A DNA stretch of 64,000 bases from Streptomyces ipomoeae 91-03 (GTDB lineage: Bacteria > Actinomycetota > Actinomycetes > Streptomycetales > Streptomycetaceae). This document shows positions 1 to 64,000 of the stretch, piece after piece. The stretch is from the NCBI RefSeq assembly GCF_000317595.1, contig NZ_AEJC01000627.1, positions 1 through 64,000 on the forward strand, given 5' to 3'. The notes under the pieces were generated by a model that worked only from the letters and a program-made list of their open reading frames with translations, searched no databases and was not told the origin of the DNA. Both the position numbers and the translations under genes were made by a program. The number at the start of each line of letters is the position of its first letter. Positions within the stretch are counted from its first letter, which is position 1.

Positions 1-19
1 ATGACTTGCATCGGGCCAT
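1..19 (-). CDS. 5' end of a gene leaving the window on the left
   Basis: On the minus strand an ATG at 19 is preceded by a good ribosome binding site (AAGGAG, 33-28) with 8 bases between them. Only six residues (MARCKS) can be read before the window ends, so no function can be given. The AT-rich stretch at 31-56 just upstream is a plausible promoter zone for it. Confidence 0.5.
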
Positions 20-152
20 GAGAGTTTCTCCTTATTGATCTTGAATGTGGCCTTATTCGGTGTGTCGGTTCGTCGGCGACGCCGAGACGTATCCGCGCCC
101 TGGCAGTGCTGGCCTGCACCGTGTACCGCTGGTCTGCTTCCTTGAACTGCGA

Positions 153-284
153 TCAGCCGTAGCCGTCACAGGCTTTGCAGTCGCCGCTGCCTCGGCAGCT
201 GGCGCAGCGCGGAGCGGGCCACAGGCCCCTTCCAGTCCCGCCGCAGGTTGTGCACTTGCCGTCGCCCTTGCAGCGTTCACACAC
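153..284 (-). CDS. 43-residue DnaJ-like Cys-rich zinc-binding protein
   Basis: Reading from a GTG at 284 gives a 43-residue protein with four CxxC motifs (CERC, CTTC, CASC, CKAC). Three of them are followed by G-x-G, the CxxCxGxG pattern of the DnaJ cysteine-rich domain, so it should bind two zinc ions. A purine-rich site (GGGGGCGGA) lies just upstream. The gene starts 30 bases after the stop of the secreted-protein gene at 315 and probably shares its transcript. Small stand-alone proteins of this kind occur in Streptomyces; their role is not established. The main uncertainty is the start, since the in-frame region upstream has no other start codon before a stop. Confidence 0.6.
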   Translation of the reverse strand: MCERCKGDGKCTTCGGTGRGLWPAPRCASCRGSGDCKACDGYG

Positions 285-314
285 GGATTCCGCCCCCGAT
301 CTGCGGATCGGAGA

Positions 315-923
315 TCAGTACGAGCGCGGCCTCTCCCACCCGCGGGCGTCGTTGAGCACGGCGTAGAAGTAGTAGTTCGGTGAGCTGACGTAGCTGGCCG
401 GAAGGTGGGCGGTGCTGAGGGCCGGGCTGTACTTGCGGAAGATCCCGATGGCCTTGGTCAGGCAGTTGTTGGTGAAGATGGCATAGCCGTTGTCCCGCAT
501 CTGCTTGTAGGTGCGCTGGGCTCCCGCGAGGTCACCTCCGGCCGTGTTGATACAGCGGACAGCCTCATAACGGGCGAGGCTGAGGGGCCTCTTGCCAGAC
601 TCCTCGCCACGCAGCTGCCGCCACGTGCCGCCCTGAATCCAGGTCCCGTTGTCCTGCCCGGGCTTGGTGTAGCTGTCGCCCTCCTTGTTCTCGGTGGAGC
701 CCCAGATCCAGTGGTTCCGGTTCTTCGGGTCGCGAATCGCCCAGGCGACGTGTCCGTACGCTGTGCCCTTGAACTGCGCGCCCTGCTTGTCGAGGAAGAG
801 GCATGCCCTCCCCTGAGGCGCCGCTGCGGCTTCGCCCGTCAGCCCGGTGAGGGCGCTGGCGGTCATCACCGCGCCAACGAGTGCGGACAGGACCCGGCGC
901 TTGCGCGTGATTGTTCGGTTCAT
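315..923 (-). CDS. Secreted hypothetical protein
   Basis: A 202-residue product from the ATG at 923, chosen because a GGGAG site precedes it. The N-terminus has basic residues (NRTITRKRR), a hydrophobic core (LSALVGAVMTASALTGL) and an AAA-containing cleavage region, which is a typical Sec signal peptide. The mature part is rich in Trp, Tyr and Asn and has two Cys near residues 40 and 125 and another near 155, which could form disulfides. I do not recognise the family. The gene is divergent from the membrane XRE regulator at 1118, and the repeats between them suggest that this regulator controls it. Confidence 0.7.
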   Translation of the reverse strand: MNRTITRKRRVLSALVGAVMTASALTGLTGEAAAAPQGRACLFLDKQGAQFKGTAYGHVAWAIRDPKNRNHWIWGSTENKEGDSYTKPGQDNGTWIQGGTWRQLRGEESGKRPLSLARYEAVRCINTAGGDLAGAQRTYKQMRDNGYAIFTNNCLTKAIGIFRKYSPALSTAHLPASYVSSPNYYFYAVLNDARGWERPRSY

Positions 924-1028
924 CGTGTGCTCTCCCACCTGCTCGGTGAAGGGGATTCGGCGATGCGGGGGACGCACCGTCAGAATCAACAATGGCCACC
1001 GGCAGCGGCCCAGTCAGCACACGGCGAG

Positions 1029-1096
1029 CACTGCATCTTGCAGTGGTCTTGCAGTGCCAGTGGCATCGCCGTGACCTGCGGTTTCATCACGTGATG
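1029..1096. promoter_or_regulatory. Operator-like cluster of repeats in a divergent promoter
   Basis: The divergent intergenic region contains a 7-base inverted repeat (CACTGCA 1029-1035 / TGCAGTG 1039-1045), a tandem 10-base direct repeat (TCTTGCAGTG at 1036-1045 and 1047-1056, an 11-base period, about one helical turn), and a perfect 12-base palindrome CATCACGTGATG at 1085-1096. The palindrome sits just before the ribosome binding site of the XRE gene. This density of repeats is what an autoregulatory operator looks like. Which repeat is bound by which protein is inference. Confidence 0.5.
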
Positions 1097-1117
1097 CAAG
1101 AAAAGAGGGGGTACGCA

Positions 1118-2398
1118 TTGAGCACCAGGGACGAGGAGCAGATCGACCAGCTCGCCGAGGCACTGGACCACTGGTCCCGCATGCTCAACGCTCTGCGCGT
1201 GCGAGCGGGCCTACAGCAGAAACAGCTCGCCAGAATGCTCGACGCCAGTCCCACCAACGCCTCGCGATGGCTCAGCGGCCATAAGATCCTCGTGCAGGGG
1301 GGTGCGTCGCTCCCGAGCATCAAGCTCACCGAGGCCGTAATCCGGCATCTCGCCCCAACTGCTGAGGAGGCATCGCACCTCGCTCACCTCGCCGACCGGA
1401 TCCACCAGCTTCAGACCGAACTAGCCAGCCGCTACACCAACTGGCGGCAAGTAGCAAAGGAACATCTCCTCAAGACATCGCACGATGCGTCGCCCTCCAG
1501 CGTGACGAGCCGCAGCCCGCAACACCCCTTTCTGGATGAACCAGGCCATCAGCACGTCCCAGTCGGCCTCAGCGCGGCCACGGACGACCTCCTCGGCAAG
1601 GACACGGACGGCGTTGCCGACGCACCGATCAGCGACGGGAACGGCGGCCTCGGCCTCTCAGTCCAGGCCCCGCCGGAGCGAACAGATGACCGCCAGGCTC
1701 TCCAAGGCGCTGAGCGAGAGGGCCAGCAGCCCACCCAGTTCACACGGCCGGCTGAGGACCAGCAGCCGCCCGCGCCCTCCGAAAAGGCCGGGAAGAAAAG
1801 GACATCTGGTCAGACCAATAGACGGCGAGGCTTGGTCACGGCTCTTGGAGCGTTCATCGCGGTCGCGATCGCAGCAACTGCGATCACCACCATGTTCCTG
1901 CGCTCCAACGCACAGCCCGATAAGACCAACGAGAACGGCGCTTTCGGCCCTGCACAGACCCCCACCACCGAATCGAACGCGTCAAGCCTGGAGAAGGACA
2001 CCCTGGGCAAAGACAGCAGGTGCAGCGTGCTACAGCCCGGGCCCGATCAGATCACCTGGCGTGTGTGCACGAGAGTTGAGGACGAAAGAATCTCCTTCGC
2101 CCTGAAGGTCACCAATAGCAGCAAAAACACCTCTACGGTCAAGGTGAACTTGCAATACGTCCAAGCCAGGAAGTTCAACGCGTGCCCAGGAGAGATTCCA
2201 CGTCTCCTGGAGATCCCAGCGGGACAGACAATCGTCACCAACACCCGACAGTGCGCCGTCCCGCGCCAGAACTCCCCTTACGCCTACCAGGCGTCCGGCT
2301 GTGTGATCGCTTCTACCGAGAACGCCTGCTCATACAAGCTGTCCCCGACCGCCCATGTATACCCCGACACCACCAAGTGGCAACCAGACATCATTTGA
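1118..2398 (+). CDS. Membrane-anchored XRE-family regulator
   Basis: A 426-residue protein from a TTG at 1118, preceded by an AGAGGGG site at 7-base spacing; an ATG at 1094 is possible but lacks a good site. Residues about 20-60 form a Cro/C1-type helix-turn-helix (LQQKQLARMLDASPTNASRW). A low-complexity linker follows, then one transmembrane helix at about 239-261. The last 140 residues form an extracytoplasmic domain with several Cys (near CSVL, VCTR, NACPG, RQCAV, SGCV, NACS), probably a disulfide-stabilised beta fold. The layout suggests direct transmembrane signalling to DNA, or regulation by release. Its likely target is the adjacent divergent secreted-protein gene. Confidence 0.7.
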   Translation: MSTRDEEQIDQLAEALDHWSRMLNALRVRAGLQQKQLARMLDASPTNASRWLSGHKILVQGGASLPSIKLTEAVIRHLAPTAEEASHLAHLADRIHQLQTELASRYTNWRQVAKEHLLKTSHDASPSSVTSRSPQHPFLDEPGHQHVPVGLSAATDDLLGKDTDGVADAPISDGNGGLGLSVQAPPERTDDRQALQGAEREGQQPTQFTRPAEDQQPPAPSEKAGKKRTSGQTNRRRGLVTALGAFIAVAIAATAITTMFLRSNAQPDKTNENGAFGPAQTPTTESNASSLEKDTLGKDSRCSVLQPGPDQITWRVCTRVEDERISFALKVTNSSKNTSTVKVNLQYVQARKFNACPGEIPRLLEIPAGQTIVTNTRQCAVPRQNSPYAYQASGCVIASTENACSYKLSPTAHVYPDTTKWQPDII

Positions 2399-2527
2399 GG
2401 TGAGCGACTGGACAGCTACCTGCCGCTGCGCATCGCGGAGTTGACGCGAAGGCCGCCCGGGTGCTGGAGAGGCCGCAGCCGGCACCCGCGTGACGTCGGC
2501 GGCGCGCCATCGCCGGTGCGGCGGCTC

Positions 2528-3787
2528 TCAGAACGTTGTGACGGTCGGAGCCTGCCGGAATCCGGCTGCGATCTCATGGTGGCGTGCGGGCACCGTATTC
2601 GGGCCGACGCGGACGTAGAACTCCGGGCGCTGTCCGTTGCGGTAGGCGTACATCTGGCCCCTGCCGGAGACTTCGATGGCGAGGACCTTCTTGCCGTCGT
2701 GGTCGATCACGCGTGGCTCGTAGGCCGGCACCGGCTCGAGGTTGTCCCGGATCATGCCCACGACCTGGAGAACCTGCTTATCGACGTTCGCCCCCTCGGG
2801 CAGGCCCACAATCTGCAGGTCGTCCTGGACGCCGATCAGGACGGTGCCGCCGTCCTGCGATGCGAAGGCGGCGATGGTCTTGAGCATCTTCTTCCGCGAG
2901 TCGCCCTCCGGGACTTCCCGTTTGCACTCCAGGTGCTGTCCCTCTCCGTTCGCCAGGAGGAGGTCCAGCTCAGGGCCGGGCTGCTCCCAGACGACCGAGG
3001 CGTCGCGGGCACGCCCGTACGAGGGAGCCGGGAAGCTGCGCCAGTCCAGCCACCGGTCCTCGCGGCGGAGCACCAACAGGCTGTCGTGCGCGAGTCCGTG
3101 GGGCATCGCGAAGCGGTAGGTGCCGGCACCGTCGACGGACTGGAGCTGGTTGCCCGCCGCCCAGCTCAGCTCCAGTACCGCGCCGTCCAGGGCCTCGCCG
3201 TCGACGACGGCCGTCAGCAGGTCGGGCCCGATGGTGATCTGCGGAAACCAGCCCGCACGCTGCGGCAGGACGATACGCCACAGATCCGCACTGTTCGCGG
3301 TGCTGTCGTGGGGGCGCTGGTGGAGGAAGGCGCTGAGGGCCTGGTCGAAGTTCAAGAAGGAGGGGCCGTCCCCGACCAGCAGGCCGTAGCCGGGCTGGGG
3401 AGTGCTGGTGTCCCGGCTGATGGCCCACTCGGTGCGCGGCCACGGCGTGGTCACCCGGCCCCACTCTTCCTGGCCGCGCAGCCGCTGAGTGGAGGCACTG
3501 GAGGACGGCGGGCCGGGGGAGACGACGTGGAGGCCGTGGACGTCCTGGTCGTCGCCCCGCAGCAGCGCGGCGACCGTCGGGCCGGGCAGGCGCAGCTCCA
3601 GGAAGGTCGCCGTGCTGTAGCACCAGGCTCGCTCCGTCAGTGGGGCGTCGTCGTCCAAGGTGACCTGACCATGGTGCAGTCGCCACTGTTGTGCGTCCGC
3701 GACCAGTGCCAGCCTGACCTTCACCGCGGCGCGCTCGCTGAGCATCGCCACCAGTGCAGCCGTCTCCATCTGCCCGCTGTTCGCCAT
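2528..3787 (-). CDS. AlbA_2/Schlafen-type putative DNA-binding protein
   Basis: A 419-residue protein from the ATG at 3787, which follows a GGGAGAGGGGAG stretch. The N-terminal two thirds is not recognised. The C-terminal part (about residues 275-400) has the AlbA_2 (Schlafen AlbA_2) signature: LECKRE, then AFASQDGGTVLIGVQDD and a beta-rich tail ending VRVGPNT. AlbA_2 domains bind nucleic acid or act as nucleases in Schlafen proteins. Here the domain is C-terminal, whereas in most bacterial members it is N-terminal. A second AlbA_2 protein lies just upstream in transcription order (4236-5506). Confidence 0.65.
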   Translation of the reverse strand: MANSGQMETAALVAMLSERAAVKVRLALVADAQQWRLHHGQVTLDDDAPLTERAWCYSTATFLELRLPGPTVAALLRGDDQDVHGLHVVSPGPPSSSASTQRLRGQEEWGRVTTPWPRTEWAISRDTSTPQPGYGLLVGDGPSFLNFDQALSAFLHQRPHDSTANSADLWRIVLPQRAGWFPQITIGPDLLTAVVDGEALDGAVLELSWAAGNQLQSVDGAGTYRFAMPHGLAHDSLLVLRREDRWLDWRSFPAPSYGRARDASVVWEQPGPELDLLLANGEGQHLECKREVPEGDSRKKMLKTIAAFASQDGGTVLIGVQDDLQIVGLPEGANVDKQVLQVVGMIRDNLEPVPAYEPRVIDHDGKKVLAIEVSGRGQMYAYRNGQRPEFYVRVGPNTVPARHHEIAAGFRQAPTVTTF

Positions 3788-3928
3788 GCCCGGCTCCCCT
3801 CTCCCAGTACCGCGTGGAGCCGATCCTCGCGCATCGTCACGGCCCATGCTCCCGAGCAGGCTACGCCGGGGGGTGGGTGAGCGGGAACACGGGCAGTAGC
3901 AGTGGTACCGACTGCGGCACGGGGCCGC

Positions 3929-4162
3929 TCACGACCACACCCCGACCTGCTTCATGGCGGACTCGGCCAGCTCGCACGGCCAGCGCTTGCCGCATCCCTG
4001 ACAAGAGGGTTCAGGACCATCGGCAGGCGCGTGCTCTTTGAGGATCTCTTCGGTGACGTCCCAGAAGACCGCGTGCCCGGCGGTAGCAGGTTCCCGGCTC
4101 GCCGCGGGGAGCGCGCACATCGCGCGCCAATAGCGGTTCTGTTCGGCGGTCTCTTCCTTCAC
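3929..4162 (-). CDS. Small Cys-rich hypothetical protein
   Basis: A 77-residue protein from a GTG at 4162 with a strong AAGGAGGA site five bases upstream. It holds an early Cys near residue 16 and a cluster CQGCGKRWPC near residues 54-63, which resembles a zinc knuckle. It lies between the two AlbA_2 genes on the same strand. The family is not recognised; similar short proteins with a CxxCGxxWPC motif are familiar from actinomycete accessory regions. Confidence 0.6.
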   Translation of the reverse strand: MKEETAEQNRYWRAMCALPAASREPATAGHAVFWDVTEEILKEHAPADGPEPSCQGCGKRWPCELAESAMKQVGVWS

Positions 4163-4235
4163 CGTTCCTCCTTCACCGGGCCCCGGGACGTCATGGCTGA
4201 CCCCCCGGGGCCCGTGTCGTCTCGTGGAGCGAGAC

Positions 4236-5506
4236 TCACTCTTCGTCGGTCAGGGCCTTGACGAACGGCTCTTCGGAGTCCAGCGAGCGGAGCAGGGGGC
4301 CGAGGAGCCTTCGCGTCACCGTGCCCGGTGCGCCGCGCAACTCGGCCAGGGTCACGCCAGTGCTCTCCTCATACGTGTCGACGCTGTACCTGTGGTTACT
4401 GGCGAAGACGGACGGCTGACTCCATCGACGTCGGCCGCGGAGCCGGTTGGCTCCGACGGCCACCGCCCAGTTCCCGTGGTAGCCCACGTCCTCGGAGATC
4501 AGGCGGATCAGCTCCAGCATGTGTCGGGTGAAGACGACGGCGGCAGCGTCGAAGATGACCTGCTCCGCATCACCTGGCGACTCGTACGGCCTGGAGGTGC
4601 CCTCGGAAAGACGGGTCATGAGCAGCCGCAGCCCTCCATCCTCGAAGAGCTGAAGCTCGATGACGGACTCGTCAGAGGAACGGCCTTCCGGGGTGTAGAC
4701 GCGGCCGGCTCCGAGCCCCGAGGAGCTGAGAGCCACTCCCCTCGCGCGCCGGTGCCCCTGGTGAGCGGAAGACAGATCAGGGCTGAATCCCATCCCGGAA
4801 AGCGCTGCCCGGGTGCAAGGGGCTTCCAGGGCACGCTGGATCAGCGTGCGCAGGCGCTGGTTCCAGTCCCGGGCGCCGGTGATGGGCAGGCACATGTCCC
4901 GTCGTCCGGCGGTCGGCTGGGCGACCAGGAAGAGGTGGGACTGGGCTCCGACGTCGCGCAACGGGTCCTCGTCCATCTCCTTGCACAGCAGGGTGAGGGT
5001 GTCGGCCTCGGTGTTGCGTCGCCGTGTGTGGAGGGCGACGACTTCGGCGTCGCCCATCTGGTACTTCGTCTTGTCGCCGCGGCCGAAGTAGCGGTTGTCG
5101 ACCATGTGCGGTGCGACGGGGCTGGCCGGGATGTGCACAATGAGGTAGCCGGTCCCGTCGTCGGCCGCCGCGCTGATCTCCTCGGTGAGGATGGTCAGGG
5201 GCGGGTCGGGGATGGTCCGGGCCACCTGCTCGATCTTCTCCGGCAGTCCGTTCAGGGGCTGGGGGGCGAGTTCGAAGGTGCGGCTCTCCTTGTTCTCCTG
5301 CACGCCGATGATCAGGGTGCCGCCGTTGACTGCGAACGAGGCCAGGTCGCGTGCCAGTTCCTTGTTGTCGCCCTTGCTGTTCGGGGCCTTCTTCAGGTCC
5401 AGGTGGTGGCTTTCTCGAACAGGCCGCCGTCGACGGCGGCCTGGAGGTCGGCCTCGGTCTTCGGCATCCACCGGGGGTTGTCGGAGGAGAGGTAGATCGA
5501 TGTCAC
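4236..5506 (-). pseudogene. AlbA_2/Schlafen-type protein gene with a frameshift
   Basis: The gene begins at a GTG at 5506 (site GGGAG) and reads TSIYLSSDNPRW...ADLQAAVDGGLFE before running into a stop. The rest (ESHHLDLKKA...) continues in the next frame from about 5414. Adding one C to the plus-strand CTTTCTCG at 5410-5417 (one G on the coding strand) restores a 423-residue frame, so a single base is missing. The AlbA_2 core (ESHHLDLKKA, ASFAVNGGTLIIGVQENKE, FGRGDKTKYQM) is at the N-terminus. The C-terminal half is an unknown domain with an ARGVALSS segment. The gene may be dead or the base may be an assembly error. Confidence 0.7.
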
Positions 5507-5841
5507 TGTGGCTCCCGCTTCCCGTGATCCAAGGCCCGGCACGGGCCGTAGCCCAAGGGGTTGAGCGCCAAGGGTACGGAGGGGATCCGACAATCGGCCG
5601 TCCTTCGGTGCGCCAGGGGTCAGCGCGTCCTCGGTCTCCTCGTCGCCGGCCTACGCGGCGACTTCGGCGTCCGTCAGGTGCAGCACCCGCGTGGGATGGA
5701 CGGTGCCGTCCTGCACGACGTGGACGTGGCCCGGGTGCCTGCTGGGCTTCGGGCATGCGAGACGGAGGGGGCGGAATCGCTCGATAGCATGCAGCACCCG
5801 CCGGCCGATACGCGCCGCTGATCATGTTTTGAGGAGCCTTT
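5507..5841. other. Intergenic region with promoter for the kinase
   Basis: This 335-base divergent gap shows no convincing gene. A TAGCAT hexamer at 5785-5790 fits a Streptomyces -10 element for the kinase, and a GAGGAG ribosome site lies at 5830-5835. No repeats of note were seen. Confidence 0.35.
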
Positions 5842-7437
5842 GTGTCCAGCCGTATCCAGCCGGTGCACCCGGGCGATCCTCGCCGCATCGGCCCCTACCG
5901 CGTCATCGGGCGGCTCGGGACGGGCGGCATGGGCTCCGTGTATGCCGCGCTCGATTCCTCAGGGCTGCAGGTAGCGGTCAAGGTCGTCCACCCCGCGCAG
6001 GCGGCAGACGAGGAGTTCCGGGCCCGCTTCCGTCGGGAGGTGCGACTTTCCCAGCGGGTGACGGGCCCCTGTCTTGTGCCCGTGCATGATGCCGACACCG
6101 ACGGCCCCGTTCCGTGGCTGGCCACTCCGTTTGTGCCCGGCCCCACCCTCGACCAATATCTCGCCTCGAGCGGCGCCCTGGACGGGGCCCGTCTGTACGC
6201 GCTGGCCGCCGGAACCGCGGCCGCACTCGCCGCAGTGCACGAGGCGGGCATCATCCACCGCGATGTGAAACCCCAGAACGTCATCCTCGCCCCGGCCGGC
6301 CCCCGGTTGCTGGACTTCGGCATCGCCCACCTCCTGGACGGCACCTCGGTGACCCGCACCGGGGTCATGACCGGCACCCCCGGCTGGATCAGTCCGGAGC
6401 ACTACCGCACAGGTGAAGTAAGCCCCGCAGGGGACATATTCGCCTGGGGCGCGTTGATCGCCTACGCCGCCACCGGCCGCCTCCCCTTCGGCACCGGCGC
6501 CCCCGATGCCGTGGCCTTCCGCGTTCTCTCCGCCGAGCCGGACCTGCAGGGCACGCCCGAGGCCCTGCTGCCGCTGGTCGTGCAGGCACTCGCCAAGGAA
6601 CCCGACGCCCGGCCGACCGCCGCCGAACTCCGCGACGCCTGTACCGTGCTGCTCACCGCCCAGGCCACAGCCGCCGCCCCGCGCGCTCAGGAGCAGCCGA
6701 CACTGGTTGCCGATCTGGTGAGCGCCCACTGGGACCTGCCGCCCGAGGACGACACCGCCTGGCCCACCGCTGCCCGCGGCCGCCGCATCAAGCTACTGGC
6801 CACGGTCGCTGCCGTCGCGGCTGTTGTGGGCGGCATCGGCGGAGCAATCGCCGCATCATCAGCCTCCACAGCCGAGCAGAGCCAGGAAACGGCGCTGCCC
6901 AGCAGCCAGAAGAGGGCCCTCAGCGCCCCGCCCGCGGCGGAGCCGACCCGCAGCGGGCAGTCCCGCGACACCGCGTCACCGTCACCCTCCCCCGCTACGC
7001 CCTCGGCCGTTTCCGCAGAAACCCGCACGCCGTCGCCGACGTCCCCCTCACCGTTGCAGCCCCCGCCGTTCACTTACCTGCCGGACCAGTTGGACTGCGC
7101 GCCCCGGAAAGGAGCAGAAGTCGACGGGGCGTGGCAGTACTTCGCCCCCGGCGACGTCCGGGCCGGAGACGCAGTGGAACTCACCCTGCGCAACAAGTAC
7201 GGCAACATCGAACCCGTGCAGACCGAGATGCCCGCCCTGGCCCGCATCTACATGCCCGACGGCACCTCACGCCTGGCACGAACAATCGTGCACTCCGACA
7301 CTCCTGCCACCGTGGTCTGGCCCGGAGACTTCCCAGGAGCCGTCGCCGACTACCCACCGGGCACCTACACCGTGGTCTGGTCCGTCGGCGACGGCTCACA
7401 GCGCTTCATCACCTGCACCGGGTTCGCTGCGCAATAG
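5842..7437 (+). CDS. Transmembrane Ser/Thr protein kinase (PknB-like)
   Basis: A 531-residue protein from a GTG at 5842, after GAGGAG. All kinase landmarks are visible: glycine loop GTGGMG (27-31 region), Lys47 in VAVKVV, catalytic HRDVKPQN with Asp141, DFG with Asp158, and SPE in the activation segment. The catalytic domain ends near residue 270. A hydrophobic segment at about 316-340 is the transmembrane helix. It is followed by a Ser/Pro-rich linker and an extracytoplasmic beta-rich C-terminal domain with Cys residues (LDCAP, FITCTG) that may sense a ligand. PASTA repeats are absent. The gene is divergent from the frameshifted AlbA_2 gene, but no substrate can be inferred. Confidence 0.9.
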   Translation: MSSRIQPVHPGDPRRIGPYRVIGRLGTGGMGSVYAALDSSGLQVAVKVVHPAQAADEEFRARFRREVRLSQRVTGPCLVPVHDADTDGPVPWLATPFVPGPTLDQYLASSGALDGARLYALAAGTAAALAAVHEAGIIHRDVKPQNVILAPAGPRLLDFGIAHLLDGTSVTRTGVMTGTPGWISPEHYRTGEVSPAGDIFAWGALIAYAATGRLPFGTGAPDAVAFRVLSAEPDLQGTPEALLPLVVQALAKEPDARPTAAELRDACTVLLTAQATAAAPRAQEQPTLVADLVSAHWDLPPEDDTAWPTAARGRRIKLLATVAAVAAVVGGIGGAIAASSASTAEQSQETALPSSQKRALSAPPAAEPTRSGQSRDTASPSPSPATPSAVSAETRTPSPTSPSPLQPPPFTYLPDQLDCAPRKGAEVDGAWQYFAPGDVRAGDAVELTLRNKYGNIEPVQTEMPALARIYMPDGTSRLARTIVHSDTPATVVWPGDFPGAVADYPPGTYTVVWSVGDGSQRFITCTGFAAQ

Positions 7438-7520
7438 CCACCTGCTGCCCAGCAGCGGCCGCGTCCTGTTGATCGCCGCCATCATCACCCACCCGCCACA
7501 ACCGCGCTGATCACAGTCGC

Positions 7521-7928
7521 TCAGGCTCGCCCGCCGTCGTGACGGGTGGGCCCGAGGACGAGGGGAGCCTCGCCCAGCGGGCCGTCAGCGATCCAGAACC
7601 GGTGAGTGGACAGGATCATGCGCAATGCTTGGTTCATGGCGGCCTGCTGAGCATCGCACAGCCCCACGGGCAGGTAGTGGGCAGCCGTCGGGTCCTGCTG
7701 CCACACCACCCTCAGCGTGCGGTGGCCCTCCGGTACCAGGGCCACGCCGGTTTCCTCCCCGTCCGCGGCCGCCTCAATGTTGTACGGCGGCAGGCCGGCC
7801 AGCAGCACGACCTCGAGCACCGCCCTTGCCAGTTCTTCCTGCTGTCCGGTGAGCGTCTCGCCGCCCGGCACCGCGAGGGTGGCGAAGTAGCGCGCCTGCG
7901 TCCGGCAGTCCCCGCCGCGTGGATCCAT
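7521..7928 (-). CDS. Hypothetical protein downstream of tpg
   Basis: A 135-residue protein from the ATG at 7928, chosen for its AGGAAGG site. It has no signal peptide or recognised domain. It follows tpg (stop 7986) by 57 bases on the same strand and could be the last gene of the tap-tpg unit. It converges with the kinase gene, and an imperfect hairpin (7529-7551) in its last codons may serve as a shared terminator. Confidence 0.6.
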   Translation of the reverse strand: MDPRGGDCRTQARYFATLAVPGGETLTGQQEELARAVLEVVLLAGLPPYNIEAAADGEETGVALVPEGHRTLRVVWQQDPTAAHYLPVGLCDAQQAAMNQALRMILSTHRFWIADGPLGEAPLVLGPTRHDGGRA

Positions 7929-7985
7929 GACCGCCTTCCTGGGGACAGCTACCGTGCTTCGACACACAGGCAGCGCATGTCCTTC

Positions 7986-8540
7986 TCAGAATGAAACGTC
8001 GAAATAGTCGATGTCGGTGAAGGCGACCTCGAGGCCCGCGGCGCGGCGTCCGCCGTCCCTGAAGTACACCTCCTGCAGCCCTTCGGCGACAATGTCCCGC
8101 ATCTGCTGGTCGGTGGCGTCCTGTTGCCGGGCGTCGAACAGGCGGCGGGCGTAGGCCGGGGGGAGGTGGACGGTCAGCCGGCGCATCCGGCCGTCGTCGG
8201 TGGTGCCGATCGGCGCGGTGTAGCCGAAGCGGGCCCTCGTTTCGACGGTGATCCCGGTGCTGGTGGCGGCCTGCTTCCTGCGGCGCCCCCGGACCCGGGG
8301 CTGCCAACGGGCGCGTACGGCCGCGTCGATCCGGTCGGCGATGTCCTTGGGCGGGTGCTTGCGCTCGCCGGTGCGGTAGCGCTCCACGGACCGCTGGCTG
8401 ACCCCGAGCTCCGCCGCGACAGCCTTGGTGGTCTTCAACTTCCCCACCAGGAAGTTGATACGGGCTCTGAGGCCCTTGGGCGGCTGACGGGTGAACGCCT
8501 CCTGGTCGGCCCGCTCGATAGCGTCCTCGATCTCCCCCAC
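7986..8540 (-). CDS. tpg: Telomere-terminal protein Tpg
   Basis: The 184-residue length, the start MGEIEDAIERADQEAF and the overall sequence match Tpg of linear Streptomyces replicons. Tpg is attached covalently to the 5' ends of linear chromosomes and plasmids and primes the fill-in of telomeric gaps. A helix-turn-helix lies at about residues 36-60 (TTKAVAAELGVSQRSVERY), followed by a basic stretch and the conserved ARFGYTAPIGTTDD segment. The start is a GTG at 8540, three bases after the stop of the upstream small gene. Transcription comes from tap, as in the known tap-tpg operon. Confidence 0.9.
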   Translation of the reverse strand: MGEIEDAIERADQEAFTRQPPKGLRARINFLVGKLKTTKAVAAELGVSQRSVERYRTGERKHPPKDIADRIDAAVRARWQPRVRGRRRKQAATSTGITVETRARFGYTAPIGTTDDGRMRRLTVHLPPAYARRLFDARQQDATDQQMRDIVAEGLQEVYFRDGGRRAAGLEVAFTDIDYFDVSF

Positions 8541-8543
8541 CGG

Positions 8544-8936
8544 TCAGCTCCCGTCCGTGAACGAGCTGGGGCCGTAACGCTGGGCGATCATGCGGGCGCC
8601 TGCAGCCGGGGCGAGGTCCACGACCAGGCGCTCGCCCACACCGGAGGCCGTGGTGGCGTCGGGCGAGAGGTAGCCGAGGCTGCGCAGCTCGCCGATCGCT
8701 TTACGGAAGGCGTCGCGGCCCTCAGCGGCCAGGCGCTCGTCGCGGGTGAGGGAGACCAGTTCGCTGACCGTGGGCTCCTGGCCGGGGGTGTAGCCGGTGG
8801 CGAGTTCGGCCAGGACGCCGCGGGCGCGCCAGGTCAGGCGCATGTCCCGCATCGCCCGCGCGAACAGCGCCGGGTCATGGGTGGGCGGGGCTGTGGGAAC
8901 GGGCCACTGCGGGGGCAGGGCGTCGGGGGTGTTCAT
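8544..8936 (-). CDS. Small protein between tap and tpg
   Basis: A 130-residue protein from the ATG at 8936 (AAGGAG nine bases upstream). Residues about 25-100 look like a winged-helix fold (LTWRARGVLAELATGYTPG, AFRKAIGELRSLGYL), similar to helix-turn-helix domains of replication-associated proteins. It sits tightly between tap and tpg, so a part in telomere replication or in regulating the operon is plausible but unproven. Confidence 0.65.
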   Translation of the reverse strand: MNTPDALPPQWPVPTAPPTHDPALFARAMRDMRLTWRARGVLAELATGYTPGQEPTVSELVSLTRDERLAAEGRDAFRKAIGELRSLGYLSPDATTASGVGERLVVDLAPAAGARMIAQRYGPSSFTDGS

Positions 8937-9020
8937 CAGGTACGACTCCTTCGGCGCGGTTCAGTGTCCGCGCCTACCTCAAGCTGGGGCGGCGTCATGC
9001 CGGTGTCGGTGGTCACGGCC

Positions 9021-11111
9021 TTACTCGCCTTCGTCGAAGACGGCGTCGCCGCCCTTGATGTGCCGGGCCGGGTTGAGGCCCTGCTCCATCAGATCGACCG
9101 CCCACAGCATCGACTGGACGCCCTCCAGCTTCGCCAGGCCGGGGGTGGGACCGAGCCGGAAGCCGCCGGGCTGCGGCTTGCCGGAGGCCGCGTACGGCAG
9201 GAAGTCGAGCGGGCTGTCGCCGGGGCTCGGGTAGACGACGCAGTCGGACAGCACGGCGAGCGGGTACAGGCCCGTCATCTTCGCCATGTTGCCCAGCTTG
9301 CGGTGCATGTTGACCCGGGCCTTGCTGATGACGGCGGCGCGGATGTCGGGGCGCCAGGTCGGCCGTTCCAGGGCCGGCCATCGGTCCCCGTCCTTATAGT
9401 TCTTGCCCTGCGGGCGCTCCCTGAGCTTGCCGACGCCGCCCTTCACGGTCGCCTTGATGGCGGCCAGCACGGCGGTCAGGGCCGGGTCGACCTGCTTGTG
9501 CTGCTCCATCGCGGCAAGGAAGGCCCGGTCGTCCAGGTCCTTGGTGACGCCGAGGTCGGCGAGGGTGTCGACGTAGGCGGTCCTCAGGCGGTCGTGCCAC
9601 GGGTCCAGGTAGGCGCCGGTCTCGCGGCGCAGGTACGCCTCGATCGGGTGCACGTCGTGCCCGAGTTCCTGGGCGTAGGCGACGGTGTGCGTCTGGTACC
9701 AGGCCGGGCCCGTTGGGCGGGTGCCGTCCGGGGTGAACGGCGACGGCAGGCGCGGGTCCAGCTCGATGTGGGACAGGTCGACCAGCCAGGAGCCGGGGAT
9801 CTTCGGGCTGAACTTCGGGGCGTGGAAGTGGTCGGGGGCGGACAGGCCGACGACCAGGCGGGCCGCGGCCGCGAGGAACGCGGTGTTGAGGTCCAGGCCG
9901 ACCGCGAAGGGCAGCGTGCACTCCTCATCCGTCAGCAGGTCGACGTCGCGCACCCACTGATACGCCTCCTCGTTCAGGAACCCGCCCGTCCAGCCGGAGT
10001 TCACGGCGACGGGGTGCTCCGGGGTGGCTTCCGGCGGTGCCGGGTCCATCGGCATGGTGCCCAGCGAGCCGGGGTTGTAGCCGGGCACCCAGTTGCCGGT
10101 CTCCGGGTCCTGCACGGCCTTCGTCGGCGGGCGCAGCGCCGTCATCAGCTCCAACCCGGACACGGCCGTGGAGCCGCGCGGGGTGATGACGCGCTGGGCG
10201 TAGACACCGAGGACGCGGGCGATGTCGGCCGGCTCCATCTCGGCCACGCCGGGCCAGGACCGCTCATCGAGGGCGTCCCACGACAGGACCGCCAGCTGCA
10301 CGCACTGCCGCTCGCGGCCCTGCGCCTTTCGGTAGATCCGCGCCCACGGGCCGAACCCGCGCTGCGTGAGCTGCCACTTCGCCTTCGTCACTTGCTTGAC
10401 CACCGGGTGGTCTTCCAGGAGGCGCAGGGAGCGGCGCTGCTCAGGGCCCTGAAGGCGCTCCGGCAGCCCGAGCTTCACGGCGGCCGCGGCGGTGAGCACG
10501 ATCAGCGGGTCGCTGTCCTTCCCGTAGCGGTTGAGCTTCGGCGCACCAAGGCCGGACTCCTTGAGGGTCCACTCCACCAGCTCCGGAACGGTGGTCGCCG
10601 GGCAGTCGAGCACGATCCCGCCGACGCCGTACGCGGAACCGTCACTGTCCAGCACGGCGAGCGGACCATGCGGGAACCGCGGGTCGGTCGCAGGCTTCGC
10701 CGCCTTCTTCCCCGCCGGACGCCGCGATGTCGCCGGGCCTGCGGAACGCTCCAGGGCGGCGGGAGCCTCCACCACCGCGGACGTCTCGGGCGCGGCCGGG
10801 CCGGTGAATGTCTGCGGAACCGGCTCGGGCTGGGCTGTGGGCGCCGGGGCGGGAGCTCCGTGGGCCGGGTACTTCGCCGCCCAGCCCTGCAGCAGCCGCT
10901 GGTACGCCGACAGGCGCGGCTCCCGCGGCTCGGACCGCCCGTTCTCCCAGTTCTTCACCGTCTGCGGCGTCGTCTTCATCGCCGTCGCCAGACGGGCCTG
11001 GGTGATACCAGCGGCCTCACGCAGCCGGGCCCGCTCTGCCGGGGGCGGGAGCTGAGGCTCCTCCTGAAGCAGCGCGTCAACAGACGCGAACAACTCTTCC
11101 TCGGTCGCCAT
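9021..11111 (-). CDS. tap: Telomere-associated protein Tap
   Basis: A 696-residue protein from the ATG at 11111, behind GGAGG/GGTGGAG. The N-terminus (MATEEELFASVDALL) is followed by a Cro-type helix-turn-helix at about 27-60 (AAGITQARLATAMKTTPQTV), a Pro/Ala-rich linker and a large conserved C-terminal part (ILDCPA, WVRDVDLLTDEECTLPFAVGLDLNT, ATVKGGVGKLRERPQGK). This is the architecture of Tap, which binds the telomeric 3' overhang and recruits Tpg. Its presence with tpg implies that the replicon is linear or carries a mobilised telomere module. Confidence 0.9.
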   Translation of the reverse strand: MATEEELFASVDALLQEEPQLPPPAERARLREAAGITQARLATAMKTTPQTVKNWENGRSEPREPRLSAYQRLLQGWAAKYPAHGAPAPAPTAQPEPVPQTFTGPAAPETSAVVEAPAALERSAGPATSRRPAGKKAAKPATDPRFPHGPLAVLDSDGSAYGVGGIVLDCPATTVPELVEWTLKESGLGAPKLNRYGKDSDPLIVLTAAAAVKLGLPERLQGPEQRRSLRLLEDHPVVKQVTKAKWQLTQRGFGPWARIYRKAQGRERQCVQLAVLSWDALDERSWPGVAEMEPADIARVLGVYAQRVITPRGSTAVSGLELMTALRPPTKAVQDPETGNWVPGYNPGSLGTMPMDPAPPEATPEHPVAVNSGWTGGFLNEEAYQWVRDVDLLTDEECTLPFAVGLDLNTAFLAAAARLVVGLSAPDHFHAPKFSPKIPGSWLVDLSHIELDPRLPSPFTPDGTRPTGPAWYQTHTVAYAQELGHDVHPIEAYLRRETGAYLDPWHDRLRTAYVDTLADLGVTKDLDDRAFLAAMEQHKQVDPALTAVLAAIKATVKGGVGKLRERPQGKNYKDGDRWPALERPTWRPDIRAAVISKARVNMHRKLGNMAKMTGLYPLAVLSDCVVYPSPGDSPLDFLPYAASGKPQPGGFRLGPTPGLAKLEGVQSMLWAVDLMEQGLNPARHIKGGDAVFDEGE

Positions 11112-11132
11112 ACGGCTCCACCTCCGCCCCAA

Positions 11133-11165
11133 ACCCTAGCAGACTTACCCCAATATTTAACTCAT
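11133..11165 (-). promoter_or_regulatory. Candidate tap promoter in an AT-rich patch
   Basis: Upstream of tap the minus strand reads TAGGGT (11138-11133), a fair Streptomyces -10 hexamer, about 25 bases before the start codon. Further upstream (to about 11175) is the most AT-rich patch in this part of the window, with two TTAAA runs about 12 bases apart. This could be a promoter or a binding site for the Tap helix-turn-helix. The rest of the 11112-11300 gap shows no convincing gene. Confidence 0.35.
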
Positions 11166-11300
11166 CTTTTAACCCGCCCGGATTGCTGTGTGTGGGATGA
11201 AATCGAGAGGGAGAAGAATGCTCACGACGCTCACCGTGTCCAGCGGGAGTGGGTGAAGCCCGGTCCCGGGGACGGCGATGGATAGTGTGCCCTGTAGTAG

Positions 11301-14300
11301 TTATCGCGCCTGGGAGTGCAGTCCGCTGGCGAGGTCGTCCTGGACCATGTCGTCTCGCTCAGCCGGCGTGAGCCACCGGGCGGATGAGCCGACGGCGGTC
11401 CGCTCCACCCACAGCACATCATCGACAGCCTCAGCGACGGCGTGCAGGTGGCTGATCACCATCACCAAGCGGTCACCCCCGGCCTGGGCGCGCAGTACCT
11501 CCAGTGCCAGGTCCAAGGCTGTGGTGTCGAGAGCGGCGAAGCCCTCGTCGAGGAAGAGGGAGCCGAGAGCCGGCCCACTGCGGGAATGCAGTTCGGCAAG
11601 CGCCAGGGCCAAGGCGAGGGACGCCATGAACTTCTCCCCTCCTGACAAGCGATTCGGGTGGTGGGCGACCCCGGAGCTGCGGCTGATGATGTCGAAGTCG
11701 TCTGCGAAACCGAATCGACCGTCGGACATCTGCCCGAGCAGGTCGCTGGCGACGCCGAGCAGTGCGCGGGTTCGCAGGGTGGTGAGGTGGCCCAGGAACT
11801 TGGCGTCGACCAGTTCGCGGCGTAGTACCTCGAGGGCTTCATAGCGGGCTTCGCCTGCGGTGATGGCGAAGTCCAGGTCAGCGGCCGGCTTGATCAGGTC
11901 CTGTGCTTCTCGCTGTTTGCAGCGCTGGTCTTCGGCTTCTTTGGTTGCCTGCGCGGCTGCGGCAACGAGGGGGTGAAGTGATGTGGGTATGGTCAGGTCG
12001 GCTGAGGCGTCGAAGCCGTCGATGTCGGCTAGTGCGGCTGCATGCTCGCCGAGGCGGCTTTCGGCGGCGGATGCGCGTTCTGTCGCCGTGGTGGCCCGCT
12101 CAGTGAGCTTGTCGCCGAGTACTGAGGTCGTCGCCGACAGGGCGGCGGCGTAGTGGCGGACCTCGGCGATCGTCGGCTGGGTGGGAGCTTCTGGTAGCGC
12201 TGGCCGGTCGGCCTCCTCGAGTCGGGTGCGAGCTTGGTCTGCGGCCTGGGCCCACGCGTCGAGGTTGTCACGCAATCTGTCGAGGGGGCGTTCCATGCGG
12301 GCGTGGGTGTCGTGGTCGAGGGTGCGCTGGTCGGCGAGTACCGCGGTCTTCTCCGCTCGGGCTGCTTCCCTCTGGTCGAGCAGCTCTTGGAGTTCGGTCT
12401 GTCGGGCGTTGACGGCTGTGGTGGCAGCGTCCGTCTGTCCGACGACGATGTCGATTGGGTCGTGCGACAGCATCGCCTGGATCCGCGGGGGAAGCATGCC
12501 GATGTCGGCGGCGGTCCTTGTTACGGCCCGGGCATGCCGCTCTTGAGCTGCGGATGCATCTTTTTTGTCGCGGTGGTGTGCTTTCTTGCGTTCTGCCAGT
12601 GTTTTGCGGTCTGCTTCGATTCCAGCGGTGCGGCGGTGCTCCTCGGCCTGCAGCTTTTCGGCGTGTGCGGCGGCCGCGTGTTCGCATGCGGCGATGGCGT
12701 GGGTGATCACTGCGGTGTCCTGCTCGGGGTGCTGCTGGTGCGGTGATGCGGTGGTGCTGGCGGCGGGGGCGGCCAGGACAGTGGTAGCGGCGGTCAGCTT
12801 TGCTGAGGCTGACCGGGCGTCGAAGTCCGTGCCTGCCTCGGTGGCCAGGGCCTCCAGGCTTCGGAAGGCTCGTTCCGCTGCCTGGGTCGTCTCCTGTGCC
12901 GTCTGCTGTGCGCTTTGGTGCTCGTGGTCACGTTCGAGCACCGCTTTATCGGCGGCGGTCACGGTGGCGCGGGCTTCGGCGCGCAGGTCGACGGCCCTGT
13001 CGTGTGCGCTCTTGGCCTGCTCTCGTTGCGTGTGCGCCTCGGCCAGCTCATCCGCGTCGGCCGGTGCGGGGTGGAAGTCGGCCGGGAGCTGCCGGCGGCA
13101 TACAGGGCAGTCGTCGCCGGGGTGAAGTTCGGCGGCGATCGCGGCTGCCTTTTTCCGCAACCGCAGCGCCTCCAGGTGTGTCTCGGCCGCGATGAGATCT
13201 TTGTGGGCCGCAGATGCCTCGGCCTCCACTGGGCCGAGATCTTTGTGGGCGGATTCCTGCCGACCCACTGCGGTGGCGTGGGCGCGCGTGGTGTCAGCGA
13301 CGCGCCGGGCCGCCGAGAGGGCCGCGTCCAACGCGGTGCGGACAGCTGTGCTGTGCGTACGGATCTGCTTGCTGGTCTCGGCGGCGGCACGGGCTTCCTC
13401 TGCCGTCGCTTCGACTTGTGCGGCCCGTTCGGCAAGTTCCGCTTCCGCCGTGGCGATGGCATCGCGTTCGTCGTCGAGTTGTGTGGTGAGGGAGACCAGC
13501 CGGTCGCGTTCGCCTCGGTGTTCCTCGGCGGTTTCTGCGAGGGTCTTCAGGAGCAGTGCGGCCTGGGCAAGGGCGTCCCGGCCTTCTCCTTGCCTCTCCG
13601 CCGCGATGATCGCTCCGGTCAGTTCCTCTTCCCTGGCCGCAGCCTGCTCGGCACGCCGGTCGAGGAGATCGCGCCGTGTGGTGAGGTCGGTGGCGGCGCA
13701 CTCGAGCGTGTCGAGGAGGGTGCCGGCGTCGGTCACCTGGCGCGCTGCCAGGCTCTGACAAGCGCTGGTGGCTGCCGCCGCGGTGTCCCGGGCTTGCGAG
13801 ATCTCTTCCTGCAGCGCCGTGATGCGGACGACGGCGGTGTTCAGGCGTTCGGCCTGGGCTGTGGCCGCGTCGGCGGCCGCACCGGCTGCGGCGGCCGTCT
13901 CCCGCGGGTTGTCCGGCATGGGGGCCCGTTTGGCTTTCGCATCGCCCAGGAGTTGCTGGAGCGTGCGGCCGTGGCGGGCGGCCAGGTTCCGCACTGCTTC
14001 CAGTGATTCGGCACCGAACAGCTCACGGAGCCGTTCGCTGCGCTCCTTGGGAGCGGCGGTGAGGAGCTGGTCGAACTTGCCCTGTGGGAGCAGCCCGACC
14101 CGCAGGAAGGTGTCGTAGCTCATCTGCAGCACCGTCTTGATGCGGTTGTCGACGGCCGTGGCGCCGTCGGTCTCCTCACCGGTGTCCAGGTTTTTCAGGT
14201 GGTGCCGGCCCGCGTTCGGGTTGGTGGCGTGCATGGTGCGGTGGACACGCCAGTTCTGCCCGTCGTGTACGAAGGTGAGTTCGACGCTCATGGCCTGTGC

Positions 14301-14501
14301 GCCGTCGGCGATGAGCTGCCGGGGTTCCTTGGCGTCCCAGGAGCTTTTGCGGAACAGGGCGAAGGCGATGGCGTCGAGCAGGCTGCTCTTGCCGGCGCCT
14401 GTGTCGCCGAGGGCCGCGACCAGGGTCTTGCCGGTGAAGTCGACGGTGGCCTGGGCGGGGTAGCTGCGGAATCCGGTGAGGGTGAGTGTCATCGGTTTCA
14501 T
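11301..14501 (-). CDS. sbcC: DNA exonuclease SbcCD, ATPase subunit SbcC
   Basis: A 1066-residue SMC-like ATPase, the Rad50 homologue. It has an N-terminal Walker A (GDTGAGKSS, about residues 32-40), long Ala/Glu-rich coiled coils, a zinc-hook CPVC near the middle, a C-terminal ABC signature (LSGGEKF) and Walker B (SLFLDEGFAALD). It works with SbcD to open and cut hairpins, protein-blocked ends and double-strand ends. Its ATG overlaps the sbcD stop by four bases, so the two are translationally coupled. The position beside tap/tpg is interesting because Tpg-capped ends are a natural SbcCD-type substrate; that link is inference. Confidence 0.93.
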   Translation of the reverse strand: MKPMTLTLTGFRSYPAQATVDFTGKTLVAALGDTGAGKSSLLDAIAFALFRKSSWDAKEPRQLIADGAQAMSVELTFVHDGQNWRVHRTMHATNPNAGRHHLKNLDTGEETDGATAVDNRIKTVLQMSYDTFLRVGLLPQGKFDQLLTAAPKERSERLRELFGAESLEAVRNLAARHGRTLQQLLGDAKAKRAPMPDNPRETAAAAGAAADAATAQAERLNTAVVRITALQEEISQARDTAAAATSACQSLAARQVTDAGTLLDTLECAATDLTTRRDLLDRRAEQAAAREEELTGAIIAAERQGEGRDALAQAALLLKTLAETAEEHRGERDRLVSLTTQLDDERDAIATAEAELAERAAQVEATAEEARAAAETSKQIRTHSTAVRTALDAALSAARRVADTTRAHATAVGRQESAHKDLGPVEAEASAAHKDLIAAETHLEALRLRKKAAAIAAELHPGDDCPVCRRQLPADFHPAPADADELAEAHTQREQAKSAHDRAVDLRAEARATVTAADKAVLERDHEHQSAQQTAQETTQAAERAFRSLEALATEAGTDFDARSASAKLTAATTVLAAPAASTTASPHQQHPEQDTAVITHAIAACEHAAAAHAEKLQAEEHRRTAGIEADRKTLAERKKAHHRDKKDASAAQERHARAVTRTAADIGMLPPRIQAMLSHDPIDIVVGQTDAATTAVNARQTELQELLDQREAARAEKTAVLADQRTLDHDTHARMERPLDRLRDNLDAWAQAADQARTRLEEADRPALPEAPTQPTIAEVRHYAAALSATTSVLGDKLTERATTATERASAAESRLGEHAAALADIDGFDASADLTIPTSLHPLVAAAAQATKEAEDQRCKQREAQDLIKPAADLDFAITAGEARYEALEVLRRELVDAKFLGHLTTLRTRALLGVASDLLGQMSDGRFGFADDFDIISRSSGVAHHPNRLSGGEKFMASLALALALAELHSRSGPALGSLFLDEGFAALDTTALDLALEVLRAQAGGDRLVMVISHLHAVAEAVDDVLWVERTAVGSSARWLTPAERDDMVQDDLASGLHSQAR

Positions 14502-15820
14502 CGCGTGGTCTCCGCGTCGGTGGTGTCGATGGCGGTCAGCAGGTTGGAGCGGTCAAGGGTGTCGAGGGGTTGGCCGGCGATGGCCGCGGTCAGCAGCGTC
14601 TCCTCGCAGCACGGTGCGGGGTCCTCGGGGTCGGGTTCGGCTCGCAGGTGGGCGAAGGCGGCCATGGCGCGGTCCAGGGCCGGGCCGCCGGTGCCGCGGT
14701 CGGCGAGGTAGTCGTGCAGCAGGTCGTCGATGTCGGGCAGTTCGGTGGTGGAGGTCTGCCGGTCCAGCACGCGGTGGGCTGTGCCGGTACGGCGCTCGTC
14801 GATGTCGACGAGTGTCGCCTGGGGCAGCATCTTGGCGAGGGTGGCGGGCAGGGAGGGGTCGAAGGCGTCGACGTTCACCACTGCTTTCACCCAGGCGTCC
14901 CCCACGCGGGCGGCGCGGTGGGCGATCTGTTCCAGGGTTCCTTCGAGGCGCACCAGACGGCGGCCTGCGGTAAGCGGTTCGAGTTCGATGCGGGGATTGG
15001 TGTCCGGGCCGATCTCGGCGAGTACGACGCTCTTGGTGTCGCCGGTCTCGCCGAAGTCCATCTGCAGGGGGCTGCCGGCGTAGTAGGCGGGGAATCCGGC
15101 ACGGCCGACGGGCTGGGGTTTGTGGATGTGGCCGAGGGCGCCGTAGGCGACGTCGGGCAGGTCCGCGGCTGCGGCCGCGTACTCGGTGCTCAGGGAGATC
15201 CGCCGCTCCGAGTAGGACGGGAGGGCTCCTTCGATGAACAGGTGGGCGGCGTAGACCAGGACGTCCCGGGGGCCGCGGTCGGCGGTCAGGCGGCGGTAGA
15301 CCTCGGCTTGGACGGTGCGCATCCGCTCGGCATAGGTCGCGGTGGTCAGGGCGGGGTCGGCGAAGTCGTAGGTGAAGCGGTTGGGGTGCAGGTAGGGCAG
15401 TGCGCCGATGCGCAGGGTGAGCTCCCCGTTCCTGGTCGGGTATTCGGCGAGGAGCAGTCTGTCGGGGCGGGCGTCGGTGGCGAAGCGGACCCGGGTCTGG
15501 TCTCCTTCGCGGGCGCCCATGTCGTTGAGGACGTACTCCAGGAACGTCAGGACGTGCGTGGTGTCGTGGTTGCCGGCGACGACGACCACGGGCGCGATCG
15601 TGCCGAGGCGGCGCAGTGACTGGGCCGCGCGGCGCATGTCGTCCAGGCTCGGCCGGGGACTGTCGAAGAGGTCGCCGCTGTGCACGATCAGGTCGGGGGC
15701 ATAGTCCTCGGCGATGGCGATGATTTCATCCAGGACGGCGTCGACCTCGCTGTCACGTCGATGACGGCCGATCTGGCGGCCCAGGTGCCAGTCGGAGGTG
15801 TGAAATACGCGTCCCGTCAC
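14498..15820 (-). CDS. sbcD: DNA exonuclease SbcCD, nuclease subunit SbcD
   Basis: A 440-residue Mre11-type metallophosphoesterase from a GTG at 15820 with a GGAGG site. The metal-binding motifs are present: DWHLG, HSGDLFD, GNHD and YGALGHIHKPQ. It cuts DNA as a partner of SbcC. The gene is divergent from the four-gene operon that begins at 15955, with a 134-base promoter region between them. Confidence 0.93.
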   Translation of the reverse strand: MTGRVFHTSDWHLGRQIGRHRRDSEVDAVLDEIIAIAEDYAPDLIVHSGDLFDSPRPSLDDMRRAAQSLRRLGTIAPVVVVAGNHDTTHVLTFLEYVLNDMGAREGDQTRVRFATDARPDRLLLAEYPTRNGELTLRIGALPYLHPNRFTYDFADPALTTATYAERMRTVQAEVYRRLTADRGPRDVLVYAAHLFIEGALPSYSERRISLSTEYAAAAADLPDVAYGALGHIHKPQPVGRAGFPAYYAGSPLQMDFGETGDTKSVVLAEIGPDTNPRIELEPLTAGRRLVRLEGTLEQIAHRAARVGDAWVKAVVNVDAFDPSLPATLAKMLPQATLVDIDERRTGTAHRVLDRQTSTTELPDIDDLLHDYLADRGTGGPALDRAMAAFAHLRAEPDPEDPAPCCEETLLTAAIAGQPLDTLDRSNLLTAIDTTDAETTR

Positions 15821-15918
15821 GGGTGCCTCCAGAGCAACGGCCTGCGGGGCAGCGCGGGTTGCGCCGCCGCAGCCGGAGGTTCGGTGACGCCGACTGTACC
15901 TCGAATCACAGGAAGACG

Positions 15919-15954
15919 TCTGGAAAACTCTGGAACTCTGGTAGCGTCTGGTGC
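15919..15954 (+). promoter_or_regulatory. Leaderless promoter with four TCTGG repeats
   Basis: Four copies of TCTGG lie at 15919, 15929, 15937 and 15947 (spacing 10, 8, 10), immediately before the ATG at 15955. TAGCGT (15942-15947) fits a -10 element and would start the transcript at or next to the ATG. No ribosome binding site is visible, so the mRNA is probably leaderless. The helical spacing of the repeats suggests an operator overlapping the core promoter. Confidence 0.45.
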
Positions 15955-16800
15955 ATGAGTGATCCGCTGGACGCCCTGGAGAAGAGCATTGCCGCCCTGC
16001 GCCGCGCGATCCGCGACGCCACCGCCGCCGGTGACACCGAGCGGGCCGGCGAGCTGCGCATGCAGCTGCGCCGTGCCGAGCGGGCCTGGGACGCCCTTCT
16101 CGACGCCGATGAACCTGCGGCCGCCGTGCCCCGCCCCGCGCCGGAAGCGGCTCCCGCAGCCCGGGGATCGCAGCTCCCGGCGCGCGAGCACGTCCACCGC
16201 GCCCTGATGCTCCTCAGGGCCCCGGCCGCACCCAAGCTGATCGTCGGCGTGCACGAGGCGTTCTTCCCGGGAGAGCTCTCCGCGTCCAAGCTGTCCAGCC
16301 TGCGCCGCGACGAGGAGCGCTCCTACCGCTCCAGTCCGGGAGCCCGGCCCTACTACCTGTGCCCGGCACTGGCGCACGACCTGCTGACACCGGTGCGGGC
16401 ACTGATCACCATCAGCACCTGGACGCTTGAGCAGCGCATCATCGGCCCGCTGTCACCCCGGGTGGACTTCCTCACCCACGCCATCGGCATCGCCGAGGCG
16501 GTGCGCACCTCCGCCGAGTCCACAGCGGACGGGCCCAGCCCGCAGGCCCTGCGGCTGCTGTGGCGCTTCGCCGTCAGCATCCCCGACGCCATGCCGAAAA
16601 ACGCTTCCGGTCACGAGGGCGCACTGGATGCCCAGCAGGTGATCAGCGCCGCCCTGGCCGAGCTGGAAGTACACACGGCCGCCGACCGCGCCACCCGGGT
16701 GGCGGCCGCACGGCGGGCCCGTAAGTCGCTCGGGGACGACGAACAGCTGTTCGGTGCGCCTCAGCGGGGCGTGACGCAGCTGCGGTCGGCCCGTGCCTGA
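15955..16800 (+). CDS. Unknown protein, first gene of a nuclease-helicase operon
   Basis: A 281-residue protein from the ATG at 15955, probably translated from a leaderless message. Residues 1-50 form a charged helix suited to a coiled coil (ALEKSIAALRRAIRDA, ELRMQLRRAERAWDAL). A Pro/Ala linker follows, then a globular part with a winged-helix-like segment (HRALMLLRAPAAPKLIVGV, SSLRRDEERSYRSS, PYYLCPAL). The overall pattern could be a DNA-binding or adaptor protein. No family is recognised. It begins the co-directional set that runs to 20838. Confidence 0.7.
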   Translation: MSDPLDALEKSIAALRRAIRDATAAGDTERAGELRMQLRRAERAWDALLDADEPAAAVPRPAPEAAPAARGSQLPAREHVHRALMLLRAPAAPKLIVGVHEAFFPGELSASKLSSLRRDEERSYRSSPGARPYYLCPALAHDLLTPVRALITISTWTLEQRIIGPLSPRVDFLTHAIGIAEAVRTSAESTADGPSPQALRLLWRFAVSIPDAMPKNASGHEGALDAQQVISAALAELEVHTAADRATRVAAARRARKSLGDDEQLFGAPQRGVTQLRSARA

Positions 16801-16848
16801 TCCCCCTCTCCCCACATCCTTTTCTCCCCCGCAAGGATCTACGAGACC

Positions 16849-17979
16849 GTGAAAGAACCAGTCGACGACCGCCTTGACGCACTGCGCGGATCCGCGAAAC
16901 GCCTGGACTACAACGCCCGGTCACTGGCGGCTCTGGAGAACAACCCGCGCTGCACACTGCGGGCCCTGCTGGACGCCTCCGGCTCCGACAAGGCCGCGAT
17001 CGCCACGCACGTCGGCCACCCCCCGTCGTTCGGCCAGTCCTCCTTCGCCATCACCCGCGGCAACACCTTCGAGGCGATGGTGAAGGACAACGGCTGCGCG
17101 GAGCTTCTGCGCGTTCTGCGCGAGACCCTGAAGCTGACGCTGCCGGAGGTGGCATACGAGGACCTGAACGACGTCGGCGGCGACGGCCGTTCGGATAAGC
17201 GCCACGAGCGCACCGAGGAGGTCCTGCTGCGGGCCGCCCGGGGCGAGAGCGAGGGCACCTTGTTCGACCACCCGATGCTGCACCTGCAGATCGGCGGGCA
17301 CGACGCGTACCTGGAGCCGGACCTGGTGGCCTTCCGCATCGACGGACGCTTCCACGTCGTGGAGATCAAGAGCTTTCCGATCATCGACGGGCAGGCGGAC
17401 TCCGCTCAGGTGCGGGCGGCGACCACGCAGGCGTGCGCGTACATCATCGCGCTGCGCGACCTGCTCGGGCGGGCCGGCATCAGTGAGGAGGCAGTCTCCG
17501 ACACGATCGTGCTGGTCGCGCCGAAGAACTTCACCAACCGGCCGACCGGGGCGTTCGTCGACGCCCGAAAGCAAGTGGCCGCCCTGACCCGTCAGCTGTC
17601 CCGCATTGAACGCATCGGGGACCTGGTGGACCTGCTGCCCGAAGACCTTACCTTCGACCTCGCCCCGGACAAGAAGAAGCGGCCCCAGCGCCCGGCCGAG
17701 GAACTGACCGAAGCGCTGGACCAGGTCCTTGTGACGTACCGCCCGGACTGCCTGAACCACTGCGAGATGGCGTTCTACTGCCGCTCCCGCGCCCGGGCGG
17801 AAGCCTCACTGGACGTCCTCGGGCCGGTGGTGCGCGAGCAGTTCGGCGGCATCGACACCACGACCATGGTCATGGGACTGGCTCGCGGAGAGCTGACGCC
17901 GAGCGAGGACCAGGTGGAGATGGCCGCGGCGCTGCGGCACGCCGCACGACTGCGCGCAGAGCTGGAGGGTGCGGCATGA
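16849..17979 (+). CDS. Cas4/RecB-like PD-(D/E)XK nuclease with probable Fe-S cluster
   Basis: A 376-residue protein from a GTG at 16849 (AAGGA upstream). The nuclease core is visible: Asp158 in EPDLVAF, then Glu172-x-Lys174 in VVEIKSF, then the RecB-family QxxxY motif (QACAY). Four Cys are placed as in Cas4, AddB and Dna2: one N-terminal (Cys35) and three C-terminal (Cys301, Cys305, Cys311), which would hold a [4Fe-4S] cluster around the core. Such enzymes resect DNA ends, usually with a helicase, and one is encoded two genes downstream. Its stop overlaps the next start by four bases. The exact role, defence or repair, is not known. Confidence 0.75.
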   Translation: MKEPVDDRLDALRGSAKRLDYNARSLAALENNPRCTLRALLDASGSDKAAIATHVGHPPSFGQSSFAITRGNTFEAMVKDNGCAELLRVLRETLKLTLPEVAYEDLNDVGGDGRSDKRHERTEEVLLRAARGESEGTLFDHPMLHLQIGGHDAYLEPDLVAFRIDGRFHVVEIKSFPIIDGQADSAQVRAATTQACAYIIALRDLLGRAGISEEAVSDTIVLVAPKNFTNRPTGAFVDARKQVAALTRQLSRIERIGDLVDLLPEDLTFDLAPDKKKRPQRPAEELTEALDQVLVTYRPDCLNHCEMAFYCRSRARAEASLDVLGPVVREQFGGIDTTTMVMGLARGELTPSEDQVEMAAALRHAARLRAELEGAA

Positions 17980-19487
17980 ACAGCACGTTGTCGGCGCTGG
18001 CGCACGTACAGGCGATGGAGTCGATGCAGGCGGTGCCCCTGACCGAGTTCCGGCACCGGCACCTGTCCGCCCGGCCGCTGGTGATCATCCCGCTGGCCAT
18101 GGCCGGCGAGGCCGGGGCTCCCCTGGCCGCGATGGTCGGCTCCGCTAAAAGGAACGGGACCCTGCTGATCGTGGCCCAGCCCCGCAACCGCGACCAGCGG
18201 TTCGCGTTCGCCGCCGACCTCGGCCGGATCGTGATGGACTACATCGACTCCTTCCGCCAGGACCGCCGCGGGGACGGCGAGCGTTCCCGGTACACCGACG
18301 CGCCACAGATCCTGGTGCCGAACCCCGGCGGCGTCAAAGCCCTGGCCGACCTGGGCCGCATGTGCCGCTTCCGCGCGACGTCCGGCCCCTACGCGGTGCC
18401 GGACGTCGTACCGGAGTTCGGCATGTGGCTGACGTTCCTGGTCGAGAGAGCCGAACAGGCCGGCACCTCCATGCTGCTGCCCGTCACCGCAATGCTCACC
18501 GAGCACTGGGCGACCGGCCAGAGCACGCTCGAGGACCAGAACCTCGCCTCCCTGATGGCCTGGATCGCTCCTCCGCCGGGCTTGACCGTCGAGCAGGCCA
18601 TGGCCGATGCGGAGAACCCGGACGTGTGCCCGCCGGCAGGCCCGTCGACCTCCCCCGAGTTCGACAACCGCGACCTGGCCCCGGCGATCAGACGTTTCGA
18701 TACGGCCAGCACACTCGGCGACTCCCAGGCCCTGGCCACCGCCGAGACCGAACTGCGGGAACTGATCGCTGGACAGATCCAGCCCACCTGGCGCATGGTG
18801 TGGGACGCCATATCGCGGCTGCGCTCCGTGCCCGAGGCACCGCGGACCGCCAAGCGCCTCGAGCGTGACTGTACGGCCTTCACCGACTACTCCGACTACC
18901 GGGACTCCGGCGGCCTTCCGCAGCGCACACGGGACACCGCCATCGGTGCGGCCAGGCGGCTGGAACGGCTGGAGCGTGCACTGGCCGAGTTCGAGTCCGA
19001 CATGGCGTTCGATGACCGTTTCGTGCTGGCCGACCGGCGCAGTGCCGGAGAAGCGTTCGCCGGGACGGTTGTGCAGGCCGAACCCGGCCGGGTGGTGACC
19101 ACGGACAAGAACAGGCGGGTGCCGCGGCCGCGTGTCACCGTCCGTACCGAGGATCCCGTACGGCTGGCCGCCGACACCAAGCTGATCAGCCCGTCCATGC
19201 CGGCCGGCCACAAAGCCGTGATCGTCTCCGTCCTGTCCGACGGCGACGCCACATGCATCACGGTGGAAGTCAACGGCGGCATGGGACGCGGCCGCGTCCC
19301 GAAGCAGGGCACCGTCCCCGAACCGGGCCAGTACATCGCTTACCTGCCCGACCCCGGGTGGCGCCCGGCACCGCAGTTCCCGGCCTCCGATGCCACCCCG
19401 TGGACGCACAGTGCCGACGACGAGAACGACACCGGCTCCGCCGTACCCGAGGACGCCGCCGCAGAGGAGTGGGGCAATGAGGACTGA
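17976..19487 (+). CDS. Unknown protein between Fe-S nuclease and helicase
   Basis: A 503-residue protein starting inside the nuclease stop codon (ATGA). It has no signal peptide or transmembrane helix. The N-terminal half is alpha/beta with a segment LVIIPLAMAGEAGAPLAAMV that could be a Rossmann-like or ATPase-like strand, but there is no Walker motif. The middle is helical and the C-terminal part is beta-rich (RVTVRTEDPV, ATCITVEVNGGMGRG). I do not recognise it. Its tight coupling on both sides suggests that it works in a complex with the nuclease and helicase. Confidence 0.7.
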   Translation: MNSTLSALAHVQAMESMQAVPLTEFRHRHLSARPLVIIPLAMAGEAGAPLAAMVGSAKRNGTLLIVAQPRNRDQRFAFAADLGRIVMDYIDSFRQDRRGDGERSRYTDAPQILVPNPGGVKALADLGRMCRFRATSGPYAVPDVVPEFGMWLTFLVERAEQAGTSMLLPVTAMLTEHWATGQSTLEDQNLASLMAWIAPPPGLTVEQAMADAENPDVCPPAGPSTSPEFDNRDLAPAIRRFDTASTLGDSQALATAETELRELIAGQIQPTWRMVWDAISRLRSVPEAPRTAKRLERDCTAFTDYSDYRDSGGLPQRTRDTAIGAARRLERLERALAEFESDMAFDDRFVLADRRSAGEAFAGTVVQAEPGRVVTTDKNRRVPRPRVTVRTEDPVRLAADTKLISPSMPAGHKAVIVSVLSDGDATCITVEVNGGMGRGRVPKQGTVPEPGQYIAYLPDPGWRPAPQFPASDATPWTHSADDENDTGSAVPEDAAAEEWGNED

Positions 19488-20838
19488 CACCAGCACGACG
19501 CCCGAACCGGCCGCGCCCGACCCGGCAATGGCCGCGGCCGCCGCGACCCGGGCGATCCTCGCGGACATGGCCGACGGGCGTCACCGGGCCGTCGTCGTCG
19601 ACTCCCCGCCGGGCGCCGGCAAGAGCACCCTGGTGGTCCGCGCCGCCCAGGAGCTCACCGAGGGCGGCGAACGCCCGATCATCGTCGCCCAGACCAACAA
19701 CCAGGTCGACGACCTGGTCGTGCGCCTGGCCCAGGAGCATCCCGGCATCGCCGTCGGACGGCTGAGCGCCAGCGACTACAACCCGCCGCCGGCCGTGGGC
19801 GCTCTCGCGAACATCACCATCGGCCGCACACTGGCCGACCTGGCCGGCTGCCGGATCATCGTCGCCACCGCCGCGAAGTGGGCCACGATCGGCGATGCCA
19901 CGTTCGGCTGGGCGATCCTGGACGAGGCCTATCAGATGCGTTCGGACATGCTGCTGCAGATCGTCGAGCGCTTCGAGCGGGGACTGTTCGTCGGCGACCC
20001 CGGCCAGCTGGACCCGTTCACGATCGTCGGCACCGAGCGCTGGATCGGGCTGCCGCACGACCCCACCCAGAACGGCGTCAGTGTGATGCTGGCGCACAAC
20101 CAGAACATCCCGGTGCACCGGCTGCCGGTGTCCTGGCGCCTGCCGTCCTCGGCCGCACCCACCATCGCCCGGGCGTTCTACCCGTTCTCCCACTTCACCG
20201 CCGGGACCGGTGATGGCACGCGTGGCCTGGAGTTCCGCACCGCCGCGCTCGCCCGTGCCGACCTGGACGAGACGCTCGCGCAGGCCTTCACCACCGGCTG
20301 GGCCCTGCACGAGCTGCCCCGCCGCCACGTCCCGCGCACCGACACCCAGACCCTCCAGACCGCCGCCGACCTCGCCGGCCGGCTCCTTGTCCGCGGAGCG
20401 GTCGCCACTTGCGAGCGCCACCCGGGGGGCCGCCTCCTGGGCGCCGGCGACATCGCCATCGGCGTCGCCCACCGCGACCAGGCCGACCTGGTCCGGGCCG
20501 CGCTCGCCCGGACCGGCAGCCCCGGCGCGCGGGGCGTGGCGGTGGACACCGCGAACCGGCTGCAGGGCCGCGAGTTCGAAGTCGTCATCGTCGTGCACCC
20601 GTTGTCCGGCCGCCGGGACGCCACGGCCTTCCACCTCGAGGCCGGGCGGCTGTGCGTGCTCGCCTCCCGCCACCGGCAGGCGTGCATCGTCGTCGCCCGC
20701 GAGGGCATCGCCGACCTCCTGGACAGCCACCCCTCGACCGACCCGGTCCATCTGTCCGTGCGCGCCAAGTTCCCGGACGGCTGGGAAGCCAACCAGATCA
20801 TGCTGGACAAGCTCGCCAAGCACCGCATCGCCGCATGA
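19477..20838 (+). CDS. Superfamily 1 DNA helicase / AAA ATPase
   Basis: A 453-residue helicase from the ATG at 19477, which overlaps the previous gene by 11 bases and has GAGGAG upstream. SF1 motifs appear in order: Walker A PPGAGKST (Lys49), motif Ia (IVAQTNNQVDDL), Walker B DEAY (Asp149-Glu150), motif III GDPGQLDPF, a SWRLP segment, motif V (TANRLQGREFEVVIV) and motif VI (ASRHRQACIVV). The order and spacing resemble the Upf1/Dna2-type SF1B group. With the upstream Cas4-like nuclease it looks like a split Dna2: nuclease and helicase as separate subunits. Confidence 0.8.
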   Translation: MRTDTSTTPEPAAPDPAMAAAAATRAILADMADGRHRAVVVDSPPGAGKSTLVVRAAQELTEGGERPIIVAQTNNQVDDLVVRLAQEHPGIAVGRLSASDYNPPPAVGALANITIGRTLADLAGCRIIVATAAKWATIGDATFGWAILDEAYQMRSDMLLQIVERFERGLFVGDPGQLDPFTIVGTERWIGLPHDPTQNGVSVMLAHNQNIPVHRLPVSWRLPSSAAPTIARAFYPFSHFTAGTGDGTRGLEFRTAALARADLDETLAQAFTTGWALHELPRRHVPRTDTQTLQTAADLAGRLLVRGAVATCERHPGGRLLGAGDIAIGVAHRDQADLVRAALARTGSPGARGVAVDTANRLQGREFEVVIVVHPLSGRRDATAFHLEAGRLCVLASRHRQACIVVAREGIADLLDSHPSTDPVHLSVRAKFPDGWEANQIMLDKLAKHRIAA

Positions 20839-20987
20839 CGCCTGCGCGGGTGCCTGTGCCCGGGGTGAAATTCCAGCAGGATTCGCAATTTTATTCGTTT
20901 TTCGGGTTTTGTCAGTGCCGGTTTCTACAGTGAATTCATCTGCTGGGCCCAGAGCGGGACAGATGTTGCATGCGATCGGGGGGTTGC
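20839..20987 (+). promoter_or_regulatory. AT-rich promoter region of the Wadjet operon
   Basis: The 149-base gap before jetA contains an AT-rich block (20877-20940) that stands out against its surroundings. A TTGTCA (20909-20914) and a TACAGT (20926-20931) are the best hexamers but are spaced too closely to be a confident pair. It is the obvious place for a separate jetABCD promoter. Confidence 0.35.
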
Positions 20988-22457
20988 GTGGATTTCGACG
21001 AGGTCACGGCGCTTGTCCGCCATCCGGCATGGGTGCTGCTGCGCGCGGACAACGCCGCCTTGGTGTTGTCCTTCTGCGGCACGGTGTTCGTCGACGAGAA
21101 CGCGCGCGGTGTGCCGGAGACCGTGCTGGAGTCCCGGCTTGACGACCGGCTCTACCTCCTCAACGAGGAAAAGCCCGGCTCGTTTCCCCGGTCCGCCGAC
21201 GCCTATCTGGCGGAATGGACGAAGAACGGCTGGCTGCGCAAGTACTACCCGCCTGGAGAGGACGAGGCGCATTTCGACGCGACTGCGGCCCTCGAGAAGG
21301 CCGTGGCCTGGGTGCGGGACCTGCCCGCACGTTCGTTCATCGGAACCGAGTCCCGCCTGAACACCATCGTCGCGCTCCTGCGGCAGATGGCGTTCGGAAC
21401 GGAAACCGATCCGCAGACACGCATCGACGAACTGCGCCGGGAGCGTGACGCGATCGACGCCCAGATCGCCCGGCTGCGCGCCGGTGAGGTCGACATGCTG
21501 TCCCCGCTCGCACTGCTGGACCGCTACCAGCAGGTGGAGAGCACCGCGGTCGAACTCCTGCGGGACTTCCGCGAAGTGGAGGCCAATCTTCGGGAACTGG
21601 ACGTACGTCTGCGCCACCAGGTCGCCACCGCCGAGGGCGGCAAGGGAGAGCAACTGGCCGCGTTCCTGCTGGACCGCGACGAGATCGCCCGGTCCGATCA
21701 GGGACAGAGCTTCCAGGCGTTCTTCGACTACCTCCTCTCCCCCCGCCGCCAGCAGGAACTACGGGAGCTGCTGCAACAGGTCAACCAGCTGCCACAGTTG
21801 GAAGGCAGGGCCAACCAGAGCCTGCTCAAGATCCCCTTCGCCTGGCTGGAGGCAGCCGAGAACACCCAGGACACGGTCCGGCAGCTGACCGAGCAGCTGC
21901 GCCGCTTCCTGGTCGACCGCAGCCGAGCAGAGGACCGCCGCGTCCTGGCACTGGTGCGCTCCATCCAGCGTCACGTCACCGCCCTGGAAGGCCGGGCCGA
22001 CCTGCCCGGCATGGCGCTGGACATCCCTCAGGCACATCTGACGCTGCCGATGGAGCGACGGCTGTACATGCCGGCCGAACGCATCGAGCTGGACACCGCC
22101 GCGGTGGAGGAATCCGACGACGCGGAGGTGGACATCTCCGAGCTTTTCTCCGGCGTCCACGTCGACACCGAGGCGCTGACCGGTCATGTCCTGGAGGCGG
22201 TCGCCGCAAGCCCGAGCGGCCAGGCGAACCTGGCCGCCATCGTCGACGACCACCCGCTGACCCTGGGGCTCGCGGAACTGCTCGCCTACTTCCAGGTGGA
22301 GCACCCCGGCCTGGACATGATCGTGGACCCGGACCGCACCGACCTCCTGGTCTACCCGCGCGTCCACGTGCCCGGGCACACGCAGGCGAGAGTGCCGCAC
22401 GTGACGTTCGTACGCGACGAAGGCGGCACCGCCGCCGGAAAGGCGGAGCAGGAGTGA
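20988..22457 (+). CDS. jetA: Wadjet protein JetA (DUF3375)
   Basis: A 489-residue DUF3375 protein. The GTG at 20988 follows a G-run and gives the usual start (DFDEVTALVRHPAWVLLRAD); an in-frame ATG at 20970 is the alternative. JetA is the MukF-like kleisin subunit of the Wadjet condensin-type complex. The N-terminal winged-helix region, a long helical middle and the C-terminal winged-helix part (TLGLAELLAYFQVEHPG) fit the family. It is first of four coupled genes (jetB start overlaps its stop by four bases). Wadjet complexes find and cut small circular DNA, so the system would guard against plasmids. Confidence 0.88.
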   Translation: MDFDEVTALVRHPAWVLLRADNAALVLSFCGTVFVDENARGVPETVLESRLDDRLYLLNEEKPGSFPRSADAYLAEWTKNGWLRKYYPPGEDEAHFDATAALEKAVAWVRDLPARSFIGTESRLNTIVALLRQMAFGTETDPQTRIDELRRERDAIDAQIARLRAGEVDMLSPLALLDRYQQVESTAVELLRDFREVEANLRELDVRLRHQVATAEGGKGEQLAAFLLDRDEIARSDQGQSFQAFFDYLLSPRRQQELRELLQQVNQLPQLEGRANQSLLKIPFAWLEAAENTQDTVRQLTEQLRRFLVDRSRAEDRRVLALVRSIQRHVTALEGRADLPGMALDIPQAHLTLPMERRLYMPAERIELDTAAVEESDDAEVDISELFSGVHVDTEALTGHVLEAVAASPSGQANLAAIVDDHPLTLGLAELLAYFQVEHPGLDMIVDPDRTDLLVYPRVHVPGHTQARVPHVTFVRDEGGTAAGKAEQE

Positions 22458-23044
22458 GCGACGCCCTGACCGTCCCCGTGGTCCACCTGCTGAAAGCGGG
22501 CGTGCTCTATCAGAGCGATGCCCCTGCCGTCTGGGAGCAGATCGTCAGCCAGCAGGCGGCGATCGGCGACTACCTCAGCGTGATCGGCCTCGACGTCGTC
22601 ATCGACCGCGCCGAGGGCTACGCCTACGTCCGACAGCAGGATCTCGATTCCCGTGACGACGGCGTCCCGGTGCCCCGGCTGGTCACCCGCCACCGGCTCT
22701 CGTTCCCCGTCAGCCTGATGCTCGTCCTGCTGCGCGGACGACTCGCGGACAGCGACGCCGACTCCGCCGACCCGCGCCTGGTACTCACCCGCGACAACCT
22801 GGTCGAGATGATCCGCGGCTTCCTCCCACCACGCAGCAATGAAGCCCAGCTCGTCGACCAGATCGACGCCCACATCAAGAAGCTCGTCGACCTCAAGGCA
22901 CTGCGCCAGACGAAACAGACCGGCGCCTACGAGGTCCGCCGCCACATCAAGGCCCTGGTCGACGCCCAGGCCCTCAACGACTTCAACGACCTCCTCGCCA
23001 CCTACCGCGACGCTGCCTCCACCACGGCCAAGGACGACACATGA
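22454..23044 (+). CDS. jetB: Wadjet protein JetB (DUF4194)
   Basis: A 196-residue DUF4194 protein, the MukE-like partner (kite subunit) of JetA. The GTG at 22454 lies inside the jetA stop. The sequence is mostly helical with a winged-helix pair (YEVRRHIKALVDAQAL). Its stop overlaps the ATG of jetC by four bases, as expected for subunits made in fixed ratio. Confidence 0.87.
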   Translation: MSDALTVPVVHLLKAGVLYQSDAPAVWEQIVSQQAAIGDYLSVIGLDVVIDRAEGYAYVRQQDLDSRDDGVPVPRLVTRHRLSFPVSLMLVLLRGRLADSDADSADPRLVLTRDNLVEMIRGFLPPRSNEAQLVDQIDAHIKKLVDLKALRQTKQTGAYEVRRHIKALVDAQALNDFNDLLATYRDAASTTAKDDT

Positions 23045-26000
23045 CCCTCACCACCGACCCGGCAGCGCTCATCCCACGGCAGGCAACGACCGCAGAGCCT
23101 GCCGGCACGTTCGACGTCGGCCCCGGTTACCGGCTCGCCCGCCTGGAGGTGCTCAACTGGGGCACCTTCCACCGCACCACCTGCACCTTCACCATCGACG
23201 GGCACTGCGCCCTGCTCACCGGAGGCGTGGGATCGGGCAAGTCCACCCTCGTGGACGCGCTCACCACGCTGCTTCTGCCCGCCCACAAGATCGCCTACAA
23301 CAAAGCGGCGGGCGCCGACGCCAAGGAGCGCGACCTGCGGTCCTACGTCCTCGGCCATCACAAGAACGAGCGCGTCGAGGCCTCCGACACCACACGCCCC
23401 GTGGGACTGCGCGACCACACGTCCTACAGCGTGATCCTGGGCGTCTTCACCAACTACGCCCTCGGCACCCACCTCACGCTCGCCCAGGTCTTCTACTGGA
23501 CATCCCCGACCAGCACCGGACAGCCCGAGCGGTTCTACCTCACCGCCGAGGCACCGCTGTCCATCGACACCGACTTCACCGGCTTCGGCACCGACATCAC
23601 CGACCTGCGCCGACAGCTGAAGCAGCGCGGGGCCACCATCCACGGCAGCACATACACCCAGTACGGCAAGGCACTGCTGAGAGGCCTGGGCATCCCCAGC
23701 CTGCAGGCCCTGGACCTGTTCCACCAGACGGTGTCGATGAAGGCCGTGGGCAGCCTGGACGAGTTCGTCCGCGAGCGGATGCTGGAGCCGTTCGATGCGA
23801 AGACGGCCGTCGACAAGATCGTCGCCCACTTCGACGCGCTCACCGCCAGCCACAACGAAGTCGTCCGGGCCCGTCGGATGATCGAGGACCTGACGCCGAT
23901 CGTGGTGGCATGCAACCGGTACGACACCGTCCAGGGGGAGATCACCGCCCTGGACAAGCGCCGCAGTGCCGTCCCCGCGTTCTTCGCCCAGCACCGCCAC
24001 CGGCTCCTCACGACACGTCACACCGCGCTTATGTCCGGTGCGGCGGAACTGGAGGAACTGCAGTCCACTCGCGAGCGGCAGCTAGAGCAGCTGCGTGGGA
24101 CGGCCGACGGCCTGCGGCGCCGTATCGACGGCGTCGGCGGGGAGAAGCTCATCTCCCTGACCGGCCGGATCGAAGAGCTCGGCCGCGAACGCGAACGGCG
24201 CCGCAAGCGCGCCACCGAGTACGGCACCTGGCTCGCGCAGGCCGGCATGGATCCCGTCACCGACGCCGCCTCCTTCCGCGAGCGCACCGACCAGATCTCC
24301 ACCGCCCGCTCCCGGGCCGAGGAACAAGAGCAGCAGGCCCGCGGGAAACTCGACGATCTCGCCATCGCGCGCCACAACAACACCATCTCGACCGACGCGC
24401 TGCGGCGCGAGATCACCAGCCTGCAGCAGCAGCGCTCCAGCATCCCCGCCCAGTTGCTGACCCTGCGTCGCGAACTCGCCACCGCCACGGGCGTCTCCGA
24501 CGAGGTCCTGCCGTTCGCCGGCGAGCTGATCCAGGTCCGCGACGACGAAGCCGAGTGGGCCGGTGCCGCCGAGCGCGTACTGCACGGGTTCGCCTTGTCC
24601 CTGCTGGTCCCACATGCCCACTACGACACCGTCTCGGCCTGGGTCAACGACCGTCACCTGGGCCTCAGGCTGGTCTACTACCAGGTCCCCGCCCACACAC
24701 CCATCACCACGCTGCCGGACGACCCCATCCTGCTGACCGGCAAACTCCGGCTCAAGTCCGACAGCTGGGCCCGCGACTGGCTCGCCGCGCGGCTGCGCTC
24801 GCGTGCCGACTACCTGTGCGCCGAAGACCTGGACGCGTTCGCCCGCGCCACCCGGCCCGCCGTCACCCGGCAGGGCCTTGTCAAGGGCGGCGGAGGCCGC
24901 CACGAGAAGAACGACACCCACCGCATCGACGACCGGCGCAACTGGGTGCTGGGTTGGAGCAACCAGGCCAAGCTCGACGCTCTCCTCGCCGAGGCCACCC
25001 GCCTCACCCGCGAAAGCGCCGACATCACTACGGCCGCCCGGGAACTCGAGAAGCAGCAGCGGGCCCGCGCCGGAACCAGTGCCGCCCTCACCCTGCTGGG
25101 CAGCGTCGGCACCTACGCGGAACTCGACTGGCGGAGCACCGTCGCGCACATCGAGCAGTTCGAGCAGCAGAAGAGCGCCCTGGAAGCAGAAGCCGGTCTG
25201 GACAAGCTCACCGCGCAGCTCCGGCGGACCGAGGACGAGATCGTACAGAGCAGCAAGACGTTCACCACGGGGCAGGAGGAGCTGGGCGGCCTGCGCCGCG
25301 ACGTCCAGCACATCGCCGACCTGCTGGGCAGGACCACCACGTTCCTCGCGAAGTGCGACCTCGACGGCATGGCGGAGCACGAGGAAGCCCTGCGGAAGTT
25401 CCTGCCCGCAGCCGACGGCGACGGCCTCCTGGAGATGCTGGACGACGCCGAGCGCCATGCCGAAGCACGTCTGCTGCGCAGCAGCGGCAGTCGCCACGAC
25501 GCCCTGCGCCACGCTGGCAGCCAGGCAGCGGGGCTGATGACCGCCTTCCGCGGCAGGTACCCGGTCCACACCGCCGAGCTGGACAACACCATCGAATCCG
25601 CCAGCAGCTACCGCGCGTTGCACAGCCGGCTCACCGACGAGGACCTGCCCCGGTTCGAGGAGCAGTTCCTCCTGTACCTGCGCACCAACGTCATCCGCGA
25701 CATCGCTTCCTTCCAGGCCCATCTCGGCGCTCAGGAGCAGCAGATCCGCGAGCGCATCGATGTGATCAACACCTCGCTGGCCGGCATCGACTACAACCCG
25801 GGCCGCTACATCCGGCTCAACGCCGCCCCCACGCCGAACAAGGAGGTCCGCGAGTTCCAGCACGACCTGCGGGCCTGCACCAGCGAAGCGCTCTCGAACG
25901 ACGCCGATGACGCGTACACCGAAGAGAAGTTCCTCCAGGTCAAGGCGCTCCTCGACCGCTTCAAGGGCCGTCCGGAGCACACCCGTCTCGACAAGGAGTG

Positions 26001-26478
26001 GACCGCCCGGGTCACCGACGTGCGGCGCTGGTTCGTCTTCTCCGCCAGCGAGCTCAACCGCGAGGACGACGCCGAGTACGAGGTCCACTCCGACTCCGGC
26101 GGCAAGTCCGGCGGCCAGAAGGAGAAACTCGCCTACACCATCCTCGCGGCTTCCCTCGCCTACCAGTTCCGCATCGACCCCACCGCCGCCAAACCCAAGA
26201 CCTTCCACTTCGTCACCATCGACGAAGCCTTCGGACGCGGTGACGACCCCTCCGCCCACTTCGCCCTCGACCTGTTCCAGCGCCTGGGCCTGCAACTCCT
26301 CGTCGTCACCCCGCTCCAGAAACTCCATGTCATCGAGCCCCACGTCACCCGCGTCGGCTACGTCGACCGCCCCGACAAGACCCGCTCCCGCCTGAACAAC
26401 CTCACCATCGAGGAGTTCCGCGCCCACAAGCAGGCAGCAGCCCAGCAGGCGAACCAGCCCCCGAAGGAGCAGTCGTGA
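23041..26478 (+). CDS. jetC: Wadjet SMC-like ATPase JetC
   Basis: A 1145-residue MukB/SbcC-like ATPase (COG4913 type). It has an N-terminal Walker A GGVGSGKSTL (Lys67), central coiled coils, a C-terminal signature (SGGKSGGQKEK, about residues 1019-1029) and Walker B (TIDEAFGR, near 1060). JetC forms the loop-extruding motor with JetA and JetB. The sequence looks intact from end to end, with all ATPase residues in place, so the system is probably functional. Its stop overlaps jetD by four bases. Confidence 0.9.
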   Translation: MTLTTDPAALIPRQATTAEPAGTFDVGPGYRLARLEVLNWGTFHRTTCTFTIDGHCALLTGGVGSGKSTLVDALTTLLLPAHKIAYNKAAGADAKERDLRSYVLGHHKNERVEASDTTRPVGLRDHTSYSVILGVFTNYALGTHLTLAQVFYWTSPTSTGQPERFYLTAEAPLSIDTDFTGFGTDITDLRRQLKQRGATIHGSTYTQYGKALLRGLGIPSLQALDLFHQTVSMKAVGSLDEFVRERMLEPFDAKTAVDKIVAHFDALTASHNEVVRARRMIEDLTPIVVACNRYDTVQGEITALDKRRSAVPAFFAQHRHRLLTTRHTALMSGAAELEELQSTRERQLEQLRGTADGLRRRIDGVGGEKLISLTGRIEELGRERERRRKRATEYGTWLAQAGMDPVTDAASFRERTDQISTARSRAEEQEQQARGKLDDLAIARHNNTISTDALRREITSLQQQRSSIPAQLLTLRRELATATGVSDEVLPFAGELIQVRDDEAEWAGAAERVLHGFALSLLVPHAHYDTVSAWVNDRHLGLRLVYYQVPAHTPITTLPDDPILLTGKLRLKSDSWARDWLAARLRSRADYLCAEDLDAFARATRPAVTRQGLVKGGGGRHEKNDTHRIDDRRNWVLGWSNQAKLDALLAEATRLTRESADITTAARELEKQQRARAGTSAALTLLGSVGTYAELDWRSTVAHIEQFEQQKSALEAEAGLDKLTAQLRRTEDEIVQSSKTFTTGQEELGGLRRDVQHIADLLGRTTTFLAKCDLDGMAEHEEALRKFLPAADGDGLLEMLDDAERHAEARLLRSSGSRHDALRHAGSQAAGLMTAFRGRYPVHTAELDNTIESASSYRALHSRLTDEDLPRFEEQFLLYLRTNVIRDIASFQAHLGAQEQQIRERIDVINTSLAGIDYNPGRYIRLNAAPTPNKEVREFQHDLRACTSEALSNDADDAYTEEKFLQVKALLDRFKGRPEHTRLDKEWTARVTDVRRWFVFSASELNREDDAEYEVHSDSGGKSGGQKEKLAYTILAASLAYQFRIDPTAAKPKTFHFVTIDEAFGRGDDPSAHFALDLFQRLGLQLLVVTPLQKLHVIEPHVTRVGYVDRPDKTRSRLNNLTIEEFRAHKQAAAQQANQPPKEQS

Positions 26479-27653
26479 CCCCGGCAGAATGGACCCGCCC
26501 CGAGCATGTGGTGGAAACCCTGCGCCGCAAGTGGACCAGCGGCCGCTACCTCACCGCCGCCGCGGGCGGTCACCCCTTCGAACCCATCGGAGTGCCGCTG
26601 AAGGGCCCGACCGCGGCCGATGCCCTGCAGCACTACGAGCAGGCACTCGCCTGGGCCCAGTGCTGGGCCCCCGACCGGAACCCCCATCTGCGCATCCAGA
26701 CCAAATCCATCGGAGGCCGCAACGGCACCCCGTCGAATACCGTTCCGGCCCGAGCCTGGGTCGACACCCGCGACCGCCTCTGGACGCTGCTCCGCGTCAC
26801 TACCCAGGTCGACCGCTTCCACACGCTGCACGAGCAGACCGCACGCCAGGACCCCGGCATCGCACGGTGGATGGCCGACCATCCCATGAAGGTCCTCGCC
26901 CACGCTGCAGACTGGCACCGGCTCGTGCGCACCACGTGCTGGATCCGCGACCACGACACCGAGGCGGTCTACCTGCGCGAGATCGACACCCCGGGCGTGG
27001 ACACCAAGTTCATCGAGACCAACAAAGGAATCCTCGCCGAACTCCTCGACTGTGTGCTCCCTGAAAGCCGCGTCAACACCAGCGCACCGAAGAGCGATCT
27101 CGTCGCCCGCTACGGCTTCCGCACCAAGCCCATCTACATCCGCCTGCGCTACCTCGGCACCTCTCCCCTGCCCTTCAGCGAACTCACCGTCCGCGCCGAG
27201 GAACTGGCCGACTGGTCCCTGGGGGTGCGCACCGTCTTCGTCCTCGAGAACGAGATCACCTACCTCTCCCTGCCGCCGGTCCCCGACGCCATCGCCATCC
27301 TCGGCTCCGGATACGCCGCCGCCCTGCTGCGTCATCTGCCCTGGCTCGACGATGTCGACCTCTGTTACTGGGGCGACATCGACACCCATGGCTTCGCCAT
27401 CCTCGACCAGGTCCGAGGACGCTTCCCGCACACCACGTCACTGCTCATGGACCGCGCCACCCTCCTCGCCCACGAGTCCCACTGGGGCCAGGAGAAGACA
27501 CAGGCACGCGGCGGCCTGACACACCTCACCCCCGAGGAGGCCCACCTCGACCGGGACCTGCGGACCGGCGTCTACCGGCCGCACCTGCGCCTGGAGCAGG
27601 AGCGCATCGCCATCACCGCCGTGCGAGAGGCTCTGACGCGGCACCAGGGATGA
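26475..27653 (+). CDS. jetD: Wadjet nuclease JetD (DUF3322/DUF2220, Toprim)
   Basis: A 392-residue protein with an N-terminal DUF3322 region and a C-terminal DUF2220 Toprim-like domain. The Toprim acidic residues are visible: Glu258 in FVLENEITYL and Asp301-x-Asp303 in YWGDIDTHGF. JetD is the topoisomerase VI A-like nuclease that cuts the plasmid after JetABC has extruded it. The order jetABCD without interruption, and without the extra genes of other types, matches type I Wadjet. Confidence 0.9.
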   Translation: MTPAEWTRPEHVVETLRRKWTSGRYLTAAAGGHPFEPIGVPLKGPTAADALQHYEQALAWAQCWAPDRNPHLRIQTKSIGGRNGTPSNTVPARAWVDTRDRLWTLLRVTTQVDRFHTLHEQTARQDPGIARWMADHPMKVLAHAADWHRLVRTTCWIRDHDTEAVYLREIDTPGVDTKFIETNKGILAELLDCVLPESRVNTSAPKSDLVARYGFRTKPIYIRLRYLGTSPLPFSELTVRAEELADWSLGVRTVFVLENEITYLSLPPVPDAIAILGSGYAAALLRHLPWLDDVDLCYWGDIDTHGFAILDQVRGRFPHTTSLLMDRATLLAHESHWGQEKTQARGGLTHLTPEEAHLDRDLRTGVYRPHLRLEQERIAITAVREALTRHQG

Positions 27654-27847
27654 CACCCGAGGCTGCGAACACCGGACGGCCGCCGACCAGGACCGTGGTC
27701 GTCGAGGACGAGGCCACTCCCGCGTCCGTCCAGCGGGCGGTCCGCAGCTCCCTGCGCTCCGGCCTTCGCCCCTACCAGGCCCGCAGCGTACGGGGCGCGG
27801 CCGAGCACGACAAACGCGCCCGGAACTTCGTCACCCGCCAGCGCTGA
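27650..27847 (+). CDS. Small protein coupled to jetD
   Basis: A 65-residue basic protein whose ATG overlaps the jetD stop by four bases, exactly like the links inside jetABCD. Third codon positions are mostly G or C, which supports coding. It has no recognised domain. It may be a Wadjet accessory, an immunity or regulatory peptide, or a chance frame. Confidence 0.45.
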   Translation: MTPEAANTGRPPTRTVVVEDEATPASVQRAVRSSLRSGLRPYQARSVRGAAEHDKRARNFVTRQR

Positions 27848-27914
27848 CCGGCAGCCCGTCGGGCAACCTCTGCAGCCTGACGACAACAACCTGCCTCGAC
27901 GAACGGACCCGGCA

Positions 27915-28073
27915 GTGACCGATACCTGGAATGGCGAACCGCTGGCAGACGCCAAGAACGTGAACGAGGACATCCACTACCGGATCCACGACGCCGACAG
28001 CGGAGCGCTGTTGGGGTTCGGCACGGGCCGTGGTGGTGCGCTGGGAGCAGGGGTGACCCACTGCCTGGCGTAG
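27915..28073 (+). pseudogene. Short open frame, possible gene remnant
   Basis: From a GTG at 27915 a 52-residue frame reads a protein-like start (TDTWNGEPLADAKNVNEDI) and then turns into low-complexity Gly-rich sequence before the stop at 28073. There is no good ribosome site. It may be the beginning of a gene cut off by the arrival of the transposition operon at 28112. The rest of 27848-28111 shows nothing I can name. Confidence 0.2.
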
Positions 28074-28111
28074 CCGCCCCCTCGCGGCCAGCGACGGGGC
28101 GGGGCTGCTGT

Positions 28112-28789
28112 TCAGGTGGTCATGAGGCGGTTGTAGTCCTCGGCCTGCTGGGCGAGGTCGTCTTCGGGGATGCCGGTGAAGGCGCTCATCTGGGCGTAGG
28201 TCAGGCCGCTTCGGCGTCCGACCAGCGCGAGCTCCCACAGGGCTTGGTTGATCCGGGCCCTGGCGGTGCCGAGGGAGACCATACCGAGCTCGACACCGGT
28301 CACGGCCGACATAGTGCCCTCGATCTTCAGCTCGGCCATGTGACGGACCGCGCAGGTGATCAGGTCGGTGACAAACTCCGGCATATCGGAGGGGACGTTG
28401 CCTGCCCAGGTCCGCTCATATGGTTCCGGTGAGCCGGCGTCGGCGTGCTGGGAGCGGCGATCGGTGATGTACTCCCACACCCACCGGTAGGACACCGGGA
28501 GCCCGTCGGTGCGACGGTTCAGTTCCTCATACAGCTCGAAGGCCGAGCGGCGCTCCTCGGACGCCTTGGCCTGGTCGTCTTCCAGCAGCGCATCCAGGAA
28601 CTGACGGGCCTGGTCCAGGCCCTCTTCGTCAGCCGGGAGGGAATGCGGCAGGGGCAGCACAGTCGAGATCGCCTCCTTGACCGTCTGTCTGGCCACGCCG
28701 TGGCGGGCGGCCAGGGACCTCGGCAGCCTGTCGCCCGCGCGGTGGTCGCGGCGGATCGCTTCGAACAGTTCCGTCCCCGGGTCGGCCAT
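28112..28789 (-). CDS. HTH protein at the end of the transposition operon
   Basis: A 225-residue protein from the ATG at 28789, with GGGGAG upstream. Residues about 8-45 form a helix-turn-helix of the IS21/IstA-like type (SLAARHGVARQTVKEAI), and a second helical motif lies near the C-terminus (GLTYAQMSAFTGIPEDDL). It is separated by 46 bases from the previous gene, so it may be part of the operon or an adjacent regulator. It could mark an end-binding or target-binding factor. Confidence 0.6.
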   Translation of the reverse strand: MADPGTELFEAIRRDHRAGDRLPRSLAARHGVARQTVKEAISTVLPLPHSLPADEEGLDQARQFLDALLEDDQAKASEERRSAFELYEELNRRTDGLPVSYRWVWEYITDRRSQHADAGSPEPYERTWAGNVPSDMPEFVTDLITCAVRHMAELKIEGTMSAVTGVELGMVSLGTARARINQALWELALVGRRSGLTYAQMSAFTGIPEDDLAQQAEDYNRLMTT

Positions 28790-28835
28790 CGTCTGCTCCC
28801 CTTGTATATGCAGGCTGGTCGGGCGCTTGCATGCT

Positions 28836-29990
28836 TCATGCTGCCCGGCTCGGTGCCGGCGTGCCGCCCGTGCTCCGATGTGCGGCCGCGGGCCGTCTGG
28901 AACTCGGGGTGGTCGCGGCCTGGCGCTCGATCACACCGCAGGCGTGGGCTGCTTCGGTCACGGCCGCCTGGTCCCAGGGGCTCAGCCGCAGCAGGCGGTC
29001 GCTGTGCGCCGGCCGTTCCAGTTGCCCGAAGCGGCGGGCTGCGTCGGTCAAGTCCAGCGCCCAGGACGGTATCTGTACCTCCCGGCCACGGTCTGTCCGG
29101 ATCGTGGCCGCGCTCGCGGCGGGTATCTGCTGCAGCTGTGGGGCCGGGCAGCCGGTGACGATGCGCACCGCCAGTGCCGCGGCGTGAACGGGATGGGCGA
29201 TGCGCGCGTGGAGCCGGTGCGCGAGGAGCGTGGTGGGCTCATCGGGCTCGGGTGGGAAGCGGCCGGCGGCGGGCAGCGAGAGCACCCCACGGCCCAGGCG
29301 GCGGGCCGCTGCCTCGATTGTGCCGCGGCCGGGCGCACGCCGGGTGGGCAGCAGGAAACACGGCTCGTCCGGGTGGGGCGGGAACTGCCCGTCCGCCTCC
29401 CACCAGGCGAACCGGTCGGCGGATGGTAGTGAAGCGGGAGTGCCCACGGCGCGGCGGGCCGCGGCCAGGGTGTGTGCCTCTTCGTGCGGGAGCCCGCTCA
29501 GGGCGGCGGCCAGGACGGACGGGAGCGGGCCGTGGCACAGCAGGGTCAGCCGGATTCCGGTCAGCTCCCGCAGGGCGAGGAGGTGCTCGAAGTGCCGGGA
29601 GCTGATGCGGTGGGTCCGGGTGACGACGACATGACCGATACGCAACGCCAAGATCCAGGCGGCGACCGCGCGCCAGGTGGTCTCGGTGTTGCCGGTCCAG
29701 AAGGTGCTGTTCTCGCTCCCGGCCAGGGGTAAGTGTTTGCCCATGCTGCGCAGCAGGTCGTGGGCCAGGGCGGCGGGAGCGCTCGCCACGGGAGTGGGGT
29801 GGACGGTGATGCGGCCCAGCGCGGGGGTGTGGGCGGCCAGCGCGGCGGCCATGAAGGCATGGTCGTCGTGGGGGTCGTGCACCACGGTGAGCGGGGGCAG
29901 ACCGGGGCGGGCGTGGCCGGGTGACCATGTGGGCCTCCACGCGCCGGTGGTGGTCTCGGTCACGGCGGCCGTGCGCGGCATCGGCATCAC
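28836..29990 (-). CDS. Degenerate ATPase-like protein, paralogue of 30769-32226
   Basis: A 384-residue protein. Its core (GRITVHPTPVASAPAALA, TWRAVAAWILAL, VVVTRTHRISSRHFEHL, TGIRLTLLCHGPLPS) aligns segment by segment with the protein at 30769-32226, and both follow the strand order of the AAA+ ATPase at 32223-33050. The Walker A glycines and lysine are missing, and the Walker B acids are replaced (TRTH instead of VEDAH). It probably has a structural or target-selecting role rather than ATPase activity; this is inference from comparing the sequences by eye. Its start overlaps the preceding gene by four bases. Confidence 0.6.
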   Translation of the reverse strand: MMPMPRTAAVTETTTGAWRPTWSPGHARPGLPPLTVVHDPHDDHAFMAAALAAHTPALGRITVHPTPVASAPAALAHDLLRSMGKHLPLAGSENSTFWTGNTETTWRAVAAWILALRIGHVVVTRTHRISSRHFEHLLALRELTGIRLTLLCHGPLPSVLAAALSGLPHEEAHTLAAARRAVGTPASLPSADRFAWWEADGQFPPHPDEPCFLLPTRRAPGRGTIEAAARRLGRGVLSLPAAGRFPPEPDEPTTLLAHRLHARIAHPVHAAALAVRIVTGCPAPQLQQIPAASAATIRTDRGREVQIPSWALDLTDAARRFGQLERPAHSDRLLRLSPWDQAAVTEAAHACGVIERQAATTPSSRRPAAAHRSTGGTPAPSRAA

Positions 29991-30772
29991 CGCGGCCTGG
30001 GTGGTGGTGTCCGGTCAGCGGCAGGCACCGACGCGGGGCCGTCTGCGGTGGCCTCTGTCTGGGTGTGGGGATGGACGGCCAGGCCGAGGGCGAACAACAC
30101 GTCCGGATGGGGAGCCGGCTGCTCGCCGGAGGGGGCAAGCAGGCGCCGGTTGGCCAGGCGGGGGATCTGCTCGGGTGACACGTCGGCAGGAAGGCCGGTG
30201 ACGGTGTAGTGCAGCAGGCGGGTGACGGCGGCAGCCTCGCCGGGGGCGAGACAGGCGGCGGTGTGGCCTGAGTTGTGCAGGTTCTGCCGCTGCTTGGGGC
30301 CCAGCAGGCCGGGGACGGTGGTCAGGTGGATGACGGTGTCGGTGTGGAGGAGCCGGTGGGGGCTGCTGGGCTGCTCGAGGTGGGCGGCCAGGGTGGTGGC
30401 GGCGCGCTTCAGGCGGTGCGGGGTCCATTCCAGAGCGGAGGCCAGGTCGTCGGGGTGGATGCGGTCGGCCTCGAGCAGGGCGGCGTGCAGCACGGTGGCG
30501 TGGTCGGCCGCCTCCGGGGCGGGACGGCGGGTCGGTTCGGACTGGCGCAGGAGGGATTCCGCGGAGGTGTTCAGGGCGCGGGCGAGGGTGAACAGGGTCG
30601 CGGCGGGGAGGGTGTGCGGGGTGAGGTGGGTGTCCCAGTCGGCGGTGGGGATGCCGGTCAGCGCGGTCAGGTCCTCGTCGGTGAGCCGGCACTCCATGGC
30701 GCGTGTCCGCAGGAACATCAGGTCGAACACGACCGCGGACGTGCCGCCGGACGGCGCGAGTTGGTCGGTCAC
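29987..30772 (-). CDS. HTH-like protein of the transposition operon
   Basis: A 261-residue protein with a Cro-like helix-turn-helix at about 30-75 (CRLTDEDLTALTGIPTADW, ATLFTLARALN), a second helical repeat (LHAALLEADRIHPDDLASAL) and a region ending in Pro-rich sequence. It overlaps both neighbours by four bases. TniQ/TnsD-type target selectors are HTH proteins in related elements, but I see no zinc-finger Cys cluster here, so that identification is only a suggestion. Confidence 0.6.
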   Translation of the reverse strand: MTDQLAPSGGTSAVVFDLMFLRTRAMECRLTDEDLTALTGIPTADWDTHLTPHTLPAATLFTLARALNTSAESLLRQSEPTRRPAPEAADHATVLHAALLEADRIHPDDLASALEWTPHRLKRAATTLAAHLEQPSSPHRLLHTDTVIHLTTVPGLLGPKQRQNLHNSGHTAACLAPGEAAAVTRLLHYTVTGLPADVSPEQIPRLANRRLLAPSGEQPAPHPDVLFALGLAVHPHTQTEATADGPASVPAADRTPPPRPR

Positions 30773-32226
30773 GGGCGTAACTCCCCAAGGCGCGGCAGGG
30801 CATCAGGGACGGGTGGCGCGGGGGTGTGCAGGTGCCAGCAGCGGGCGGCGGTGTGCCAGTTGTCTCCCACGTGGGGGTGGGCAAGGGCGGGGATCGCAAG
30901 CCCGGCGTCGGCGATGAGGGCCTCGAGGCGTGGCGTGGTGCCGAAGCAGTTCGCGAACAGGCCGTGATTATCGGCGGTGCGCGGGGTGCGGCGGCGGAAT
31001 TCCACGGCCGCGCGCAGCAGGGGGCGGGCGCGGGGCGGGATCGCGTACATGTGCCGGGGCCCAGCAGGTTCACCGATGTTGATCCGCGAGTCACGGTCGA
31101 TGGCCATGGTGGTGCCGCCCTCGTCGACGCTCGCTATCTGGGTCATCGACAGCAGCGACTTGTCGGTGCCGGTGAACATCAGGGCCGCCACCGCGGCGGC
31201 GCGCAGCGGGTTGGGCAGGCGCACGGTGATCGTGTGCACGACGCGCGCCGTGAGGGGCACGGTGGTGATGCCCGGCCCCGCGCAACTGGTGAGGTCGTCC
31301 GGCACATTGAGCAGCACCGAGCGGGCCAGGAAGCCGGCCTGGGCGCCGCGCACGCGCGCCACGGTGTGCTGCGGGCTGGGACTTGAGACGGTCAACCGTG
31401 CCAGGAACAGCCGCAACGCCTCTATCTCTTGCAGATTCCAGGGGGTGGGTGCGGCCGGGCCGTCGGCGGGAGCGGTGACCTCGGGTTGGGGCGGCTGGGT
31501 GCGGGCCAGCCAGGTGCGGGCAGCGGCGTAACCGGCGCGGTACTGGCCGTCGGTGTGGGCGAAGTCCGTGGCGTTCTGGCGGCGCCAGCAGTCCGCGCGG
31601 AACGCGGCCACCCCGCTACGGGGCACCGTCGGCAGCGGGTAGGCGTGATCGCGCGGGGGCGGGCCGATGCGGCGGCCGACGGCGGCCGGGCCGATCGCGC
31701 CGAGGACGGCGGCCATGTCGCGTACGGTCACCACGTCCACCAGATGGGCGGCTGTGAGGTGTTCGCGCAGTCGCTGCTCGTCAGTCGGCTCCGGGATGTG
31801 GGCGAGGAGCGTGAGGCGGATGCCGGTGTCCGCGCGCCACGCGGCCAGGCGGCGCAGCCGCTCGACGGTCAGGCGGTGGGCGCGCAGCACGATCGCCTCG
31901 TGCATGTCGGTGGCCAGGGTCCAGCAGGTCACCGCACGCCAGGCCGGGTCGGTGGACATCCGCTCGGCTTCCGGGCGGGAGAACCCGTCGCGGCCCATGG
32001 CGCGCAGCACATCCAGCGCGAGGTAGGCCGGACTGGTGGTGTGCGGGGTGGGATCGACGGTGATCCGGCCGCGGGCGGGATCGGCCCACTGGTAGGCGGC
32101 CCGGTGCACCGCGTGGTCGTCGTCGCCGTCCAGCAGCAGCCTCACCGGCCGCGCCGCCGGGGCCGTCGGCGGCGGAGCGGCCTGCGGGCCGGGGGCGGGG
32201 GCGGGAGGAAGCGTGGGGGTGGTCAT
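30769..32226 (-). CDS. Degenerate ATPase-like protein of the transposition operon
   Basis: A 485-residue protein from the ATG at 32226, which overlaps the ATPase stop by four bases; the longer open frame upstream is a shadow of that ATPase gene. Residues about 35-150 mirror the ATPase at 32223-33050: LLLDGDDDHAV stands where LGDAGVGKT should be, and IVLRAHRLTVERLRRLAAW where VVVEDAHRLSASCFEYL should be. So strand order and the AHRL turn persist, while the P-loop Lys and Walker B acid are gone. The C-terminal 250 residues are a separate domain of unknown type, with a segment LPNPLRAAAVAALMFTGTD. Confidence 0.65.
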   Translation of the reverse strand: MTTPTLPPAPAPGPQAAPPPTAPAARPVRLLLDGDDDHAVHRAAYQWADPARGRITVDPTPHTTSPAYLALDVLRAMGRDGFSRPEAERMSTDPAWRAVTCWTLATDMHEAIVLRAHRLTVERLRRLAAWRADTGIRLTLLAHIPEPTDEQRLREHLTAAHLVDVVTVRDMAAVLGAIGPAAVGRRIGPPPRDHAYPLPTVPRSGVAAFRADCWRRQNATDFAHTDGQYRAGYAAARTWLARTQPPQPEVTAPADGPAAPTPWNLQEIEALRLFLARLTVSSPSPQHTVARVRGAQAGFLARSVLLNVPDDLTSCAGPGITTVPLTARVVHTITVRLPNPLRAAAVAALMFTGTDKSLLSMTQIASVDEGGTTMAIDRDSRINIGEPAGPRHMYAIPPRARPLLRAAVEFRRRTPRTADNHGLFANCFGTTPRLEALIADAGLAIPALAHPHVGDNWHTAARCWHLHTPAPPVPDALPRLGELRP

Positions 32227-33050
32227 GGGCGCCGCCCGCCGTCGATCCGGTCGGCCACGGCCTGCAGCATGCCCCCATCGGGCGTGCTCGCTCCGGTGGC
32301 GGCCAGAGCCCGCTGAGTGTGAAGGGTCAGCACGACCCAGCGGCGCAGACAGCCGTCGGCGAGGCGGGCGTCCAGCGCCTTCAGGTCGCCGGGCGCGACG
32401 CTCTGCCACAGCGGATGCAACGCGGGAACCGCCTTCGGGACCTGGTCGCGGGTGAGCGGCCAGATGTAGGGCCAGCCTGCGGTGCGGGTGGCGAGCATCC
32501 GCTGGGCGCGCAAGGAGCGTTCGCCGCGCGCCTGGGCGATCAGCACCACACACAGCCCCTGGGGGAGATCGTCGTGCAGGAAACGCAAGTACTCAAAGCA
32601 CGACGCCGACAGCCGGTGGGCGTCCTCGACCACGACGATCCGCGGCTTGAGAGCCAAGGCGCGGCGGATTAAGGCATCGGCGGCCCCGGGGTCGGCAGGC
32701 GCCTCGCCACGGAGCCCAAGTGCACGGTGGAGGGCGGCGCGCAGGTCCGCCGGCGCCGGCTGAGCCCGGAAGTCCAGCGGCAACAGCTCACCGAGGCGGC
32801 GGGCGGCGGTGTGGACGGCGAAGGTCTTGCCTACCCCGGCATCGCCCAGCACGCACACAAACCGGCCCTGGGCGTATGAGTCGGCGAGCGCATCGCCCAC
32901 GGCGAGCATGCCCGGGGTGAGCAAGGTGCGTACACCTGGGGCGTCGAGGAAGTGCAGGCCGGGTGGGGCGGCGTCTTCCATGACGGCGAAGGGCTCGGCT
33001 GCGGCGGCCGCGCCCCAGACGGCCGACGGCAAAGGCGAGGTGGTCAGCAC
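32223..33050 (-). CDS. TniB/TnsC-like AAA+ ATPase, second copy
   Basis: A 275-residue ATPase. The GTG at 33050 lies inside the end of the upstream ATPase gene (seven-base overlap). Walker A is LGDAGVGKT, Walker B is IVVVEDAH, and a sensor-type segment (LIAQARGE) follows. Proteins of this kind control when and where a DDE transposase acts. It is clearly related to the ATPase at 33044-33844 but diverged, so the element carries two intact ATPases in tandem. Confidence 0.75.
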   Translation of the reverse strand: MLTTSPLPSAVWGAAAAAEPFAVMEDAAPPGLHFLDAPGVRTLLTPGMLAVGDALADSYAQGRFVCVLGDAGVGKTFAVHTAARRLGELLPLDFRAQPAPADLRAALHRALGLRGEAPADPGAADALIRRALALKPRIVVVEDAHRLSASCFEYLRFLHDDLPQGLCVVLIAQARGERSLRAQRMLATRTAGWPYIWPLTRDQVPKAVPALHPLWQSVAPGDLKALDARLADGCLRRWVVLTLHTQRALAATGASTPDGGMLQAVADRIDGGRRP

Positions 33051-33844
33051 CGCTTCAGGGCCCAGTCCACGACCCGGTCGTCGACCTTGGCGGCCCCCAA
33101 GTGCTCCATGCCCTTGATCACATGCTTGGTGACCTTCACCCACTCACGGAAGGAGCCGAGCGCGTACTGGGTGTCGACCCGCTTCAGCAGCGCCTCCTCC
33201 GCGCCCCTCCACACCGGGTGCGAGTCGGGCACGGTCCGGAGGACCTCGTCCTCGGTCATCGCCAGGATCTCCAGGCGAATGTAGATCCGCGAGGCCAGCG
33301 CCGGGTCGCTCTGCAGCGTCTCGTACGCCTCCCGGCCGCCAACGAAGAGAATGGCGGGCTTGGGGTCGCAGGTGTCCCACAGCTTGCGCAGGAACTCGAA
33401 GTTCTCCCGCCGGTACTGCTGGGCCTCGTCGCACACGATCACGTACGGACGCCGGGGCAGGGTCTCACGCAGCAGCTTGTCGAACGCGGTCGGCGTACCC
33501 GGCATCTTGCAGGACAGGTTCATCTGGTGGAACAGCTCCTCGCGCAGGTCCTTCGGCCCCGGGCGGGAGCGGGCGAAATCCAGGGGCAAGATCAGATCCG
33601 GATTCATCTCCTGGATCGTGGCCCGGGTGCCGAAACTCTTGCCGAGCCCCGCATCGCCGTAGACCACCGACATGGCCCGCGACTCGACGGTGTCGACGAC
33701 GGTGTCCTTGATCTGCAGCAGCGTGTCAGTGGCGACCAGCGACGAGTCCTCAAGGCCGAGGAAGAACTGCGGGCGCAGGTCCGGACGGCGCGGCGCCGCC
33801 GACTCGGGCGGCTGAGGCTGCGGCACGGTGGCGGTGGATGTCAT
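33044..33844 (-). CDS. TniB/TnsC-like AAA+ ATPase, first copy
   Basis: A 266-residue ATPase with Walker A VYGDAGLGKS, Walker B VIVCDEAQ and the following FEFLRKLWD and FVGGREAY segments, as in TniB and MuB/TnsC-type transposition regulators. Its ATG overlaps the transposase stop by four bases. It would bind target DNA and activate the transposase next door. Confidence 0.82.
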   Translation of the reverse strand: MTSTATVPQPQPPESAAPRRPDLRPQFFLGLEDSSLVATDTLLQIKDTVVDTVESRAMSVVYGDAGLGKSFGTRATIQEMNPDLILPLDFARSRPGPKDLREELFHQMNLSCKMPGTPTAFDKLLRETLPRRPYVIVCDEAQQYRRENFEFLRKLWDTCDPKPAILFVGGREAYETLQSDPALASRIYIRLEILAMTEDEVLRTVPDSHPVWRGAEEALLKRVDTQYALGSFREWVKVTKHVIKGMEHLGAAKVDDRVVDWALKRC

Positions 33845-35499
33845 GTGTCCTCCGAAGACGCATTCGAGGGGGCAGGGGCCTGGCCGGGGCGTGCCCAGCC
33901 GGCCGGGATGGGGGTCAGGGGCTGGTACGGCTCTTCGCGCCGGCGGGGAGCAGCAGGCGCTCTACCGCTGGTGCCCGCGAGTTCAGCGAGCGCCTCTTCC
34001 CTGGTCATGCGGGTTGCCTGGACGGGCAGTTGGGGTTCGGTAGCCGGCAGATAACGGTCGCGTCTGCGCTCACCGGAGCGCTGCAGTGCCCGGCGCAGGG
34101 CAGCACTGTGCTCCTGGCGGTCGTCAAGGACCTTGGTGCGCAGTTCCTCGGTGGCCTCGTCGCTGAGGAACGCCCGGCCCAGGTAGCGGTCGCCGCGGAA
34201 GGTGTACAGGTCGATCTCGTGGCTGTGGTGCGGCATCCACCGCACCCGCACCTCGACCCCGATCCGGCCGACACCGTTCTCCGGCATGTAACAGCGGCCC
34301 GCGAACTCCACCCCGTGACTGGTGATCTTCCGGGGCCTGTGGTCGCTCTCCAGCATGAACGCACGCAGCTCCTCGGGGCCGGGCTCGGGACGGATCTCGG
34401 TGGGGTCGGCCAGCCACGCCTCAAGCGGCGTCACCCCGGTGCGCTTCACCACGTGTTTGGTGTTGTGCTCGGTGACCCACTCGCGCAGCAGGCCGACGAA
34501 CGCCTCGAAGGTCAGCGGCGGGTCCCCGTCGCCTACCCGACGGCGGTGATCGAGCCGGGGCGCCTTGGTGTAGCGGGGCAGGTCGGCGAAGAAGCGGGTC
34601 ATGCTGGTGCGGTTCAGCCGCTCGATACCACCCTTGTGGCGGGCACTGCGCACCCGGTGGACCGGCACCCCCAGCAGCCCGAAAGCCCGCCGGACGGTCC
34701 TGGACAAAAAGTCGGCACCGCCATCGACCCGTACGAGCTCCGGCAGCCCCCCGGCCGGCCCATAAGGATCCTCCCGCAGCACCGACGCCCGCACGGCCGC
34801 CAGAACCGATCCCCGGTGCGCGGAGCCGACCGTGACCGCCCAGCCCATCACATAGCCGGTACCGCGGTCCTCGAACCACGTCACCCACACCTTCGACAGC
34901 TTCTCGTCGGGCATCATCACGACGAGCGGGACCTGCTTGTGATCGCCCTCCCACACCTGATTACGGGCCACCGCAGGCCGCTGGAAGGCGGGATCGAAGC
35001 CGCGAGCGGCCGGAATCCCCTCCCGCAGACCCGCCATGAAACCGGGATCGAGATCACGGGCGATGGCATCGTGCAGCGTCGTCAGCCCCACCGGCTTCTC
35101 CCCCGCCTCCTCGGCCATGCGCACCAAGTGCTCGTGGGCGCGCTTGACGTTGCCCTGATAGTCGGCGAGGACATCGATGATCTCGTCGGTGATCCGAAAC
35201 CGTCTGCGCTCGGGCTTCTCCGTGGAACCGGTCTCCTCCGCCTGCGCCAGCCAGCGCCACACCTGCCGCACGCTCACACCCACCGACTCGGCGACCAGCC
35301 GCACATGCGCGGTCGTCAACTCCCCCGCCCCACGCAGCCCGAGCAACTGCCGCACCGCGGCAGGCCGCAACTCATCCCGATGCCGGCCCAAGCCCACCTC
35401 CGGAGCCTCCGAGGCGTCATCCAGTGCCGTCACCGGTGACGGCACCCATGAGGTAGGCGGGCCGATAACGGCACGGTGATCACGGACAGCCTCCAACAA
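33841..35499 (-). CDS. DDE transposase, TniA/TnsB/Mu type
   Basis: A 552-residue integrase-fold transposase. A helix-turn-helix segment lies at about 75-100 (ESVGVSVRQVWRWLAQAE), then the catalytic core with Asp186 (WEGDHKQ), Asp259 (VRVDGGADF) and Glu293 (KGGIERLN), a D,D(33-35)E arrangement. The Mu-type C-terminal beta-barrel follows (YMPENGVGRIGVEVRVRW, YLGRAFL), and then a basic Pro-rich tail that would contact the ATPase. It is the first gene of the operon. Confidence 0.85.
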   Translation of the reverse strand: MLEAVRDHRAVIGPPTSWVPSPVTALDDASEAPEVGLGRHRDELRPAAVRQLLGLRGAGELTTAHVRLVAESVGVSVRQVWRWLAQAEETGSTEKPERRRFRITDEIIDVLADYQGNVKRAHEHLVRMAEEAGEKPVGLTTLHDAIARDLDPGFMAGLREGIPAARGFDPAFQRPAVARNQVWEGDHKQVPLVVMMPDEKLSKVWVTWFEDRGTGYVMGWAVTVGSAHRGSVLAAVRASVLREDPYGPAGGLPELVRVDGGADFLSRTVRRAFGLLGVPVHRVRSARHKGGIERLNRTSMTRFFADLPRYTKAPRLDHRRRVGDGDPPLTFEAFVGLLREWVTEHNTKHVVKRTGVTPLEAWLADPTEIRPEPGPEELRAFMLESDHRPRKITSHGVEFAGRCYMPENGVGRIGVEVRVRWMPHHSHEIDLYTFRGDRYLGRAFLSDEATEELRTKVLDDRQEHSAALRRALQRSGERRRDRYLPATEPQLPVQATRMTREEALAELAGTSGRAPAAPRRREEPYQPLTPIPAGWARPGQAPAPSNASSEDT

Positions 35500-35529
35500 C
35501 GAACACCGCTTGCGTACGGGGCAGTTCAG

Positions 35530-35560
35530 TCAGACGCACGTGTGTGACGGATGCGTCTGA
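35530..35560. repeat. Inverted repeat upstream of the transposase
   Basis: Nine-base arms TCAGACGCA (35530-35538) and TGCGTCTGA (35552-35560) are separated by 13 bases, 30 bases upstream of the transposase start. They may be a transposase or regulator binding site close to the element end. The rest of 35500-35824 shows no convincing gene. Confidence 0.5.
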
Positions 35561-35867
35561 TGCGAGGCTATGAGCCACGCATGGGCTTCCCGCCCAGCCG
35601 CTCACTCGGGCGGGTGACAGCAGAACGTTCCCGCCAGTTCGATGGACGCACGCGCTAATGACCCTCGGGACCGCTGCGGAAATCTGGACCAGCCAGGCTC
35701 TGCGGCACCGGCACCGGCGTCGCACTCCCCCACGGCACCTGCCAAGAACCGCCGGACACACTCCACGCACCCAGACGGCTCCGTGAAGACCAGGAAGACA
35801 AAGGAGAAACAGCGAACACGACACTGAGGGGCCTCGCGTTTTCCGGACAGTCTTCTGACCGTTTATT

Positions 35868-36731
35868 TCACGCGGCGATTCGCAACTTCTCATACTCGGC
35901 GTGGACTTCGCGCGGAGGGCGGTAACCCACCGCCGAGTGGAGGCGTTTGCGATTGTACCAGAATTCGATGTAGCGAGTGATGTCCTGCCGGGCGGCCTCG
36001 CGGGTCAGGTAAGTCACCCTTGATACGCGCTCGTTCTTCAGGGCACCGAAGAATGATTCGGCCATGGCGTTGTCGAAACAGATCCCGGTGCGGCCGGCAG
36101 ATCTGCGGAGCCCGAACCGGTCCAGCGTCCTCCCGAACTCGGCTGACATGTAGTTACTTCCGCGATCCGAGTGAAATATCGCGTCGGCCGAGAGGTTCCT
36201 GTTCCGTGCCGCGTTACGGATCGCCCTGGATATCAGTGAGGTTTGGTAGTGGTCGTCCATGGCGTAACCGATGACTTCCTTCGTGCAGCAGTCGATGACC
36301 GTTGCGAGGTACAGCCAGCCTTCCCCGGTCGCGATATAGGTAATGTCACCGACGAGCTTCTCGCCGGGCGCATCCGCGGTGAAGTCGCGGCCGACGAGGT
36401 CCAGCACCTGGCCGGCCGCAGCCTGAGTGAGGTTGAACCTCTTCGGTCGTGGCAGGCAGGGCATCAGGCCCAGTTCGCGCATGAGGCGGCGGACCAGCTC
36501 CACGCCCGCGGCGACGTCCCAGCGGTGCAGCTGGGCCTGGATGCGCCTGTGCCCGTAGGTGCTGTCGGACATGTCGAAGGCTTTCTCGATGAGCAATTTC
36601 AGTTCTTCGCGCCGCTGGGCGGTCGCGGATTTTGGGCGGGATCGCCAGTCGTAGTAGCCGGATCTGGAGACGCCGAGTCGGCCGCACATGAACTCGACGC
36701 TGTATGCGTACTTCTCGGTGTCGAGCCGCAT
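35868..36731 (-). CDS. IS3 transposase, catalytic part (OrfB)
   Basis: A 287-residue DDE integrase: HTH_21-type region (ADMSDSTYGHRRIQ-like segment), then GDITYIATGEGWLYLATVID, HSDRGSNYMS, and DNAMAESFFGALKNE carrying the three catalytic acids, ending with the usual FWYNRKRLHSAVGY. The in-frame sequence upstream of the ATG reads PVASKYEFIDEM, so the natural product is probably an OrfAB fusion made by a -1 frameshift near the A-run at the end of orfA. It looks intact. Confidence 0.9.
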   Translation of the reverse strand: MRLDTEKYAYSVEFMCGRLGVSRSGYYDWRSRPKSATAQRREELKLLIEKAFDMSDSTYGHRRIQAQLHRWDVAAGVELVRRLMRELGLMPCLPRPKRFNLTQAAAGQVLDLVGRDFTADAPGEKLVGDITYIATGEGWLYLATVIDCCTKEVIGYAMDDHYQTSLISRAIRNAARNRNLSADAIFHSDRGSNYMSAEFGRTLDRFGLRRSAGRTGICFDNAMAESFFGALKNERVSRVTYLTREAARQDITRYIEFWYNRKRLHSAVGYRPPREVHAEYEKLRIAA

Positions 36732-36757
36732 CTCGTCGATGAACTCGTACTTGCTTG

Positions 36758-37048
36758 CTACCGGGGATCCTTCGCGAAGTACGCTGCGGCTTTTTTCAGG
36801 AAGGTAACTTCCATCTCCAGCTCGCGGTTGCGTCGTTCGAGTTCCTTCAGGCGCGCTCGCTCGTTCACCGTCAGTTCCGCCTCGGGGGCCGGTTCCTGCT
36901 GCTTCTGGTACTTCTTCACCCAGCCGCGTAGCGTCTCCGAGTTCAGCTCAAGCTCCCGGGCGACTTCGGAGATCGTCTTGCTTGACCTCAACGCGATCTG
37001 GACGGCTTCCTCGCGGAACTCCGGCGAGTACTTACTGGGTGGCGCCAC
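36758..37048 (-). CDS. IS3 OrfA (HTH and leucine-zipper protein)
   Basis: A 96-residue protein with a helix-turn-helix (SEVARELELNSETLRGWVKK) and a C-terminal zipper (RLKELERRNRELEMEVTFLKK). A run of six A at LKKAAA provides the likely slippage site for OrfAB. It binds the inverted repeats. Confidence 0.9.
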   Translation of the reverse strand: MAPPSKYSPEFREEAVQIALRSSKTISEVARELELNSETLRGWVKKYQKQQEPAPEAELTVNERARLKELERRNRELEMEVTFLKKAAAYFAKDPR

Positions 37049-37115
37049 TTCTTCCTCGTTTCCTTGTTCAGGACAACCCTATTGGGTGCCTGTCCGGAAA
37101 CTTCGTGGCCCCTCA

Positions 37116-37320
37116 GATCGACCAGCGGGTGAAGGGCTGGCCGAGCCTGGTGGGGCGGGTGGTGGCCGTCTGGATGACGAAGTCCTCGTCGTCAGTGCCG
37201 AGTTGGCGGGGGTCGGCCTCCCGGCCACTGAGGGTCCAGGCAGGCCAGGCCGATCTCGTTGAAACGGTGGATCACATCCCGCACAGTGTCCTCGTCGGCC
37301 TGGACCAGCTGGGGGCCCAG
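37116..37320 (-). pseudogene. IS630-family transposase remnant cut by the IS3 element
   Basis: The minus strand reads LVQADEDTVRDVIHRFNEIG and then LACLDPQWPGGRP in one frame. After an extra C in a C-run it continues in the next frame as LGTDDEDFVIQTATTRP and FTRWSI. This is the N-terminal helix-turn-helix region of IS630-type transposases. It stops exactly at the IS3 end (37115), and its beginning is also missing. Confidence 0.75.
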
Positions 37321-37361
37321 TAGTTCTCGCCGAAATAACAACGCTAGGAATGACCCGCGGG

Positions 37362-37778
37362 TCAGGGCGGTTCCATGGCGGCCATCTGCTCGTCGTGCTC
37401 GCGCAGCATCCGCATGACGGTGGCGGGTGAGGGGTGCTGGCCGCGTTTCTTGCCGGTGCGGATCACCAGCCGGGAGGCGATCTCCCGCAGGGACAGGTGC
37501 TCTTCGTCTCGCAGGCGTGCGGTGGTGGCGAGCATGTCGCCGTCGGAGACCGGCACCCCGCCGATGACCTTGCCCTTGGCGCGGGCTGTCTCCTGGCCCT
37601 CCAGGGTTTTGTCGCGGATGTAGTCACGCTCAGATTCGGCCATGGCGGCGAAGAAGGCGAACAGGGCGGCGCCGTGCCCGGCCGGGTCGTGCTTGCCTGC
37701 AAGGGGTCGGTCGCGAAGACCTCCGGTGCGGTGCAGCTTAGACACCTCAACCACACCGAAGGTCCGCGCCATGATCAA
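37362..37778 (-). pseudogene. Serine recombinase C-terminal fragment
   Basis: The frame matches the end of the catalytic domain and the C-terminal part of actinobacterial resolvase-type recombinases (ALFAFFAAMAESERDYIRDK, TLEGQETARAKGKVIGG, REIASRLVIRTGKKRGQHPS). The N-terminal catalytic Ser region is absent, and the first 20 residues do not belong to the family, so the gene is truncated at its 5' end. Confidence 0.7.
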
Positions 37779-37847
37779 GACCAGGCAGCGTCAATGACGC
37801 TCGTGATCACTACGCCTAGATCCTTGGTTGAACTGCGAGGCAGTCCG

Positions 37848-38408
37848 TCAGCTGCAGGTGAGGTACTCGTACCCTGCCTGGCGCCAGTTGCCCGCGCCGT
37901 CGGGGAAGAGATACTTCCCTTCAGTGTTGCGCTGCACACTGAAGCTGTGTTCCTTCCCGTCGTACCTGAGGTACAGCATCTCACCATCCGCCGTACTGCC
38001 GCTGATCTTGACCAGGTTGTCATCGGCTCGACCCCAGGTGTCGTTACCGGCAATTCCGTCATTGCCAAGGCCCCACCTGGACTGCAAGCTCCTGGTCGTG
38101 TAGTGGGTTCGGTACCCGTAGGCCCCGTCGATGTGCCCCTTCTCGAAGAGCTTGTTGTCGTACCCTACGGCGGAGGCACCCTCTGCCCAGAGGATGCGCT
38201 GCCACAGGCAAGTCGCATTGGAGTTCGCAAAGGGAGACGTTCGGGAGAGGTCGCCCTCGTCACCCCAGTCCCCCTTGAACGTGTCGTACCCGCGCACCCA
38301 TCCGTCCGATATCTTGGCCGAAGCAGGCGACGCCGACAAACCCATCATGGCCAGGACGGCGGCGCTGATGACCGCAGCCGCTCCCCGCAAGCGCTTTCTA
38401 CGTGACAT
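37848..38408 (-). CDS. Secreted protein with peptidoglycan-binding-like motif
   Basis: A 186-residue protein from the ATG at 38408 (AAGGGAG upstream). A Sec signal peptide is clear: SRRKRLRGAA, a hydrophobic core (VISAAVLAMMGLSA) and an SPASA cleavage region. The mature part includes LQSRWGLGNDGIAGNDTWGR, which resembles the repeat of PG_binding_1 domains, and a Cys near each end that could pair. It probably acts at the cell wall. It sits alone among mobile elements. Confidence 0.7.
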   Translation of the reverse strand: MSRRKRLRGAAAVISAAVLAMMGLSASPASAKISDGWVRGYDTFKGDWGDEGDLSRTSPFANSNATCLWQRILWAEGASAVGYDNKLFEKGHIDGAYGYRTHYTTRSLQSRWGLGNDGIAGNDTWGRADDNLVKISGSTADGEMLYLRYDGKEHSFSVQRNTEGKYLFPDGAGNWRQAGYEYLTCS

Positions 38409-38589
38409 CCAGTGGTCTCCCTTGTGTCGGGTTAATGCGTGAAGGTTCACGGACTCGACGCTGTGACACCTTCCGCACAGATGGTTTCGATCGACTTCAC
38501 GGTTCCAGCGCTGACGCAGTCGGCGCATTCTCCACCGCGCCACCAGCCAGAGCGGCTGGCGAGCCCCGCCGTAACCACCGCGGAACTGC

Positions 38590-38884
38590 CCGTCAGAGCG
38601 GCAATGCGGCCTGCGCTCGCCCCTGCAAGCGCAGCCCCAGTTTCTCGGACGTCCGCCGCCCGGCATACCTATAACCTTTCAGGGTGATGAGCCGCTGCGG
38701 CAGATCTCGAAGAGTCTCGTGATGTTGCCTTGCCCTCGGAGACGTCGAATCGATGGGCCAGGGCCACGACGCTCGGTTTCTCGTCGTGGTGCAGCTGCTC
38801 AAAGTCGTCGGCTGCGAGCAGATCGGTGAGCTCCAGACGAGGCGGCCGTTGGCTCGTTGCTACTGAGCCGCCCACGGCCACCAC
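38590..38884 (-). pseudogene. Frameshifted HTH-gene remnant
   Basis: Two overlapping minus frames together read protein-like sequence: LTDLLAADDFEQLHHDEKPS and VALAHRFDVSEGKAT in one, then LRDLPQRLITLKGYRYAGRR in the next. The first resembles a helix-turn-helix (AHRFDVS). It is probably a decayed regulator or recombinase gene. The remainder of 38409-38931 holds the promoter of the secreted protein and nothing else I can name. Confidence 0.25.
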
Positions 38885-38937
38885 ACCGATTCCCCGAGAT
38901 CACTCCAGATCAGGGGCTACCGCGCGGCTTAGAGGTC

Positions 38938-39380
38938 CTAACAAAGGCGTTGGACGTGGCGGTGGGTGATCAGGCAGGTGGCGAGGCCGAGAAAGGCTTC
39001 GTGGATGTCGTCGCGCCGCTCCCATCGGATGCGCAGGCGACGAAAGCCGTGCAGCCACGCGATGGTGCGCTCGACCACCCAGCGGAAGACACCCAGGCCG
39101 GAGCCGTGTGGCTGGCCTCGTTCGGCGATCACCGGCGTGATACCGCGAGCCCGCACCAGGCGCCGGTACTTGTCGTGGTCGTAACCACGGTCCGCGAGGA
39201 GCGCGTCGGGTCGGCGCCTGGGCCGGCCGACCACGCCGGCCACGGCGGGGACCTTGTCGAGAAGCGGCACGAGCTGGGTGACGTCGTTGCGGTTTCCGCC
39301 GGTCAGCGACACCGCGAGCGGGATGCCCTGTCCGTCGGTGAGGACGTGGTGCTTGCTGCCCGGCCGTGCTCGGTCGACCG
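38938..39380 (-). CDS. IS5 transposase, second frame (after frameshift)
   Basis: The conserved part begins around SPVDRARPGSKHHVLTDGQG and continues with PLAVSLTGGNRNDVTQLVPL, ALLADRGYDHDKYRR and WVVERTIAWLHGFRRLRIRW, carrying the other catalytic acids (LADRGYD, VVERT). It is expressed as a fusion with the first frame by ribosomal frameshifting in this group. The long open frame upstream of about 39380 in this phase is not part of it. Confidence 0.75.
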
Positions 39381-39755
39381 GGCTGGGCCCGCTTTTGGGC
39401 CGCGCCGGGCCGCCCGGACGCGGGAGGAGTCGATCACCGCCCGCGACCAGTCCAGCTTCTTCGCGGCCCGCAGCTTCTTCAGCAGCACCAGGTGCAGTTC
39501 GTCCCACACACCGGCCTCGTTCCAGGCCGCCAGGCGCCGCCAGCAGGTCATGCCGGAGCCGAAGCCCAGCCCTTGGGGCAGATACTCCCACTGGATACCG
39601 GTGTGCAGCACGAACAGGATCCCGCACAACGCCTGCCGGTCCGGCACCCGAGGCCGACCCTCCACCAGCTTCGGCCCCGGCTCGGGCAGCAACGGCTCGA
39701 TGAGCGACCACAGTTCATCCGACACGATCCAAGGCCGCGACTGACGTTTCCCCAC
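39303..39755 (-). CDS. IS5 transposase, first frame
   Basis: A 150-residue frame: SDELWSLIEPLLPEPGPK, then GILFVLHTGIQWEYLPQGLG and WSRAVIDSSRVRAARRGPK, the N-terminal part of two-frame IS5 (IS427-like) transposases with the first catalytic Asp in VIDSS. The family match is lost after GPKAGP, where the product normally shifts into the second frame. Confidence 0.8.
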   Translation of the reverse strand: MGKRQSRPWIVSDELWSLIEPLLPEPGPKLVEGRPRVPDRQALCGILFVLHTGIQWEYLPQGLGFGSGMTCWRRLAAWNEAGVWDELHLVLLKKLRAAKKLDWSRAVIDSSRVRAARRGPKAGPARSTEHGRAASTTSSPTDRASRSRCR

Positions 39756-39819
39756 GACCAGACCAACGACCGTCCACGCCGAAAGTCACATGATCAACAA
39801 CTTCTGTTAGGACCCCTTA

Positions 39820-40850
39820 GGAGGTCAGGCGGTCCCCACGCAGGCCGCGTCCAAGGGGATCACGGTGATCGTCACCGAGGCGACCAACGCGTCCGCCGCG
39901 CTCGCCCCGGAAAGCGGGACGGTCGTGCTGGACCTGCTGAACGTGCTGTGGGAGATACCCGCCGCAGGCGGCGACGCCGTGGCGCTCACCGGTCCGGAAG
40001 ACGACGCGTCCCTGCCGGACTTCTCGCCGGACGGGCGCCGGATCGTCTGCCAGGCCTACACCGACGGCAACTTCCACCTCTGGCTGATGAACGCCGACGG
40101 GACCGGGCGCAGGCAGCTCACCTCCGGTCTCGTCGATCACCGCGAGCCGCGTTTCTCGCCGGACGGGACCCGTATCGCCTGCGCGGCCGAGACGGACGGT
40201 CGGTACGCGATCCATGTGATCGACGTCGAGAGCGGCGAGAAGACCGTCTGGACCACCGGCACCGCCCAGGAGGCCCAGCCCTTCTGGCGGCCCGACGGCA
40301 CCGCGATCGTCTTCACAAGCGGGACGAACGACGCGCCCCGGGTCATCGAGCAGGTCACCTCGGAAGGCGCACGCACGACTCTGGCCGAGGTGACCACGGG
40401 CCGGGTCGCCGGACCCTCCTGCTCGCCCGACGGCGCCCGTCTCGCGTACGTCCACCTCACCAACACCGGCACCGCGCTCGTGGTCGATGGCAGGACCGTC
40501 TCCGACGAGAAGGACGTGTTCCCCTTCGCCGCCCGCTGGATCGGGCCGGACGAGCTCCTGTACACCGCCGACGGCGGGCTCCGCCGCCGTACCCTGCGCG
40601 AGGGCACCGCCAGGAACGTGCCGTTCCGCGTCCGCGTCACCGTGCCCGAGGTCCACGAACGGCCCGCCGCCACCCGGGACTTCGACGCTACCGGCAGCCG
40701 GCCCGTCAAGGGCGTCCTCGGCCCCGCCCTCTCGCCGGACGGCGGCAGCGTGGCCTTCGGCGCGCTCGGCGATCTGTGGGTCGTACGGCGCGGCAAGGCC
40801 CCGAAGGCGATCGTCTCCGACGGGTACCGCAACACCGACCCGGCCTGGCT
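39820..40850 (+). pseudogene. PD40 (TolB-like beta-propeller) gene truncated at both ends
   Basis: An open frame of about 340 residues carries at least four PD40 repeats (FSPDGRRIVCQAYTDG, FSPDGTRIACAAETDG, WRPDGTAIVFTSGTND, CSPDGARLAYVHL) and a fifth (LSPDGGSVAFGALGD). This is the N-terminal propeller of secreted PD40-amidohydrolase or Tricorn-like proteins. The signal peptide is missing because the IS5 element ends at 39816, and the frame ends at the IS110 junction (40849-40857), before any amidohydrolase domain. A GTG at 39865 could still start a fragment. Confidence 0.7.
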
Positions 40851-40864
40851 TCCTAATGCTGTTG

Positions 40865-42063
40865 TCAAGCGGTCGTAGCCGCTGGGGGCGTCACTTCGTA
40901 GCACCGTCTGTCACGGATCAGGGCCCACAGGACGTTGACCCGTCGGCGGGCGAGGGCGAGCACAGCCTGACGTGTTTCTTTCCCTCGGCGCGTTTGCGGT
41001 CGTAGAACTTCCGCGAGTTCGGGTCGTAGCGGACGCTGACCAACGCGGAGGTGTAGAAGACGCGCTGGAGCCGTCGGTGATAAACGAGTGGCCGGTGGAG
41101 GTTGCCGCTGACCTTGCCCGAGTCGCGTGGCCGGGGAGCGACGCCGGCGAAGGCCGCCAAGGCGTCCGGGGAGTCGAACTCGTCGAGGCTGCCGCCGACG
41201 GCGGCGAGGAACTCGGCACCGAGGACGGTGCCGATGCCCGGGACGCTCAGGACGATTTCGGCGAGCTCGTGCTCGCGAAACCGGCCCTCGATGAGCTTGT
41301 CCAGCTCGGCAATCTGCTCGTTGAGGGCCATCACCTCCCCGGCCAGGGTGTGGACCAGCTTCGCGATGGTCTTCTCCCCGGGGACGGCGGTGTGCTGGCG
41401 TTCGGCGGCTTCGACAGCCGCCTCGGCCAGGGCTCTGGCATTGCGGATCTTGCGGTTGGCCAGCCACTTCGTCAGCCTGGTGGTTCCAGCCCGGCGGATC
41501 GCAGCCGGGGTCTGGTAACCCGTCAGCAGCTTGAGCGGTCCGGTGCTGGTGACGTCCAGGGCCCGTTCCAGGGCCGGGAACATGCTCAGCAGAGTGCCGC
41601 GCAGGCGGTTGACCACGCGGGTGCGGTCCTCGACCAGGTCGGCCCGGCGTCCGGTCAGCAGCTTGAGTTCGATGGCGGCTTCGTCGCCGGGGCGAATGGG
41701 CCGCAGGTCGCGGCGCATTCTGGCCTGGTCGGCGATGACATAGGCGTCGCGGGCGTCGGTCTTGCCCTCGCCGCGGTAGCCGTCGGCTGCCCGGTTCACC
41801 AGACGGCCGGGCATGTAGAGGACCTCCTGGCCGTGGTTGACCAGCAGGGCCAGCAGCAGCGCGGGTTCCCCGCCTGTCATGTCGACGGCCCAGGTGACCT
41901 AACGGCCGTCGGCCAGGTCCAGAACGTCACCGATCAGCTTCAGCAGCTCGGGCTCGTCATTGGCCACCCGCCGCAACAGCAGCGTCTTGCCCTCGGTATC
42001 CACCGCGAGGCCGTGGTGATGGCCCTTGCCGCTGTCGATCCCCGCCCATATCCGGCTCATCAT
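40865..42063 (-). pseudogene. IS110-family transposase with a stop and a frameshift
   Basis: From ATG 42063 the frame reads IWAGIDSGKGHHHGLAVD (RuvC-like DEDD start) and meets a TAG at 41900-41898 (after VLDLADGR). It continues as VTWAVDMTGGEPALLLALL, KTDARDAYVIADQARM, then the C-terminal VPGIGTVLGAEFLAAVGG and APRPRDSGKV with the catalytic Ser. Near 40970 the frame shifts (AEGKK to RQAVLALARRRVNVLWAL), consistent with one missing C. One substitution and one indel make it inactive unless they are errors. Confidence 0.8.
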
Positions 42064-42290
42064 GCTCCCGAGGTCCTCGTCCGTACTCTTCGCGCCACGG
42101 ACGACCTCGCCGGCATTGCTCTACACAGCGACTTGTTCGCACTTCCTAATCGGCGGCCGAGCCGTCGTGGGGAACCGGACGGCCAAGCCGACAAAGCCAC
42201 GAGACAGCAGCCGCCTGATAGCCACACCCAGCACCCCTGGGCGACCCAACCCTACGAATGGCTCGATCAACCCGATCAAGAAGGTAGAGC
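42064..42290 (-). ncRNA. Possible bridge-RNA region of the IS110 element
   Basis: IS110-group elements encode a structured bridge RNA between the left end and the transposase start. This 227-base stretch is in the right place and has no gene. I could not fold it by eye well enough to define loops, and the CTTCCTAAT repeat at 42142 leaves the end uncertain. Confidence 0.2.
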
Positions 42291-42296
42291 CACCTG

Positions 42297-42449
42297 ATGA
42301 GCAACGCCCAGCAGTACTTCCAGACCGACGTCATCGTGCTGTGCCTCGCCGTGTACGCGGGGCTCGGGTTGCTGTGCGACTTCGCGGTACGGCTGTTGTC
42401 GCGGCGGCTGCTGGCCTGGCGGGCCTCGTTCGAGGGGGAGGGGGCGTGA
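42297..42449 (+). pseudogene. C-terminal tail of an SsuC-type ABC permease
   Basis: Fifty codons (SNAQQYFQTDVIVLCLAVYA, LGLLCDFAVRLLSRRLLAW) match the last transmembrane helix and C-terminus of sulfonate/taurine ABC permeases. The start of the gene is gone, replaced by IS110-associated DNA. The ssuB start (GTG 42446) overlaps its stop, so this was the natural ssuC of the operon. Without it the transporter lacks its own permease, unless the second permease (53665-54540) substitutes. Confidence 0.8.
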
Positions 42450-43180
42450 CGGAGATGACCGCGCAAGTGAAGGTCCGCGGACTGACCCGCGCCTTCGACG
42501 ACAAGACCGTCATCGACGGGCTGGATCTCACCCTTCACCAGGGCGAATTCGTTGCCCTTCTCGGGCACAGCGGCTGCGGCAAGTCGACGCTGCTGAAGAT
42601 CCTGGCCGGGCTGGACAGTGAGACCGAGGGCGAGGTGACCGTGCCGGAGCGCCGCTCGGTGGCCTTCCAGTCGCCACGGCTGATGCCCTGGCTGCGCGTG
42701 TGGCGCAACGTCGTGCTCGGGCTGCCGGGCTCCCCCGACCGAGCGCTCGCCGAGCGGTATCTGGCCGAGGTGGGCATCGAGGAGTACGCGGGCCGGTGGC
42801 CCAAGACGCTCTCCGGCGGCCAGGCCCAGCGCGTCTCGCTGGCCCGCGCCCTGGTGCGCGAGCCCGAACTACTGCTGCTCGACGAGCCGTTCGGCGCCCT
42901 CGACGCCCTCACCCGTGGCAAGGCGCAGCGCCTGGTCGCAGACCTGTGGCGGCGGCACGGCTGCTCGGTCCTGCTGGTCACGCACGACGTGGAGGAAGCG
43001 CTGCTGCTGGCCGACCGGGTCCTGGTGATGGACGGCGGGCGGATCGCCTACGGGGCCGACGTCGGCCTGGAGCGTCCGCGCGACCTCGGCTCCCCCGACT
43101 TCGTGCGGCTGCGCGGCGAACTGCTGCACCGGCTCGGTGTCGAGGACGCCTCGGCACATCTCCAAGAGGCCACGTCATGA
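42446..43180 (+). CDS. ssuB: Aliphatic sulfonate ABC transporter ATPase
   Basis: A 244-residue ABC ATPase from a GTG at 42446 (GGGGGAGGG upstream; an ATG at 42455 is possible). Walker A GHSGCGKST, Q-loop FQSPRLMPW, signature LSGGQAQRVSLARAL and Walker B LLLLDEPFGALDAL are complete, and the GxxGCGKST/LMPW pattern is that of the SsuB/TauB/NrtD group. The stop overlaps the next gene by four bases. Confidence 0.85.
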   Translation: MTEMTAQVKVRGLTRAFDDKTVIDGLDLTLHQGEFVALLGHSGCGKSTLLKILAGLDSETEGEVTVPERRSVAFQSPRLMPWLRVWRNVVLGLPGSPDRALAERYLAEVGIEEYAGRWPKTLSGGQAQRVSLARALVREPELLLLDEPFGALDALTRGKAQRLVADLWRRHGCSVLLVTHDVEEALLLADRVLVMDGGRIAYGADVGLERPRDLGSPDFVRLRGELLHRLGVEDASAHLQEATS

Positions 43181-44235
43181 ACGACAGCCCTCACAGAAAC
43201 CCCAGGCACGACATCCACCACAGAAACCGCTCGCACGACAGGAACCTCATGACACGCACGACCGGCCGCGCGGTGCGCGCCCTCGGCGCCGTGCTCTCCC
43301 TCACCGCCCTGCTCGCCACCACCGCCTGCGGCGGCGACAGCGAGGCCGCCTCCGACGGGAGCCCGTCGCGTGTGACGCTCACCATCGGTGACCAGGCCAA
43401 GAACCTGCAGACCCTGCTCAACGCCTCCGGCGCCCTCAAGGGGACGTCGTACAACGTGAAGTGGGCCGAGTTCGAGGGTGCGGCACCACTGTTCCAGGCC
43501 GTGCAGGCGGGCGCCGCGGACACCTCGTACGCCGCCGATCTGCCCACGCTCCAGGCCCTCTCCGGCGGTGTGCCGATCAAGGCGGTGGGCGCGCTGCACA
43601 ACGACGGTACGCACACCGGGATCGTGGTCCGCGAGGACTCCTCGGTGAAGAGCGTCAAGGACCTCAAGGGCAAGAAGGTCGTGGTCTCCTCGGCCAAGGG
43701 CTCCATCGCCGAGTACCTGCTCGCCCACGTGCTCCAGCAGGCGGGGCTGAGCTACGACGACGTCAAGGTGCAGTATCTGCTGCCGACCGACGCGCAGGCC
43801 GCGTTCACCTCCGGGAAGATCGAGGCCTGGGCCACCTTCGGGGTCTACAAGGCGGTCGCCGAGCAGCAGGGCGGCCGGCTCCTCGTGAGCGGCGCCGACG
43901 GGCGCGTGAGCGGCTACGGCTTCATCGGCGCCTCCGAGAAAGCGCTGGCGGACAAGGGCAAGAAGGCGGCCATCGCCGACTACCTGCGCCGCCTGGACAA
44001 GGCCCTGGCCTGGTCGCAGGAACACCCGGACGACTACGCCAAGGCCATCCAGCAGAACAACGGCGCCTCCGCCGAGGTCGCGAAGACGCTGGTGAGCCAG
44101 GCCAACAGCGAGCTGCTGCCGGTGAGTTCGCAGGTTGTCCGGGCCGTGCAGATGTCGGCGACACCATGCACGCATCGGCGTCCTCACCCGAACCCGACCG
44201 TCGCCGACACGTCGACACAGCCTCGTCAAGAGTGA
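43177..44235 (+). CDS. ssuA: Sulfonate-binding lipoprotein, C-terminus disturbed
   Basis: A product of about 350 residues with a lipoprotein signal (LTALLATTACGGDS) and the SsuA/TauA fold (LTIGDQAKNLQTLL, QAGAADTSYAADLPTLQALS, VKDLKGKKVVVSSAKGS). The natural start may be the ATG of MTRTTGRA at 43249. After VVRAVQ (about 44150) the usual end (ADTMHxIGVL...DTSLVK) is scattered over all three frames, as if several single C/G bases were missing. The last 25 residues as read are therefore probably not authentic. Confidence 0.75.
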   Translation: MNDSPHRNPRHDIHHRNRSHDRNLMTRTTGRAVRALGAVLSLTALLATTACGGDSEAASDGSPSRVTLTIGDQAKNLQTLLNASGALKGTSYNVKWAEFEGAAPLFQAVQAGAADTSYAADLPTLQALSGGVPIKAVGALHNDGTHTGIVVREDSSVKSVKDLKGKKVVVSSAKGSIAEYLLAHVLQQAGLSYDDVKVQYLLPTDAQAAFTSGKIEAWATFGVYKAVAEQQGGRLLVSGADGRVSGYGFIGASEKALADKGKKAAIADYLRRLDKALAWSQEHPDDYAKAIQQNNGASAEVAKTLVSQANSELLPVSSQVVRAVQMSATPCTHRRPHPNPTVADTSTQPRQE

Positions 44236-44242
44236 GCCCGCC

Positions 44243-45340
44243 ATGCCGGTCGAGTTCATCAGCGCCGTCCACCCAACCCGCCACGAGGGCGACCCACGCG
44301 GGCAACGGCATCGACGTCGACTACGCCGCCGTTACGCCCGCGCCCTGGACGACGGCGGCTTCGACTACACCCTCGTCACCTACCATTCCGCCTCGCCCGA
44401 CGCGCTCCAGCTGGCGCAGTTCGTCACGAACCACACCGAGCGCATCAAGCCCGTCCTCGCCCACCGCCCCGGCGTGATCTTCCCGACCCACGCGGCCCGC
44501 GCCCTGGCCACCCTGGACCGGATCAGCAAGGGGCGCCTGGTGGTGCACATCATCTCCGGTGGCAGCGACGAGGAGCAGCGCCGAGAGGGCGACTACCTGA
44601 GCAAGAGCGAGCGGTACGCGCGATCCGACGAATACATACGGATCCTGCGTGACGTATGGGCGGCCGACGGGCCGGTCTCGCACGAGGGCCCGTACTACCG
44701 CTTCGAGGGCTTCCGCTCCGACGTCACCCCCTACAACGGCACGATCCCGATCTCGGTGGGCGGCTCCTCGGAGGACGCCTACCGGGTGGGCGGTCGGCAG
44801 GGTGACATCTTCGGGCTGTGGGGCGAGCCGTTGAAGGAGACCGCCGAGCAGATCGCCGCGGTCAACGCGTACGCGGATGCCGCCGGCCGGCCCCGCCCCC
44901 GCATCTGGGTCTCCTTCCGCCCGATCATCGCCCCTACGGACGAGCTGGCCTGGGAGAAGGCCCACCGCGTCCTCGGCTCCATCAAGACCCACCACGAGCA
45001 GCGCGCCCAGCAGCGCCACTACCCGGCGCTCGGCCAGGGCACGCCGGCCAACGTCGGCTCCCAGCGACTGCTGGCCGTCGCCGAGCGCGGCGAGGTGCAC
45101 GACCGCTGCCTGTGGACCGCGCCCGCCGCGGCCACCAACGCCGCCGGTGCCTCCACCGCGCTGGTCGGCTCCCCGGAGACGGTCGCCAAGGCGCTGCTCG
45201 ACTACGTCGACATCGGCTGCGAGCTGCTGTCCATCCGGGGGTACGACCCGCTCAACGACGCCATCGACTACGCCCGTCACGTCCTGCCGCTGGTCCGCCA
45301 GGAATTGGCGCACCGCGCCGCCTCGGGAGCGGCCGCGTGA
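44243..45340 (+). CDS. ssuD: FMNH2-dependent alkanesulfonate monooxygenase-like protein
   Basis: A 365-residue LLM-class flavin monooxygenase (TYHSASPDALQLAQFVTNHT, RISKGRLVVHIISGGSDEEQ, GDYLSKSERYARSDEYIRIL, PISVGGSSEDAYRVGGR), the SsuD fold that releases sulfite from alkanesulfonates with FMNH2 and oxygen. Residues 14-30 read RHEGDPRGQRHRRR in this frame, while another frame gives the expected ATHAGNGIDVDYAA, so one inserted and one missing base within 60 bases disturb the N-terminus. Otherwise it is complete. It pairs with the FMN reductase at 48888. Confidence 0.8.
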   Translation: MPVEFISAVHPTRHEGDPRGQRHRRRLRRRYARALDDGGFDYTLVTYHSASPDALQLAQFVTNHTERIKPVLAHRPGVIFPTHAARALATLDRISKGRLVVHIISGGSDEEQRREGDYLSKSERYARSDEYIRILRDVWAADGPVSHEGPYYRFEGFRSDVTPYNGTIPISVGGSSEDAYRVGGRQGDIFGLWGEPLKETAEQIAAVNAYADAAGRPRPRIWVSFRPIIAPTDELAWEKAHRVLGSIKTHHEQRAQQRHYPALGQGTPANVGSQRLLAVAERGEVHDRCLWTAPAAATNAAGASTALVGSPETVAKALLDYVDIGCELLSIRGYDPLNDAIDYARHVLPLVRQELAHRAASGAAA

Positions 45341-46335
45341 GGCGGGCCGGGGGTGCGCTCGCCCTGGCCGGGCTGCTCATCGGCGTCCTCAGCGCCTGCG
45401 GCGGCCCCGCGGGCGCGAAGGACGGCGGCGACACCGTCACACTGCGCGTGGGCGCGACGGGCTGGAAGCGTGAGGAGGCCCTGCTGAAGTTCGCCCACCT
45501 CGACGACACGCCCTACCAGGTGCGATGGAGCCTCTTCCAAGGCGGCGACAAGCAGCTGGAGGCGGTACGGGCCGGGGCGCTGGACGTGGCGAGCTCCAGT
45601 GAGATCCCGCCGGTGTTCGCCGCCGCCGACGGCAGGCCCAACTTCAAGGTCGTCGCCGTGCAGCGCGGCAACACGCTCAATCAGGAGGTCGTCGCCCCCA
45701 AGGACTCGGAGATCACCTCCATCGCGCAGCTCAAGGGCAAAAAGGTCGGCTACGTCAAGAACACCACGGCCCATTACTTCCTCTACGAGCTGCTCAAGCA
45801 GGCTGGACTCGGGTGGAACGACATCACCGCCGCCCCGCTGGAGCCGGACAAGGCGCTGGCCGCGCTGAACGGCGGTTCGATCGACGCCTTCGCCGGATAC
45901 GGCAACGCGATCATCGCCGCCCATCAGCAGGGCGCCCACACCATCGGCGACGGCGCGGACATCCTGTCCGGCAACTTCCTGTGGTCCGCCTCCGACGACA
46001 CGCTCGGCAGCGCGGCCGAACGCGAGGCGCTGGCCGATCTGCTCGCCCGGATCGACCAGGCGTACGCGTACGTCCGCGACGGGCACCAGGAGGAGTACGC
46101 GAAGGTGATCGCCGCCGCCACGCACCAGCCGGTGGAAGAGGCGCTGGAGGAGTATGCGGAGGGCGAGGCCCAGCGGAGGACCGAGGTGTGGGTCGTGACC
46201 GCCAAGGCCACCGCGTCCGAGCAGGAGGTCGCCGATGCCTTCGAGGAACTCGGAGCGCTCAAGCAGCCGTTGAAGGTCTCCACGTTCTGGACCGACCGCC
46301 TCACCTCTCCCTTGCGGAAGGCCCTGTCCTCATGA
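45337..46335 (+). CDS. Second sulfonate-type ABC substrate-binding lipoprotein
   Basis: A 332-residue lipoprotein from a GTG at 45337 overlapping the ssuD stop by four bases. The signal ends LIGVLSACGG. The mature part has the SsuA fold (LEAVRAGALDVASSSEIPPV, LKGKKVGYVKNTTAHYFLYE, LNGGSIDAFAGYGNAI). It may bring in a different organosulfur compound for the same pathway. Confidence 0.8.
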   Translation: MRRAGGALALAGLLIGVLSACGGPAGAKDGGDTVTLRVGATGWKREEALLKFAHLDDTPYQVRWSLFQGGDKQLEAVRAGALDVASSSEIPPVFAAADGRPNFKVVAVQRGNTLNQEVVAPKDSEITSIAQLKGKKVGYVKNTTAHYFLYELLKQAGLGWNDITAAPLEPDKALAALNGGSIDAFAGYGNAIIAAHQQGAHTIGDGADILSGNFLWSASDDTLGSAAEREALADLLARIDQAYAYVRDGHQEEYAKVIAAATHQPVEEALEEYAEGEAQRRTEVWVVTAKATASEQEVADAFEELGALKQPLKVSTFWTDRLTSPLRKALSS

Positions 46336-47490
46336 CCACCGCACTCCGCTTCCGGGCTCCGGACCTGGCCGCCCTCACCTCGGTCACCGACCGGCTCGCC
46401 GCCACCGCCGCCGAGTACGACCGTACGAGCGCCTTCCCCGCGGAGGGGATCTCCGCCGCACACGAGGCCGGCCTGCTGACCGCCACCGTCGCCGAGCGCT
46501 ACGGCGGCCCGGGCTCGGAGTCGCCGCTACGGCCCGCATCCTGCACGCACTGGGCGAGGGCGATCCCTCGGTGGCGCTGATCGCGGCGATGAGCCTGACC
46601 GTCCACCACCGCCAGGCCGTACGGCCGCACTGGCCCGAGGAGTTGTACGGGCAAGTCCTGGCCTCGGCGGCCGAGCGGCCGGTGCTGCTCAACCACGTGC
46701 GGGTGGAGCCCGAGCTGGGTTCCCCCGCGCGCGGCGGGCTGCCCAGGACGGTGGCCCGGCGCACGGCAACCGGCTGGTCCCTCACCGGCCGCAAGCGGTT
46801 CGCCACCGGCGTCGAAGGGCTCGACTGGCTGCTGGTATGGGCCACCACGGACGAACCTACGCCGAGGGTCGGCACGTTCGCCATACCTGGCACTGCCACG
46901 GGCATCGAGATCACCCACCGCTGGGACCATCTGGGGCTGCGGGCCAGCGGCAGCCACGACATCGCCCTGCACGAGGTCGAGATCCCCACCGACAGCGTGG
47001 TCGACATCGCCGCACACGGTCCGGGCGCCGAGCAGGACAACCGCGCGGGCGCCGCCCTCCATCTCCCTCTCGCGGCCCTGTACTTGGGGGTGGCCCGCGC
47101 GGCCCAGCGGTACTTCCACCGGTTCGCGCACGAACGGATCCCCGCCAACCTCGGCCACCCGGTCGCCCGTACGGAACGCTTCCGCCGGGCCGCCGGTGAG
47201 ATCGCCCTGCGGCTGGACTCCGCCGAGCAGCTGGTGTTCGGCGGCGCCGAGCGGGTGGACGCGGCCGACGACACGTACACCCCCGAACTGGCCCTGGGCG
47301 CCCGGATCCTGGCCGACCGGCACGCCGTGGAGGCAGTAGGGCTTGCGATACGGCTGCTGGGCAATCCGGGGCTGAGCCGTGACAACCCGCTGGAGCGCCA
47401 CTTCCGCGACGTCCAGTGCGCCCCAGTGCACGCCCCTCAGGAGGACGTGGCCCTGCTCGCCGTCGGCAGCCGTGCACTGGAGGGCACCCG

Positions 47491-47494
<4 letters not shown>
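46332..47494 (+). pseudogene. SfnB/DszC-like acyl-CoA dehydrogenase-fold monooxygenase, frameshifted
   Basis: Starts at ATG 46332 (four-base overlap with the previous gene) with TALRFRAPDLAALTSVTDRL and LLTATVAERYGGPG. The sequence then loses the family pattern until VAATARILHALGEGDPSVAL resumes in the next frame. One C missing near 46512 (GGGCTCGG for GGGCCTCGG) explains it; the restored frame is 387 residues. The rest (HHRQAVRPHWPEELYGQVLA, TGRKRFATGVEGLDWLLVWA, HRWDHLGLRASGSHD) is the acyl-CoA dehydrogenase fold used by SfnB, DszC and related FMNH2-linked sulfur enzymes. Confidence 0.75.
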
Positions 47495-48876
<1,382 letters not shown>

Positions 48877-48887
48877 AGGAGCCCCTC

Positions 48888-49442
48888 ATGGCGACCGTTC
48901 TCTCCGTCTCCGGAAGCCCCTCCCCCACCTCCCGCACCGCCCGTCTCCTGCGCGACCTCGACGCCCGGCTCACCGCGCAGGGACACGAGGTGATCCCGCT
49001 CGACGTCCGCACGCTCCCGCCCGAGGCGCTGCTGCACGCCGACTTCAGCCACCCGGCGATCGTGGAGGCCACCGCTCTGTTCGAGCGGGCGGACGGGGTC
49101 GTGATCGGCACCCCCGTCTACAAGGCCGCCTACTCCGGGCTGCTGAAGTCGCTGCTCGATCTGCTGCCGCAGTACGCGCTGAACGGCAAGACGGTGCTCC
49201 CGCTGGCCACCGGCGGCACCACCGCCCACGTCCTGGCCATCGACTACGCCCTGCGCCCCGTCCTCGCCTCCATGGGCCCCGCGCACATCACCCCCGGCTG
49301 GTTCGTCCTGGACAAGCACATCGAGGTACGGCAGGACGGCGGCATCCTCGTCGAACCGGGCACGCGGGAGGCACTGGACCAGGTCACCAACCAGTTCTCC
49401 GCCGCCCTCAGCCAACGTCGGCCGCTGAGGGCGGCGGCGTGA
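48888..49442 (+). CDS. ssuE: NAD(P)H-dependent FMN reductase
   Basis: A 184-residue flavodoxin-fold reductase from the ATG at 48888 (GAAGGAG upstream; an in-frame GTG at 48873 is weaker). Motifs SGSPSPTSRTARLL, GVVIGTPVYKAAYSGLLKSL and LPLATGGTTAHVLAIDYALR match SsuE/MsuE. It supplies FMNH2 to the SsuD-like and SfnB-like enzymes of the same operon and is the last gene of this unit. Confidence 0.88.
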   Translation: MATVLSVSGSPSPTSRTARLLRDLDARLTAQGHEVIPLDVRTLPPEALLHADFSHPAIVEATALFERADGVVIGTPVYKAAYSGLLKSLLDLLPQYALNGKTVLPLATGGTTAHVLAIDYALRPVLASMGPAHITPGWFVLDKHIEVRQDGGILVEPGTREALDQVTNQFSAALSQRRPLRAAA

Positions 49443-49506
49443 GCGTTGGCCGTGCAGGCCGTACGAGTCCATCTCCCCGCACAGGAATCAGCAAGCGGCA
49501 GTCGCC

Positions 49507-49538
49507 TTGCCTTTGACCCGCACGTCAGGGATTAGCGT
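49507..49538 (+). promoter_or_regulatory. Candidate promoter of the CurA-like gene
   Basis: TTGACC (49513-49518) and TAGCGT (49533-49538) are good -35 and -10 hexamers with a short 14-base spacer; TTGCCT (49507-49512) is an alternative -35 with a 20-base spacer. Short spacers are common for MerR-controlled promoters, but a MerR-type palindrome was not seen. Confidence 0.35.
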
Positions 49539-49603
49539 CGGTGCGCCGACCACGGCTGGCCGTCGCACGCCACGGCCCCCACCTCCCGGTCAGGAGTCCC
49601 CGC

Positions 49604-50644
49604 ATGCCTGCTGTCCTGCCCTCTGCCACGCGCGAGATCCGGCTCGCCGCCACCCCGAAAGGGCTGCCCGGCCCTGAACACTTCGCCGTCGTCGCACAGC
49701 CACTCACCGCTCCCGGCCCCGGACAGGTCGTCGTGCGCAATCACTGCTTCCTTGTCTCCCCAGGGTTGCGGACCCTCATCGGAGGCGAGGTCGAGGGCGT
49801 GCCGCTGCCGCCGATCCACGCCGGTGACGTCCTGTTCGGTCCCGCCGTCGGCGAGGTTGTCACCGCGGGCCCGGGAAGCCGGCTCCGGCCGGGAGACGCC
49901 GTCACGCACCTGCTCGGCTGGCGCGAGTACGCGCTGCTCCCGGCAGACCAGTGCAGCCCGATCGGTGATGTGCTGCCCACCCCGGTGGCCCATCTGGCCT
50001 CGGGAGCAGCCGCCTACGGCGCGCTCACCCGGCTCGCCGGACTCCGCCCCGGCGACACGGTCTTCGTCACCGGGGCGGCCGGCGCGGTGGGCACTCTGGC
50101 GGGTCCGGTCGCCCGGCTGCTGGGCGCCGGGAGGGTCATCGGCAGCACACGTTCCCCGGGCAAGGCCGACCGGCTGCTCAGCGACCTGGGCTACGACGCG
50201 GTGGCCGTGCCCGGGTCCCCGTCCGGCACGCTCATCGAGCAGCTGCGCCGAGCGGCTCCCGGGGGCATCGACGTCGTCGTGGACACCGTGGGCGGTGAGC
50301 AGCTGACCGCTGCCCTCGCGGCAGCGCGCCGCGGTGCTTGCTTCGCGCTGGTCGGCGCGCTGTCCGGCCAGCTGTCCCCCGCCAGGGGCGGTGGCAGCGC
50401 GCCGGTCGACATCGACACGTACCGCGTCATCACCCAGGGGATCACGCTGCGCGGCTACAGCGGCACCGACCACCCCGAAGTGGCGGACGAGTGGGCCACA
50501 CGGTTCGGCGACTGGCTGCGCTCCGGTGAGATCTCCTTTCCGCATGTGCGGATCCCGGGCATCGAACGGGCCCCTCAAGCGTTGCAGGAACTGTTCGAGG
50601 GGCGACACTTCGGCACCGTCGTCGTGGAGCTGCCGCACCAGTGA
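49604..50644 (+). CDS. CurA-type NADP-dependent oxidoreductase (MDR family)
   Basis: A 346-residue zinc-independent medium-chain dehydrogenase/reductase from ATG 49604 (GGAG site). TREIRLAATPKGLPGPEHFA, GDAVTHLLGWREYALLPADQ and the nucleotide-binding VFVTGAAGAVGTLAGPVARL are those of COG2130 (CurA, prostaglandin/alkenal reductase-like) enzymes that reduce conjugated enals and enones. It precedes a MerR regulator on the same strand, a common pairing for stress-induced reductases. Confidence 0.85.
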   Translation: MPAVLPSATREIRLAATPKGLPGPEHFAVVAQPLTAPGPGQVVVRNHCFLVSPGLRTLIGGEVEGVPLPPIHAGDVLFGPAVGEVVTAGPGSRLRPGDAVTHLLGWREYALLPADQCSPIGDVLPTPVAHLASGAAAYGALTRLAGLRPGDTVFVTGAAGAVGTLAGPVARLLGAGRVIGSTRSPGKADRLLSDLGYDAVAVPGSPSGTLIEQLRRAAPGGIDVVVDTVGGEQLTAALAAARRGACFALVGALSGQLSPARGGGSAPVDIDTYRVITQGITLRGYSGTDHPEVADEWATRFGDWLRSGEISFPHVRIPGIERAPQALQELFEGRHFGTVVVELPHQ

Positions 50645-50701
50645 CAGATCGCCGCCGCGCCGCACGGGCCGGCACGGGACACGAAACGAGGGGAGGTCCG
50701 C

Positions 50702-51070
50702 ATGCGGATCGGAGACGCGGCGGCGGCAGCCGGAACCACCCCACGGGCTCTGCGGTTCTACGAGGAGCGCGGCCTGCTGCCCCCGCCGCCGCGCACGGCC
50801 ACCGGCCAACGCCGGTACGGGCCGGACGAGGTGGCACACGTCCGCGCCATCCGTGAACTCCTGGCCCTCGGCCTCACCGTCCAGGACCTGTGCGGCATCG
50901 CCGACCGGATCCAGCTCCTGGTCGACGATCCGCAACGGCGCTGTGCCCGCACCGACGCGACCTCCCCGGCCTCCGGCGTGGTCGAACGCCGGCTGGCGGC
51001 GATCGACGCCGAGATCGATCGCCTGAGACGACTGCGCGACCGCCTGGCGCAGCGGACAAGACAGACGTAG
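50702..51070 (+). CDS. MerR-family transcriptional regulator
   Basis: A 122-residue protein from ATG 50702 (GGGGAGG upstream). MRIGDAAAAAGTTPRALRFY and EERGLLPPPPRTATGQRRYG form the winged-helix MerR domain; a helix (ERRLAAIDAEIDRLRRLRDR) gives the dimer coiled coil. A single Cys in the effector loop (RRCARTD) is present. It probably controls the upstream reductase. Confidence 0.87.
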   Translation: MRIGDAAAAAGTTPRALRFYEERGLLPPPPRTATGQRRYGPDEVAHVRAIRELLALGLTVQDLCGIADRIQLLVDDPQRRCARTDATSPASGVVERRLAAIDAEIDRLRRLRDRLAQRTRQT

Positions 51071-51219
51071 GGCCCCTGCCGCTCCGGGCGGGGCGTCTGC
51101 CCGGCGTCCCGCTCCCCGTGCCGACGGGCCCTGGCAGATCTCCCCTCCCCCATGCCGAAATCCCAGGTCAGCGATACATCCGGCGATGCGTCAGGTGGCG
51201 CAACACTTCCGCAACACCA

Positions 51220-51236
51220 CTATCCCTACCGGATAG
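51220..51236. promoter_or_regulatory. Palindrome at the start of the GntR gene
   Basis: CTATCC (51220-51225) and GGATAG (51231-51236) form a six-base inverted repeat with a five-base loop, ending two bases before the ATG at 51239. GntR regulators usually bind such palindromes over their own promoters, so this is a likely autoregulatory operator. The absence of a ribosome site suggests a leaderless transcript. Confidence 0.5.
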
Positions 51237-51238
51237 GT

Positions 51239-52039
51239 ATGGTTCCGGCCATGCCGCCCACCGACCGCATACGAGACCACGCCGGCCAGGGCGCGCCCAC
51301 CGTCGCCGCCCAGCGCACGCGGCGTCGGCTGCGCGCGGACCGGGCACGCCAGCTCGCCGACCTGCTGCGCCACCAGCTCCTCACCGGGGGCTTCCCGGCC
51401 GGCGTCCTCCCGCACGAGTCCACCCTCGCCACCGACTACCGGGCGTCCCGCAACACCGTCCGGCAGGCCCTCGACCTCCTGCGCTCCGAGGGCCTGGTGG
51501 ACCGTCTCCCCGGCGTCGGCACGGTGGTCGTCGCCCAGAAGTATCCCCACGGGCTCGACCAGCTCATGGGCCTCGCGGAAACCCTGCGCGAACACGGCCG
51601 CGTCACCAACGAGGTCCGCACCATGGGCCCCGCACCCGCACCCGCCCCCGTCGCCGAACGCCTCCATGTCCCACCCGGCGCCGACGTCCTCTACATCGAA
51701 CGCCTGCGCCGCCTGAACGGCCTCCCCCTCTCCCTCGACCTCACCTACATCCCCCTCGACATCGGCACCGCACTGCTCGGCGCCGATCTGGAGAACACCG
51801 ACGTCTTCCGCCTCCTGGAAGCCACAACCGGCCAGCGGCTCGGTCACGCCGAGATCACCTTGGAGGCGGTGAACGCGGACGCCCACTCCGCCACCGTCCT
51901 CGAAGCCCCGCGCGGCGCGGCCGTCCTGATGCTGGAACGGCTCACCCATCTCGAGGACGGCCGCCCGGTCGACCTGGAGTTCATCCGCTTCCGCGGCGAC
52001 CGCATCACGATGAGCGGCCTGCTGCACCGCTCCCTGTAG
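51239..52039 (+). CDS. GntR/HutC-family regulator with UTRA domain
   Basis: A protein of about 266 residues from ATG 51239 (or 51251). The GntR winged helix is clear (LLRHQLLTGGFPAGVLPHES, TLATDYRASRNTVRQALDLL, LVDRLPGVGTVVV) and is followed by a UTRA ligand-binding domain (VLYIERLRRLNGLPLSLDLT to FIRFRGDRITM). It is first of the co-directional ferredoxin-transporter-flavoprotein genes and is their likely regulator, perhaps sensing an organosulfur ligand. Confidence 0.85.
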   Translation: MVPAMPPTDRIRDHAGQGAPTVAAQRTRRRLRADRARQLADLLRHQLLTGGFPAGVLPHESTLATDYRASRNTVRQALDLLRSEGLVDRLPGVGTVVVAQKYPHGLDQLMGLAETLREHGRVTNEVRTMGPAPAPAPVAERLHVPPGADVLYIERLRRLNGLPLSLDLTYIPLDIGTALLGADLENTDVFRLLEATTGQRLGHAEITLEAVNADAHSATVLEAPRGAAVLMLERLTHLEDGRPVDLEFIRFRGDRITMSGLLHRSL

Positions 52040-52081
52040 ACACCACCTGCTCCCTTCAGCACGACCTTCCTGGAGACAGCC

Positions 52082-52309
52082 ATGCCCTTGGTGCCCCAGC
52101 GGGCCGACGTGCCCGTGACCATCGACGAGTCGAAGTGCATCGACGGCTGCACGCTCTGCGTGGACATGTGCCCGCTGGACTCCCTCGCCATCGACGAGAG
52201 CAGCGGCAAGGCGTACATGCACGTCGACGAGTGCTGGTACTGCGGCCCGTGCGCGGCCCGCTGTCCCACCGGAGCCGTCACGGTCAACATGCCCTATCTG
52301 CTCCGCTGA
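52082..52309 (+). CDS. 2[4Fe-4S] ferredoxin, AprB-like
   Basis: A 75-residue protein with two cluster motifs: CIDGCTLCVDMCP and CWYCGPCAARCP. The layout and the partner flavoprotein at 55323 recall the beta subunit of adenylylsulfate (APS) reductase, AprB, without its C-terminal tail. It probably passes electrons to or from that flavoprotein. Confidence 0.85.
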   Translation: MPLVPQRADVPVTIDESKCIDGCTLCVDMCPLDSLAIDESSGKAYMHVDECWYCGPCAARCPTGAVTVNMPYLLR

Positions 52310-52324
52310 GAGGCCCGAACTCCC

Positions 52325-53668
52325 ATGAAACGCACGGCAGTCGCACTCGCCGCATCCGCTCTGCTGCTCCCCCTGTCCGCCTGCGGCGGCAGCGCTGAGG
52401 CGGGCAGCGGCTCCACGGTCACCGTCACCGTCGGATACCAGTCCAAGACCATCAACACGGTCCCGGCCGGCACCCTCCTGCGCTCCCTCGGCTACTTCGA
52501 GAAACAGCTGAACGCCCTCCACGACGGGAAGACGTACAGGGTCGACTGGCAGGACTACGCCACCGGCGCCCCCATCACCGCGCAGATGACCGCCGGGAAG
52601 ATCGACATCGGCTCGATGGGCGACTTCCCGCTGCTCATCAATGCTGCCCGCGGAAAGCAGCTGGGCAAGCCCACCCACCTGGTCTCGGTCACCGGCTACA
52701 ACCTCAAGGGCGGCCTGAACACGGTCGTCGTCCCACCGGAATCCAAGCTCAGCTCTCTGAAGGACCTGAAGGGCAAGAAGGTCTCCACGAGCGTCGGATC
52801 CGCCGCCGACGGCACCCTCGTACGGGCCCTGCAGCGAGCCGGCATCGACCCGGACAAGGGCATCGAGAAACTGAACCAGCAGCCCGCGGTGGGTGCCTCG
52901 GCCCTCTCGGCGGGCAGCGCGGACGCGCTGTCGCAGTTCGTCGCCTGGCCGGGCTTGCTCGCCTACCAGGGCAAGGCGAAGGCCCTGTACGACGGCGCCC
53001 AGCTGAACCTGCCCACGTTCCACGGCGTCACCGCCCGCGAGGACTTCGCCCAGCAGCGTCCGGCTGTGCTGGAGGCGTTCCTGAAGGCCCAGGCACAGGC
53101 GACCGATTACCTCAACGCCCATCCGGTTCAGGCCGCAGAGAAGGTCGCGAAGGCCACCGGCCTGCCGGCCGAGGTCGTCTACCTCTACAACGGCGCCCAC
53201 GGCATCTCCACCTTCGACCCGGCCGTCAAGCCTCAGCTCGTCTCCGCGCTCAAGCAGGACGTGGCGGTCCTCAAGGCGGCCAAGCTGACCGGCGACATCG
53301 ACGTGGACTCCTTCGTCGACGACCAGTACGTCAAGAAAACCCTCGGCGCCGGCTACGCCAAGCGGCTCGCCGCCACGCCGCCCGCCGCCGCGAGCGAGGT
53401 CTGGCCCAAGGGCGCTATGAAGACCAGGAGCTTCACCTCCCCCGCCCAGCTCCTCGCCTACGTCGACCGGCACAAGGACGGCATCCGCGCGGCCTACGTC
53501 CCCGACGCCACCACCGGCACCCTCTGGTTCGCCGACAAGGCCGTCTGGGTTGCGGACGGCAAGCAGCTGCTGCCCTTCGTCACCACGGAAACCGCGCAGG
53601 CCTACGTGGCTGGTCACAGCGGCGCCCGGGTGATCACGTACGCGGACGCCCTGGGACGGGCCTCGTGA
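52325..53668 (+). CDS. ABC substrate-binding lipoprotein with NosL-like tail
   Basis: A 447-residue lipoprotein (signal ends LLPLSACGGS). The first 340 residues have the SsuA/NrtA fold (VTVGYQSKTINTVPAGTLLR, KIDIGSMGDFPLLINAARGK, LKDLKGKKVSTSVGSAADGT). The last 80 (FTSPAQLLAYVDRHKDGI, LWFADKAVWVADGKQLLPFV, TTETAQAYVAGHSGARVITY) resemble a NosL-type domain, known for metal delivery. It lies 15 bases after the ferredoxin gene, and the permease start overlaps its stop. Confidence 0.8.
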   Translation: MKRTAVALAASALLLPLSACGGSAEAGSGSTVTVTVGYQSKTINTVPAGTLLRSLGYFEKQLNALHDGKTYRVDWQDYATGAPITAQMTAGKIDIGSMGDFPLLINAARGKQLGKPTHLVSVTGYNLKGGLNTVVVPPESKLSSLKDLKGKKVSTSVGSAADGTLVRALQRAGIDPDKGIEKLNQQPAVGASALSAGSADALSQFVAWPGLLAYQGKAKALYDGAQLNLPTFHGVTAREDFAQQRPAVLEAFLKAQAQATDYLNAHPVQAAEKVAKATGLPAEVVYLYNGAHGISTFDPAVKPQLVSALKQDVAVLKAAKLTGDIDVDSFVDDQYVKKTLGAGYAKRLAATPPAAASEVWPKGAMKTRSFTSPAQLLAYVDRHKDGIRAAYVPDATTGTLWFADKAVWVADGKQLLPFVTTETAQAYVAGHSGARVITYADALGRAS

Positions 53669-54540
53669 TCCGGTACCCCCGGCGGACGGGCCGGCTCGCG
53701 CTGCGGGTCGGCTCGCTGGCCGCCGCCCTCGGCCTCTGGCAGCTGCTGACCACGTTCGACGTGAACGTGTGGGTGCGCTTCTCGCAGTTCCCGACGGTGA
53801 CCGACGTGGGCCGGGCCTTCGCCGACCGGCTCGCCGGCCCCGACTACTGGACCGACCTCGCCGACAGCCTCACCCGGATCGTGACCGGCTTCCTGCTCGC
53901 CGCCGTCCTGGGCGTGGCCACCGGCGTGCTCGTGGCACGCTCGCGGCTCGCCGAGGACCTGCTCGGCCCGGTCCTCGAAGTCGTGCGGCCCGTCCCGGCG
54001 ATCGCCATGGTCCCCGTCGCGATCCTCCTGTTCCCCTCCAACGAACAGGGCATCATCTTCATCACCTTCACGGCCGCCTTCTTCCCGGTGCTGGTCTCCA
54101 CCCGGCACGCGGTCAGCGCCCTGACTCCCGTGTGGGAGGAGGCAGTTCTCACCATGGGCGGCGGCCGGTGGCGGATCCTCGGCTCGGTCGTCCTGCCGGG
54201 CGCGCTGCCCGGCATCTTCGGCGGCCTGTCCGTCGGTATCGGCGTGTCCTGGATCTGTGTGATCTCCGCCGAGATGATCTCCGGCCAGTACGGCGTCGGC
54301 TACCGCACCTGGCAGGACTACACGATCGTCAACTACCCGGGCGTCTTCGTCGGCATGGTCACCATCGGCCTGCTCGGCTGGCTCACCTCCACCGCCGTAG
54401 AGCTGGTCGGCCGCCGCCTGACCCACTGGCTGCCGCGCACGTCGTACGTCCCCGGCGCCCGGCCCCGGCCGGCACGGACCCCGGCGTCCACCGTCGCACC
54501 CACCAAGGCCGAGGAGGCACGCGATGAGCACCTCGTCTGA
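53665..54540 (+). CDS. ABC transporter permease, SsuC/TauC type
   Basis: A 291-residue membrane protein from a GTG at 53665 (four-base overlap). About six transmembrane segments and the cytoplasmic EEAVLTMGGGRWRILGSVVL loop of binding-protein-dependent permeases are visible. It is intact and could also serve the first sulfonate system, whose own ssuC is truncated. Confidence 0.87.
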   Translation: MIRYPRRTGRLALRVGSLAAALGLWQLLTTFDVNVWVRFSQFPTVTDVGRAFADRLAGPDYWTDLADSLTRIVTGFLLAAVLGVATGVLVARSRLAEDLLGPVLEVVRPVPAIAMVPVAILLFPSNEQGIIFITFTAAFFPVLVSTRHAVSALTPVWEEAVLTMGGGRWRILGSVVLPGALPGIFGGLSVGIGVSWICVISAEMISGQYGVGYRTWQDYTIVNYPGVFVGMVTIGLLGWLTSTAVELVGRRLTHWLPRTSYVPGARPRPARTPASTVAPTKAEEARDEHLV

Positions 54541-55312
54541 CACCAGGCCGCCCAAGGCGAGGACCGCGCCGGCGGCCCCGCGCGGCACCCGCCTCACCCT
54601 GCGCGGCGCCACGCTCGGCCGGCCGGACGCCCCGGCCGTGGCCGACGTCGACCTGGACGTCGGCCACGGCGAGATCCTCACCGTCGTCGGCCCCTCCGGC
54701 TGCGGCAAGTCGACCCTGCTGCGCACCTTCGCCGGGCTGCTGCCCACGCTGGACGGGGCGGTGGAACAGGACGGACGACCGGTGACCGGCCCAGGAGCGG
54801 ACCGGGCGCTGGTCTTCCAGGAGGACGCCCTGCTGCCCTGGCGCACCCTGCGCGCCAACGTCGAACTGCCCCTCGCCGTCCAAGGCGTACCGCGCGCGCA
54901 GCGCCGGGAACAGGCCGAGGCCTGGCTCGCCCGGGTCGGACTCGCCGACCAGGCACGGCAGTTGCCGCACCGCGTCTCCGGCGGGCAGCGCCAGCGCGCT
55001 CAGCTGGCCCGCGCCCTGGCAGGCCGGCCGCGCGCCGTCCTCATGGACGAACCGTTCGGCGCGCTCGACGCCCAGACCCGTGCCGGCATGCAGGACCTGC
55101 TGGTGGAGGTCCTGCACGGCACGGGCGCGACCGTCGTCTTCGTCACCCACGACGTGGACGAGGCCCTGTTCCTCGGCGACCGCGTGGCCCTCCTCGGCTC
55201 CGGCCGGCTGCTCGCCGTACGCGACGTGCCGCGCCCGCGCGAGCGCGCCGCCCATGACGACCCGGTGCGCGTGGCCCTGCGTCGCGACATTCTCACCTCG
55301 CTCGGTACCTGA
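54524..55312 (+). CDS. ABC transporter ATPase, SsuB/TauB type
   Basis: A 262-residue ATPase whose ATG lies 17 bases inside the permease gene. Walker A GPSGCGKSTLL, Q-loop FQEDALLPWRTL, signature VSGGQRQRAQLARALA and Walker B VLMDEPFGALDAQ are all present. It drives uptake of the ligand held by the preceding binding protein. Confidence 0.88.
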   Translation: MSTSSDTRPPKARTAPAAPRGTRLTLRGATLGRPDAPAVADVDLDVGHGEILTVVGPSGCGKSTLLRTFAGLLPTLDGAVEQDGRPVTGPGADRALVFQEDALLPWRTLRANVELPLAVQGVPRAQRREQAEAWLARVGLADQARQLPHRVSGGQRQRAQLARALAGRPRAVLMDEPFGALDAQTRAGMQDLLVEVLHGTGATVVFVTHDVDEALFLGDRVALLGSGRLLAVRDVPRPRERAAHDDPVRVALRRDILTSLGT

Positions 55313-55322
55313 AAGGCCCCTG

Positions 55323-58076
55323 GTGACCACCCCCGTGAACACCCCTCTGGAGATCCCCGCCCTCAGCGACGCCGAGGAACTCACCTGCGACGTCCTCGTC
55401 ATCGGCGGCGGCACCGCCGGCACCATGGCCGCCCTGACCGCCGCCGAGCACGGCGCGGACGTCCTGCTGCTGGAAAAGGCCCACGTCCGCCACTCCGGCG
55501 CACTCGCCATGGGCATGGACGGCGTCAACAACGCCGTCATCCCCGGCCGCGCCGAGCCCGACGACTACGTCGCCGAGATCACCCGCGCCAATGACGGCAT
55601 CGTCGACCAGTCCACCGTCCGCCAGACCGCCACCCGCGGCTTCGCCATGGTGCAGCGCCTGGAGTCCTACGGCGTGAAGTTCGAGAAGGACGAGCACGGC
55701 GAGTACGCCGTCCGCCAGGTCCACCGCTCCGGCTCCTACGTGCTGCCGATGCCGGAGGGCAAGGACGTCAAGAAGGTCCTGTACCGGCAGTTGCGGCGGC
55801 GCGAGATGCGGGAACGGATACGGATCGAGAACCGGGTGATGCCGGTGCGCGTGCTGACCGCCGAGGGGCGTGCCGTGGGCGCGGTCGGCTTCCACACCCG
55901 TACAGGCGCCTTCGTGACCGTCCGCGCGGGCGCGGTGATCCTCGCGACCGGCGCCTGCGGGCGCCTCGGCCTGCCCGCCTCCGGCTATCTGTACGGCACG
56001 TACGAGAACCCGACCAACGCGGGCGACGGCTACGCGATGGCATACCACGCGGGCGCCGAGCTCACCGGCATCGAGTGCTTTCAGATCAACCCGCTGATCA
56101 AGGACTACAATGGCCCGGCCTGCGCGTACGTCGCCAACCCCTTCGGCGGCTACCAGGTCAACCGGCACGGCGAACGCTTCGTCGACTCCGACTACTGGTC
56201 GGGGCAGATGATGGCCGAGTTCGCGGCGGAGGTGGCGAGCGACCGGGGTCCGGTGTACCTGAAGCTGAGCCATCTCCCGGAGGAGTCGGTCTCGGCGCTG
56301 GAGTCGATCCTGCACTCGACGGAGCGCCCGACCCGCGGCACCTTCCACGCGGGCCGTGGCCACGACTACCGCACCCATGACGTGGAGATGCACATCTCGG
56401 AGATCGGGCTGTGCGGTGGCCATTCGGCGTCGGGGGTACGGGTCGACGACCACGCCCGTACGACCGTTCCCCGGCTGTACGCCGCCGGGGACCTGGCCTG
56501 CGTCCCGCACAACTACATGATCGGCGCGTTCGTCTTCGGGGACCTCGCGGGCGCGGACGCGGCCCAGTACAAGCGCTACGAAGGAGAGTTGCCCCTGGAC
56601 CAGCTCCGCGAGGCGCACGAACTGATCTACCGCCCCCTGCGCAACCCCGACGGCCCCCCGCAGCCCCAGATCGAGTACAAGCTGCGCCGCTTCGTGAACG
56701 ACTACGTGGCCCCGCCGAAGTCCGGCGCCCGTCTCTCCCTGGCCCTGGAGGCCTTCGAACGGATGCGGGACGACATCGCCGAGATGGGCGCCCGCACCGC
56801 GCACGAGCTGATGCGCTGCGCCGAGGTCTCCTTCATCCGCGACTGCGCGGAGATGGCCGCGCGCGCCTCGCTGGCCCGCACGGAGTCCCGCTGGGGCCTC
56901 TACCACGACCGCATCGACCACCCCCAGCGTGACGACGCGTCCTGGTTCCACCACCTCGATCTGCGCAAGTCCCCCTCGGGCGCGATGGAGTTCACGGCCC
57001 GCCCCGTGGCCCCCTTCCTGGTCCCGGTCGACGGTTTCACCCCCGCCGGCGGCCCCTCCCGTCACCTCGGCGAGGTCCACCCGGAACAAGTGGCGACCGC
57101 GGGGGCCCGGGAAGCGGCGCCGGTGGCGTTGCGGCAGGAACCCACCGCGACCGACACATCCGCCTACGCCGGCGCCGACGCGGACACGCCGGCCACGCCT
57201 CGCCTGCTCGACCTCCTCGCCCTCACGGAGGACGAGCCCGAACTGTCCGCTCTCACCCCCTACTTGACCGACCCAGAGCCCACCGTGCGTCGTACGGCCG
57301 TCACGGTCCTGACGGAGACCGTCCCGACCGGAACCGGACCGGCACTGGCCGCCGCGCTCACCGACACCGACGCCGGCGTCCGTGCCGCCGCAGCCGCCTC
57401 CCTGCGTGAACTTGTCGAGACGCTGGCCCCGGAACCGGCTCTGCGCGACGGCCTCGCCGCCGCCCTGTCCGAGGCAGACCCCGTTGTCCGTGCCACCGCC
57501 CTGGATGTCCTGCGCGCCCTGCGCCTGGGTGATGCAGAGCTGTTCGCGGACTCGTTGTCGGACTCCGACAGCGCCGTCCGCATCGCGGCCGTGCGAGCGC
57601 TCGTGTCGGTCGACGCCGCCGGAGAGCTGGCGCGCGCGGCGGCCGTCGAGCCGTCACGCGAGGTCCGCGTCACCATCGCCAAGGTCCTGGCCACTGCGGG
57701 CCCGGACTCGGCCATGGCCCACTCGGCCCTCGCAGAACTCGTGGACGATCCCGACGCCCTGGTCCGTGGCGCCGCCTACGAGGCGCTGGGCACGGCGGGC
57801 TGCCCGGCCGCCCTGGCCGCCCGCGCCGAGGCGGCCCTGGCCGACCCGGCCTGGCAGGTGCGCGCCGGCGCCGCCACGGCCCTGTCCGCCACGGATCCCG
57901 ACTTCGCCGTCCCCGCACTCGCCAAGGCCGTCGCCGACGCCAACGCCGACGTCCGCAAGGCCGCCGTCCTGGCCCTGACCCGCCACCGTGCCACCGAGGA
58001 CGCCCGAGCGGCCCTGGCCACCGCGACGACGGACTCGGACGCGGACGTCAGGGCCTATGCGGCGCGGGCGTTGTGA
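55323..58076 (+). CDS. AprA/FrdA-like flavoprotein fused to HEAT repeats
   Basis: A 917-residue protein from a GTG at 55323. Residues about 20-600 are a fumarate reductase/APS reductase-type FAD domain: the dinucleotide motif VLVIGGGTAGTMAALTAAEH, the AprA-like HSGALAMGMDGVNNA, and the C-terminal FAD segment LYAAGDLACVPHNYMIGAFV. The last 300 residues are at least eight short alpha-alpha repeats of HEAT/PBS-lyase type (VRRTAVTVLTET, VRAAAAASLREL, VRATALDVLRAL, VRIAAVRALVS and so on, about 31 residues apart). With the ferredoxin it resembles AprBA, but fused to a HEAT scaffold. The substrate is unknown; a sulfur compound is likely from context. Confidence 0.82.
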   Translation: MTTPVNTPLEIPALSDAEELTCDVLVIGGGTAGTMAALTAAEHGADVLLLEKAHVRHSGALAMGMDGVNNAVIPGRAEPDDYVAEITRANDGIVDQSTVRQTATRGFAMVQRLESYGVKFEKDEHGEYAVRQVHRSGSYVLPMPEGKDVKKVLYRQLRRREMRERIRIENRVMPVRVLTAEGRAVGAVGFHTRTGAFVTVRAGAVILATGACGRLGLPASGYLYGTYENPTNAGDGYAMAYHAGAELTGIECFQINPLIKDYNGPACAYVANPFGGYQVNRHGERFVDSDYWSGQMMAEFAAEVASDRGPVYLKLSHLPEESVSALESILHSTERPTRGTFHAGRGHDYRTHDVEMHISEIGLCGGHSASGVRVDDHARTTVPRLYAAGDLACVPHNYMIGAFVFGDLAGADAAQYKRYEGELPLDQLREAHELIYRPLRNPDGPPQPQIEYKLRRFVNDYVAPPKSGARLSLALEAFERMRDDIAEMGARTAHELMRCAEVSFIRDCAEMAARASLARTESRWGLYHDRIDHPQRDDASWFHHLDLRKSPSGAMEFTARPVAPFLVPVDGFTPAGGPSRHLGEVHPEQVATAGAREAAPVALRQEPTATDTSAYAGADADTPATPRLLDLLALTEDEPELSALTPYLTDPEPTVRRTAVTVLTETVPTGTGPALAAALTDTDAGVRAAAAASLRELVETLAPEPALRDGLAAALSEADPVVRATALDVLRALRLGDAELFADSLSDSDSAVRIAAVRALVSVDAAGELARAAAVEPSREVRVTIAKVLATAGPDSAMAHSALAELVDDPDALVRGAAYEALGTAGCPAALAARAEAALADPAWQVRAGAATALSATDPDFAVPALAKAVADANADVRKAAVLALTRHRATEDARAALATATTDSDADVRAYAARAL

Positions 58077-58117
58077 CCGCGTCCCACCGTGCCGTGGGTC
58101 CTACCGTGACGCCGGTT

Positions 58118-58702
58118 CTACCGTGAGCCGAGGAGACGGCCCGCGTTGCGCAGGACGTACCGGGCGACGTTCTCGCCGAGCGTGATCCCCGCCTCGTCGG
58201 CCGAGCGGGTGTGGATGCCCGAGAAGCCCCGGGCGTCCACGTTCTCGTCCGAGAGCTGCTTCCACGTGATGTACGTCCTGGTCACGCCGGGCGCGGTGGG
58301 GCTGGTGCGGATCGCCGTCACAGGACGCCACCGCTCGTAGGCGTACTTGCTGTCGGAGGTCGCGATCTGCGTGTCCACCAGCGCCACGTGGAACAGCGCG
58401 ACCAGCCGCGCCTGCCCGGCGATCCCCTGATCCGTGCGCGAGAGCGCCACGCGCAGCGGCTCGGTGTAGAGGGTGAGGGAGGAGCCGAGCCAGAAGGTGG
58501 CGGTCTCGGTCTGGTGGGCGTTGCGTGCCGTGCTGTCGACGGCGCCGTACGCCCGCACCTCCGCGAGGTCGGCGGCGTAGCGGCGGGAGTCGAGGGCGGG
58601 CGGCGGGCCGAGCCGGAACTGGTTCTGCGACGTGAGCACGAACGGCTTGGCGAGGCGGTTGCCGTATTGCGCCGCCGGGGCGTAGGCGGTGGGAGATCGT
58701 CT
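58118..58702 (-). pseudogene. Vanadium-type haloperoxidase remnant lacking its active site
   Basis: The minus strand reads TAYAPAAQYGNRLAKPFVLT, HQTETATFWLGSSLTLYTEP, SKYAYERWRPVTAIRT and, directly after, TAPGVTRTYITWKQLSDENV and GIHTRSADEAGITLGENVAR. In the family (PAP2-type vanadium-dependent haloperoxidases) a loop with the active-site PSGH lies between AIRT and PGVTR; here it is deleted. The N-terminal part is also absent, and no proper start precedes it. The gene is therefore a decayed remnant. Confidence 0.75.
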
Positions 58703-58857
58703 TCGGTGCCCGACCTTCCTGCCCCGAGTTCGACGGGGGTTCGTATCGCCGGTGACCAGTATCAGTGGCTGGTCGTGTGGCAGGAGTGTGTCACTGCGGT
58801 GCGGGACGCGGAGTTGCGCTTGCCTAGAGCGCACTCCACGCGACTAGCGTTCCGTCC

Positions 58858-59850
58858 ATGAAGTACACGCAGCTCGGACGCACGGGACTCAAGGTCAGCC
58901 GCCTCGTCCTCGGCACCATGAACTTCGGCCCGCACACCGACGAGGCCGACAGCCACGCGATCATGGACACGGCGCTGGACGCGGGCATCAACTTCTTCGA
59001 CACGGCGAACGTGTACGGCTGGGGCGAGAACAAGGGCCGTACCGAAAACATAATCGGCAACTGGTTCGCCAAGGGCGGCGAGCGCCGCGACAAGGTCGTC
59101 CTCGCCACCAAGGTCTACGGCAACATGGGCGCCGACGACGAGGCGTGGCCCAACCACGACAAGCTGTCGGCCGTGAACATCCGGCGGGCCGTCGACGCGT
59201 CGCTCAAGCGGCTCCAGACCGACCACATCGACGTCTACCAGTTCCACCACATCGACCGGGACACCCCGTTCGAGGAGATCTGGCAGGCTATCGACGTCCT
59301 CGTCCAGCAGGGCAAGATCCTGTACGTCGGCTCCTCCAACTTCCCCGGCTACAAGATCGCCCAGGCCAACGAGATCGCCGCCCGGCGCGGCGGCACCATC
59401 GGCCTCGTCAGCGAGCAGTGCCTCTACAACCTCTACGAGCGCCGCGCCGAGATGGAGGTCATACCGGCCGCGCAGGAGTACGGCCTCGGCATCATCCCGT
59501 GGTCGCCGCTGCACGGCGGTGCGCTCGGCGGCGTGCTGAAGAAGGAGATCGAGGGCGGCCGGCGCAGCGAGGGGCTGGCCGCGGGCAACATGTCCGGCCC
59601 TGACGTACGCGCGAAGATCCAGGCGTACGAGGACCTGGTCGACAAGCACGGTCTGGAGCCCGGCGAGGTCGCCCTGGCCTGGCTGCTCACCCGTCCCGGC
59701 GTGACCGGCCCGATCGTCGGCCCACGCACGGCGGAGCAGCTCGAATCCGCCCTGCGCGCCATCGAGTTGGATCTGAGCGAGGAGCTGCTGGCGGGGCTGG
59801 ACGAGATCTTCCCGGGCCCGGGCCCGTCTCCGGAGGCCTTCGCCTGGTAG
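58858..59850 (+). CDS. Aldo/keto reductase
   Basis: A 330-residue (alpha/beta)8 reductase from ATG 58858. The catalytic tetrad is visible: Asp and Tyr in FFDTANVYGWGENKG, Lys in VLATKVYG, His in VYQFHHID. The C-terminal NADPH-binding part (GVTGPIVGPRTAEQLESAL) is intact. It resembles AKR11/12-type proteins of actinomycetes. It is monocistronic. Confidence 0.88.
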   Translation: MKYTQLGRTGLKVSRLVLGTMNFGPHTDEADSHAIMDTALDAGINFFDTANVYGWGENKGRTENIIGNWFAKGGERRDKVVLATKVYGNMGADDEAWPNHDKLSAVNIRRAVDASLKRLQTDHIDVYQFHHIDRDTPFEEIWQAIDVLVQQGKILYVGSSNFPGYKIAQANEIAARRGGTIGLVSEQCLYNLYERRAEMEVIPAAQEYGLGIIPWSPLHGGALGGVLKKEIEGGRRSEGLAAGNMSGPDVRAKIQAYEDLVDKHGLEPGEVALAWLLTRPGVTGPIVGPRTAEQLESALRAIELDLSEELLAGLDEIFPGPGPSPEAFAW

Positions 59851-59927
59851 CGGTCGCAGCCGTATTCGTTCGCAGTCGCCGCCACCGTCGACGGGACGGG
59901 GGCGGCGCTCGGCCTGCGGCGCGGCTG

Positions 59928-60023
59928 TCACGGCTGCTGTCCGAGCGCCGCCGCCACCGCGACCAGGACGAACATCAGCACAAGCGCACCGGCCATGATC
60001 CGGTTCCGGGTGTTGGGGTTCAC
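59928..60023 (-). CDS. 31-residue small membrane protein
   Basis: From a GTG at 60023 the product reads NPNTRNRIMAGALVLMFVLV and then AAALGQQP: a short polar head, one transmembrane helix and a short tail. Tiny proteins of this look are conserved in Streptomyces, but the function is unknown. The start is not certain because the ribosome site is weak. Confidence 0.45.
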   Translation of the reverse strand: MNPNTRNRIMAGALVLMFVLVAVAAALGQQP

Positions 60024-60234
60024 GGGACCGAGCCTGACCGGCCCCTCCAAGCGGCCGGCGGGCGACCACCTCGTAGGGGCTGCTTGCCCGCCGCCGAGCC
60101 GACGTGCTCTTCGCGATGCTCCGCGACGGCAACCTCCGCGAACCACCGACCTCGATCACCGCTTGACCAAAGTCATAGGGGCACCCCCCGGGTGAGCGCC
60201 GGTCTCCACGGCGCTGGGCTGAACGCACCCCCGG

Positions 60235-60278
60235 CCCTGGGGACGGCCGCGGCCACGCGGCTTGGCTCGTCCCCAGGG
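60235..60278 (-). terminator. Strong nested hairpin after the aminotransferase
   Basis: Perfect 11-base arms CCCTGGGGACG (60235-60245) and CGTCCCCAGGG (60268-60278) enclose a second perfect stem GCCGCG/CGCGGC (60246-60251, 60256-60261). It lies 11 bases past the stop of the minus-strand aminotransferase and should end the biosynthetic operon. Confidence 0.75.
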
Positions 60279-60288
60279 CGTCGGACGA

Positions 60289-61557
60289 CTACGCCGTGGC
60301 GAGTACCTGGACGGTGCCGCCCAAAGTGTCCGCCGCTTCCTTCCACTCGGTGAGGGAGATCGTCAGGGGTGGCAGGAGCTTCAGTACATGCCCCGACCCC
60401 GAGGTCTCGGCGACGACGCCGGCGCGGAACAACGCCTCCCGTATCCGCTCGGCCGTCGCGGCGGCGGGGAACCTCAGTCCGCTCATCGCTCCCTTGCCGA
60501 CGACTTCGGCGGCACCCACCGGGAGGGCGTCGATGATGCTCGCGAGGCTGGTGCGGATCGCGGCGGCCAGTTCGGCGGCGTGGTCGGTGAAGTGCCGGTC
60601 GGTCCAGTGGTCCAGTGCCGCGGAGCCCGCCACGAAGGCGAGGTTGTGGCCACGGAACGTGCCGTTGTGCTCGCCGGGGGCCCAACGGTCGATCTCGCGC
60701 CGGATCAGCAGCGCCGCCATCGGTAGCCCCATTCCGCTGAGGGACTTCGACAGGCAGACCATGTCCGGGCGGAGTTCGGGGGCGTCCTCGAAGCTGAAGA
60801 AGGTACCGGTGCGTCCGCAGCCCGCCTGGATGTCGTCCACGATGACCAACGTGCCGGTGGCGTCGGCGAGTTCGCGAATGCGGGCCAGCCACGCGCGGGG
60901 AGCGGTGTGCAGTCCGCCCTCGCCCTGGACCGTCTCCAGCAGGACCGCCGCGGGCGGGGGCGTCGCCGCGCCCGGACCGAGGGCGTGTTCCAGGGCGGCG
61001 AACGGATCGGGCTCGGCCGCGTCGCCGTACGGGAGGATCGTGACGTCGGTCAAAGGTACGCCCGCCGCGCCGCGCAGCAGCGGGGAGGTCGTGGCGGCGA
61101 GGGCGCCGAGCGACGCGCCGTGGAAGCCTCCGGTGAAGGCGATCACCTCGGTGCGCCCGGTGACCTTGCGGGCCAGCTTCAGCGCGGCCTCGACGGCGAG
61201 CGTTCCGGCCGGTCCGGGGAACTGGACGACGTGGTCGCCGAGGCCGCGCGGCTCCAGGATCAGGCTGGTGAACCGCTCCAGGAAGTCGGCCTTGGCCGTG
61301 GTGTGCAGGTCCAGCGACTGCACCGGGCCGCCGGCCGTGAGGTAGGCCGTCACCCGTTCGACGATCTCGGGCGGGTTGTGGCCGTAGTTGAGCGAGCCGG
61401 CCCCGCACAGCAGGTCCACATAGCGGCGCCCTGAGGTGTCCCACAGATGGTGTCCGGCGGCTCGTTCGAAGACCACCGGGAAGTCGCGGCAGTAGCTGCG
61501 TACGTTCGACTCGTGACGTTCGAACACCGCGGGAGGCGTCCGGTCGGTCTCGGTCAT
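60289..61557 (-). CDS. Class III aminotransferase, EctB/diaminobutyrate type
   Basis: A 422-residue PLP enzyme from ATG 61557. RDFPVVFERAAGHHLWDTSG, LLCGAGSLNYGHNPPEIVER and FTGGFHGASLGALAAT match diaminobutyrate-2-oxoglutarate aminotransferases (EctB and siderophore-type DABA enzymes). The PLP lysine is in MVCLSKSLSGMG and the phosphate-binding Asp in VIVDDIQAGCGRTG. It probably makes 2,4-diaminobutyrate, or a related amine, as a building block for the peptide synthetase encoded upstream. Confidence 0.85.
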   Translation of the reverse strand: MTETDRTPPAVFERHESNVRSYCRDFPVVFERAAGHHLWDTSGRRYVDLLCGAGSLNYGHNPPEIVERVTAYLTAGGPVQSLDLHTTAKADFLERFTSLILEPRGLGDHVVQFPGPAGTLAVEAALKLARKVTGRTEVIAFTGGFHGASLGALAATTSPLLRGAAGVPLTDVTILPYGDAAEPDPFAALEHALGPGAATPPPAAVLLETVQGEGGLHTAPRAWLARIRELADATGTLVIVDDIQAGCGRTGTFFSFEDAPELRPDMVCLSKSLSGMGLPMAALLIRREIDRWAPGEHNGTFRGHNLAFVAGSAALDHWTDRHFTDHAAELAAAIRTSLASIIDALPVGAAEVVGKGAMSGLRFPAAATAERIREALFRAGVVAETSGSGHVLKLLPPLTISLTEWKEAADTLGGTVQVLATA

Positions 61558-61621
61558 GTCAGCACGTACCTTTCATGTCAACGTTCTCGTAACGCGTCGC
61601 GGGACGACGTCACTTGAGGGG

Positions 61622-62623
61622 TCACTTGACCAGCACCGTTCCGTCACCGGGACGGTGGTCGCGGGAACGGCGCAGGTCGGTGAAGGCGAAGGTCCGCTGG
61701 AGCCAGCGGTCGTGGCCGTCGTAGCGCGGGGTGAACGCCGAACGGCCGTGCAGGGTGATCCGGTTGTCGACGACGGCGAGGTCGCCGGGGCGCAGCAGCA
61801 CCCCGGTGTACGTGCGGTGCGCCACCTCGGCGAGTTCGGCGAGGGCGGCCCGGCCCTCGGGGGTCACCGCCTTGGTGGCCGCCTCGTCGAAGCACCAGTC
61901 GGGGTCGTCCGGGTCGCCGGTGAGCACGGCGTGCGCGGTGCTCTCACCGGCCGGACCGAAGGACGGCGGTGCCTCGGTGACGTACTCGGGCCTGCCGAGC
62001 GCCTCCCGGGTGCCGGGAGTCAGCAGCGGCAGGACGCGTCGGGCGCAGCTGGTGCGCAGTTCGGCCGTGCCCTCGTGGTCGGGGCGCAGGCACAGCAGCA
62101 TGACGTAGTCGGGGCGGTGGGGGTGGAAGGCGTTCTCGGTGTGGAAGGTGAGTTCGACCGAGCCGACGTTGCCCTGGACCGACTCCTGACCGGGCACCGG
62201 CACGACGTCCTGGACGAGGGCGCCGGACTTCTCCGCCGCGAACGCGGCCGGGTCGCCGAGCCCGGCCGCGAACAGCAGCAGTGTCGCCGCGGGCAGGGAC
62301 GGGCCGTGCTGGACCGAGCCCTTCACCATCGGGGTCAGCGGCAGGCGCGCGGCACCGATGGGGAGCCTCCGCAGGACGAGGGCGCCGTCGGGGCCCGAAT
62401 GCCTGCGGAACTCCCTCACGGTGCGCCGTATTTCGGCGGGGACGTCCTCCCAGGCGTGCCGGGCGAGAGCCACCCATGCCGGATCGTCGACCCGGTCGCC
62501 CGCCTGGTCCAGCAGTTCCGCCGCCACCTGGCCGAACCGGGCCAGGGTGCGGGCGTCGTACCACACCGTGCCGTCGGCGCTCGCCGGGGCGTACGGTGCC
62601 TGCGTCATGTCGACGCTGCTCAC
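61622..62623 (-). CDS. Fe(II)/2-oxoglutarate amino-acid hydroxylase (clavaminate synthase-like)
   Basis: A 333-residue TauD/clavaminate synthase-fold oxygenase. The iron triad is visible: His and Glu in LTFHTENAFHPH and the distal His in ITLHGRSAFTPRYDGHDRW, with Arg in LQRTF for 2-oxoglutarate. It resembles the arginine and asparagine beta-hydroxylases of nonribosomal peptide clusters (VioC, AsnO), which act on a free or carrier-bound amino acid. The residue it hydroxylates cannot be told from sequence. Confidence 0.82.
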   Translation of the reverse strand: MSSVDMTQAPYAPASADGTVWYDARTLARFGQVAAELLDQAGDRVDDPAWVALARHAWEDVPAEIRRTVREFRRHSGPDGALVLRRLPIGAARLPLTPMVKGSVQHGPSLPAATLLLFAAGLGDPAAFAAEKSGALVQDVVPVPGQESVQGNVGSVELTFHTENAFHPHRPDYVMLLCLRPDHEGTAELRTSCARRVLPLLTPGTREALGRPEYVTEAPPSFGPAGESTAHAVLTGDPDDPDWCFDEAATKAVTPEGRAALAELAEVAHRTYTGVLLRPGDLAVVDNRITLHGRSAFTPRYDGHDRWLQRTFAFTDLRRSRDHRPGDGTVLVK

Positions 62624-62654
62624 GTGCGTGTTCCTTTCGTCCGCTGCGTCCGCG

Positions 62655-62864
62655 TCACTTGCCCATGGCCCGGACGAGGCTCCCCGGGCGCAGGTCGGTC
62701 CACTCGCGTTCGACGTACTCCAGGCAGGTGGTGCGGCTGTCCGGGCCGAAGGCGGTGGTCCAGCCGGCGGGTACGGCGGTGAAGTCGGGCCACAGGGAGT
62801 GCTGGCCCTCGTCGTTGGTGAGGACCCGGTAGGTGCCGTCGGGGTTCTCGAAGGGGTTGGTCAT
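62655..62864 (-). CDS. MbtH-family protein
   Basis: A 69-residue MbtH protein from ATG 62864 (NPFENPDGTYRVLTNDEGQH, SLWPDFTAVPAGWTTAFGPD and the final WTDLRPGSLV). It carries the conserved Trp residues that bind NRPS adenylation domains and activates them. It lies between the NRPS gene and the hydroxylase on the same strand. Confidence 0.95.
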   Translation of the reverse strand: MTNPFENPDGTYRVLTNDEGQHSLWPDFTAVPAGWTTAFGPDSRTTCLEYVEREWTDLRPGSLVRAMGK

Positions 62865-62889
62865 GACGGGTCGGTGTTCCTTTCGGGAG

Positions 62890-62912
62890 CCGGGAGGCGC
62901 TTCGCCTCCCGG
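62890..62912 (-). terminator. Hairpin between the NRPS gene and mbtH
   Basis: Perfect 10-base arms CCGGGAGGCG (62890-62899) and CGCCTCCCGG (62903-62912) with a three-base loop lie 26 bases before the mbtH start. It may partly terminate or stabilise the NRPS transcript so that the small downstream genes are expressed differently. The rest of 62865-63119 holds no gene. Confidence 0.65.
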
Positions 62913-63119
62913 TGCAGGGGAGTTGGGCCACGGTTCCGGCCCGATGGTCCGGGCGGTGCGGTGTGGCCGGTCGTCAGGTCGATGTGGAGGGCGGCGGGCC
63001 GAGCCTCGGTGGCGCCGAAAGCGCTGTGGCGGACGAGCCGTCCACCGGCGGTCGGTGCGAGTGGCCGGAGGTGTGCTCGAAGGAAGCCGAGGCACCGAGG
63101 TCGGTCCGCGCGGCTCGCC

Positions 63120-64000
63120 TCACCGTTCGACGAAGTCCCAGTAGCGGGAGATCGCGGCTTCGTCGATGTCCGGGATCGCGACCGCCAGGTCCCGCAGCCG
63201 CTGGAGCGTCCTGTCGTTCTCGAACTCCAGGGTCGGCTGCCGCGGGTCCGGTGCGTTCCTCACGTGCTCTTCGAGATACGCCTGGTAGGGCAGGATCGGC
63301 AGGTCCTGTCCCCGTTCGCTCGCGCGCCGCAGACGGTGCAGCCACACGGTGAGCGGGACCGGTTCGGAGACCGTTCCACGCATCCGGTCGTAGCCGCTCA
63401 TGAAGTCACCGGCTCCGACCCTGCGCGGGTGGTGGAGGTGGTGCACACGGGCGGTGCCGGTCCCGGTCAGGATCAGCCCCACGACGGCGCGGGCCAGGAC
63501 ATCGACGGGGAGCAGCGCTTCCTCCAGATCCGGTCCGGTCGGATAGCAGCCGAGCGCGGCGCAACTGGTGAGCAGTCGGGAGAACATGTCGTCCGGACTG
63601 ACGGCACCGGTCGAGGTGTGCGCCCAGATACGGCCGAGGCGGTGGATGCCGCCGGTGGCCCCCCGCTCGAAGGCACGCTCCACGAGCCGGTCCGCGACCC
63701 ATTTGCTGGCCGCGTACCCGTTGCCGAACGGGTGTTTCTCACCGTCGATCGGTGAATCCTCCGTGACCAGCCGGGAGTCCTGGCCGAGCCCGAACACACC
63801 GAGGGTGGAGAGGTGGTGGAACGCCTTCGGCCGGCCTTCGGCGGCCAGGCGCAGCAGAGTCCGGGTGCCCTCCACGTTGGCCGGTTTCAGCCGGTCGTAC
63901 GGCGAGAGGTGATGGACGTGTGCGCCGCTGTGCACGATCGTGTCGACCCGCTCGCGCAGCCCGGCCCAGTCCGAGGGGTCGAGGCCGAGGTCCACTGCCG
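63120..64000 (-). CDS. NRPS C-terminal thioester reductase domain (partial)
   Basis: The minus frame is open to the window edge and encodes about 293 C-terminal residues of a NAD(P)H-dependent reductase domain (VDTIVHSGAHVHHLSPYDRL, NVEGTRTLLRLAAEGRPKAF, HHLSTLGVFG, GYAASKWVADRLVERAF with the catalytic Tyr-x3-Lys). Such R domains release a nonribosomal peptide as an aldehyde or alcohol. The gene continues past 64000; its adenylation and carrier domains are not visible here. Confidence 0.85.
   Translation of the reverse strand, partial: AVDLGLDPSDWAGLRERVDTIVHSGAHVHHLSPYDRLKPANVEGTRTLLRLAAEGRPKAFHHLSTLGVFGLGQDSRLVTEDSPIDGEKHPFGNGYAASKWVADRLVERAFERGATGGIHRLGRIWAHTSTGAVSPDDMFSRLLTSCAALGCYPTGPDLEEALLPVDVLARAVVGLILTGTGTARVHHLHHPRRVGAGDFMSGYDRMRGTVSEPVPLTVWLHRLRRASERGQDLPILPYQAYLEEHVRNAPDPRQPTLEFENDRTLQRLRDLAVAIPDIDEAAISRYWDFVER

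Follow-up and report, generated by a model that had tools for sequence, protein, structure and literature searches.

A Streptomyces operon related to telomeric transposons combines two AAA+ ATPases with two putative pseudo-ATPases

Known systems and the layout of the operon

Target choice of Tn7- and Mu-type transposons is commonly ascribed to a single AAA+ regulator, which most of them combine with TniQ. Hsieh et al. (Science 2025, eadp1973) reportedly described telomeric transposons of linear bacterial genomes, found on linear Streptomyces replicons and said to be bounded by a transposon end on one side and by the telomere on the opposite side. The accessible text of PMC12669027 and PMC13228271 cites these elements as reported in 2025, and the former describes an I-E5 CAST found with telomeric transposons, in which TniQ-TnsD is absent. 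TnsF of Tn6022 has its origin in the tyrosine recombinases and acts together with TniQ, as stated in the available part of PMC10293859.

The window, i.e., the whole analysed stretch of 64,000 nucleotides from Streptomyces ipomoeae 91-03, contains a seven-gene operon on the minus strand (Table 1). The original prediction had proposed that two intact ATPases and two proteins lacking Walker A and the Walker B acids are coupled to a DDE transposase, and the coordinates and motifs it gave for these genes agree with the sequence. The best match of the transposase among solved structures is ShTnsB (PDB search, E 4e-14), and the protein is also recognised by the PADLOC profile TnsB V-K (E 4.6e-13) and by Mu-transpos_C (E 3.8e-6). 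ATPase 1 matches AAA_22 (E 1e-14) and, under the Pfam cut-off, TniB (E 5.7e-4); its best five plasmid matches have identities of 86-96%. ATPase 2, for which the GTG at 33050 was chosen here as start (the listed ORF extends to 33143), also matches AAA_22 (E 4.8e-13) and groups with the second ATPases of further elements in a clade supported at 0.997. A family search gave no convincing assignment for X, which is kept in window-type operons according to the comparison of relatives. X sits between D1 and D2, which are thus non-adjacent, and D2 is followed by a seventh gene, Y, whose product matches NCBIfam NF033546 over residues 21-117 with an E value of 3.3e-7, far under the family cut-off.

Table 1. 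Positions of the operon genes and neighbouring features in the window
Feature	Position	Strand	Remarks
DDE transposase, TnsB/MuA-like	33841-35499	-	552 aa; TTG start as listed, real start could differ
ATPase 1 (type A)	33044-33844	-	intact Walker A GDAGLGKS, and CDEAQ
ATPase 2 (type B)	32223 to ~33050	-	intact Walker A GDAGVGKT, and VVEDAH
D1, putative pseudo-ATPase	30769-32226	-	predicted TnsC/MuB-like domain without Walker A/B, and C-terminal domain; LRAHRL
X	29987-30772	-	261 aa; HTH-like N-terminus by eye
D2, putative pseudo-ATPase	28836-29990	-	same family as D1; TRTHRI
Y	28112-28789	-	225 aa; similar to the N-terminal, DNA-binding region of IS21 transposases (IstA); no DDE domain
Leftover inner part of transposon end region	35500-35825	-	terminal TGTGAGGTTCGG of relatives missing
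IS3-type insertion sequence	35825-37111	.	Pfam rve, HTH_21; adjoins truncated transposon end
IS3 ORFs	35868-36731, 36758-37048	-	
Wadjet type I jetA-D	20970-27653	+	PADLOC JetA1-D1; convergent with operon

The operon resembles Tn5053/Tn402 (TniABQ) and type V-K CAST (TnsB, TnsC, TniQ) in its transposase, which is closest to ShCAST TnsB among solved structures, and in that a profile search found no TnsA match in any of the seven proteins. However, TniQ is missing here, two types of ATPases are present and the relatives are one-ended. The D proteins are located in the operon position that TniQ holds in the gene orders of Tn5053/Tn402 and V-K CAST. A likeness to the telomeric transposons is also seen: many relatives are located close to the termini of linear replicons of Streptomyces, one of them (G051) combines a single transposon end with a telomere as boundary, and TniQ is absent from the elements checked. 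Due to this fit, the kind of element can be regarded as already known, and the operon with its two ATPases and two putative pseudo-ATPases is at least a variant of it; the original wording "undescribed" was thus too strong, as telomeric transposons were published in 2025 (cited in the accessible text of PMC12669027).

The P-loop-free D proteins

D1 shares homology with D2 (41% over 139 aa and 44% over 120 aa). The median dN/dS values of their true reading frames are 0.37 and 0.52, whereas three other frames tested gave 0.90-1.67. A search for homologous operons, which had been suggested along with the prediction, yielded relatives in which the gene order is kept; together with the homology of D1 and D2 and the lower dN/dS of the true frames, this indicates that the operon pattern goes beyond chance. 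The weakest constraint among the seven genes was seen for X (dN/dS 0.54) and D2. Most operons contain a single D gene, which is immediately preceded by an ATPase gene in 78 of 80 loci, and D is also present in Rhodococcus elements. A P-loop was found in all of the 127 full-length ATPases, but in none of the 93 D proteins. Many species carry D as a long open frame, with at least 300 aa in 83 of 100 D stretches, and the residues R125 and H127 are invariant across the 50 sequences of alignment A3. D is therefore not a pseudogene, as shown by dN/dS with other-frame controls, long open frames and invariant residues, but a separate, widespread and conserved family without P-loop, which is under purifying selection. 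This contradicts the assumption that D1 and D2 are decayed copies of the two ATPases, and homologs with intact Walker motifs, which would have pointed to a different family, were not present among the 93 D proteins. Some copies, e.g., those of loci L053 and L119, are frameshifted.

The fold of the D proteins was assessed using AlphaFold2 models, which have a mean pLDDT of 86.9 for D2 and 66.2 for D1; the ten-residue blocks of the N-terminal domain of D1 reach 69-95, mostly more than 80. The N-terminal domains of D2 and D1 superimpose on TnsC (7plh) with VIA-align Z scores of 9.9 (rmsd 2.4, 133 residues) and 9.7, respectively, and TnsC or MuB account for all ten best VIA rows of D2 and nine of ten of D1. 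These models suggest that D1 and D2 are pseudo-TnsC proteins with a TnsC/MuB-type AAA+ fold at the N-terminus, as expected from the original prediction, with a modest margin, since the Z scores exceed those of unrelated P-loop folds by just about 1-2. Foldseek gave weak E values, the best being 1.6e-3. Profile-profile comparison gave an E value of 0.0073 and a probability of 5% for the N-terminal part of D (whole D: 0.015 and 3%), and values of 0.26-0.99 were obtained with tyrosine recombinases or the C-terminal half of D. Although the sequence-profile signal is weak, the view that D is unrelated to AAA+ was rejected on the basis of the fold comparison. D thus appears to share its N-terminal fold with TnsC, MuB and TniB, represented in the same operon position by the intact ATPases 1 and 2, but differs from them by the absence of the P-loop and the Walker B acids and by an additional, separate and conserved C-terminal domain.

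This C-terminal domain had no PDB match at an E value of 10, and its best Pfam match, TGS (E 0.0089 in two of 17 members), is unconvincing. A TG...QL pattern gave the impression of a degenerate tyrosine recombinase, which was not supported by the PDB and Pfam searches or by hhalign against eight tyrosine recombinases (E 0.87). TnsF, as described in the available part of PMC10293859, uses a catalytically dead enzyme domain as target selector, as D would do, but TnsF originates from tyrosine recombinases, for which the profile test of the D C-terminal domain was negative.

The AAA+ fold without P-loop and Walker B acids and the location within a transposition operon make a role in target choice plausible. 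D most likely replaces TniQ as target adaptor and probably helps to choose the landing site of the element. Alternatively, D could be an activator of ATP hydrolysis, a nucleotide-free AAA+ partner that sits between the ATPase subunits of a mixed ring and provides a residue in trans, without any role in target choice. The available text of PMC4999309 offers an analogy from an unrelated system, the TorsinA activators LAP1 and LULL1, which have an AAA+-like fold without Walker motifs and act beside an active AAA+ ATPase, LULL1 activating TorsinA by an arginine finger. The invariant R125 and H127 and the active ATPase accompanying D in 78 of 80 loci would fit such a function; however, the invariant arginine is found at the position of the Walker B acid, an unusual place for a finger, and the same text argues against a mixed ring for TorsinA itself, so that we consider an activator function rather unlikely. 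A conserved pseudo-ATPase beside the AAA+ regulator of a TniQ-free family would, if true, represent a second solution to target choice.

Transposon end and telomere in the relatives

The transposon end of the relatives (TGTGAGGTTCGG..., hereafter TG end) is present once, upstream of the transposase gene. It breaks the reading frame of a helicase gene in the loci L042, L048 and L061 and in CP030772, and probably also in CP030074; the gene hit in several relatives is the terminal helicase gene. Among the Streptomycetaceae plasmid records listed (at least 150 kb, not independent of each other, topology seen for eight), 33 of 40 carry D/ATPase matches within 30 kb of an end, compared to 6.1 expected. 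Three of the eight topology labels seen are circular, including that of CP030074, and the operon reads inward, away from the telomere, in 12 of the 33 near-end records; a telomere-ward orientation is thus not universal. No end bias was observed for Rhodococcus and other non-Streptomycetaceae (three of nine records, 2.5 expected). Four stretches of viral contigs fit the pattern, none of which is a relative.

The chromosome of G051 possesses terminal inverted repeats of 11,645 bp, which are identical at both ends (0 mismatches); divergence begins with the base immediately inside the TG end. The terminus of this chromosome consists of packed palindromes (z -5.8). As the repeats stop exactly at the TG end, the second boundary of the element is the telomere; this exact boundary was established in one chromosome, and a three-gene relative in G093 behaves similarly, with copies that are 99.9% identical over 7,345 aligned columns and have different inner flanks. 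The near-identical copies of G051 and G093 with different inner flanks are an indirect sign that transposition may indeed occur. Terminal repeats that match the transposon end exactly would provide a concrete route for the exchange of chromosome ends in Streptomyces.

TniQ had no match on the contig of the window, nor in G051 or G006. The sole TniQ match in the genome of the window lies on contig C591 and is under the cut-off, and three matches in G058 are all outside the element.

The inclusion of the telomere in the G051 element and the separate C-terminal domain could also suggest that D is a passenger, which maintains telomeres or binds terminal DNA and takes no part in transposition. We regard this as improbable, since D has a predicted transposition-ATPase fold, its gene directly follows the ATPase gene in 78 of 80 loci, and D is present in the Rhodococcus elements, which showed no preference for the ends. 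It is very improbable that the element is an ordinary two-ended transposon of the Tn5053/Mu type, which drifted to the chromosome ends by recombination and acquired its inverted repeats by telomere exchange (regarded as common among Streptomyces replicons in the available text of PMC8743542), because a single TG end without inverted partner was found in 18 of 18 loci (most span just 8-17 kb, and the pattern might miss a second end that has diverged), an opposite-strand match with two mismatches allowed occurred in just one of 17 loci and on the inner side, and the repeat boundary of G051 coincides with the TG end to the base.

With moderate confidence, we favor the reading that the operon encodes the central machinery of a telomeric transposon of Streptomyces, in which the D proteins stand in for the missing TniQ. 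The element would have one transposon end as its inner boundary and the telomere as its outer one. The TnsB-like transposase may nick the TG end and link it to a target site in the vicinity of another telomere; the element would then be replicated as far as its own telomere, and the old arm would be replaced. The two P-loop ATPases of different types could assemble on the target DNA like TnsC or MuB, and D, with its C-terminal domain and a TnsC-fold domain that is not expected to bind ATP, might cap or join this assembly and anchor it on DNA close to the telomere; D1 and D2 would be a doubled form of the D protein, of which most elements have just one. More tentatively, a catalytically dead TnsC paralogue might have taken the place of TniQ as target selector, and active ATPases of two types might form a mixed assembly with the pseudo-ATPases, which would recognize the ends of chromosomes and exchange telomeres through one-ended transposition with subsequent replication to the end.

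Boundaries and neighbors of the window element

In the window, neither a telomere motif nor a TG end beside the operon was seen, and the membership of its element in the telomeric transposons is suggested by the relatives. The homology of the window to the loci L041, L042 and L046 ends at 35824-35826, and these loci run on to the TG end. The truncated end region adjoins the IS3-type element, whose inverted ends are located at 35840 and 37100, with outer limits read by eye; a target duplication was not seen by eye. Two exact 12-base matches to the TG end are present elsewhere in the genome, on contigs C396 and C531, the first of which is a chance match, as the second repeat is absent from this sequence. 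A lone TG-end match without second repeat was also observed in locus L059.

Wadjet systems destroy circular plasmids, and if these are its target, Wadjet would be a sensible cargo, since a linear element loses nothing. The jetA-D genes next to the operon are a probable cargo of the element: they are found in the same convergent position in the loci L053 and L061, with 94-98% amino acid identity, and jetD and part of jetC are present with the same identity and position in S. cadmiisoli.

Operon anatomy and the P-loop-less proteins

Part of a 69,704-bp contig in a 10.4-Mb draft genome, the window has a G+C content of 62-76% (per kilobase) and contains seven consecutive minus-strand genes (28112-35499), which encode a transposase, ATPase 1 (type A), ATPase 2 (type B), the P-loop-less protein D1, the small protein X, the second P-loop-less protein D2 and the small protein Y. 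Gene order, motifs and AAA_22 matches confirmed the original prediction that a DDE transposase, two intact ATPases and two proteins without a P-loop share one operon. An operon of the same kind is also found in Streptomyces sp. CB03234.

Features of the window, with strand and matches
Feature	Position	Strand	Remarks
Schlafen/AlbA_2 protein	2528-3847	-	
703-aa HTH protein	9021-11132	-	
SbcC/SbcD-like pair	11301-15820	-	some 12 kb beyond the operon
AAA_11/AAA_12 type helicase	19390-20838	+	
Wadjet type I operon, complete	20970-27653	+	convergent with the transposition operon
Y	28112-28789	-	resembles IS21 transposases in their DNA-binding part (E 3.3e-7; curated cut-off not reached)
D2	28836-29990	-	no family matched in Pfam, NCBIfam, PADLOC
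X	29987-30772	-	no convincing family
D1	30769-32226	-	no family matched in Pfam, NCBIfam
ATPase 2	32223 to ~33050	-	AAA_22 match; Walker A and B kept
ATPase 1	33044-33844	-	AAA_22 match; Walker A and B kept
DDE transposase	33841-35499	-	closest solved structure TnsB of ShCAST, E 4e-14
IS3-type element	~35825-37111		

D1 is homologous to D2 (41% over 139 amino acids, 44% over 120 amino acids). AlphaFold modelled D2 well (mean pLDDT 86.9); for D1, modelled with 17 extra residues before its probable start, the N-terminal domain alone is good (whole-protein mean pLDDT 66.2). Comparison with solved structures aligned ShTnsC with residues 30-174 of D2 (Z 9.9, rmsd 2.4, 133 residues), and all ten best structures for D2, as well as nine of the ten best for D1 (Z up to 9.7), were TnsC or MuB. 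The proposed AAA+-type fold is thus borne out by prediction and superposition, with TnsC/MuB ahead by a modest margin (Z 9.7-9.9 vs 7.9-8.6), the next folds in the ranking being an ABC transporter (Z 7.9) and an MCM subunit (Z 8.6). The best Foldseek E values were 0.016 for D2 and 0.0016 for D1, with none below 0.001, and for the family D, to which both proteins belong, hhalign reached no better than an E value of 0.0073 and a probability of 5%. D carries a D..DD motif at the aligned P-loop position and [LTC]R[AT]H at the Walker B acids. Judged by their models, both proteins appear to be pseudo-TnsC proteins.

Spread and conservation of the D family

A D-alignment scan of 84,980 species genomes yielded 87 confirmed relatives, from which 80 loci were kept, 79 in Streptomyces, Kitasatospora or Actinacidiphila and one in an actinobacterium. 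Matches turned up in 26 of the 101 genomes of a genus sample. An ATPase gene directly precedes D in 78 of the 80 loci (exceptions L096 and L112), and 59 loci encode two or more ATPases. The motif [AG]xxxxGK[ST] is kept in all 127 full-length ATPases vs none of the 93 D stretches of at least 120 amino acids, which stem from 79 loci and include a few frameshifted copies; 87 of these stretches have a GRxTxHPxP-type strand motif. Over 6-10 comparisons per gene, the median dN/dS was lowest in ATPase 1 (0.17), followed by the transposase (0.23), ATPase 2 (0.31), Y (0.35), D1 (0.37), D2 (0.52) and X (0.54); the other reading frames of D1 and D2 gave 0.90-1.67. D is a conserved family, and the idea that D1 and D2 are individually decayed ATPases is not supported, because the P-loop is absent from all 93 stretches and both true frames have a lower dN/dS than the other frames.

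The commonest gene plan is HTH-ATPase-transposase-ATPase-D, or the shorter transposase-ATPase-D; a window-like D1-X-D2 stretch occurs in 14 of the 80 loci, and in 12 of these the operon is complete starting with the transposase. A single clade of 57 tips (support 0.997) unites ATPase 2 with the additional ATPase of the longer plan, so both ATPase types are of old origin. The most frequent element type (L071-L120, e.g., L071 4065-5336) has, upstream of the real transposase, a stretch that matches only the N-terminal DNA-binding part of the transposase and is paired with the second ATPase. A linear plasmid element (L125, NZ_CP030772) has a third ATPase-like gene directly after D1 (13327-14016). 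At a contig edge of the window strain's own genome (L133, G000 C431, 1-249) lies a fragment that, compared in another frame, shares ~96% identity with the ATPase 2 region; the strain therefore holds a second copy, or at any rate the remnant of one.

A single transposon end near replicon ends

Telomeric transposons in linear bacterial genomes have reportedly been described by Hsieh et al. (Science 2025, doi 10.1126/science.adp1973). The element class is therefore known, and 'undescribed' in the original prediction is too strong; for the inactive TnsC paralogue, a literature search by title and abstract, with Hsieh et al. 2025 outside its scope, found no paper. That study may already cover the pseudo-TnsC family and the doubled operon. 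A type I-E CAST without TniQ-TnsD has been noted in telomeric transposons (a passage of PMC12669027); likewise, TniQ had no match in the elements checked here, and cas2e of a type I-E CRISPR system lies just inward of one window-type element (L124, NZ_CP030074, 13671-14021).

Aligned window-type loci share a start upstream of the transposase, TGTGARGTTCGG, followed by a second TGTTCGG repeat and preceded by unrelated DNA. This TG end occurs once per locus, upstream of the transposase, in 18 of 18 loci, and no inverted partner was found in these loci, most of which cover only 8-17 kb. With two mismatches allowed, 17 loci gave one opposite-strand match, located at the CP109454 element on its inner side. 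Reading the sequence from the TG end as far as the end of the record revealed no inverted copy in CP109454 (311,432 to 339,165) or in CP030772. In L037, 3.5 kb separate the TG end from the transposase; L055 and L068 carry an altered version of the end, and it was looked for and not found in L047, L053, G033 and G058. On the other operon side, homology ceases at or just past the Y stop codon in nine aligned loci, the exceptions being Wadjet carriers and short stretches.

Four of the 16 TG ends with enough flank (L042, L048, L061, CP030772) sit inside an open helicase frame, as probably does that of CP030074, where the alignment extends 33 codons past the TG end. One further TG end sits within another element's D gene (L046) and one within an annotated DnaB-like gene (CP109454). 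The terminal helicase gene, identified by position and helicase type, corresponds to ttrA, for which a passage of PMC8743542 gives inward transcription at most Streptomyces replicon ends. A homologue is present in 44 of the 80 loci, in 40 of these on the strand opposite to D (counted from gene patterns). Six loci (L069, L071, L079, L087, L102, L158) have a nested order of helicase gene (mostly truncated) or whole element, element and outer helicase gene, as would arise from successive telomere captures.

The plasmid sample comprised 59 distinct records among the matches listed, several of them near-duplicates; the two queries matched 93 and 60. A match lay within 30 kb of the record end in 36 of 49 listed records of at least 150 kb (8.6 expected), namely in 33 of 40 from Streptomycetaceae (6.1 expected) and in three of nine from Rhodococcus and other genera (2.5 expected). 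In Streptomycetaceae, the elements are located near telomeres, and the 33 near-end records read outward in 21 cases and inward in 12. Five of eight records inspected for topology are linear; NZ_CP027025 (<150 kb), NZ_CP030074 and NZ_CP096039 are labelled circular, which makes the end position in NZ_CP030074, where the jetC gene runs off the record end, doubtful.

The left and right ends of the G051 chromosome are identical over 11,645 bp (0 mismatches) and diverge beginning with the first base internal to the TG end, so the unit spans one TG end to the telomere; elements other than G051 would have the same extent. At the outer end of the G051 unit, palindromes with three-base loops follow one another (z -5.8 for the single strand). 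Matches to the transposase and to ATPase 2 are split in the G051 copy, which may therefore be inactive. A related three-gene element in G093 has a unit of at least 7,340 bp, starting TGGAAGTTTTCGCG; its copies at the right end and in the left arm (51.6-58.9 kb) are 99.9% identical and have different inner flanks. The terminal repeats of G049 and S. olivoreticuli continue beyond the compared stretch and are uninformative on the boundary.

Proposed mechanism and the window copy

In the absence of TnsA, TnsB-like enzymes cleave the 3' end strands only, and TnsC and MuB form ATP-dependent assemblies on target DNA. The IS21 regulator IstB curves target DNA and activates its transposase (PMC11208146). 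The proposed mechanism sets out from the observed anatomy, location, single end and copies on two ends: one-ended strand transfer into a telomere-proximal target, with D in place of TniQ, would be followed by replication through the element to its own telomere, after which the distal part of the old chromosome arm would be lost. The main alternative to this role of D, drawn by analogy, is that D would be a LAP1-like activator. With three helicase queries, the upstream half of the helicase gene adjoining the element was not found telomere-side in CP030772 and G058, the latter without a TG end.

In the window, homology to relatives ceases at 35824-35826, where the IS3-type element starts; since no target duplication was seen around it either, the outermost transposon end was probably deleted along with the IS3 event. 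The window gave no match to any of three exact telomere motifs or of three terminal-helicase queries, and the rest of its contig gave none to the helicase queries. The copy is probably now immobile, and its relatives point to a telomeric position.

The Wadjet operon also lies behind the transposition operon in L053 and L061, and S. cadmiisoli CP030074 has jetD and part of jetC in the same position; the Wadjet proteins of the window are 94-98% identical to those of all three. At the DNA level, Wadjet of L053 and L061 is ~96% identical to the window, more alike than the transposition operon (80-88%), so cargo and core have different histories, which suggests Wadjet cargo exchange between elements. 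Together with Wadjet, the Schlafen/AlbA_2 protein, the HTH protein and the AAA_11/AAA_12 helicase possibly form a defence island. Besides the SbcC/SbcD-like pair of the window, in G049 a distant SbcD/SbcC pair (32-40% identity; L155 5404-10039) directly precedes the telomere-proximal element at both chromosome ends.
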